A stretch of 39,430 nucleotides of DNA. Source: Acidobacteriota bacterium (GTDB taxonomy: Bacteria > Acidobacteriota > Vicinamibacteria > Fen-336). Made by a program: the position numbers and the translations under genes. The notes below the pieces were generated by a model. It did not search any database. It saw only the letters and a list, made by a program, of their open reading frames with translations, and was not told where the DNA came from. The stretch spans positions 1-39,430 of the forward strand of contig JAJDNV010000015.1 of assembly GCA_022340545.1 (NCBI GenBank). The letters run 5' to 3'. Each line of letters starts with the position of its first letter. The stretch's first letter is position 1. Positions 1 to 39,430 of this stretch are shown here, piece after piece.

Positions 1-1253
1 TCACGCAGGTGCTCGATCCCGCAGATCCAGGTCACCAGCCGCTCGATGCCCATCCCGAATCCGGAGTGCGGGAAGGAGCCGTACTTCCGCAGGTCCAGGT
101 ACCACTGGAAGGCCTCTTCGGGAAGGTCGTGCTCGCGGATGCGCTGGAGCAGCAGCTCGTGGTCGGCCAGGCGCTCTCCCCCACCGACGATCTCGCCGTA
201 GCCCTCCGGGGCCAGGATGTCGGCGGAGAGGCTGAGCTCCGGGCGCTCCGGGTCGGGCGCCATGTAGAAGGCCTTCGTCTGGCTGGGAAAGCGGTGCACG
301 ACGACGGGCTTCTCGTAGGCCTCGGCGATCACCGTCTCGTCGGTCCCACCGAAGTCGCTTCCCCATTGCGTCTCGGAGCCCTTGTCCTGGATCAGCTTGA
401 TCGCGTCGTCGTAGTGCAGCCGGGGGAACGGCCGGGTGACGTTCTCGAGCTTCGAGACGTCCCGCTCGAGAGCCCGCAGCTCCTCCTGTCTCGTCCCGAG
501 GACCTGCCCGACGACCGCGCAGATGAGGCCTTCGGCGAGGTCGATCGCGTCGTCGAGGTGGGCGAAGGCGATCTCGGGCTCGACCATCCAGAACTCCGTC
601 AGATGTCGTCGCGTCTTCGATTTCTCGGCGCGGAAGGTGGGCCCGAAGCAGTAGACCTTGCCGTGGGCGGCGGCGGTGGCCTCGTTGTAGAGCTGTCCGC
701 TCTGGGTCAGGTAGGCCGTGCCCTCGTCAAAGTACGGAACGCCGAAGAGCGTGGTCGTCCCCTCGCACGCCGCCGGCGTGAAGATCGGCGTGTCCACCAG
801 CAGGTAGCCCTGATCGTCCAGGTAGTCCCGAATCGCCTTGATCACCGTATGCCGCACCCGCGCGAGCGCGTGCTGGCGGGTGGAGCGCAGCCACAGGTGG
901 CGGTGCTCCATCAGGAACGCGGTCCCGTGCTCCTTGGGGGTGATCGGGTAGTCGTGAACGCCGTGCAGAACGCTGATCGCGGTGACGTCGATCTCGTACC
1001 CCCCCGGCGCCCGCTCGTCATGCCGCACGCGGCCCGTGACCTCGAGCGAGGACTCCTGTCCCGCCGCGTCCACCGCCTCCCAGGCCTCGGGCGGCACCGC
1101 CTTCTTCGACACGACGGCCTGCGCGTAGCCCGACCCGTCGCGCACGATGAGGAACCGGAGCTTGCCGCTCGAGCGCTTGTTGTGGAGCCATCCACGGACG
1201 ACCACCTCCTCGTCCACGTGATCCCGGAAATCGCCAATCCTCACCGTGTCCAT
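1..1253 (-). CDS. asnS: Asparaginyl-tRNA synthetase (class II aaRS), 3' end runs off the window
   Basis: Reverse-strand reading from ATG (cat at 1251-1253) gives [40 protein letters not shown]...(OB-fold)...[24 protein letters not shown]...[20 protein letters not shown], with class II motifs 2 and 3. Not in the supplied ORF track because it has no stop in the window. Confidence 0.93.
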
Positions 1254-1267
1254 CTCGCTCCTCTTCT

Positions 1268-2305
1268 TCAGGCCAGCTCCTCGATGTGACGGGCCAGGGT
1301 GCGCCAGAGCCGCTCGAGCTCCGGGTAGCGCGAGAGCACCCGTCGCGCGTGGGCCAGGGTCCGGGGCATGTAGGGAAGGTAGACCGGGTTCTGGCGAACG
1401 CTGGCCATGTAGCCGAAGGTTCCCAGGGCCTTCAGCGTCCGCTGCGCCGACATCAGCTCGAAGCGCCGGCGGAAGAGCTCCCGCGTCTCCCCCGGCACCG
1501 CCCTCTGCCGGAACCGCTCGGTCAGTGTCTCGCGAAGCTCCTCGGGCACGTCCACGTACGCGTCGTGGAGGAGCGAGGCCAGGTCGTACGTGGTCGGCCC
1601 CATCCGCGCGTCCTGGAAGTCGATCCAGTACAGCCTCTCCCGGTGGAGCATCAGGTTGCGGCTGTGGTAGTCGCGATGACAGAGGGTCCGCGGCCAGGAC
1701 GCGATCTCCTGGCACAGGACGTGGAAGGCCTCGGACAGTATGGCGCGGTCCTCCACGGTCAGCTCGCGGCGTCGATGACCCTCGAGGAAGTGCTTGAGGA
1801 AGTAGTGAAGCTCCCAGGTGAGCTTCTCGATGTCGAACGCGATCCGGAAGCACTCCGCTCTCTGGGGTCCCTCGGCCGCCTTGTGCTGCAGTACGACGAT
1901 GTCGTCGACGGCTTCGAGGTAGAGCTCCTCTCGCCGCTCGGGGCTGGCCTCCCGGAGCACCTCCTGCAGCGTCTGGTCCCCAAGGTCCTCCTGCAACACG
2001 ACCCCACGCCCGCCATCGACGTCTACCACCGCCGGCACCGGCAGCCCATATCCGTCCAGGAGCTCTCGCGTGCCGAGAAAGGCCAGCTCCCCTGCCTCGA
2101 ACGGCTCCGGGTAGAGGGCCACAACCAGGGTCTGGCCGTCGACGCGGACCCGGAAGTAGCGCCGGGTAGAGGCGTCCCCCGAAAGAGGTGCGACCTCGAA
2201 CCCCCCGCCCGCGCTCCCCCTCCAGTCTCCGAGATACCGCCGGACCACCACCACGGCCGGGTCCGTCACGGTCTCTGAGTCGCTACGGTGCGTCGCTTCG
2301 CTCAC
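1268..2305 (-). CDS. Aminoglycoside phosphotransferase-fold sugar kinase, AmgK-like (N-acetylmuramate/GlcNAc anomeric kinase)
   Basis: [44 protein letters not shown], the APH/AmgK catalytic and metal-binding motifs; GTG start overlaps the stop of the upstream nucleotidyltransferase (GTGA). Confidence 0.8.
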
Positions 2306-3315
2306 TTCAGCGTCACCCAGGCCATCCTGTTCCGGATCTCCACACGCCCCCCGGCGTCCGTGTCACGGCGCAGCGCTGTTTCCGGCAGGACGACGACGTC
2401 CCGCGCGGCCTCGCCCCGGCCGACGATCGCCCCCGTGGTCACGATCGCCCCCTCGACGCTTGCGTCCTCTTCGACCACGGCACCGTCCCACAGGACCGAG
2501 CGGTCGACCTGCGCTCCCGACTCCACCCGCGTTCCGTCCCCCACCACCGAGCGCCGCACTCGGGCGTGCGCCCTCACCTGCGCCTGGGGGTGGAGGAGAG
2601 CACGGTCGCGACCTCGTCCCGGCAGGAGCCGCAGCTGCGTGTCACGGTACAGACGGGGCCGCCCGAAATCGTACCATCTGCCCCGAACCCGCATGCCATC
2701 GACGCGCCCGCCCGCCGCGACGAGCGGGACGTACAGGTCGAGCACGCTGTCGGACGGGCCGTCGGGCAGGAGGTCGAGCAGCGACGGGTCCATCGCGTGG
2801 ACGCCGGTGAAGAGGGACACGGTTCCACGCGAGCGTCGGGGACGGCCCGCGAGCGACAGGACCTGTCCGGTGCGATCGGTGACGATCGGGCCGTAGACTC
2901 GCGGGTCTGGGTTGGCCAGGAGAGCCAGCGTCACCCGTGCTCCCCCACTTCGATGGCGGGCCATCAGGGCCCGAAGATCGAAGTCGAACAGGACGTCTCC
3001 GTTGACGAGGAGAAAGGGCTCGTCGCCAAACGTCTCCCGAACCGCCCGCGGGCCTCCCCCCGTCCCGAGGATCCGCTCCTCGCGGGAGTAGCGCACTCGC
3101 AGCCCGAAGGCCCCGCCGTCGCCGACCGCGTCCGTCACGGTCTGCGGAAGATGATGGAGGTTCACGATCACGTCGGTGACACCGTGCCGGGCCAGCCGCT
3201 CCAGCGTCCAGTGCAGGAGGGGACGGTTGAGAACCGGCAGCACCGGCTTCGCCCGCACCAGCGTCAGCGGGCGCATCCGCAGACCGAGGCCCGCGGCGAG
3301 AACCATGGCCTTCAT
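2302..3315 (-). CDS. Sugar-1-phosphate nucleotidyltransferase, MurU-like, with left-handed beta-helix-like C-terminus
   Basis: MKAMVLAAGLGLRMRPLTLVRAKPVLPVLNRPLL (GxGxRxRPLT...KP) and LLVNGDVLFDFDL; C-terminal hexapeptide-like region VVGDGTRVESGAQVDRSVLWDGAVVEEDASVEGAIV. Confidence 0.82.
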   Translation of the reverse strand: MKAMVLAAGLGLRMRPLTLVRAKPVLPVLNRPLLHWTLERLARHGVTDVIVNLHHLPQTVTDAVGDGGAFGLRVRYSREERILGTGGGPRAVRETFGDEPFLLVNGDVLFDFDLRALMARHRSGGARVTLALLANPDPRVYGPIVTDRTGQVLSLAGRPRRSRGTVSLFTGVHAMDPSLLDLLPDGPSDSVLDLYVPLVAAGGRVDGMRVRGRWYDFGRPRLYRDTQLRLLPGRGRDRALLHPQAQVRAHARVRRSVVGDGTRVESGAQVDRSVLWDGAVVEEDASVEGAIVTTGAIVGRGEAARDVVVLPETALRRDTDAGGRVEIRNRMAWVTLK

Positions 3316-3334
3316 TCATCGACCCCCCACCCTA

Positions 3335-3434
3335 TCCCTCCCCACGGAGGGGGAGGGAAAGGCCTGAGAGAGGCCACGTGCGCCCGTGTGTCCCCAGGGA
3401 GAGGACACACGGGCGGGCCTGGCCCGGTGGCCAG
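3335..3434. repeat. Four consecutive stem-loops in an intergenic spacer
   Basis: 3335-3343/3350-3358 (TCCCTCCCC/GGGGAGGGA), 3361-3365/3371-3375 (GGCCT/AGGCC), 3381-3393/3403-3415 (CGCCCGTGTGTCC/GGACACACGGGCG, 13 bp perfect), 3419-3424/3429-3434 (CTGGCC/GGCCAG). Confidence 0.8.
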
Positions 3435-3451
3435 TCGCACCTGTACCCCCC

Positions 3452-4009
3452 CTAACCGTCCCCAGGTGGTGGGTCGAAGACCATGTCCCCCTGGCCGCCC
3501 TGGGCGAAGAAGAGGCCGACGTAGGACTCACTGAGGTACTCGGAGGCCTCGTGGCCGAGCTCCGCCGTCACGGCGCGAATCCCCTCCGGATCGCCCTCGA
3601 TCTCCAGGAACGTCCCGATCGGGGTCTCGTCGATCTCGATCTCCTGTCCGTGGTGGGTCCAGCTCTCGCGGTACTTCTGGTAGCGGAAGACGGGCCGATA
3701 CCCGAGCCGCTCGAGGATGATGCGGACCGCGGCGGGCTCTTCGACCAGGGTCTGGCGCTCCTCGCGGGTCTTCATTCCCTCGACCAGCCGTCGGGCCCCC
3801 TTGAAGGTCAGGACGCTCGCGTGCGGTGACGTCCGCAGGCGCACCACGCCCCCCGTCGCCCGGATTGAACCCGCGGCGTCGTCGAAGAGGACGTTCTCCT
3901 CGAAATGCCGTGGGCGAACGAGCGTCGCGCCGACGCGGGCCAGCGCCTCCCGGGCCGCATCCGGACTCTCCAGCCGGAGCTTGACCTCGGTCTCGGTCCC
4001 CTCGCCCAT
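3452..4009 (-). CDS. CYTH domain protein (class IV adenylate cyclase / triphosphatase family)
   Basis: N-terminal TETEVKLRL (ExExK signature), RLRTS, LTFKG, REERQTLVEE, RYQKYRESW, EIEIDETPIGTFLEIEG. Confidence 0.88.
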   Translation of the reverse strand: MGEGTETEVKLRLESPDAAREALARVGATLVRPRHFEENVLFDDAAGSIRATGGVVRLRTSPHASVLTFKGARRLVEGMKTREERQTLVEEPAAVRIILERLGYRPVFRYQKYRESWTHHGQEIEIDETPIGTFLEIEGDPEGIRAVTAELGHEASEYLSESYVGLFFAQGGQGDMVFDPPPGDG

Positions 4010-4015
4010 CCCCCC

Positions 4016-4516
4016 TCAGGCTCCGGGCTCGACCACCTTCACCTTCATCTCGACCCGGTCGCTCGGGTTGTCGGCCGCGTCGCGTTTCAGGCTCACGATG
4101 GCGTCCGCCACCTCCATCCCCCGGACCACCCGTCCGAAGGCGCTGTACTGCCGGTCGAGGAAGGCCGAGTCCGCCACGCAGATGAAGAACTGCGAGCCGG
4201 CGCTGTTCGGATCGTTGGCGCGGGCCATCGACACCACACCGCGCTTGTGGGGCGTGTCGTTGAACTCGGCGTCGATGGTGTAGCCGGGACCACCCGTGCC
4301 GTGTTGGCCGCGCGAGGCGCTGGCGTCGCGGGTGTTCGGGTCGCCGCCCTGGATCATGAAGCCGGGGATGACACGATGGAAGGTCGTCCCGTCGTAGAAG
4401 CCCTTCTTGGCGAGGTCCACGAAGTTCTTGACGTGACCGGGCGCCTTGTCGGGCAGGAACTCGATCTCGATCTCCCCCTTGCTCGTCTCGATGACCGCGC
4501 GCGGCGCTTCCGCCAT
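4016..4516 (-). CDS. Peptidyl-prolyl cis-trans isomerase, cyclophilin type
   Basis: VIETSKGEIEIEFLPDKAPGHVKNFVDLAKKGFYDGTTFHRVIPGFMIQGGDPN...NSAGSQFFICV; start chosen at MAEAPRAV. Confidence 0.95.
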   Translation of the reverse strand: MAEAPRAVIETSKGEIEIEFLPDKAPGHVKNFVDLAKKGFYDGTTFHRVIPGFMIQGGDPNTRDASASRGQHGTGGPGYTIDAEFNDTPHKRGVVSMARANDPNSAGSQFFICVADSAFLDRQYSAFGRVVRGMEVADAIVSLKRDAADNPSDRVEMKVKVVEPGA

Positions 4517-4578
4517 GTCGAACCTCCCTTGGACTGAGTTGCCGAAATCTACCCGACCGTGCCTCCGAAAGCGAACGG

Positions 4579-5937
4579 CTAGGGCCCCGGGGGGGCCACC
4601 TGTTCGAGGGTCTCGTCGATCGCATCCTCGAACCGGCTGTCGCCGGTGCGGAGAAGGATCCGTCGCGCGTCGCGGTGCCGTCCCAGCCCGGCGAGGCAGA
4701 GGGCCCGGTTGAGGCGGGCCTCCGGGGGAAGCAACCACCCGTCGCCCCGGGCCTCGAGGGCGTCGAATCCCTTCAGGGCCTCGCGGTAGTCACCGGCCCG
4801 GTACGCCTCGACCGCCGCGTCGAACTCCGGGGGAAAGGGCTCGTCCTCGCCCGGTGCCAGGCCGTCCTCGAGGAGTCCGGGAGGCGAGGGCAGCGGGCTT
4901 CGGTCGACGGGTCGCCGATTCCACCTGGGCCGCGGCACCGACTCCTGGACGTCCACCCGCTCGAACGCCGCGAGGGCGGTGGTCAGTTCCCGACCGAAGG
5001 GCGCCTTCAGGATCGCGGCGCTCCAGCCCCCGCGGCCCACTATCATCGCGGACCGCGGCTCGAGGCCAAGCTGCGCGGAGAGGTCCTGCCCGAGCAGCAG
5101 CGGCCAGGGGTAGCGGTAGATGGACAACACCTGGCGGACGGCCGCGTCCCGATCGTCCCCCTCGGGCAGGATCAAGACCCGCACTTCTTCCGGAACCAGG
5201 CGCTGGAGCTCGGCCAGGTCGGCCGAGCAGTGCCGGCACGACGCCTCCGCCATATAGATGAGGTTGACGGGAACGTCCTCGAGACGGAAGACTGGCGTCG
5301 ACGACAGCTCGGTCCCCCGGGGAAGATCCACGGGCGCGTCGCGCAGGCTCACGGCATCGCCGAGCGTGATCTTCAGACGCTCGCGGTCGATCTCCGCCTG
5401 TGCGCTCGGAAGACGGGCCACGTCCGCCGCCTGCGCGACGACCGATGCCGCCTCCCGACTCAGCGAGGCCACCCCGGAGACCGCCTTCCTCACCGTACCC
5501 AGCGCCTCGCGCCCCTGGCCCAGCGCGATCTGGGCGCGCGCCAGCTCCAGGCCGCGCGACGGACGCGGGTCCAGCAGAAACGCGCGGGCAAGGTACCGGC
5601 TTCCGGCCTTCGTGTCGCCCTGCCGGACCAGGAGGCTGCCCACCGCCCCATACAGAATGGCCCGGTGCTCTCCGTAGGCGAGCCGAGCGGCCTGGAACTC
5701 GTCCTCCACGACCTCGCCCTTTCGTCCCGTCGCGACGAACACCGTGGGGTCGAACTCGTTGGTGAGCGCCAGCGCACGCCGCGCCTGGGCCAGCGCACCT
5801 TGCGTGTCCCGCGGACCCAGGGCCATCGCGTCCTCGGCCAGGCGCTCCGCCTCCACGACCACCGCCTTGCCCGGCGGCGCGGAGCCGGGCTGGGGCGACA
5901 GCACCAGGGCGACGACGAGGGCGAGGCTGTGAGCCAT
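4579..5937 (-). CDS. Secreted TPR-type protein with thioredoxin-like segment (CxxC, SCRHCSADL)
   Basis: Signal peptide MAHSLALVVALVLSPQPGSAPP; helical repeat-like segments; NLIYMAEASCRHCSADLAELQRLVPEEVRVLILPEGDDRDAAVRQVLSIYRYPWPLLLGQ. Confidence 0.6.
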   Translation of the reverse strand: MAHSLALVVALVLSPQPGSAPPGKAVVVEAERLAEDAMALGPRDTQGALAQARRALALTNEFDPTVFVATGRKGEVVEDEFQAARLAYGEHRAILYGAVGSLLVRQGDTKAGSRYLARAFLLDPRPSRGLELARAQIALGQGREALGTVRKAVSGVASLSREAASVVAQAADVARLPSAQAEIDRERLKITLGDAVSLRDAPVDLPRGTELSSTPVFRLEDVPVNLIYMAEASCRHCSADLAELQRLVPEEVRVLILPEGDDRDAAVRQVLSIYRYPWPLLLGQDLSAQLGLEPRSAMIVGRGGWSAAILKAPFGRELTTALAAFERVDVQESVPRPRWNRRPVDRSPLPSPPGLLEDGLAPGEDEPFPPEFDAAVEAYRAGDYREALKGFDALEARGDGWLLPPEARLNRALCLAGLGRHRDARRILLRTGDSRFEDAIDETLEQVAPPGP

Positions 5938-5950
5938 GGGCGTCTGCCTT

Positions 5951-6616
5951 TCAGGGACGGGTCTCGGCCGAGGCCGGGGGCACGGGTTCAGGCGAGCCGT
6001 CGGCACGAGCCCCGAACACCACCTGGGTCATGTCAGCGGGGAGTGGCCGCGACACGTCGACGTGTCCAGCGAACGACGAGGCCATGCGATCCTCCACCAG
6101 GATCTGCACGCGGCTCACCGCGGGGAAGTTGACGACGAGGCTGTTGACGACCGAGTAGACGGTCAGCAGCTCCTCTCTCGAGCCCCCGGGGAGGCCAGTC
6201 GCTTCGGCCGAGAGACTCACGTAGGCGACCCCCCGCGCGGTGACGAAGACCTCCAGGACCCGGGTCCCGGGCGGCAGGGTCGGCACGAGCCCGCTCGTCG
6301 GACCCCGCACCAGCTCTTCGACGACCGTCCGAAGCTGTGCCGTCAGGTCTTCGGAGAAGGCGATCTCCCGCTCCTCGGAGACGAGCCCTTCGCCCGAGGG
6401 TGCCTCGAAGTAGAGACGCACGCTGATCCGCCGGCCGGTGTCCACACCGTCCGACGGCAGTGGGGTGGCCTCCGAGTCGATCTCCGGCTCTCCCCCGTCG
6501 AAGACGACCAGCGGCTCACGCAGCAGCGCCGACCACCGCGGGGCGGTCAGGGAAACGGCAGCCAGGAGAGCCACCAGCCCGACCGCGGTGAGGACGTTCG
6601 CCTGGCGCGGAGTCAT
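5951..6616 (-). CDS. GerMN domain-containing exported or membrane-anchored protein
   Basis: ISVRLYFEAPSGEGLVSEEREIAF...LVRGPTSGLVPTLPPGTRVLEVFVTARGVAYVSLS...ELLTVYSVVNSLVVNFPAVSRVQILVEDR; start MTPRQANVLTAVGLVALLAAVSL, a hydrophobic N-terminus. Confidence 0.85.
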   Translation of the reverse strand: MTPRQANVLTAVGLVALLAAVSLTAPRWSALLREPLVVFDGGEPEIDSEATPLPSDGVDTGRRISVRLYFEAPSGEGLVSEEREIAFSEDLTAQLRTVVEELVRGPTSGLVPTLPPGTRVLEVFVTARGVAYVSLSAEATGLPGGSREELLTVYSVVNSLVVNFPAVSRVQILVEDRMASSFAGHVDVSRPLPADMTQVVFGARADGSPEPVPPASAETRP

Positions 6617-6623
6617 GGCCTGC

Positions 6624-8162
6624 CTACGGCCGGCCGGCGGGAGCCGTGGCCCGTCCCTGACGCACCGACCGCTCTCGCCGGTATCGCGCGATGCCCCGCA
6701 GGAGGGCACCGGCGACCGTCTTCTGGTAGTCCGTCGAGGAGAGAAGCTGCTCCTCCTCGGGGTTGCTGATGAAGGCCACCTCTACGAGAACCGCGGGCAT
6801 GGTCGCCCCGACGAGGACTCGGAAGGGCGCCTGCTTGACCCCGCGGATCCGGGAGTGGGTCACCGCTCCCAGCTCGTCCTGGATCCGGGTGGCGAGGGCG
6901 GAGGACTCCTCGAGGTGCTCGGCCTGGGCCATGTCCCACAGGATCAGCTCGAGGGCCGATCCGGGTGCGGCCCTTCCCAGGGGCTCCGCGATGCCCTCGA
7001 GCAGGGCCACTCGGTGGGCGGCCTCGTCGCTCGCCTGGTAGGAGAGAAAGTAGACCTCGCTGCCCTTCGCACCGGGGGCGCGCACCGAGTTGGCGTGGAT
7101 GGAGATGAACAGGTCGGCCTTGTAGTTGTTCGCGATGGCGGTCCGCGTGTCCAGATCCAGCTCGACGTCGCGGTCGCGGGTCAGGAAAACCTGGACCCCG
7201 AGCTTGTTCACGAGCTCGTCCCGGAGTCGGCGGGCGATGGCGAGGACCACATCCTTCTCGAGAGTGCCCCCCGGGCCTCGCGCCCCCACCTCATCCCCGC
7301 CGTGCCCGGGATCGATCACGACGGTCCGTACGCCGTCCGCGGGTCGCGCGGGTGCGGATCGCGGGGGCGGGGTGGGCGTGGGCGGGCCACCCTCGGCGCT
7401 CGCCGCCTCGCCGCGTAGCTCCAGGACAAGCCGCGGCGGGGACTCCTGCTCGCGCGCCCTCACCTCCCGAAAGCGGGGGCCCAGCCTCACGACGAAGGTG
7501 TTGTCGCGGCCCCCCCGAAACTGGATCCACTCGACGATGCCGCTGCTCACCGGCTCCGCCGGCAGGGAGACGTCGATGAGATCGCGGGCCACCGAGACCG
7601 TGATCTCATCGCTCCCCTGCTCCACACGGAACGGAACCCCTTCGCTGGCGTCGAACACGACGCGGACCAGGTCGGCGGAGGTGAACGTCGCGACCGACAC
7701 GCTCGGGATCGACACGTGTCCCAGCACGAGCACCCGCTGGGCCGGCCGCCAGTCGACGGGCAGGTCGAGCAGGGGGCCGAGAAGACGTGGCACCCCGTCC
7801 ACGGGGACGAGCCAGCGGTTCTTCTCGTTCTGAGCCGGAGCCGAGAGAAGCCTGAGGTCTCCGTCGATCGAGGCGAGGCTCTTCCCCTCGTACAGCACCA
7901 CCTCATGCGGCCCGACCACGAGGGTGGCGGCTCCGCGGCTGTCCTTGCTCGACACCGTCATCCCGAACCCGACGGCCACGTCCTCGATCGCGACCAGCTC
8001 CGCCCCGTCGCGCAGGATCGTCGGCACCTCGCGGCGCTGGGTGGCGGTGAGAACGGTGACGGGAGACGTGGCCGGCTCCACCGGCGTGGGCGGCGCGACG
8101 AGCACCGCGACCGCGAGGCATGAGACGGGAATGGAGATCCTGGTTCTGCCGAAACCCTTCAA
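6624..8162 (-). CDS. N-acetylmuramoyl-L-alanine amidase (Amidase_3) with N-terminal AMIN/stalk-like region
   Basis: VVIDPGHGGDEVGARGPGGTLEKDVVLAIARRL...LFISIHANSV...PAVLVEVAFISNPEEEQLL; proposed TTG start gives signal sequence LKGFGRTRISIPVSCLAVAVLVAPP. Exact start uncertain; the ORF track extends to 8282. Confidence 0.88.
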   Translation of the reverse strand: MKGFGRTRISIPVSCLAVAVLVAPPTPVEPATSPVTVLTATQRREVPTILRDGAELVAIEDVAVGFGMTVSSKDSRGAATLVVGPHEVVLYEGKSLASIDGDLRLLSAPAQNEKNRWLVPVDGVPRLLGPLLDLPVDWRPAQRVLVLGHVSIPSVSVATFTSADLVRVVFDASEGVPFRVEQGSDEITVSVARDLIDVSLPAEPVSSGIVEWIQFRGGRDNTFVVRLGPRFREVRAREQESPPRLVLELRGEAASAEGGPPTPTPPPRSAPARPADGVRTVVIDPGHGGDEVGARGPGGTLEKDVVLAIARRLRDELVNKLGVQVFLTRDRDVELDLDTRTAIANNYKADLFISIHANSVRAPGAKGSEVYFLSYQASDEAAHRVALLEGIAEPLGRAAPGSALELILWDMAQAEHLEESSALATRIQDELGAVTHSRIRGVKQAPFRVLVGATMPAVLVEVAFISNPEEEQLLSSTDYQKTVAGALLRGIARYRRERSVRQGRATAPAGRP

Positions 8163-8285
8163 CTCTGGTAGTTTAAGGGGGAAGCCCCTCCGCCCGCAAG
8201 GAGAGGGGACCCCGATCACGGGCGGCGGTCCTCGGTGGGCACCCGGCGCGCGCCAGCCGGAGTAGAATCCGTCGAGGAGCACTCG

Positions 8286-10169
8286 ATGCCGACTGCCGGG
8301 CCGCAGGAGGTTTCCGAGCAGGAGTCACGCGAGGTCGCTGAGGAGTCTCGCGAGCAGAGCTGGACGGAGCCGAGCCTGCTGCGTGAGCTCTTCCTCGGCC
8401 GCTTCCGCCTCGACCTCATCCATCCGTATCCCCTCCCGGGACCGGCGCGACCGGAGTTCGCGGAGTTCTACCGGCGCTTCGAGGCCTTTCTCCACCAGGA
8501 GGTCGACGCCGGGGAGCTCGACCGCTCGGGGGAGTACCCCCCGCACGTGCTCGAGGGGCTGCGGAGGCTGGGGGCCTTCGGGATGAAGATCCCGAAGGAG
8601 TACGGAGGTCTCGGGTTCACCAACGCCGAGTACAACCGTGTCATGGCCCTGGTCGGGGGCCACTGCGGCAACATCGCCGCGCTGCTGTCCGCTCACCAGT
8701 CGATCGGAGTGCCCCAGCCCCTGAAGCTCTTTGGGTCCGAGCGGCTGAAGCAGAAGTACCTTCCCCGCTGCGCGGCCGGCGAGATCTCGGCCTTTGCCCT
8801 GACCGAGCCCGACGTCGGCTCCGACCCCGCGCGTCTGGCAACCACGGCTACCCGTGCCGCCGACGGCAGCGCCTACACCATCGACGGGACGAAGCTGTGG
8901 ACGACGAACGGAGGCCTCGCCAAGCTCCTCGTGGTGATGGCCCGCGATCCCGAGACCCGGAAGATCAGCGCCTTCGTCGTCGAGACGGACTGGCCCGGCG
9001 TCCGGGTCGTGCACCGCTGCCACTTCATGGGCCTTCGCGCGATCTCGAACGTCGTCCTGAGCCTGGACAAGGTCCGCGCCCCCGCGGAGAACCTCATCGG
9101 GACCGAGGGCAAGGGTCTCAAGATCGCCCTCACGACCCTCAACGACGGGCGCCTCTCGATCCCCAACATCTCGGTCGGTGCGGCCAAGGCCGCCCTGGGG
9201 ATCGTGAGGCGCTGGTCGGCACAGCGCGTGCAGTGGGGCAAGCCCATCGGCCGGCACGAGGCCATCGCCCACAAGATCGCGGACATCGGGGCCCAGACGT
9301 TCGCAATGGAGTCGGTGGTGGGTCTCGTGACCGAGATGTCCGACCGCGGGGGCGCGGACACCCGTCTCGAGGCGGCGGCGGCCAAGGAATGGGTCACCTT
9401 TCAGAGCTGGCGCATCGTGGACGAGACGATGCAGATCCGGGGAGGCCGGGGGTACGAGACCGAGCACTCCCTCGCCGGGCGCGGCGAGGAGCCCATCCCG
9501 GTCGAGCGCATGATGCGGGACGCCAGGATCAGCAAGATCTTCGAGGGCTCGACCGAGATCATGCACCTCTTCATGGCGCGCGAGATGGTGGACAAGCATC
9601 TCGAGGTCGCGGGGGCCCTGATCGACTCCCGGACGCCGCTTTCCGCCAGACTGGCCGCCCTGCCGGGGATGGCGGCCTTCTACGCGTGGTGGTACCCGAC
9701 CCGGTGGGTGGGTTGGAGCTTCTGGCCCCGTTACTCCGGGTTCGGTGCCCTCGCCACACACCTGCGGTTCGTGGAGCGCTCGTCGCGCAAGCTTGCGCGC
9801 TCGAGCTTCCACGGTATGCTCGCCTACCGGGCCCACCTCCAGAACAAGCAGGCTTTCCTCTTCCACCTCGTAGACATCGCCAACGAGCTCTTCGCCATGG
9901 CGGCTTCCGTCACCCGCGCGTGCGCCCTCGCCGACGCAGAGGCCGCCGAGGCAAAGGAGGCCGCACGCATCGCCGACGTGTTCTGCCGCGGTGCCCGTCG
10001 CCGGGTTCGCGACCTCTTTCGAGACCTCTGGAGAAACGACGACGTCCTGAGGTATCGGCTCGGCGTGGAGGTGGTCGACGGCCGCCACGAGTGGCTCGAG
10101 GCGGGAGTGGCCTCCGCGGCCAAGAGACGAAGCACCGAACCTCGAACCGAGCCAGCGGGAGTACTCTAG
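8286..10169 (+). CDS. Acyl-CoA dehydrogenase with long C-terminal extension
   Basis: FALTEPDVGSDPARLATTATR...DGTKLWTTNGGLA...QIRGGRGYETEHSLAGRGEEPIPVERMMRDARISKIFEGSTEIMHLFMAREMV. Confidence 0.93.
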   Translation: MPTAGPQEVSEQESREVAEESREQSWTEPSLLRELFLGRFRLDLIHPYPLPGPARPEFAEFYRRFEAFLHQEVDAGELDRSGEYPPHVLEGLRRLGAFGMKIPKEYGGLGFTNAEYNRVMALVGGHCGNIAALLSAHQSIGVPQPLKLFGSERLKQKYLPRCAAGEISAFALTEPDVGSDPARLATTATRAADGSAYTIDGTKLWTTNGGLAKLLVVMARDPETRKISAFVVETDWPGVRVVHRCHFMGLRAISNVVLSLDKVRAPAENLIGTEGKGLKIALTTLNDGRLSIPNISVGAAKAALGIVRRWSAQRVQWGKPIGRHEAIAHKIADIGAQTFAMESVVGLVTEMSDRGGADTRLEAAAAKEWVTFQSWRIVDETMQIRGGRGYETEHSLAGRGEEPIPVERMMRDARISKIFEGSTEIMHLFMAREMVDKHLEVAGALIDSRTPLSARLAALPGMAAFYAWWYPTRWVGWSFWPRYSGFGALATHLRFVERSSRKLARSSFHGMLAYRAHLQNKQAFLFHLVDIANELFAMAASVTRACALADAEAAEAKEAARIADVFCRGARRRVRDLFRDLWRNDDVLRYRLGVEVVDGRHEWLEAGVASAAKRRSTEPRTEPAGVL

Positions 10170-10206
10170 AGAGACGCTTTTAGCCGACGCGGCGAGAGGA
10201 GACGGG

Positions 10207-11115
10207 ATGGCAGCGGGCCAGCTGGCTCTGTGTCTCATCGACACCGACAACGAGTTCCAGCAGGTGGCTCGCCAGGATGGCGAGGCCGCGGCGCGGCGAG
10301 CGGGTCTCTCGATCGAGACGCATTGGAGCGGGGACGACCTCTCCGCACAGCTCGGTCAGCTGCGCCACCTCCTGGAGTCCTCCCCACGCCCCGAGGCCAT
10401 CCTCATCATGGCGGTGCGCGACCAGGGTCTCGGCCGGATCGCCCGCGACGCCACCGGGGCCGGCATCCACTGGGTGTTCTTGAACCGCTCGGACGACGAC
10501 CTCGAGAGCCTGCGGCGGGAGCACCCAGAGCTCGTCATCTGCCAGGTCTATCCGGACGAGGTCGAGACGGGGCGCGTGCAGGGGGAGATCATCAAGACCC
10601 TTCTGCCGGACGGTGGCAAGGTGCTCCAGGTCCAGGGCTCCAAGAGAAGCCTGGCCGCCCGCGACCGCTCCGCGGGGACGCACGAGGCCCTCGAGGGGGG
10701 GGCCTTCAAGCTGGTCAGCCTCGAGGCGGGATGGACCGAGGAGGAGGGGTACAACGCGCTCGTCGGGTGGCTCCGTGTGGCCGTCCAGGCCAACATGCGC
10801 TTTGATCTCGTCGCCTGTCACAACGACCTCCTCGCCGAGGGCGCCCGCCGGGCCCTCGAGGATGTGGCCCGGGACTTCGACAAGGCCGCCCTGACGTCCG
10901 TCCCCATCGTCGGCTGCGACGGCACCCCGTCGGTGGGTCAGGCGATGGTCCAGGACGGCCGGCTCGCGGCCACCGTCGAGCTGCCCCGATCGTCCGGACC
11001 GGCGGTGGAGCTCGTCGCGAAGGGCCTCACCGGACAGGAGACCCCTCCCCCCGTCGTCACTCTCCACGCGAAGCCCTTCCCCGGCCTCGAGAAGCTGCGT
11101 CCCCCGCGAGCCTGA
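10207..11115 (+). CDS. Periplasmic-binding-protein-fold sugar-binding-like protein lacking a signal peptide
   Basis: MAAGQLALCLIDTDNEFQQVARQDGEAAARRAGLSIETHWSGDDLSAQLGQLRHLL...VACHNDLLAEGARRALEDVARDF...IVGCDGTPSVGQAMVQDGRLAATVELP, peripla_BP_4-like order. Confidence 0.75.
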   Translation: MAAGQLALCLIDTDNEFQQVARQDGEAAARRAGLSIETHWSGDDLSAQLGQLRHLLESSPRPEAILIMAVRDQGLGRIARDATGAGIHWVFLNRSDDDLESLRREHPELVICQVYPDEVETGRVQGEIIKTLLPDGGKVLQVQGSKRSLAARDRSAGTHEALEGGAFKLVSLEAGWTEEEGYNALVGWLRVAVQANMRFDLVACHNDLLAEGARRALEDVARDFDKAALTSVPIVGCDGTPSVGQAMVQDGRLAATVELPRSSGPAVELVAKGLTGQETPPPVVTLHAKPFPGLEKLRPPRA

Positions 11116-11140
11116 TCCGGAGTGGTGCTAGACTCGGTCC

Positions 11141-11662
11141 ATGGCCGAGACGATCGACTTTCCTTCCCTGAGTCTCCAGGACGCCCTCGACCTCGCCATC
11201 CTGGTGGAGGAAGAGGCCCAGGAGCGCTACCTCGAGTTCGTGGACCAGATGGAGCAGCACCGCACACCGGAGGCGGCCGAGTTCTTCCGGAGCATGGCCG
11301 GCAACGAGGCCAAGCACGGGGAGGAGCTCCGCTCCCGACGCAAGGCGCGGTTCGGCGATGCCCCCCCGCGGGTCGACCGCTCCATGCTCTGGGACGTCGA
11401 GGCCCCCGACTACGGCGAGCCCCGGGCGTTCATGTCGGCCCGTCAGGCAATGGGGGTGGCCCTCCGAGCGGAGACCAAGGCCCACGAGTTCTTCGCGAAG
11501 GCCCTCCCCCACATCACGGATCCCGAGGTGCGGACCCTCTTCGACGAGCTGCGCGAGGAGGAGATCGGCCACCAGAACCTCGTGCGCGAGGCCATGCGGA
11601 GCCTCCCCCGCGGACCGGAACCCGACCCCGACGACTACGTCGACGAACCCGCCGCCCAGTAG
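11141..11662 (+). CDS. Ferritin-like / rubrerythrin family protein
   Basis: EEEAQERYLEFVDQM...EFFRSMAGNEAKHGEELRSRR...ETKAHEFFAKALPHI...REEEIGHQNLVREAM, two E...ExxH di-iron half-sites. Confidence 0.88.
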   Translation: MAETIDFPSLSLQDALDLAILVEEEAQERYLEFVDQMEQHRTPEAAEFFRSMAGNEAKHGEELRSRRKARFGDAPPRVDRSMLWDVEAPDYGEPRAFMSARQAMGVALRAETKAHEFFAKALPHITDPEVRTLFDELREEEIGHQNLVREAMRSLPRGPEPDPDDYVDEPAAQ

Positions 11663-11689
11663 GCCGCGGGCGGACCGGTTCCCCCGCCG

Positions 11690-13144
11690 CTACTGGTAGA
11701 TGTCGATGCCCTTCGGTATGCGTCGGGCGACCTTTGTGTTCCGTGCGGCCCTCGCGACCGCGCGCGCGACCTCGCTGGACACCGTGCGATTGAAGACGCT
11801 CGGCACGATGTAGTCCGGTGACAGCTCCCGGTCCGTCACGACCTCGGCGATCGCCTGCGCCGCCGCACCCTTCATCTCTTCGTTGATGCAGTGGGCACGG
11901 GCGTCCAGGGCCCCTCGGAAGATCCCCGGGAAGGCGAGGACGTTGTTGATCTGGTTCGGGTAGTCGCTACGACCCGTCGCCATCACGCCGACGATCCCCT
12001 CCGCTTCCTCGGGCATGATCTCCGGCGTCGGGTTCGCCATCGCGAACACGATCGGCTGCGCGGCCATCGTCTTCAAATCGTCTCGCCCGAGCAGCCCGGG
12101 GGCCGAGAGGCCCAGGAACATGTCGGCCCCGTGGAGCGCATCCTTGACGCCACCCGTCTCCTGCTCCGGGTTCGTGTTCTCCACGAACCACAGCTTGGCC
12201 GGGTTGCTCCCGACGTCACGACCACGGTGGAGGGCCCCCTGCCGGTCGCAGACGATGATGTTGCCGAAGCCGAGGTTCTTGAGCGCCCGCGTGCAGGCCC
12301 AGCCCGCTGCTCCCGCGCCACTGACCACCAGCTTCATGTCCTGTGGCCGCTTTCCCTTGATCTTGAGGGCGTTCAGGGTTGCCGCGAGCGTGACGACGGC
12401 GGTCCCGTGCTGATCGTCGTGGAAGACCGGGATGTCCAGCGCCTCGTCCAGCTCTCGCTCGACCTCGAAGCAGCGAGGGGCCGAGATGTCCTCGAGGTTG
12501 ATGGCCCCGAAGGTCGGAGCCACCGCCTTGCCGATGGCGACGATCTCCTGGACGTCCTGGGTGTCCAGACACAGGGGAAAGGCGTCCACGCCGGCGAACT
12601 CCTTGAAGAGGATGGCCTTGCCTTCCATCACCGGCATGGCGGCGCACGCCCCGATGTTGCCGAGTCCAAGCACCGCGCTGCCGTCGGAGATGACAGCCAC
12701 GCAGTTGCGGCGGATCGTGAGGGCGTGCGACGTCTTCGGCTCGGCTTCGATCGCCCGACAGACGCGCGCGACGCCCGGGGTGTAGGCCATCGAGAGGTCG
12801 ACCCGGGTCTTGAGGGCCACCTTGGATTGGATCTCGAGCTTGCCCCCGAGATGCATGAGAAAGGTCTCGTCGGAGACGGACTCCAGGTTCAGGTCCTCGA
12901 CCCCCCGCACGGCCTCGATGATCCGGCGTGCGTGGTCCGTGGACGAGCATTCCACCGTGTAGTCCCGAAGGCTCCGTTTCCCCCGGATGTCCACGAGGTC
13001 GATCGCGCGGATCACGCCCCCCATGTCTCCGATCGTCGCTGCGATCTTGGCGATCCGCCCCGGGGCCCGCGGGTAGTCGATGCGCAAGGTGATCGCATAC
13101 TGGGAGCTGATCGCGGCTTCCGGTGCGGGGGAGTTGTCACTCAT
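11690..13144 (-). CDS. NAD(P)-dependent malic enzyme with N-terminal ACT-like domain
   Basis: SMAYTPGVARVCRAI...NCVAVISDGSAVLGLGNIG...MPVMEGKAILFKEFAGVDAFPLCLDT...FHDDQHGTAVVTLAATLNALK...VVSGAGAAGWA. Confidence 0.95.
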   Translation of the reverse strand: MSDNSPAPEAAISSQYAITLRIDYPRAPGRIAKIAATIGDMGGVIRAIDLVDIRGKRSLRDYTVECSSTDHARRIIEAVRGVEDLNLESVSDETFLMHLGGKLEIQSKVALKTRVDLSMAYTPGVARVCRAIEAEPKTSHALTIRRNCVAVISDGSAVLGLGNIGACAAMPVMEGKAILFKEFAGVDAFPLCLDTQDVQEIVAIGKAVAPTFGAINLEDISAPRCFEVERELDEALDIPVFHDDQHGTAVVTLAATLNALKIKGKRPQDMKLVVSGAGAAGWACTRALKNLGFGNIIVCDRQGALHRGRDVGSNPAKLWFVENTNPEQETGGVKDALHGADMFLGLSAPGLLGRDDLKTMAAQPIVFAMANPTPEIMPEEAEGIVGVMATGRSDYPNQINNVLAFPGIFRGALDARAHCINEEMKGAAAQAIAEVVTDRELSPDYIVPSVFNRTVSSEVARAVARAARNTKVARRIPKGIDIYQ

Positions 13145-13226
13145 CTCGTCGCCTCCTGCCGTCCAGGGACTGACAGCGTACAGAATCTCTTCGTGTGTTG
13201 CGGGGCCGGTGGACGCAGATCGGCCC

Positions 13227-15332
13227 TCAGCTCTCGGCCATGGTCCAGGGCGCCTTGTCGAGCCAACCCGTCAGGTTGTCCGCCGACATCGGGCGTGCGA
13301 TGAAGTAGCCCTGGGCCTGGTCGCAGCCAAAGGTGGAGAGGACGTCGAGCGTCCACTGGTCTTCGACCCCCTCGGCCAACACCGAAAGCCCCAGATTGTG
13401 CGCGAGCTCGCTCGTCGAGCGGACGATGGCGGTGTCGCCCTCACCCCCCTCCCCGACCATCCCCCGCACGAAGGAGCCGTCGATCTTCAGCTCGGTGATC
13501 GGGAGGTGACGGAGCAGCCCCAGCGAGGAGTAGCCTTTGCCGAAGTCGTCGATGGCGATGCGCACACCGCTGCGGGCCAGCTTGTCCAGGACCTGTCCCG
13601 CGCGGTAGGTGTCGACCATGACCGCGCTCTCCGTCACCTCGAGCTGAAGGCGATCCGCCGGCACGTCGTTGGCCTGCAACGCCTCCGTGACCTGGTCCAC
13701 GAGCTGATCGTCGTGCAGGTTCCGGGCGGAGACGTTGACCGCCACCGGCAGGGCGTGACCGTTGCGCGCGAAGCCCTTCGCCTCGGAGACCGCGCGGGCG
13801 AGCACCCAGCGGGTCAGGGGCGTCATCAGGGCCGTCCCCTTCTCTGCGAGGGTGATGAACTGGCCGGGCGGGACCAGGCCCCGCTTCGGGTGGTGCCAGC
13901 GCAGAAGCGCCTCGGTCCCGATCACGGTCCGGGTCTTGAGGTCCACCTTCGGCTGGTAGTGCAGCACCAGCTGGTTCGCATCCAGCGCCTGCCGAAGCTC
14001 CCCCAGGAGCGCCAGTCCCGAGGGATCGTGGGGCTCGTACTGCTCGGAGTACGTCACCGAGGCCCCTCCCCCCAGCTTCAGAGCCGCCTGTAGCGCCGCG
14101 TCCGCCCGCCGCAGCACGATCTCCGCCTCCGAGCCGTGCTCGGGGGCGATGGCCAGCCCGACACTCGCGGTGACCTCGATGGGCAGCCCCTGCACCATGA
14201 ACGGCTTCTCGAGAGCGGCCAGGGTGCTCGTCGCCACCTGGGCGGCGAGCCCCGCGTCCGCATCGGGCAGGAGCATCCCGAACTCGTCCCCCTTGAGGCG
14301 CGCCACCCGATCGGCTGCCCCGAGCACCTCGCCCAGGCGCCCGGCCAGCTCGCGAACAATGAGGTCGGCGTTGTGGTGGCCGAGGGTGTTGGCGGTCTCC
14401 TTGAAGCCGTGAAGGGCGAGGATGAGCAGGGCCAGGGGCTGGCCGGTGTGCGTCGAGTCGGCCAGGCTCCGGCCGAGCCGCTTGAGGAAGAGATCGCGGT
14501 TCGGCAGGCCGGTCAGCTGGTCGTAGAAGCGCAACCGGCGCAGCGACTGCTCGGCGAGCTTTTGCTCGGTCACGTCGAGGACAAACCCCCGCACGAAGCG
14601 TGTCGCGCCGTCCGGTCCGGGCAGCGCACGTCCCTCGTCGCGCCACCACAGCTCGCGCCCGTCCCGGTCGAGGATCCGGTACTCCGAGGCGAAGCGGCCG
14701 GTGGACGCGCAGGCCTGGCGGAACTGGCCCAGCACGCGCTCGCGGTCCCGCGGGTGCAGGCGACGCACCCACATGTCGGGCTCCGACAGCCACTCGGCGG
14801 GGGTGAAGCCGGTCATGGCGAGCAGCTGCGGGCTCACGTAGGCCCGGCTGCCAGTCTCGTCCGCCCACGCGACGTACGTGAGGGCGGGGATCTCCTCGAT
14901 CAGCGCGCGGTACCGGTCGGTCGCCTCGGCCTCGTTGGGTAATCCCCCGGTGCGTCGCCTCGGACCGCGCTCGATCTCGCGCTCGAGCGAGGCCCGCAGC
15001 CGCGGCAGGTCCCCCTTGCGGAGGCAGTCCGCCGCCCCCGCACGCATGAGCTCGACGATCTCCTCTTCCCGATAGGACCGGGCGTAGATGAGAACCGGAT
15101 GCCCCGGGCCCACCCCCCGGACGGTTTCGAGCACCTGCTCGGCGGGCAGCGAGGACGTGTCCCGCCAGGCCATCACGACGTCGCAGCCCTCGCGCACCGC
15201 ATTGCCGAGCTGGGGCCTGGTGGCCACGAGAGAGAAAGACGGATCGAAACCGCATTGCTCGAGATCGGCCGCGACCCGCAGAGCCTCGTTCCGCGAGCTC
15301 CCCACGACCACGACCTTCAGCGGTTTACCCAT
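13227..15332 (-). CDS. Receiver-like/PAS/GGDEF/EAL cyclic-di-GMP signalling protein
   Basis: PAS (YVSPQLLAMTGFTPAEWL), GGDEF domain (LTGLPNRDLFLKRL...RLKGDEFGMLL), EAL (TEALLRWHHP...VNVSARNL...EVTESAVM...DDFGKGYSSL...LKIDGSFV...AEGVED). Confidence 0.93.
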   Translation of the reverse strand: MGKPLKVVVVGSSRNEALRVAADLEQCGFDPSFSLVATRPQLGNAVREGCDVVMAWRDTSSLPAEQVLETVRGVGPGHPVLIYARSYREEEIVELMRAGAADCLRKGDLPRLRASLEREIERGPRRRTGGLPNEAEATDRYRALIEEIPALTYVAWADETGSRAYVSPQLLAMTGFTPAEWLSEPDMWVRRLHPRDRERVLGQFRQACASTGRFASEYRILDRDGRELWWRDEGRALPGPDGATRFVRGFVLDVTEQKLAEQSLRRLRFYDQLTGLPNRDLFLKRLGRSLADSTHTGQPLALLILALHGFKETANTLGHHNADLIVRELAGRLGEVLGAADRVARLKGDEFGMLLPDADAGLAAQVATSTLAALEKPFMVQGLPIEVTASVGLAIAPEHGSEAEIVLRRADAALQAALKLGGGASVTYSEQYEPHDPSGLALLGELRQALDANQLVLHYQPKVDLKTRTVIGTEALLRWHHPKRGLVPPGQFITLAEKGTALMTPLTRWVLARAVSEAKGFARNGHALPVAVNVSARNLHDDQLVDQVTEALQANDVPADRLQLEVTESAVMVDTYRAGQVLDKLARSGVRIAIDDFGKGYSSLGLLRHLPITELKIDGSFVRGMVGEGGEGDTAIVRSTSELAHNLGLSVLAEGVEDQWTLDVLSTFGCDQAQGYFIARPMSADNLTGWLDKAPWTMAES

Positions 15333-15397
15333 GTCTCGACCCCCGACTCGCCCGACTCTGGGCGTACGTGGTCCGGCAACAGCTTCTTGGATATAGG

Positions 15398-15403
15398 ATT
15401 ATA
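15398..15403 (-). promoter_or_regulatory. Candidate -10 box TATAAT upstream of the GGDEF/EAL gene
   Basis: Perfect TATAAT on the minus strand (ATTATA on plus), 65 nt from the ATG; no convincing -35 at 17 nt. Confidence 0.4.
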
Positions 15404-15444
15404 CGGCCCTTACCGCCCCGAGAGGTCCTGAAAGTGGGAGGCGA

Positions 15445-17097
15445 TCACCGCCTGAGCTTCAGAACCTCCTTCTTGAGTCGGGCCACGTGCCCGCGACCGA
15501 GGGCCTTGACCTCGCAGCCGAGCTCGAAGTAGCGCCGGATCTTCTCGTCGTCGAGGATGCCGAAGCAGTCCACGACCGCCATGGCCCCGCCTGCCCAACG
15601 CACGACGTCATCGGGCTCGAGCTCGAGATAGGGGGCGTGAGGGACGGCCAGGATGAATCCCTCGACACCCTTCAGCGCCACCTCGAGGTCTTGCTGGACC
15701 CGTAGCTCCGTGAGCTGCTCCTGATTGCGAAAGAAGCGCGCCCAGGAATGGCCCGGAGCGGGATAGGTGTCCTGTTTCTCCAGCTCGTACCAGTGCGTGA
15801 CGTAGGGGTCGTGGACGCGCATCTCGGCCCCCATCTCCGTCAGCTTTCGGACCACCAGCTCCGAGCCCGAGTAGCGAGTGTCGCCGACGTCCTGGCGGTA
15901 GCTGGCGCCGCACAGCAACACCTCCGCGCCGGCGATGTAGCGTCCCATGTTGCGCAGCGCGTCACGAACCAGCTCCGCGACGTGAAGCGATCGCGTGTCG
16001 TTGATGTCGATGGCGGTGGGCGTGATCCTGAAGACGCTGTCTCCGTCCTGGAAGCCCAGCAGGTGCTCGTAGGCCCAGAAGCCGAGGCCTCCGTCCTTGG
16101 GCAGGCAATACCCGCCGATGCCCGGACCGGGAAAGATCATGTTGTTGTGGGTCGGCCGCATCTTGATGGCCTGCACGACCTTGATCAGGTCGACACCGTT
16201 GCGCTCGGCAAACAGGCTCCACTCGTTGAGGAAGGCGAGGGTGGTGGCACGGAACGAGTTCTCGACGATCTTGGTCGTCTCCGACTCGATGGGACGGTCC
16301 ATGACGGTCAGCGGGTAGTCCCGGGTGTTCAGCACCTCCGTCAGGAACCGTTCCACCCGCCCGCGTGCTTCCGCGTTACAGCCGGAGCAGACACGCCACA
16401 TGTCGCGGATGGACGACACGTACTCGCGCCCCGGCATCACCCGCTCGAAGCTGTGCGAGAGCAGCGGCTCGGAGGCGATGCCTCGGACGGCGAACGCCTT
16501 CTTGAGGATCGGCCAGCCGACGAACTCGGTGGTGCCCGGCGCCACCGTGGTTTCGATCAGCACCAGGCACTCGGGACGCATCTTCTCGCCGATGACCTGC
16601 AGGGTCCCCTCGAGGGCCCCCATCTCCGCCTCGCCGCTCCGCATGTTTCCGAGCTCGTGCTTGGTGTAGTCGCACTGCACATCGACCACCACGCAGTCCG
16701 CGAGCTTCAGGCAATCTGAGTTGTAGGTGGCGACCAGGCTCTTCTTGTGCTTCACGCATCGCTCGATCAGGCTCTCCACCGCCGGGTCCTCGGCCTTGAC
16801 CGGTGACTGGCCCCGGCTGAGCAGGGGGATCTTCCAGTAGCTGCGCGGGCTGGGCCGCTGGCAGCCGATGACGAGCTTCGTGGGCGTGCCGTCGTCGTCC
16901 TCGGTGTCGGCCACGATGGCCGCCATCACCGCTCCGACGAACCCCACGCCCATGACGACGACGATCTCCCGGCCCCGGCTGCGGGCGTCCTCGGCGAGTC
17001 GCTCCAGGCGCTCGTACTCGGCCGCGTACTCGTCCTCTCCGGGCAGGGGAAAGGCCTCGCCAGCTGGTGAAACCGACTGTGCGTTCTCGCTCGCCAT
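15445..17097 (-). CDS. UDP-glucose/GDP-mannose dehydrogenase family nucleotide-sugar dehydrogenase
   Basis: IVVVMGVGFVGAVMA Rossmann motif; ETTVAPGTTEFVGWPIL; ENSFRATTLAFLNEWSLFAERNGVDL; GPGIGGYCLPKDGG with catalytic Cys; C-terminal VRKLTEMGAEMRVHDPYV. Confidence 0.9.
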   Translation of the reverse strand: MASENAQSVSPAGEAFPLPGEDEYAAEYERLERLAEDARSRGREIVVVMGVGFVGAVMAAIVADTEDDDGTPTKLVIGCQRPSPRSYWKIPLLSRGQSPVKAEDPAVESLIERCVKHKKSLVATYNSDCLKLADCVVVDVQCDYTKHELGNMRSGEAEMGALEGTLQVIGEKMRPECLVLIETTVAPGTTEFVGWPILKKAFAVRGIASEPLLSHSFERVMPGREYVSSIRDMWRVCSGCNAEARGRVERFLTEVLNTRDYPLTVMDRPIESETTKIVENSFRATTLAFLNEWSLFAERNGVDLIKVVQAIKMRPTHNNMIFPGPGIGGYCLPKDGGLGFWAYEHLLGFQDGDSVFRITPTAIDINDTRSLHVAELVRDALRNMGRYIAGAEVLLCGASYRQDVGDTRYSGSELVVRKLTEMGAEMRVHDPYVTHWYELEKQDTYPAPGHSWARFFRNQEQLTELRVQQDLEVALKGVEGFILAVPHAPYLELEPDDVVRWAGGAMAVVDCFGILDDEKIRRYFELGCEVKALGRGHVARLKKEVLKLRR

Positions 17098-17244
17098 GCT
17101 CGAAGCTCCTCGGTTCTCGCGCCTGCCGGGCGAAGCGGCCGCCAGTCGTGCCCGCGCACCCGATCGTCCGTCGGGATTCTAATTGAACGGGAGACGGATC
17201 CCCTCTCGAGGTGGCGGTTCTGCCGGGCCCCGGACGAGGGCGTA

Positions 17245-17277
17245 TGATCGGGCTGCTCGGGGCGGCCGGCCCGATCA
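17245..17277 (+). promoter_or_regulatory. Leader hairpin / dyad upstream of ychF
   Basis: TGATCGGGC (17245-17253) and GCCCGATCA (17269-17277), 9 bp perfect dyad extendable by a GU and a GC pair; 20 nt before the GTG start. Confidence 0.5.
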
Positions 17278-17297
17278 ATGAGGAAGGGAGGTGCACG

Positions 17298-18386
17298 GTG
17301 AGTCTGTCCGTCGGGATCGCCGGCCTTCCGAACGTCGGCAAATCCACCCTGCTGAATGCCCTGACCCACGCCAACGCGGCGGCGTCCAACTACCCCTTCT
17401 GCACCATCGAGAGCAATGTGGGCGTCACCCCGGTTCCCGACCCCGATCTGCGGCGCCTCGAGGAGCTCCTCTCCCCGAAGGAGACGGTGCCGACGACGAT
17501 CCGATTCGTGGACATCGCGGGGCTCGTCGAGGGGGCAAGCGAAGGCGAGGGCCTCGGCAACACGTTCCTCGGACACATACGAGAGGTCGACGCCATCCTT
17601 CACGTGGTGCGCTGCTTCGCCAACGACGACGTGGTCCACACCACGGGGGAGCCCGACCCGGTGCGGGACGTCGAGGTCGTGGAAACGGAGCTCCTGCTCG
17701 CCGATCTCGAGACCGCCACGCGCGCGCAGCGGAAGTGGGCCAAGATGGCCCTCACCGGGAAGGACGCCGGCAAGGCCGAGGCCGAGGCCTTCGCCCGGGC
17801 GGTGGAGGCCCTGGGCCGGGGAACGCCGATTCGGGCCGTCGACTTCTCCGCGGAGGAGCGTGAGCTCCTGAGCGAGGCCAGGTTCCTCACCGCCAAGCCG
17901 AGTCTCTACGTCGCCAACACGGACGAGAGCGACCCCACCGGGAAGGGCCCTCTGCCCTCGGCCCTCCGCGAGGCCATGGGCGCCGAGCGCGTGCTGCCGG
18001 TGGCGGTGGGGATCGAGGAGGAGATCTCCGAGCTCGAGCCGGCGGAGCAGCAGGAGTTCCTGAAGGAGCTGGGTCTGGAGGAGACGGCGCTGGACCTGGT
18101 GGTGAGCGCCTGCTACCGGCTCCTCGGGCTGATCACGTTCTACACGATCGCGCACGACAAGCTCAGCGCCTGGCAGCTGCGGCGGGGCGGTGCCGCTGCC
18201 GAGGCGGCGGGCAGGATCCACAGCGACATGGAGGAGGGCTTCATCCGCGCCGAGGTGATGAGCCTCGACGACCTGCTACGGCTGGGCACCCGCCAGGCGC
18301 TGCACGACCAGGGACTGATCCGCATCGCGGGCCGGGACTACGAGGTCCGCGACAAGGACGTGCTTCAGTTTCACTTCAGGGCCTGA
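17298..18386 (+). CDS. ychF: Redox-regulated ATPase/GTPase YchF (OBG family)
   Basis: GTG start, [51 protein letters not shown]-like; [39 protein letters not shown]-terminal [24 protein letters not shown]. Confidence 0.97.
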
Positions 18387-18423
18387 CCGACCGGCCCCCA
18401 CCTCGGTGGAGAGGGGGTAGATA

Positions 18424-18810
18424 GTGTCCACAAGAATCAGATTCAGCGCCCACGGCGTCGATCTCCTCGGCGAGCTCGACGACTCTCCGACCGCCCTCGC
18501 CCTTCGTGAGCGCCTTCCCGCGACCCTCCGCATGAGCCGCTGGGGCGACGAGTACTACGGTCGTATCGCCACGGACCTCGGCGTGGGCGAAGCGGCCGAG
18601 GCCCGCGAGCTGATGGAGGTGGGTGAGCTGGCCTACTGGCCGGTCGGGAACGCCCTCTGCGTGTTCTTCGGCCCCACCCCGGCCAGCGAGGGCAAGGAGC
18701 CGAGGGCCGCGTCCCCCGTCAACCCGATGGGCCGGCTCGAAGGCGCGCTCGAGAAGCTGAAGACGCTCCCGCCGGAGATCGAGGCGACCGTGACGGTCCT
18801 CGAGCCCTAG
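18424..18810 (+). CDS. Cyclophilin-like fold protein (TM1367-type)
   Basis: STRIRFSAHGVDLLGELDDSPTALALRERLPATLRMSRWGDEYYGRI...GELAYWPVGNALCVFFGPTPAS...NPMGRLEG. Confidence 0.8.
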   Translation: MSTRIRFSAHGVDLLGELDDSPTALALRERLPATLRMSRWGDEYYGRIATDLGVGEAAEARELMEVGELAYWPVGNALCVFFGPTPASEGKEPRAASPVNPMGRLEGALEKLKTLPPEIEATVTVLEP

Positions 18811-18838
18811 CCTCCAGGGGGCATCGGCGCTGGTGGTA

Positions 18839-18995
18839 CGTCACCGAAGTCGGGTTGCTCGCATGGACGTGGTGGCGCGCAGGCGGCCGGGGCCCCCGAC
18901 GAGGACCCTGCGCAGCTTCGAAGCTGTCGGGCCCGCAGTCGGGGTGGCACGCCGAGCGCCGAACGCCCCAGAGGATAGGCACGTCTTCGGTGACG
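18839..18995. repeat. 157-bp intergenic element bounded by 11-bp perfect inverted repeats with an internal palindrome
   Basis: CGTCACCGAAG at 18839-18849 and CTTCGGTGACG at 18985-18995; internal CAGCTTCGAAGCTG at 18913-18926. Confidence 0.6.
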
Positions 18996-19003
18996 AGACT
19001 CGC

Positions 19004-20500
19004 CTAGAGCCCGCGCGTGGTGTGGTAGTACGCCTCGTTCCAGCGCAGCTCCTTCTTGAGCTCGCGCAGACGCGTCTCCTCGTCGATCAGGACGAGCTCG
19101 ATCCCCGCGATCTCCGCGTAGTCCTCGAGGTGCTCGGGGGTCAGGGCCTGGCTGAACGCGGTGTGGTGGGCGCCCCCGGAGTAGATCCACGCTCCCGCCG
19201 CCACCTTGAGGTCCGGTCGGGGAACCCAGACCGCCCGCGCCGTGGGCAGGTGAGGCAGGGGCCCGTCGGGGGCCACGACGTCGATGGCGTTGACGATGAG
19301 ACGGAAGCGGTTGCCGAGATCGATGAGCGAGGCGTTGAGGGCGGGTCCGGCCCCGGCGCAGAAGACCAGGCGGGCGGGGTCGGCCTTGGCGCCGATGCCC
19401 AGGGGGTGGACCTCGAGGGAAGGTCTCCCTTCGGCGATCGTGGGGCAGACCTCGAGCATGTGGGCGCCCAGCACCTTGGTGCCCCTGGGGTCGAGGTGGT
19501 AGGTGTAGTCCTCCATGAAGGAGGTGCCGCCCTCGAGCCCCTCCGCCATCACCTTCATGGCCCGCACGAGGGCCGCGGTCTTCCAGTCGCCCTCGGCTCC
19601 GAAGCCGTATCCGGAGGCCATGAGCCGCTGCACGGCCAGCCCCGGCAGCTGCTCGAGGCCGTGGAGGTTCTCGAAGGTCGTGGTGAAGGCCCCGAAGCCT
19701 CCCTCCTCGAGGAAGGCCCGCATCCCGAGCTCGATGCGGGCCTGCTGGGCCACGTTGGCCCTGGCCGCGTCCGCCACCTTCATCTCGTACTCGGCGGCGT
19801 ACTTCTTCACCAGGGCGTCGACGTCGGCATCCGCGACGTCGCTGATCTTCGCGACCAGATCGCCCATCCCGTAGCCGTTGACCGAGTAGCCGAACTGGCG
19901 CTGGGCCGAGACCTTGTCGCCCTCGGTGACCGCCACTTCACGCATGTTGTCGCCGAAGCGGGCCACCTTGAGGCGACGAGTCTCCGCCCAGGCGCAGGCG
20001 GCCCGGGTCCAGGCGCCCACGCGGTCCTGCACCTCGGGGTCCTCCCAGTGGCCCACCACGACCTTTCGATTCTGCCGCAGCCGCGTGCAGATGAACCCGA
20101 ACTCTCGGTCGCCGTGGGCGGCCTGGTTGAGGTTCATGAAGTCCATGTCGATCTCGCCCCAGGGCAGGTCGCGGTTGAACTGGGTGTGGAGGTGGACGTA
20201 GGGCTTCCGCAGCGCGGTCAGGCCGGCGATCCACATCTTCGCGGGCGAGAAGGTGTGCATCCACAGCACGAGGCCGACGCAGGCCGGGGCGCGGTTGGCG
20301 TCGCTCAGGAGGCTCACGATCTCGTCGGGCGTCTTGACCACAGGTTTGAAGGCCACCCGGCACGGGATCTTCTGCGAGCCGTCGAGCGCGGCGGCGATCG
20401 TCTGGGAGTTCTTCGCCACCTGCTGAAGGGTTTCGGGGCCGTAGAGATGCTGGCTGCCAGTGACGAGCCAGACCTCGGACTGTTTCAGTTGATCCAGCAC
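19004..20500 (-). CDS. araA: L-arabinose isomerase
   Basis: [32 protein letters not shown]...[64 protein letters not shown]...[10 protein letters not shown]...GAHMLEVCP...[12 protein letters not shown] start at 20500. Confidence 0.97.
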
Positions 20501-20589
20501 GACTGATTCCTCCTCCCGTTTCCCCGGCTCCGTGTACGCGCCCGGGCATCTGGGTACGTGAGCAGACCCGGCGTCACTCGGGTCACGAA

Positions 20590-21819
20590 TCAACCCTTCG
20601 GGTAGAAGACCGCGTCGAAGAAGGCGATCATCTCTCTCAGGTACGGGACGCCGAACCTCGCGAACGTATCGCGTGTCCTCTGATCCGGCTTCCAGTCGAA
20701 GAACGCGTGGCTGGCCCCCTCGACCTGGACGTATTCCGCCGTCTGGCCCTTGGCCTCGAGGGCCTCGGCGAAGCCCCTCACCATCTCGTCCTTGATCAAC
20801 GGGTCCTCGGTGCCGCGCACGAGGTACTGGGGAATCCTTCTCTCGTCGGCCGCCGGGATGTGGTTGATCGGAGACACCGCCGCCGACCATGCCTCATCCG
20901 CCGCGGGATCTTCGGAGAAATGTCTCAGCGTGGCGAACACACCGTAGCTCGGCGCCGCGACCTGCACCGCGTCCATGATCTCCCGCCTCACCTGGGCGAC
21001 GCTCTTCCCCTCGGGAACGTACGAGGGCATGAACTCGAAGACACCGGGCTTCTTGCCGAAGCCGCCGTCCCCGATCTTGTCTGGCATCGTGGCGACCACC
21101 GCGGACAGGTGCCCCCCCGCACTGTCTCCGGTCACCGCGATCCGCGTCGGATCGGCACCGTACTGGGTCGCGTGCTCCTGAATGTGGGCCACGGCGCCGA
21201 AGACGTCATCAACGAGGTCCGCCATCGTGTTGCCCGTCTCGTCTCCGTCGCCCTTGTCGACCCAACGGTAGTCGACGCTGAACACGACGTACCTTCCAGT
21301 CTTGACGATCTCTCTCGCCATGCCGCGCATGATGTCTTCCGTGTTGGCGCGCCAACCCCCGCCGTGAATGATGACGACGATGGGGAGGCCCTCGGCGCCG
21401 TCAGGGGAGAAGACGTCGTACTTGAGGGGCTTGACACCGGGTTGTGCGTAGACGACGTCCTGCGTCACCGTGAAGCCCTCGAACTCCGTCTCGGGAAGGA
21501 ACAGGGCACCGATGGTCTTGTCCTGGTCGACCGTCACCTCGAGGGTGGGCACCATCGACTCGATGTACATCGGCCCCCAGCGTCCCGGAACGGAGTAGTA
21601 GAGCGAGTCGAGGGCGTAGCCCGGGGCGGGTGTCGCGGTGGCTCTCACCGTCGTGCCTTTGGCCACCTTCCCGTCCTCCGGGAGGGCGGGATCGAGGCTG
21701 AGCGTTCCGTTGACGGGCTCCTTCACGGTCAACGTGAAGGACGCCTCTTCTCCATGGCTCGGGGCGCCCAGCAGCACCAGGGCGGCGAGCGCCGAGAAGA
21801 CGTGCAATGGTCTGATCAT
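20590..21819 (-). CDS. Secreted alpha/beta hydrolase (BD-FAE/lipase-like) with N-terminal InlB B-repeat-like domain
   Basis: Signal peptide [63 protein letters not shown]...[17 protein letters not shown] oxyanion motif; [15 protein letters not shown] nucleophile; ASHAFFDW His. Confidence 0.85.
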
Positions 21820-21969
21820 CGTGAATGCTCTCCTGGTACGGAGTCGTCCGAAACGACGAAAGAAGACCCCTTGACCGACGATTCCGGCATCCTAGCAGAT
21901 TCCCGTCTTCGGGCGCGGTTGTGCAACGAACGAGTTCGGGCCAAGGCTTGCCAGCGGTGCTCCGCGATG

Positions 21970-23466
21970 CTAGACGCGCTCGAACAACTCCCTGACCGCG
22001 GGTTTCGTGACCTTCCCCAGAGCGTTCCGAGGAAGGTCAGACACGAGCTTCAGCCCTCTCGGAATCTTGTGGCGCGAGAGCCGTTCGCGGGCCCACGCCT
22101 GCAGCCCGGCCAGGTCGAGGCTCGCCCCTTCCCGCGTCACCGCCGCCACCGCGACGGTGTCACCCCAGATCTCGTCCTTGACGCCGACGACGGCGCACTC
22201 CTGGATCGCCGGATGCTGGCGCAGCACCTCTTCGATCTCCAGCGCCGAGAGCTTGTGGCCTCCGGTCTTGATGATGTCGACCGATTGCCGACCCAGGATC
22301 CGGTAATAACCATCCTCCAGGACGGCAACGTCCCCGGTCCGGAACCACCCGTCGACGAACGACTCCTTCGTGACCGCCGGCTTCTTCCAGTACTCGGCGA
22401 ACACCGCCGGGCCCCGGACCTGGATCTCGCCGGCCTCGTTCTCGGTCCCGATGAGGTCACCGGACTCCGCGACCAGGCGGACGTCGACGCCGGGCAGCGC
22501 CTGTCCGACCGCGCCGGGCCGCCGCTCTCCGGACAGCGGGTTGGAGAGCGCCATCCCGATCTCGGTCATGCCGTAGCGCTCGAGCAGCGTCTGACCGGTC
22601 AGCTCGGTCCACTTCTCGTGGATCGAGACGGGGAGGGCCGCCGACCCGGAGATCATGAGCCGCATGTGCGCGAAGCCGGCCGCCCACCGTTGGCGGTCCT
22701 CCGGCATCGCGGACTCGAGCGCCTGGATCAGCTTCACGTAGATCGTCGGGACCGCCATGAAGATCGTGTAGGCCTTCTCCCCCACCCGCTTCAGGATCGC
22801 TTCCTGATCGAACGACTCGAAGGCCTCCACGAAGGCACCAGACCACAATGCACAGCTCAGCACGTTGACGATCCCATGGACATGGTGAAGCGGGAGGAAG
22901 AGCGGGATGCGGTCCTCCCCCTGCCACGCCCAGGCCTCGACGAGGGAGGTGATCTGCGCTTCGATGTTCGCGTGGGTCGTGACGACTCCTTTGGGTCGGC
23001 TTGTCGTGCCGCTCGTGTAGAGAATCATTGCGGGACGGTCGGTCGAGATCCCGGGAAGAGCGGCCGGGTTCGCGCCGAGGGCGGCCTCGACCGCCAGCCG
23101 CCGGATGCCGAGCCGCTCGCAGAGAGGCCCGACCCTGCCAATCAGTCGCCGGGGCGCCAGGGCGACACCGACCTCGGCGTCGGTGAGGACATGCTCGATC
23201 TCCGGCTCGGTGGCGGCGAGGCTCAGAGGCACGGCGATGCCTCCTGCGCGCCACGCGCCCCACTGCACGGCCGCGTGCTCCGCGCTCCCCGGAATCAGAA
23301 ACGCTACGCGCTCCCCCCGGAGGTCCGGCCGGCCGTCGAGCAGAGCAGCGCCGACGCGGGCCGACAGACTGAGCAGATCCGAGTACGAGTGGCGAGCCCC
23401 CCGAGAAGCGATCGCCGGCGCGTCCCCGTGGTCTTTCGCCCTCTCGATCAGCCTGATCCCCGCCAC
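21970..23466 (-). CDS. matB: AMP-forming acyl-CoA synthetase, malonyl-CoA synthetase (MatB/ACSF3)-like
   Basis: ILYTSGTTSRPKGVVTTHANI, ERYGMTEIGMALSNPLSGERRPGAVGQALPGV, GWFRTGDVAVLEDGYYRILGRQSVDIIKTGGHKLSALEIEEVL; lies 7 nt downstream of MadM-like gene. Confidence 0.85.
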   Translation of the reverse strand: MAGIRLIERAKDHGDAPAIASRGARHSYSDLLSLSARVGAALLDGRPDLRGERVAFLIPGSAEHAAVQWGAWRAGGIAVPLSLAATEPEIEHVLTDAEVGVALAPRRLIGRVGPLCERLGIRRLAVEAALGANPAALPGISTDRPAMILYTSGTTSRPKGVVTTHANIEAQITSLVEAWAWQGEDRIPLFLPLHHVHGIVNVLSCALWSGAFVEAFESFDQEAILKRVGEKAYTIFMAVPTIYVKLIQALESAMPEDRQRWAAGFAHMRLMISGSAALPVSIHEKWTELTGQTLLERYGMTEIGMALSNPLSGERRPGAVGQALPGVDVRLVAESGDLIGTENEAGEIQVRGPAVFAEYWKKPAVTKESFVDGWFRTGDVAVLEDGYYRILGRQSVDIIKTGGHKLSALEIEEVLRQHPAIQECAVVGVKDEIWGDTVAVAAVTREGASLDLAGLQAWARERLSRHKIPRGLKLVSDLPRNALGKVTKPAVRELFERV

Positions 23467-23473
23467 GCGCTCT

Positions 23474-24247
23474 CTACCCGAAGAACGCCCGGATCGTCAC
23501 GAACACGATCGAGGGTCCGAGCAGACACCCGAGCCCGGTGTAGAAGGTGGCGGTCATCGCCCCGTAGGGTACGAGCTTCTCGTCGGTCGCGGCCAGGCCC
23601 CCCGCCACCCCGCTGGTCGTGCCCATCAGGCCGCCGAAGACCAGCGCGGAGCGGGGGTTGTCGAGGCCGATGTGGCGCGCGACGAAAGGGGTTGTCGTCA
23701 TGACCAGCATCGACTTGACCAGCCCCGCGGCAATGCTCAGGGCCACCACGTCCGACGTCGCTCCCAGGGCTGTGCCCGTCACCGGCCCGACGATGTACGT
23801 GGCCGCGCCCGCGCCGATCGTGGTCATGCTGACCGGATCGGTATAGCCGAAGAGCCATGCCACCGTTGCCCCCACGGCGAAGGATCCGAGAACTCCGGTC
23901 AGCAGACCGACGACTGCGCCGGCCCCCGCCTTCCGTATCTCGGACAGATGGACGCCGAACGCGGTCGCGATGATCGCGAGATCGCGGATCATCGCCCCCC
24001 CCAGGAGCCCCACACCGGCCAGAACATCGATGTCCGCGACCCCGTGGTCGCCTCCGGTCGCAACTCCACCGGCGTAGGCCAGGACCAGACCGATCAGGAT
24101 CGCGATGGCCGAGCCGTGCACCCGGCCCCGGGTGAGCCGGTCGGAGACGAGGTAGGAGAGCCAGACCGTGACACCGACGAACGCGAACGCGGCGACCAGT
24201 CCATTGCTCAGCAGCACCGACCTGAGCGACTCCACAACCACCGTCAC
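23474..24247 (-). CDS. madM: Malonate transporter subunit MadM
   Basis: Multi-TM; VWLSYLVSDRLTRGRVHGSAIAILIGLVLAYAGG...GLLGGAMIRDLAIIATAFGVHLSEIRKAG...GAGAATYIVGPVTGTALGATSDVVALSIAAGLVKSMLVM; GTG start overlaps madL stop (GTGA). Confidence 0.88.
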   Translation of the reverse strand: MTVVVESLRSVLLSNGLVAAFAFVGVTVWLSYLVSDRLTRGRVHGSAIAILIGLVLAYAGGVATGGDHGVADIDVLAGVGLLGGAMIRDLAIIATAFGVHLSEIRKAGAGAVVGLLTGVLGSFAVGATVAWLFGYTDPVSMTTIGAGAATYIVGPVTGTALGATSDVVALSIAAGLVKSMLVMTTTPFVARHIGLDNPRSALVFGGLMGTTSGVAGGLAATDEKLVPYGAMTATFYTGLGCLLGPSIVFVTIRAFFG

Positions 24248-24645
24248 GGCCCGTCCTCCTTCGACTCCACCTTCTCCGAGCGGCCCACGCGACTGATGGC
24301 CGGCACCAGGGCGAAGCCGACGCCCACCGCCAGGAAGCCGGCGAGGAGCGCGGCTGGACCACCTTCGACCGCGGCGAGCACGTTCTGGCTGGCGGCCATG
24401 GCCACCACGACGGGGATGTAGATCGAGCTCCAGAAAACGATGCCCTGCCGGGAGATGGGCTTCAGCCTCCCCTGCCCCTGCAGGCGGTCCGCGGCGAGGA
24501 TCAGCAACAGCATGGCGATGCCCACGCCCCCCACGTTGGCCCGGACCCCGATCAGCTCCCCCAGCAGCTCGCCGCAGAAGACCCCGGCGATCATGCAGCC
24601 CGAGAGGAGCGCGACACCGTAGATCACCACCGCGTTGTCTCCCAT
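24244..24645 (-). CDS. madL: Malonate transporter subunit MadL
   Basis: MGDNAVVIYGVALLSGCMIAGVFCGELLGELIGVRANVGGVGIAMLLLILAADRL...GIVFWSSIYIPVVVAMAASQNVLAAVEGGPAALLAG. Confidence 0.88.
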   Translation of the reverse strand: MGDNAVVIYGVALLSGCMIAGVFCGELLGELIGVRANVGGVGIAMLLLILAADRLQGQGRLKPISRQGIVFWSSIYIPVVVAMAASQNVLAAVEGGPAALLAGFLAVGVGFALVPAISRVGRSEKVESKEDGP

Positions 24646-24871
24646 CGACGAGGCCGGCCGCCATCCCCCGGGCCCCGCGGGGTGCAATGCCGGCCCGCTA
24701 TTGTCTCTCGAGTCGATTGATCTGCAGTCTGGCACTCCCAAGGCAGACCCGACCGGCCGCCGTCCGGGCCCCCTCACTCAACCATCGGACTGTCCCACCA
24801 GTCCAAGGAGGTGTGGAGTCGCATCCGGCTCACCCGGTGGGGGGCTCTGCCGCAATTCCAGGGAGGGGATC

Positions 24872-25537
24872 ATGCTGATCGGCCGTCTCGTTCTTCTCGT
24901 GCTCGGCGCCCTCGTCTTCAACCTCGGCTCTCCCCCGGCTGTGGCCCAGGAGGCATCCAACAACGAGCTGGATGCCCGGGTCAGGGCCTTTCTGGAGGAG
25001 CGACAGGGCCGGTGGCGAGAACTGAACATCCCGACGAGGGACGGTCGGTTCCTGTACGACATGATCGTCGAGCACGGGTACACGCGAGCCCTCGAGATCG
25101 GAACCTCCACCGGACATTCGGCCATCTGGATCGCCTGGGCTCTCAGCAAGACCGGAGGCAAGCTCATCACTCTCGAGATCGACCAGGGACGACACAGGGA
25201 GGCCCTCGAGAACTTCGAGCAGGCCGGAGTGTCGCCATACATCGACGCCCGTCTGGGCGATGCGCATGAGCTGGTCAAGCGGCTCGAAGGGCCCTTCGAC
25301 TTCGTCTTCAGCGATGCCGACAAAGGCTGGTACACGCAGTACTTCATCGACGTCGCGCCGAAGATGGTCCCCGGAGGCTGTTACACCACCCACAACGTCA
25401 GGACGCGCGGGCGAAGAGGGAGGGGGTCCAGCCAGGGGTATGTCGACTACCTGATGAGCCGGCCCGACTTCGTGACGACGGTCGAGAGCTCGGAGACCTC
25501 CGGAATCGCCGTCACCTGCAGGAAGTCTGATGAGTGA
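24872..25537 (+). CDS. Class I SAM-dependent O-methyltransferase (family 3-like) with N-terminal signal peptide
   Basis: MLIGRLVLLVLGALVFNLGSPPAVAQEASNNE followed by ALEIGTSTGHSAIWIAWAL...ITLEIDQGRHREALENFEQAG...FDFVFSDADKGWYTQYF; SD-like gggagggg 4 nt... upstream of ATG. Confidence 0.82.
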   Translation: MLIGRLVLLVLGALVFNLGSPPAVAQEASNNELDARVRAFLEERQGRWRELNIPTRDGRFLYDMIVEHGYTRALEIGTSTGHSAIWIAWALSKTGGKLITLEIDQGRHREALENFEQAGVSPYIDARLGDAHELVKRLEGPFDFVFSDADKGWYTQYFIDVAPKMVPGGCYTTHNVRTRGRRGRGSSQGYVDYLMSRPDFVTTVESSETSGIAVTCRKSDE

Positions 25538-25593
25538 GTACGCTCCTCCCAATACTGACTGACGTCGGAATCAACCCACATCGCCGATAGAAG

Positions 25594-25613
25594 GCCCCGC
25601 CCCTGACCGGGGC
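25594..25613. terminator. Candidate hairpin between convergent genes
   Basis: GCCCCG / CGGGGC 6-bp perfect stem, 8-nt loop, between plus-strand methyltransferase and minus-strand lipoprotein; no U-tract. Confidence 0.35.
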
Positions 25614-25669
25614 GCGTGAAGACGGACACTCCCCAGGTGCGGGGACTCAAAGCAGTCGGGCGCTGGTGC

Positions 25670-26128
25670 TCAGTCCCAGCTTCGGATGAGCACCCAGTTG
25701 TTGTCCTTGTCGACCGTCAGCAGGGCCCCCCGGGGGTATTTCGTGCCTTCGAGCGTGATCGGCTGAGTGACCACGATCCGCGAGCCGAAGCACTTGATCG
25801 CCGGATCGTTCCCGGCCCGTTCGTACTGTTGCCCCTTCTGGGACGTTGACACCATGAAGTTGCCGCTGCGGAGCACGCGGTGGAGATAGACAACGGTCTC
25901 ACAGTACTTTGCGTTCCTGTCCCCGACTGCCGACAAGACCTCCTTGTAGCTGGGTGGCGTGGGTGTCGGCTCCGGGGTGGGCGTCGGCTCCGGGGTGGGC
26001 GTTGGCGTGGCCGTTTCAGCCGCCACCTGCTCGGGGGCTGCTTTTTCGGCGGGAGCGCTGCACGCGCTTGCCAGGGCCACGGCGAGTGTCAAGCTGATCA
26101 GTGCGATCGGCAGATTCCGACGGGTCAT
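25670..26128 (-). CDS. Putative lipoprotein with Thr/Pro/Glu repeat linker
   Basis: MTRRNLPIALISLTLAVALASACSAPAEKAAPEQ, TPTPTPEPTPTPEPTPTPPSY linker, small C-terminal domain YCETVVYLHRVLRSGNFMVS...WVLIRSWD. Confidence 0.65.
   Translation of the reverse strand: MTRRNLPIALISLTLAVALASACSAPAEKAAPEQVAAETATPTPTPEPTPTPEPTPTPPSYKEVLSAVGDRNAKYCETVVYLHRVLRSGNFMVSTSQKGQQYERAGNDPAIKCFGSRIVVTQPITLEGTKYPRGALLTVDKDNNWVLIRSWD
25961..26006. repeat. 18-bp tandem repeat (two copies plus partial)
   Basis: GGGTGTCGGCTCCGGGGT (25961-25978), GGGCGTCGGCTCCGGGGT (25979-25996), GGGCGTTGGC (25997-26006), encoding the TPEP linker on the minus strand. Confidence 0.8.
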
Positions 26129-26404
26129 CACGTTCCTCCTATCCGCCCGGGCGAGTCGCTTGGACTCGATTCGGGCCAGTCGCGCCTATCCTAGGCTGCA
26201 GCTATCCAGATACTACCTCAGGCTCGGGCACCCGCGGGCGGCTCTCCGCGCCGGCTCTCTCCCCTTCCCGGGTCCATGGCCGTCGGTGTGTCGTATGCCG
26301 CCATGTCCTGTTTGGTGCTTTTGTTGCCCTTGCTCGCATCGCGCCGCGGGGGCCGAACTTCCCATCAGCCTGCAATGTAGGATGGGCCGCGGGGAGATCC
26401 TGGC

Positions 26405-27031
26405 ATGCTCGACACCCTCGTTCAGGCGATCAGCGACATGAAGGAGGAGCAGGCACTGGCCGAGGCCAGAGCCCTGCTCGCGGCCGGCGAGGATCCCATG
26501 CGGATCGTGGAGAGCTGCTCTTCGGCGATGGAGCTGGTGGGGCGGCGGTTCGAGGCCGGCGAGTACTTCCTGGCCGAGCTCATGATGGCCGGCGACCTGG
26601 TCCGGCAGGTGTCCGACCTGGTCAAGCCCGAGCTCCGCGGCCGCGCCGAGGCAGCCAAGAGAGGCAGTATCGTGATCGGGACGGTGAAGGGCGACATCCA
26701 CAACATCGGCAAGGACATCGTCGCCTTCCTGCTCGACGTCAACGGCTTCGACGTGCACGACCTCGGCGTCGACGTGGCGCCGGCCACGTTCGTCGAGGCC
26801 ATCCGGGAGCACGAGGCGGGCGTGCTGGGGTTGAGCGGCCTGCTCACGGTGGCCTTCGACTCGATGAAGAGCACGATCCGGGCGATCGAGGATGCGGGCC
26901 TACGCGATCGGGTGAGGATCATGATCGGCGGCGGCCAGACGAGCGACGCCGTACGCCAGTACGCTGGCGCGGATGCCTACTGCCGGGACGCCTTCGCGGG
27001 CGTGAGCCTGGCCCGAGAATGGGTCGATTGA
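26405..27031 (+). CDS. Corrinoid (B12-binding) methyltransferase component, MtaC/MtbC-like
   Basis: VIGTVKGDIHNIGKDIVAFLLDVNGFDVHDLGVDVAPATFVEAI (DxHxxG), GLSGLLTVAFDSMK, IGGGQTSD; N-terminal helical cap domain. Confidence 0.94.
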   Translation: MLDTLVQAISDMKEEQALAEARALLAAGEDPMRIVESCSSAMELVGRRFEAGEYFLAELMMAGDLVRQVSDLVKPELRGRAEAAKRGSIVIGTVKGDIHNIGKDIVAFLLDVNGFDVHDLGVDVAPATFVEAIREHEAGVLGLSGLLTVAFDSMKSTIRAIEDAGLRDRVRIMIGGGQTSDAVRQYAGADAYCRDAFAGVSLAREWVD

Positions 27032-27038
27032 GGCTGCG

Positions 27039-28382
27039 GTGAAGGAGCGCTGGCTGCAGCCGTCTCCGGACGCGACACAGAAGCTGACGCAGGGCCTCGA
27101 GGGGTGGCGGTCCGGCTCGGGGATCGACTTCGAAAGCCCCGAGGCGAAGGCGACGTACCAGGAGCGCGTGACGCTGCTGAAGGACGCCCTCGAGATGATG
27201 AACCCGCCCCCGCGCGTTCCCGTCTGCCCCTCGGCCGGACACTTCCCGCTCGAGTACGCGGGCGTCAGCTGGCGAGAGGCGATGTACGACTACGCGACGC
27301 TGGCCCGCGCCTGGCACAAGTACTACGACGACTTCGGCCCCGATGCCTACGTCGGTCCGGGCACCATCGTGCCCGGGAGGGCGCTGGACGGCATCGGCTT
27401 CAATCTCTACCAGTGGGCGGGTCACGGGCTGGCGGACGACGAGGGCTACCAGTTCGTCGAGCGGGAATACATGAAGGCCGAGGAGTACCCGGACCTGATC
27501 GACGATCCGACCGGGTTCTTCCTCAGCGTCTACTTCCCGAGGATCTGCGACGAGCTCCAGGCCCTGCGCCACATGCCGCTGCTGCCTCCGGTGCACGAGA
27601 TCCCCATGGTCGCCCCGGCCCTTCTCCCGTTCGCGAGGCCGGACGTGAAGGCGGCGTTGGAGACGCTGGTCCGCGCCGGGGACGAGGCCGATCGCTGGCT
27701 CGGGGCGATTCGAGGCGTCGGGGCCTCGATCATGGGTCGTGGGCTTCCCTCCTTCGCCGGAGGAATCTCCAAGGCCCCTTTCGACCTCATCGGCGACAGC
27801 CTCCGCGGAACCCGGGGCGTGATGCTGGACATGTTCCGCCACCCCGACGAGCTGGTCGAGGCCTGTGAGCGCCTCGTTCCCTCCATGGTCCGGTACGGCG
27901 TGGAATCGAGCCGGGCAGCGGGCCATGTGGTGGTCTTCATACCCCTCCACAAGGGCGCCGACGGGTTCATGTCGAACGCCCAGTTCGAGCGGTTCTACTG
28001 GCCGACCCTGCGCAAGGTCGCGATCGGGCTGATCGACGCCGGGCTCGTGCCTCAGCTGTTCGCGGAGGGCGGTTACGATCAGCGCCTCGAGATCATCAGC
28101 GACCTGCCGAAGGGCACGACACTATGGTGGTTCGACCGCACGGACATGGCCCGGGCCAAGCGGACGGTCGGTCGCGTGGCCTGTCTCTCGGGAAATGTGC
28201 CCCTCGATCTCCTGTGTACCGGGACGACCGACGACGTCGAGCAGTACTGCAAGACGCTCATCGACACGGCGGGCGAGGGTGGCGGCTTCATCCTGTCGAC
28301 GGGCGCCGGCATGCAGGGGTCGAAGCCCGCCAACGTACGGGCGATGATCGACTTCTCGAAGGCGTACGGCGTCTACCGCTAG
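27039..28382 (+). CDS. Uroporphyrinogen decarboxylase-family (MtaA/MtbA-type fold) methyltransferase
   Basis: GPGTIVPGRALDGIGFN..., DMFRHPDELVEACERLVPSM, GADGFMSNAQFERFYWPTLRKVAIGLIDAGLVPQLFAEG, LSGNVPLDLLCTGTTDDVEQYCKTLID, GGFILSTGAGMQGSKPANVRAMID; GTG start 7 nt after the corrinoid gene. Confidence 0.87.
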   Translation: MKERWLQPSPDATQKLTQGLEGWRSGSGIDFESPEAKATYQERVTLLKDALEMMNPPPRVPVCPSAGHFPLEYAGVSWREAMYDYATLARAWHKYYDDFGPDAYVGPGTIVPGRALDGIGFNLYQWAGHGLADDEGYQFVEREYMKAEEYPDLIDDPTGFFLSVYFPRICDELQALRHMPLLPPVHEIPMVAPALLPFARPDVKAALETLVRAGDEADRWLGAIRGVGASIMGRGLPSFAGGISKAPFDLIGDSLRGTRGVMLDMFRHPDELVEACERLVPSMVRYGVESSRAAGHVVVFIPLHKGADGFMSNAQFERFYWPTLRKVAIGLIDAGLVPQLFAEGGYDQRLEIISDLPKGTTLWWFDRTDMARAKRTVGRVACLSGNVPLDLLCTGTTDDVEQYCKTLIDTAGEGGGFILSTGAGMQGSKPANVRAMIDFSKAYGVYR

Positions 28383-28409
28383 GGCCGCTCAGACGCCAGC
28401 CGGGCAGAC

Positions 28410-28427
28410 TCGGCGGAGCACCGCCGA
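28410..28427. terminator. Candidate bidirectional hairpin between convergent genes
   Basis: TCGGCGG AGCA CCGCCGA, 7-bp perfect stem with tetraloop; lies between UroD-family gene (+) and esterase (-). Confidence 0.5.
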
Positions 28428-28459
28428 AATCGCAACCGGCCGTCGATCTGGATTCGCCG

Positions 28460-29638
28460 CTACGGCTTCTGCTGGAACACTCTCTGCATGAAATCAGCCA
28501 GCAGGTGTCGCCATGCCTTCCACACATGCGCGCCGGGGGTGCGCACGAACACGTGGTTGACGCCGTGCTCCTTCAGGACCTCAATCAGGTCGAGCTGTCC
28601 CTGAAATCGTGGGTCCTCCGTGCCGCAACCCAGAAAGAGCAGCCTGAGCTTGTCGTTGACGGCGGAGGCGTCGCTCAGAAAGCCCGGCAGATGCGTCTCG
28701 AGGTCGAAGTCAGCGTCGCTGACGAGTCCCGAGCTGAACTCCCCCACCCAGGCAAAGGTGTCCAGGTTCCTCAAGCCGATGGTGAAGGCCTGCCCGCCTC
28801 CCATCGAGAGGCCGGTGATCGCACGACCGTCTCGGTTCTGCAGCACGCGATAGTTGTCTTCGACAAAGGGAATCACGTCGCCCAGCAGCTCCTTCTCCAG
28901 GATCGCCATGCCCTCGGGGCTACTGCCGCCGGCCCAGGTGCCATCGGTGTGCCCGTTCGTCATGACGACGAGCATGGGCACGGCCTTCCCCTGCGCGAGC
29001 AGGTTGTCCAGGATCACCCCGGCGCGGCCGGACTGGCTCCAGTTCCTTTCGTCATCACCACCCCCGTGCCGCAGGTACAGGACCGGGAACCTCCGCTGGG
29101 AGTCCTTCTGATAGTCCGGTGGCACATACACATAGAGATCTCGTTGGCGTTTCAGCGGCGTCGACGTGTATGTCCGAATGTGAATAGCACCGTGAGGGAC
29201 GTCCTGCGCCTCGTCAAAGCGCGGCGGCCTTCCCGGGATCTCGACCTCGCTCGCGCTCAGTCCCCTGGCCCCGGTCTTCAGGTTCGGGTTGTTCCGGTCG
29301 AGTACACGCAGCCCGTCCACGGTGAACGTGTATTCATAGATCTCGGGCTCCACCGGACCAATGGTGATGCTCCACAGGCCGCTGTCATCCTTGCTCAGCG
29401 GCTGCGGCTCCGAGGAGCCGAAGCTGAGGTTCACCTCGGAGGCCCTCGGCGCGCGGATCCGAAACGTGATCCGCCGATCCGGATGGACCTCCGGACTCAC
29501 GACGACCTCGCGGACGACTCCCCTGGAGGCACCGGTCCGATACTGGTTGCGCTGCGGTTGGTCAGCGGCTTGCGCCCGAGCGAAGACCGCTGTCGAAGTC
29601 GCCAGAATGCACAAGAAAACGAGACTCAATAGCCTCAT
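28460..29638 (-). CDS. Secreted CE1/enterochelin-esterase-like esterase with N-terminal Ig-like (E-set/CBM48-like) domain
   Basis: MRLLSLVFLCILATSTAVFARAQA signal; ITFRIRAPRASEVNLSF...GLWSITIGPVEPEIYEYTFTVDG; FPVLYLRHGGGDDERNW; ITGLSMGGGQAF nucleophile; GAHVWKAWR His. Confidence 0.87.
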   Translation of the reverse strand: MRLLSLVFLCILATSTAVFARAQAADQPQRNQYRTGASRGVVREVVVSPEVHPDRRITFRIRAPRASEVNLSFGSSEPQPLSKDDSGLWSITIGPVEPEIYEYTFTVDGLRVLDRNNPNLKTGARGLSASEVEIPGRPPRFDEAQDVPHGAIHIRTYTSTPLKRQRDLYVYVPPDYQKDSQRRFPVLYLRHGGGDDERNWSQSGRAGVILDNLLAQGKAVPMLVVMTNGHTDGTWAGGSSPEGMAILEKELLGDVIPFVEDNYRVLQNRDGRAITGLSMGGGQAFTIGLRNLDTFAWVGEFSSGLVSDADFDLETHLPGFLSDASAVNDKLRLLFLGCGTEDPRFQGQLDLIEVLKEHGVNHVFVRTPGAHVWKAWRHLLADFMQRVFQQKP

Positions 29639-29689
29639 CACAGGCTCCTTCCGTGTCGCTGAGTACTGAAAGCTAGAGTGTTTCGGCTA

Positions 29690-30424
29690 TCACTCCGGGT
29701 ACCAGTCGAGCAGACGGACCTCGATCTTCGGGTTCTTCGAGACGATCTCCTTGAACTTCTCGAGGTCGGAGAATCCGCCCTGCCCCCGGTAGTGGTAGGG
29801 GATGACGACCCGGGGCTGGAACTCCAGGACGGCATCGGCCGCCTTCTCGACGTCCATCGTGTAGGGCAGGTTCATGCAGACGAAGGCGACGTCGATGTTC
29901 TCGAGGGCCCGCATCTCGGGGATATCCTCCGTGTCCCCGCTGATGTAGACCCTCTGGCCGCCGACGGTGACGACGTAGCCGTTGCCCAGCCCCTTCGGGT
30001 GGAACTGGGTCCGCTCCTCGGTGAGGTTGTACATTGGGATGGCCTCGACCGAAACTCCGGCCACCTCGGCCGTCTCACCGTTGGCCAGGACCTTCACGAC
30101 CCCCTTCACCTCGCCGAGGCGCTCGGCGACGGATTGGGGGACGACGATGGTGGTGTCGTCCTGGGCCACCGCCGCCACCGTGGCCGGGTCGAGGTGATCC
30201 CCGTGAACGTGGGTGATCAAGATGAGGTCCGGGGGCGCCTCCCCCGCGAAGGCCTCGGCCCCTCCGAGGGGATCCACGTAGATCGTGGTCTCACCGTGGG
30301 AGAGCACCAGCGTGGCGTGCTGCAAGGGCCGAATCGTGAGCTCACCCACGGTCGAGGCCGCGGCCTGCGCAAGAACGGGAACCGCAGCGAAGAAGAGCAA
30401 CAACGGTGCGACGTATAGCCTCAT
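29690..30424 (-). CDS. Secreted MBL-fold metal-dependent hydrolase (UlaG-like)
   Basis: MRLYVAPLLLFFAAVPVLAQAAA signal; LQHATLVLSHGETTIYVDPLGG...DLILITHVHGDHLDP; RVYISGDTEDIPEM; VVIPYHYRG. Confidence 0.9.
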   Translation of the reverse strand: MRLYVAPLLLFFAAVPVLAQAAASTVGELTIRPLQHATLVLSHGETTIYVDPLGGAEAFAGEAPPDLILITHVHGDHLDPATVAAVAQDDTTIVVPQSVAERLGEVKGVVKVLANGETAEVAGVSVEAIPMYNLTEERTQFHPKGLGNGYVVTVGGQRVYISGDTEDIPEMRALENIDVAFVCMNLPYTMDVEKAADAVLEFQPRVVIPYHYRGQGGFSDLEKFKEIVSKNPKIEVRLLDWYPE

Positions 30425-30479
30425 GGAATACCTCCTCGCACGCAAGAAAGACTGGGCCAGGCCTGCCCGGTGGCGGGAG

Positions 30480-31598
30480 CTATCGAAACACCAGCTGGGC
30501 AAACTCGGCGAAGTAGCGCCGAAACCACGGCCAGCCGTGGATGCCTTGAGTCATGGTGAAGGTCGTGTCATAGCCGCGCCGCTCCAGGTCTTCGGCCAGA
30601 TACTTGGCGCTGGTGAATGTCATGGCGTTGACTCCGTCACCAACATACACCTTCACGCGCTTCACGTTGTCCGGATCGTCGAGGACACCAGGAAACTGCT
30701 CCTCGTAGTACGCGATTCGATCCGCGCGCAACCCGTTGCTGGTGAATCCGATGTGGTCGAACTTCTCGACGTTGGGGAGCCACGTGTCCGGCAGGATGTT
30801 GGGGTAGGAGAGTCCGCCCAAGGCGCGGCTCTCCGAGGCCGCCAGCACCCGGTAGCTCTCCTCGACGTAGGGGATGACGTCCTGCGCGAGGTACTTGACG
30901 AACAGCGCATTGTTCGCCTCGCGCCGCTCGGTGGGAACCGGCGGGGGCAGCGCCCAGATGCTGGGCATCACCACGACCATCGGCCTGGCCCGACCCTGGG
31001 CGATCAGGTTGTCGAGGATCAGATGGGCTCGTCCGATATCGACCCAGCCCCCGTCGTCGTCACCCCCGCCATGGAGGAGGTACATGGCCGGATACCGGGC
31101 CTGCGACTCCTCATAGCCCGGCGGGAAGTAGATGTGCATGCGCATCACCCTGTCGAGGACGGAGGACTGGTGGTGCACGATGCGCACCTCACCGTGGGGC
31201 ACCGGCCGGGCTTCGAGGAGCGCGGTCTGCTCTCCCGGAACGGTGAACATGCTCTGCGTGGTGCGGATTCCCGGTTTGATGGCGCCATTCGCGGGGTCGG
31301 GAATGGGCATCCCGTCCACGAGAAAGAAGTAGCTGTAGAGATCCGGGAAAAGGGGTCCGACGGTGATCGACCAGACGCCGTCTTCGTCCTTGACCAGCTT
31401 CTCCACACGCCGCTGCTCCAGCCAGAAGTCCCCGGCAATCGTCACTTCCTCGACGTTCGGGGCCCGGAGACGGAAGACGACCCGCTGGTCGGGCAGGATC
31501 TCGGGAGAGACCACGGGCGCCGGCGTGGTGGCGGCACGCTCGGACTGGGCCCATGCGATGGTCGCAAAGAGAACGAACAGCAATGCGCTCTTCTTCAT
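30480..31598 (-). CDS. Second secreted CE1/enterochelin-esterase-like protein, paralog of 28460-29638, with altered nucleophile elbow
   Basis: MKKSALLFVLFATIAWAQ signal; VVFRLRAPNVEEVTIAGDFW...DGVWSITVGPLFPDLYSYFFLVDG; YPAMYLLHGGGDDDGGW; ALGGLSYPNILPDTW where the paralog has GLSMGGG. Confidence 0.82.
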   Translation of the reverse strand: MKKSALLFVLFATIAWAQSERAATTPAPVVSPEILPDQRVVFRLRAPNVEEVTIAGDFWLEQRRVEKLVKDEDGVWSITVGPLFPDLYSYFFLVDGMPIPDPANGAIKPGIRTTQSMFTVPGEQTALLEARPVPHGEVRIVHHQSSVLDRVMRMHIYFPPGYEESQARYPAMYLLHGGGDDDGGWVDIGRAHLILDNLIAQGRARPMVVVMPSIWALPPPVPTERREANNALFVKYLAQDVIPYVEESYRVLAASESRALGGLSYPNILPDTWLPNVEKFDHIGFTSNGLRADRIAYYEEQFPGVLDDPDNVKRVKVYVGDGVNAMTFTSAKYLAEDLERRGYDTTFTMTQGIHGWPWFRRYFAEFAQLVFR

Positions 31599-31681
31599 GG
31601 TCACCACCGGAATCGAGCCGATTCTAGTCCGGCGCCAACGGTCACGACCTCTGCATCACCCGAGCCAACGGGCCGCGCTCA

Positions 31682-33376
31682 CTAGAGAGGTGGAAGCGCC
31701 TGCCGCGCCTCCCGGTCCGGGTCGTTCCGGGCCGCGCTCACGTCGTCGAGCACCATGGTCTCGCCCTGCGCGGTGGTGTACTTCGGCCAGGCCGGGAGCC
31801 CGCCGCCGTTCGGGTCGCCCGCCTTCATGAACTGCACGAGCGCGCCCGCCATCTTCGCGGCGAGCTTGCGCGGACGCGGGCCGCCGGCGGTGTGGGTCAG
31901 CATCAGGTCGGTGTTGTGGAACCAGAAGCAGATGTCGATGCAGTGGAAGGCCCCCATGCGACCATCGAAGTGCGGCGGCTGCCACGTGAACCAGGCGACG
32001 TACACGGGGGGCGGCTGCTTCGACTTGGCGTCGGCCAGCGCCACCGTGCTCTGGCGGGTGCTGCTCACGAGGGACCAGATCTCGGCGGGCTCCTTGCCCG
32101 GAAAGGCCTTGGCGTAGGCCTCGACCACATCCATCGCACGATCGCCGAAGCCCGGAGAGAATCCCGCGCGCGTCTTCACACGCTCGGCCACATCGGCGAG
32201 CGTCAGCTGGTCGGGTGTCGGTTCGAACGCCGCGGGGGAGATCTCGTTCATCGTCGAGCACACGAGCAGGGGGACGCCGGCCGCGGTGGGCGCCGCATCG
32301 GGGTAGTAGGGGTCCTGCGGCAGGACGGCGCCGTCAACGACCGGGCTGAAGCCCCCCCGCAGCCCGCGGCCGCCGCCGCTCTCCGCCCGCAGCTTCTCGA
32401 GCGCCTTCGTGGCGACGGCGTAGTACTCCTTCCAGGGCATCGCCTGCAGCTTGTCGATTTCGCCTGCGCCCAGGCCAGCCTCCGCGAGCACGTAGCCCCC
32501 GAGCTTCTCGGAGTGCTCCTTCTCACCCATGCGCAGCGAGGCGCCGCTCAGCACCACCGCCTTGTGGAAGAGCCCCTTGGCGCTGGGCATCGCGGTGAGC
32601 GTGCAGACCTTGGCGCCCCCGCCCGACTGACCCATGATGGTGACGTTGGCCGGGTCGCCGCCGAAGGACGCGATGTTGTCGCGCACCCACTCGAGCGCCT
32701 GCACGATGTCGAGCATGCCCACGTTGCCGGAGGCCGCGAAACGCTCGCCCCCCACGCCCGCCAGATTGCAGTAGCCCATCGGACCGAGGCGGTGGTTGAT
32801 CGAGCAGAACACCACGTCGCCGAAGCGCGCGAGGTTCTCGCCGTTGTAGCCGTCCTGCTCGATGCCGTTGCCGGCGGTGAAGCCGCCACCGTGAAGCCAG
32901 ACCAACACCGGCCGCTTCCGGCCGTCGCCCGCCGCGGGGGTGAACACGTTGATCCGCAGGCAGTCCTCGCTCACGTCGTCGTAGTTCCAGTGGTCGCGAA
33001 ATGCCGCGTACTTGTTCGCGTAGCGGTTCTCCATGTTCTGGGGCGCCGAGTTGCCCCACCACAGCGCCGGAAAGACGTCCGTCCAGGCCTCGGGCGGCTG
33101 GGGCGGCATGAAGCGATTGGGGCCAGAGGTGTCGGCGCCGTAGGGGATGCCGAGATAGTATTGGACGCCCCGCAGGACGTAGCCACGCACGCGGCCGTGG
33201 CGGGTGTCCACCATCGCCACGTTCTCGCCGACCTGCAAGACCGGACCGTCGTCGCCCGTCCCGACCCCCGTGGTGTCGGCAGAGACGATGGCGGCGCCTC
33301 GCGCGCCGATCGTGAGGCCGGCCGCGCCCGCCCCCGCTGTCCGGAAGAAGCTGCGCCTGCTGGAATTCATCGACAT
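31682..33376 (-). CDS. Carboxylesterase type B family protein with Tat signal
   Basis: NSSRRSFFRTAGAGAAGLTIGARGAAI (twin-arginine); GIPYGADTSGPNRFMPPQPPEAW; EDCLRINVFTPA...PVLVWLHGGGFTAGNG; VTIMGQSGGGAKVCTL. Confidence 0.9.
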   Translation of the reverse strand: MSMNSSRRSFFRTAGAGAAGLTIGARGAAIVSADTTGVGTGDDGPVLQVGENVAMVDTRHGRVRGYVLRGVQYYLGIPYGADTSGPNRFMPPQPPEAWTDVFPALWWGNSAPQNMENRYANKYAAFRDHWNYDDVSEDCLRINVFTPAAGDGRKRPVLVWLHGGGFTAGNGIEQDGYNGENLARFGDVVFCSINHRLGPMGYCNLAGVGGERFAASGNVGMLDIVQALEWVRDNIASFGGDPANVTIMGQSGGGAKVCTLTAMPSAKGLFHKAVVLSGASLRMGEKEHSEKLGGYVLAEAGLGAGEIDKLQAMPWKEYYAVATKALEKLRAESGGGRGLRGGFSPVVDGAVLPQDPYYPDAAPTAAGVPLLVCSTMNEISPAAFEPTPDQLTLADVAERVKTRAGFSPGFGDRAMDVVEAYAKAFPGKEPAEIWSLVSSTRQSTVALADAKSKQPPPVYVAWFTWQPPHFDGRMGAFHCIDICFWFHNTDLMLTHTAGGPRPRKLAAKMAGALVQFMKAGDPNGGGLPAWPKYTTAQGETMVLDDVSAARNDPDREARQALPPL

Positions 33377-33478
33377 GGAACCTCCTCGCTCGTCGTGGAA
33401 CTCACGGCTTCGGCCGCGCGGCGACGACCGCGGGCGGACCGCCACCCACTATTCTCGGGGCGTGGTCGTCGGCCGTGA

Positions 33479-33567
33479 AGGTGTCATACGGTAGCGCGCC
33501 CCAGAAGGAGCCGAACACCTTTTTTGTCAGTGCCTTACGGCTTGTCCCGGGTCGAGGTATCATACCT
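33479..33567. promoter_or_regulatory. Operator-like repeated motif in the divergent intergenic region
   Basis: AGGTGTCATAC (33479-33489) and AGGTATCATACCT (33555-33567, perfect 6-1-6 palindrome), 10/11 identical, 76 bp apart; second site contains TATCAT (-10-like). Confidence 0.45.
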
Positions 33568-33594
33568 GCCTGATTCCTCAGGGGAGGCCCCGTC

Positions 33595-34788
33595 CTGCCA
33601 AAACCAGACACGCCGACGCCGTCCGCGGACCCGGACCCCAGGGACACGGCCTCGCCTCGGCTGGCTCAGATCGACAGTGACGCCGTCCGGGCACAGGCCG
33701 ACCGCATTGTCGCCAGCTCCCTCTTTCGGAACAGCAAGCGCTACCCGGCGCTCCTAAGGCATGTCGTCGAGCGCACTCTCGAGGGCCAGGCCCCCAGCAT
33801 CAAGGAGCGCAGCCTGGCGATCGACGTGTTCGGCCGCTCCCCGACATACGATCCGGGAACCGATCCGGTGGTGCGCATCACCGCCGCGGAGGTGCGCAAG
33901 CGCCTCGCACAGTACTACCAGGAGCCAGGTCACGCCGGGGAGATCCGTATCGAGCTGCCGGTGGGATCCTACGTTCCCGAGTTTCATCTCCCGCCGGGGC
34001 CCGGAATCGGCGTCACGGAGCCTGCCCCGCCGATGTCGTCGTTGCGGAGACTCCGGGTCTGGTTGGCCGTCGCCGCCGCAGTCCTCGTGCTGTGGGCGGC
34101 CGCCGGATGGCGGCCACACGGCCCGCCGTCGGCCCTCGACCGCTTCTGGCACCCGGTCGTCGCGGGCGGCGGTGAGGTGATGGTGTGCGTCGGCGCGGCT
34201 CCCGCCGGCTCGCAAGCCACGCCGGAACCCGGGCTCGGCGGGGTCGCCTGGCCGGACGTCCAGGCGCTCGTCCGGATCGGCGGCCTCCTCCAGGAGAAAG
34301 GCCTCTCCGTTCAGCTCTGCCGGGAGGCACAGGCGAGCTTCTCCGACTTCCAGCGCATGCCGGCCGTTCTGATCGGGGCCTTCAACGACGAGTGGACGCT
34401 CCGGCTGATGGAGAACATGCGGTTCCAGTTCCGGCGCGAGGGCTCGTCGCGCTGGATCGAGGATCGGGACCGTCCGGAGTCGAGGGCCTGGAGCATCAAC
34501 CTCGGCGACGGGGATGCCGGGGGCTACCTCTCCATCGTGCAGGACTATGGGGTGATCTCGAGGGTGATGAACCCGAGGACAGGCCGCATCAGCGTCATCG
34601 TGGCCGGCCTGTCGGGGTACGGCACGGTCGCCGCGACACAGCTTCTGACCGAACCGGCCCACGCGGAGATACTGGCCAGAGCCGCTCCGGCGGAATGGCA
34701 GGATCGGAACCTGCAGATCGTCCTCGGCACCGAGGTCATCGAGAGCGCCTCGGGCCCGCCGCGCGTCCTCTCGCTGGCGGTCTGGTGA
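33595..34788 (+). CDS. Uncharacterised membrane-anchored protein with N-terminal regulator-like domain; probable CTG start
   Basis: Frame open from 33574; ADRIVASSLFRNSKRYPALLRHVVERTLEGQAPSIKERSLAIDVFGRSPTYDPGTDPVVRITAAEVRKRLAQYYQE...IELPVGSYVPEF, single TM LRVWLAVAAAVLVLWAAAGW, then an extracytoplasmic domain. SD AGGGGAGG at 33580-33587. Confidence 0.7.
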   Translation: MPKPDTPTPSADPDPRDTASPRLAQIDSDAVRAQADRIVASSLFRNSKRYPALLRHVVERTLEGQAPSIKERSLAIDVFGRSPTYDPGTDPVVRITAAEVRKRLAQYYQEPGHAGEIRIELPVGSYVPEFHLPPGPGIGVTEPAPPMSSLRRLRVWLAVAAAVLVLWAAAGWRPHGPPSALDRFWHPVVAGGGEVMVCVGAAPAGSQATPEPGLGGVAWPDVQALVRIGGLLQEKGLSVQLCREAQASFSDFQRMPAVLIGAFNDEWTLRLMENMRFQFRREGSSRWIEDRDRPESRAWSINLGDGDAGGYLSIVQDYGVISRVMNPRTGRISVIVAGLSGYGTVAATQLLTEPAHAEILARAAPAEWQDRNLQIVLGTEVIESASGPPRVLSLAVW

Positions 34789-34809
34789 CCCCTGGCTCGG
34801 CGCGTCCTC

Positions 34810-36105
34810 TCAGATTGGGAAGACGCCGACGAGGATGCAGCCGACCGCCATGACGAGGGTGACGAGAAACGCAAAGCCGAAAGTGGACTTCTGGTGATCG
34901 GCGAGATCCACGCCCGTCAACCCAATGAGCAGAAACGTCGCCGGGGTCAGGGGACTCAAGGGGAAGCCGGTCGTCATCTGTCCCAATATGGCCGCTTGCG
35001 CGATCGAGACAGGGGCGACGGCCAGACCCTTGCCGACCTCGGCCACGACGGGAAGGACGCCGAAGTAGAAGGAGTCGGGGTCGAAAAGGAAGCTGAGCGG
35101 CATGCTGAGCACCGCGAGAATCACGGGCACGTGCGCTCCGAGGGCCGCGGGAATGACGGCCACGGCCTCGCTCGCCATCGCCTGGATCATCCCGGAGCCT
35201 TTCATGATCCCGGTGAAGACTCCGGCGGCCAGGAGAATGCTTGCCATCAGCAGCGCCGCCTTCGCGCGGGCATCCACCCGCTCCCTCTGGGCATCCAGGC
35301 TGGGATAGTTGACCATCAACGCGATCACGGCCCCGATCATGAAGACGAGCGTCGGCGACACCACCCCGGAAACCAGCGTGGAGATGGCCAGCAGGGTGAG
35401 CGCGACGTTGAACCAGAAGAGCCCGGGGCGCCTTCCGCTCTCGGCATCTGACGGTCGTTGCGCGGCCTCCTCGCCGCCGGTGGCGGGCGCAGGCCCCAGC
35501 CTTCGGGCCTCCCTCCTCCCCAGCCAATAGGCGATCAGCAGGACCGTCGCGAGCCCGCAGACATGAGGGATCACGATCGGGCGGTAGAGGTCCACGACGC
35601 TGACGTTCAGCGCCGTGGCCGCCCGCAGCGTAGGCCCTCCCCAGGGAACGACATTCATGGTTCCGGCGCCGAGCGCCACGACGGACGCGAGAACGCGCCG
35701 GTCCATGCCCAGGCGGTCGAACAGGGGAAGGACGGCGGGGACGGTGATCAAGAACGTCGTCGCGCCCGAGCCGTCGAGGTGCGCGATCATCGAGAGCAGG
35801 GCCGCGCCGACGGCGATCCGGGGAGGGCTGCTGCCGATCACCTTCAGGATGAAGCGGATGATCGGCTCGAACATGCCGGCATCGGTCAGTACCCCGAAGA
35901 AGATGATCGCGAAGACGAACATGGCGGCGACGGGCGCGATGTTCTTGATTCCCTCAATGGCGAAGTCTGCCGTCTTCAGGCCGAAGCCGGCGGCCAGGGA
36001 CCCCAGGATCGGAATCAGGATGAGAGCAGACAGCGCCGACAGCTTCTTCGTGAGAATGGCAGCGAGCAGGACGACGATGATGGAGATTCCGACCAGGACC
36101 AGCAT
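34810..36105 (-). CDS. CitMHS-family citrate/carboxylate-metal:proton symporter
   Basis: [41 protein letters not shown]...[24 protein letters not shown]...[62 protein letters not shown]. Confidence 0.9.
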
Positions 36106-36142
36106 GGTGGTGCTCCCAGGCTCTCCGGAGGATGGACGGTCT

Positions 36143-37402
36143 TCAGGCCGTGTCCATGGGTCCCGACGAGCGTGTGCTCGGCTTGCTCGGGGCGGGGGCC
36201 TCGGGCCCGAGGATGACGCCCTGGGCCACCAGCGCCGCCGCGGTCTGCTCGTCCAGGCCCAGCAGGTCGGCCAGGACGGCTCGGGTATGCTCTCCCAGGC
36301 GCGGGGCGGGGATGGTGCGCCGCCCCGGGGTCTCGGACAGCTTGAAGGGCGTTCCCGTGACGCGGTGTCGACCCGCCGTCGGGTGATCGAGCGTCGGGAA
36401 CATGTCCCGGAACGCCGATTGCGGGTGCTCCACCACCTCCTTGAAGTCGCGGACGGGAGTACAGGGAATCCCCACCGACCGGAGCGTCTCGAGCCACTCG
36501 CCCGCCGTGCGATGACGGAAGACGTCCGCCAGGACTCGCTCGAGCGCGTGGCGGTTCTTCACCCGGTCGGCATTGGTGGCGAAATCCGGCGCCGTCTTGA
36601 GATCCGGGCGGTCGATCACGTCGCACAGGGCCGCCCACAGCTTCTCGCTGCCCGCCGCGATCGCAAAGCCGCGATCCGAGGCGTTGAAGACGCGGTAGGG
36701 GACCACGGTCGGAAAGGCGGTGCCGAGCGGACGGGGGATGCGGCCCGACCCGAGGTAGGTCGCATGGTTGGAGCACATCGTGGAGATCATGGAGTCCTGC
36801 ATGGAGACGTCGACGAGCTGCCCCTTCCCCGTGCTCTCGAGGGCGCGGAGCGCGGTGAGGATCCCGATCACGCCGAAGAGGCCTGCCGTTACGTCCGCGA
36901 CCGAGTAGCCGCTCCGCACCTGCTCGCCCTTCTCCGTTCCGGTCATGCTGACCAGCCCGCTGGAGCATTGGACGATCAGGTCCATGGCGGCCTCGTCGCG
37001 AGAGGGGCCGTCCTGCCCGTATCCGGAGATGGCGCAATACACCAGGCGTGGGTTCCGCGCGTGAACGACGTCGTAGCCGAGACCAAGCCTCTCCATCGTG
37101 CCGGGGCGGAAGTTGTGGATGAGGACATCCATCTTCTCGATCAGGCCCAGGCAGAGCTCGCGCCCGCGTTCATGCTTGAGATTGATCGCGATGCCATGCT
37201 TGCCCCTGTTGAGGCCCAGGAAGAAGTAGGCCTGATCGCCGGCGAACGGCGGTCCCCAGCCGCGGCCCATGTCGCCACCAGCCGGGTCCTCCAGCTTGTA
37301 TACCGTCGCCCCGTACTCGGAGAGCAGCATGGTGCAGTACGGGCCCGACAGGGCGTGGGAGAAGTCCAGGACGCGGATTCCCTCGAGGGCGGAAGTTGTC
37401 AT
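36143..37402 (-). CDS. CaiB/BaiF (family III) CoA-transferase
   Basis: [52 protein letters not shown]...[47 protein letters not shown]...[34 protein letters not shown]. Confidence 0.95.
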
Positions 37403-37424
37403 GGGCGTGCCTGCCGGTGTGGGC

Positions 37425-37817
37425 TCAGACCGGCACGCACTTGTGGCCGTAGCAGAGAATGCCGGCCTGGCCATCCTCCTGGATCTTTCGGAACTCGAGG
37501 CGCACCCGCTGGCCAATGGCCAGCTCCTCGAAGTCGCAGTCGGCGATCTGCGCCATGATCCGGACGCCGCCTTCCAGCTCGACGACGCCGACGGCATAGG
37601 GGGTCAGGTCGGCGAGCTGAGAGGGTCCGACCCGGGTGATGGTGTAGGTGAGAATCTTGCCCTCATCCGCCAGCACGACCGACTCGAACTTCCGGGAACG
37701 GCACTTTCGGCACGCGAGACGGGGCGGATAGCTGATCTCGCCACACGACGTGCATCTCGCGGCCTCCAAGCGGTAGCGCTGGGGTATCTCTCTCCAATAA
37801 CGAGCGGGATTGGCCAT
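37425..37817 (-). CDS. DUF35 Zn-ribbon/OB-fold acyl-CoA-associated protein
   Basis: YRLEAARCTSCGEISYPPRLACRKCRSRKFE...GKILTYTITRVGPSQLADLTPYAVGVVELEGGVRIMAQIADCD. Confidence 0.93.
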   Translation of the reverse strand: MANPARYWREIPQRYRLEAARCTSCGEISYPPRLACRKCRSRKFESVVLADEGKILTYTITRVGPSQLADLTPYAVGVVELEGGVRIMAQIADCDFEELAIGQRVRLEFRKIQEDGQAGILCYGHKCVPV

Positions 37818-37851
37818 GATCTCGAATCCTCAGTTCTCTCGAGGCGTCCAC

Positions 37852-39012
37852 TCAGACGGCCTCGAGGATGTGCACCACGCTGCTGCCGCCAGTGCCACCC
37901 ATGTTCTGTGTCAGGCCGGTCCGGGCTCCCTCGACCTGCCGCTCTCCGGCGCTGCCCCGGAGCTGTCGCGTGATCTCGATGACCTGGGCGACTCCGGTGG
38001 CGCCCACGGGATGGCCCTTCGACTTCAGGCCGCCGCTCGTGTTCACCGGCACCTTGCCGCCGAGCGCCGTCATCCCGCTCTCGGCCGCCTGGCCGCCCTT
38101 GCCCTTCTCGACCAGCGAGAGAGCCTCGAGGGCGAGGATCTCCGCGATGCTGAAGCAGTCGTGGACCTCGGCCAGATGAATGTCCTTCGGGGTCTTCCCC
38201 GCCATCTTGTACGCCTTCTCTCCGGCCCGGTGCACGGCCTCGAGCCAGGCCAGGTCCGATCGGGAGTGCAGCGCGATCGAATCGGATGCCTGGGCGGAGG
38301 CCAACACCTTCACCAGAGGCTGCTTCGAGATCTTGCGTGCCATTTCCAGTGGGCACAACACGACGGCCGCGGCGCCGTCCGTGATGGGCGAGCAATCGAG
38401 GATCCTCAATGGATCCGCGACCATCACCGAACCCAGAACGTCCTCGACGCTGATCGCGAATGGGTACTGCGCCTCGGGATTGAAGGAGCCGTGCTTGTGG
38501 TTCTTGACCGAGACGTGGGCCAGTTGCTCACGAGTCGTGCCGTAGCGCTCCATGTGCACCCGGGCCATCAGGGCGTACAGACCGGGGAAGGTGATGCCGT
38601 GGTAGGCCTCGTACTCCATATCGGAAGCTGCGGAGAGGGCGTAGGTGGCCTCGTCTCCGCTCACGTCGGTCATCTTCTCGACTCCGCCCACCAGGACGAT
38701 GTCGCTCGTGCCGGAAGCGACCTCGATGAACCCCTGGCGGAACGCGGCGCCGCCGGAGGCACAGGCGGACTCGACGCGCGTGGCGGGCACCGGGTTGATG
38801 CCCAGGTAGTCGGCCATCAGACAGCCCAGATGCTCCTGGCCCACGAAGAGGCCGCTAGACATGCAGCCCACGTACATCGAGTCGACGTGGTCGACACCGG
38901 CGTCGTCCACGGCGTTGAGCGCAGCCTCCACGAAGATGTCACGTAGCGACATCTCCCAGAGCTCGCCCCATTTCTTGTTGATGCCGACTCCCAGGATCGC
39001 AACGTCTCTCAT
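37852..39012 (-). CDS. Archaeal/SCP-x-type thiolase (acetyl-CoA C-acetyltransferase-like)
   Basis: [49 protein letters not shown]...[13 protein letters not shown]...[19 protein letters not shown]...[20 protein letters not shown]...[13 protein letters not shown]. Confidence 0.93.
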
Positions 39013-39024
39013 TGCCGATCTCCC

Positions 39025-39430
39025 CTACTCTGCCGTGAGGATCTTGCCGCGGTACTTGCAGTAGGTCCCGTAGTCCAGGAACACCTTGTCGTTGTCGAGC
39101 ATCTCCCTGGTCTTCGCGGCCTTGTCTCGCACCTCCTCGATCCGCTCGGTCACGGTGAAGATGAAGCCGTCGCTGCCCGCGCCCGAGCCGTAGGACACCA
39201 TCAGGATCCTGTCCTTCGGCTTGGCCACGTCCAGGATCGCCGTGAGGCCCAACGGGGAGGAGCCGGAGTACGTGTTCCCCAGCTTGGGCACCAGACGCCC
39301 GACCTCGATCTGTTCCCGGGTGAAGCCCAGCGTCTTGCCCGCCTTCAGGGGGAACTTGCCGTTCGGCTGGTGGAAGACGGCGTAGTTGAAGTCCTGGGGC
39401 TTCATTCCGGCCTTGGCCATGAGGCCTCGC
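39025..39430 (-). CDS. Hydroxymethylglutaryl-CoA synthase-like protein (archaeal type), C-terminal part; 5' end beyond window
   Basis: RGLMAKAGMKPQDFNYAVFHQPNGKFPLKAGKTLGFTREQIEVGRLVPKLGNTYSGSSPLGLTAILDVAKPKDRILMVSYGSGAGSDGFIFTVTERI; reading frame stays open to 39430. Confidence 0.88.
   Translation of the reverse strand, partial: RGLMAKAGMKPQDFNYAVFHQPNGKFPLKAGKTLGFTREQIEVGRLVPKLGNTYSGSSPLGLTAILDVAKPKDRILMVSYGSGAGSDGFIFTVTERIEEVRDKAAKTREMLDNDKVFLDYGTYCKYRGKILTAE

Follow-up and report, generated by a model that had tools for sequence, protein, structure and literature searches.

The window analysed here, a stretch of 39,430 nucleotides, is the entire contig C135 of the genome of a soil-type member of the Acidobacteriota (G000; assembly of 5.04 Mb, 94% complete), and it ends in five minus-strand genes that encode, in order, an archaeal-type HMG-CoA synthase (HMGCS), a thiolase, a DUF35 protein, a CaiB/BaiF (family III) CoA-transferase and a CitMHS transporter (Table 1). 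Gene ends and family scans agreed in full with the gene content and spacing given by the first-pass annotation: HMGCS and the thiolase are separated by 12 nt (39025/39012), the thiolase and DUF35 by 34 nt (37852/37817), DUF35 and the CoA-transferase by 22 nt (37425/37402, with the ATG at 37402 taken as the CoA-transferase start), and the CoA-transferase and CitMHS by 37 nt (36143/36105). Since the window spans C135 in full, the HMGCS gene is truncated at the contig end. The N-terminal half was located at the end of contig C96 of the same genome (G000:C96:3-470, minus strand) in matching orientation and with a GGAGG ribosome site, and a genome search for archaeal-type HMGCS found nothing further in G000 beyond these two halves. 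From this position, this orientation and the presence of a sole synthase of the type, we infer that C96 and C135 are neighbouring contigs with ~58 HMGCS codons lying in the assembly gap. HMGCS would then be the first gene of a single, presumably co-transcribed operon of five genes. The next gene upstream on C96, ~105 nt away on the same strand, encodes an EstA-like esterase; farther upstream are a triosephosphate isomerase and a fucosidase-like protein (both named by eye) and other unrelated genes. Several esterases are also encoded inside the window.

Table 1. Genes of the five-gene cluster, with positions in the window and the models or structures used to name them.
Feature	Position	Strand	Models, structures and remarks
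HMG-CoA synthase, archaeal type, C-terminal 134 aa	39025..39430	-	PRK04262, TIGR00748; rest on C96 3-470 minus
Acetoacetyl-CoA thiolase of thiolase/HMGCS/DUF35 complex	37852..39012	-	PRK06064, 6esq_A
DUF35/ChsH2-like predicted scaffold protein, zinc ribbon and OB fold	37425..37817	-	PF01796, PF12172, 6esq_E
CaiB/BaiF (family III) CoA-transferase	36143..37402	-	PF02515, 9br6
CitMHS carboxylate:proton symporter	34810..36105	-	TIGR00784

The first three genes (the trio) were compared with curated models and with solved structures. The C-terminal part of HMGCS scored 184 bits against PRK04262 over positions 217-345 and 170 bits against TIGR00748, the N-terminal half on C96 scored 253 bits over model positions 1-156, the thiolase scored 548 bits against PRK06064 (cut-off 420), and the DUF35 protein exceeded the cut-offs of both PF01796 and PF12172. 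Against the PDB, the thiolase matched 6esq_A at 372 bits, the DUF35 protein matched 6esq_E at 114 bits as opposed to 53 bits for PhlB, and HMGCS matched 6esq at 487 bits as opposed to 228 bits for the PhlABC-type 5m3k, the ortholog at locus L060 standing in as query for the split window copy. The best PDB matches of three adjacent genes were therefore the three chains of 6esq, which bears out the earlier assignment of the trio to the archaeal complex type. A PhlABC-type acyltransferase was ruled out by the same scores; the three-component architecture is common to both systems, but the trio sequences are far closer to 6esq than to the PhlACB enzyme (5m3k). The catalytic residues E80, C112 and H233 of HMGCS are near-invariant among 116 homologues, C84, H284 and H334 of the thiolase are likewise near-invariant, and the catalytic residues are intact in the window trio. 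In the forward direction the archaeal complex converts three acetyl-CoA to HMG-CoA and serves mevalonate synthesis. The window trio resembles it in all three subunits, in their being gene neighbours and in catalytic residues, whereas it differs in being bacterial, in lacking an accompanying reductase, in having a CoA-transferase and CitMHS next to it, and possibly in working in the opposite direction. The archaeal complex was described by Vogeli et al. 2018, as cited in PMC12329534.

The CoA-transferase belongs to family III on the basis of its match to PF02515 (CoA_transf_3; 427 bits) with the aligned catalytic Asp141 kept. It scored far under the cut-off of every substrate-specific model, including 296 bits for succinate--glutarate CoA-transferase (NF052585; cut-off 750) and 287 bits for succinyl-CoA:mesaconate CoA-transferase (cut-off 700), and its scores against the glutarate, mesaconate and oxalate models were nearly equal. 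The best PDB match was a 'formyl-CoA transferase' entry; among enzymes for which a dicarboxylate substrate is named, the nearest was human succinate--hydroxymethylglutarate CoA-transferase (SUGCT; PDB 9br6, 283 bits), with which it has the family III fold and the aligned catalytic Asp in common, although it falls far below the curated equivalog cut-off. Its proposed role as a dicarboxylate activator is thus upheld to the extent that its closest kind is the succinate--glutarate/HMG enzyme of family III, and its substrate is probably HMG or a comparable C5-C6 dicarboxylate. No ortholog of more than 47% identity was found in 396 genomes of the phylum. The transporter matched TIGR00784 at 403 bits (cut-off 260) and had no solved relative by sequence in the PDB. 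CitMHS proteins are known for citrate, a point against the reading proposed below, and members of the family are known as proton-coupled importers.

A conserved five-gene synteny, which the first-pass annotation had suggested looking for, was found neither among ~120 trio loci nor in the genus. Neither a family III CoA-transferase nor CitMHS occurred near the trio at any other of these loci, the pairing was found in G000 only, and in G001, of the same genus, the trio, the closest CoA-transferase (40% identity) and CitMHS (61%) lie on three separate contigs, the trio contig ending inside DUF35. What is conserved is the trio rather than the whole set of five. Relatives of the transporter in the class adjoin AtuA-like genes (G001, G052 and G035), which were identified by eye, no NCBIfam model fitting them; no paper on AtuA/DUF4387 was found in the open literature searched. 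A related CitMHS in G018 stands in a LysR-thiolase-3-oxoacid CoA-transferase-CitMHS operon, and this layout is as in the window: import, CoA transfer and thiolytic cleavage.

Of the 396 genomes of the phylum, 55 were found to carry an archaeal-type HMGCS; GTDB contigs scanned for the thiolase yielded 80 loci from many phyla. Gene context was counted over 114 non-duplicate loci holding the trio's DUF35 gene. At 58 of these, in many phyla, MCC beta together with a hydratase or biotin carboxylase lay downstream of the trio, and another 10 carried part of this set (68 in all); Aib-like genes stood beside the trio at 8 loci, and the remaining 38, some of them on short contigs, had neither leucine nor Aib genes. 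The neighbours at leucine-linked trios were MCC beta, biotin carboxylase, methylglutaconyl-CoA hydratase and acyl-CoA dehydrogenase. In PDB comparison the carboxylase subunit was a true MCC beta (755-758 bits versus 289 for PCC), and the hydratase was nearest to the gamma-carboxygeranoyl-CoA hydratase model, its PDB matches being such that they do not discriminate. In a second arrangement, found in Planctomycetota, Myxococcota and others, the hydratase comes first, then biotin carboxylase, then an MCC-like subunit that is only distantly related to that of the first type (33-35%). The existence of two MCC and gene-order types suggests that the link between the trio and leucine genes arose more than once.

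Liu-type HMG-CoA lyase was absent from 38 of the 39 leucine-linked trio genomes tested, comprising 12 of 12 Acidobacteriota and 26 of 27 genomes of other phyla; the latter set included one genome with a leucine-type lyase and two more with matches in a weaker range. Three of the leucine-linked Acidobacteriota gave lyase matches of 248-270 bits; these belonged to a distinct lyase-like/family III CoA-transferase pair and were not counted as the leucine lyase. A strong HMG-CoA lyase was present in ~1/5 to 1/4 of sampled Acidobacteriota, so that its absence within this phylum alone makes for weak statistics. When trio context was set against lyase presence in phylogenetic pairs, the result went in the expected direction, but the five pairs were too few for significance. 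The argument that the trio may replace the lyase comes instead from a hole in the pathway, since leucine-linked genomes have the genes for the pathway as far as HMG-CoA. The trio appears to stand in for HMG-CoA lyase in bacterial leucine catabolism, a role of which no description was found in the open literature searched.

The window trio is itself part of this leucine-associated lineage. In a tree of HMGCS, thiolase and DUF35 it was sister to loci L058 and L060 (SH-aLRT 100), both with MCC downstream, the L060 copy being from another family of the phylum, and it fell within a group of 35 loci of which 32 are leucine-linked. Its relatives therefore stand beside leucine genes of the kind found in liu operons, with the difference that they carry the trio in place of HMG-CoA lyase; the window trio differs further in that no leucine genes (MCC, hydratase or biotin carboxylase) adjoin it. 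Its identity to L060 was 88% for HMGCS (known parts only), 82% for the thiolase and 70% for DUF35, and its identity to the G001 trio was 73%, 68% and 60%, respectively. Because the copy from the same genus is the more distant one, the window trio was probably acquired by transfer. The sister trio is carried by G332, but contamination from a genome of that kind was considered unlikely, given GC contents of 66% versus 59% and a tetranucleotide pattern nearer to G001.

A separate trio clade (support 100) was present in families f33 and f43 and in the window's own family (f1; G006 and G011), where the gene order is a TetR gene, the trio, two family I CoA-transferase-like subunits and a zinc dehydrogenase. 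The dehydrogenase scored 409 bits against 5k1s, which we take to be AibC, and the first CoA-transferase-like subunit matched AibA (5mzw) weakly, at 67 bits. These loci look like an alternative isovaleryl-CoA operon with an archaeal-type HMGCS running in the synthetic direction. They resemble the Myxococcus aib operon in that the trio precedes AibA/B-like and AibC-like genes and is accompanied by a TetR regulator, whereas the window trio lies outside this clade and has no adjacent AibA/B or AibC. AibA/AibB is a 3-methylglutaconyl-CoA decarboxylase according to PMC7756340.

We tentatively propose, with somewhat less than even confidence, that the five genes serve to take up HMG or a close analogue, to activate it with CoA and to cleave it to acetyl-CoA by means of the trio acting in reverse. 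CitMHS would import (rather than export) the acid with protons, and the family III CoA-transferase would pass CoA to it, with succinyl-CoA or some other thioester as the donor. The thiolase/HMGCS/DUF35 complex would then split HMG-CoA into acetoacetyl-CoA and acetyl-CoA, opposite to the archaeal direction, with acetoacetyl-CoA crossing the fused CoA site of the predicted complex to give three acetyl-CoA in total. The source of the trio would be a bacterial lineage whose copies seem to work in leucine breakdown instead of the lyase. HMG is named as the substrate because, of the acids that could reach central metabolism through the five gene products and no further enzyme, it is the simplest. 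Plants commonly contain HMG esters, and the esterases in the window and upstream could free HMG from them, though this is no more than a hint. Growth of bacteria on HMG via CoA transfer and a lyase was reportedly observed in the 1960s. A precedent is found on contig C260 of G000, where an HMG-CoA-lyase-like gene stands beside a family III CoA-transferase, a pair seen in six other genomes. Contig C406 of G000 also carries a regular HMG-CoA lyase of the leucine type, and cleavage by the trio is therefore not forced in this genome. The HMGCS reaction is exergonic in the synthetic direction; the overall conversion of three acetyl-CoA to HMG-CoA is, on a rough estimate based on the energies of thioesters and of the thiolase reaction, downhill by only a few to ~13 kJ/mol, a drop small enough that reversal may be possible when acetyl-CoA is low, and channelling of acetoacetyl-CoA would help either direction. 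Of the catabolic pathway that had been suggested for the channelling complex, the five-gene system as a conserved entity did not survive comparison, whereas comparative genomics, through the leucine-linked sisters and the absence of the lyase, favours HMG-CoA as the likely substrate of the trio and is consistent with the cleavage direction.

Four other explanations were weighed. It is unlikely that the trio makes HMG-CoA from acetyl-CoA, that the CoA-transferase saves the thioester by handing CoA on from HMG-CoA to an acceptor acid such as succinate, and that CitMHS either exports HMG or brings in the acceptor; the product would be free HMG or the precursor of an HMG conjugate. The known archaeal direction, the intact catalytic residues and the Aib-type relatives in the same family (G006 and G011), which probably run forward to isovaleryl-CoA, all speak for synthesis, but the window trio belongs to the leucine-linked clade rather than the Aib clade, and CitMHS proteins are known as proton-coupled importers, with related genes in catabolic operons. 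Similarly unlikely is that the imported acid is a different one (glutarate-, citramalate-, mesaconate- or itaconate-like, or citrate), with the trio merely removing or providing acetoacetyl-CoA/HMG-CoA, as a side branch or CoA donor. The even scores of the CoA-transferase across the glutarate, mesaconate and oxalate models and its 'formyl-CoA transferase' match agree with such an acid; however, the operon has no dehydrogenase, lyase or hydratase for these acids, and a lyase/CoA-transferase/LeuC-like/IPMDH-like unit on C260 would be better suited to those of the citramalate type. Rather improbable is a loose catabolic assemblage in which a transferred leucine-type trio lies beside an unrelated CoA-transferase/transporter pair with no joint pathway: the failure to find the gene order elsewhere and the thiolase identities that point to transfer are what it would predict, yet the genes are tightly spaced on one strand, and the substrate logic fits a SUGCT-like enzyme coupled to HMG-CoA cleavage. 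Isoprenoid synthesis through mevalonate, with the transporter and CoA-transferase as chance neighbours, is what the complex is known to serve in archaea and is in line with HMG-CoA reductase being present in 6 of 41 trio genomes, including G001, but it was rejected as highly improbable, in keeping with the original annotation, since a genome search found no HMG-CoA reductase in the 94% complete G000 (nor in 34 others), C96, the probable continuation past position 39430, has no mevalonate pathway genes beyond HMGCS, and the gaps to the CoA-transferase and CitMHS are just 22 and 37 nt.

The wider pattern, in which the trio takes the place of the lyase, is a stronger and more interesting finding than the five-gene operon of a single genome. 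It is possible, and we suggest it with reserve, that in many phyla the trio constitutes a reversed, lyase-free HMG-CoA cleavage that ends leucine breakdown, yielding three acetyl-CoA and no free acetoacetate, and that in G000 it has been re-used for imported HMG. Teaching presents HMG-CoA synthase as a biosynthetic enzyme that works in one direction, and the presence of the complex in lyase-free leucine operons suggests a non-homologous replacement that would save the acetoacetate activation step. The reversibility of the complex thereby becomes directly testable, and an archaeal-type HMGCS in a bacterium should not always be read as a sign of the mevalonate pathway.

The genes for archaeal-type HMG-CoA synthase, thiolase and DUF35 protein were followed by methylcrotonyl-CoA carboxylase (MCC) beta, hydratase, biotin carboxylase and BCCP genes at loci L060, L061, L063-L068, L070, L072 and L083 and at most of L113-L191, an arrangement spread over many bacterial phyla, and leucine-type HMG-CoA lyase was absent from 38 of the 39 tested genomes carrying the trio with the MCC beta set. 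At the Acidobacteriota loci L017, L018 and L086-L091, the trio shared a single operon with TetR, AibA/AibB-like and AibC-like genes, apparently an isovaleryl-CoA operon that uses the archaeal-type synthase.

Features at locus L212 of genome G018 and in the window
Feature	Location	Coordinates	Strand
LysR, acetyl-CoA acetyltransferase-like thiolase, fused 3-oxoacid CoA-transferase, CitMHS, in series	L212 (G018)	4864-9729	
AMP-binding CoA ligase adjoining MadM malonate/sodium symporter subunit	window	21970-24664	
B12-binding corrinoid protein, then URO-D-type methyltransferase-like protein	window	26405-28382	
Two esterase-family genes, metal-dependent hydrolase, carboxylesterase, below operon	window	28460-33445	minus
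First of these two esterase-family genes	window	28460-29641	minus
Second of these two esterase-family genes	window	30480-31607	minus

The ligase and MadM genes are a further pairing of transporter with CoA activation. An AtuA-like and a small AtuA C-terminal-like protein adjoined CitMHS at L211, L213 and L214, in three genomes of the window's class. A family III CoA-transferase gene adjoined an HMG-CoA-lyase-like gene at L206 (8995-13740), L210, L216 and L222-L225, the pair being joined in G000 (the window genome) and its congener G001 by IPMDH-like and LeuC(D)-like genes; these loci perhaps encode a citramalate-type acid pathway. The four-gene row of G018 at L212 suggests that acetoacetate or a similar keto acid is taken up.
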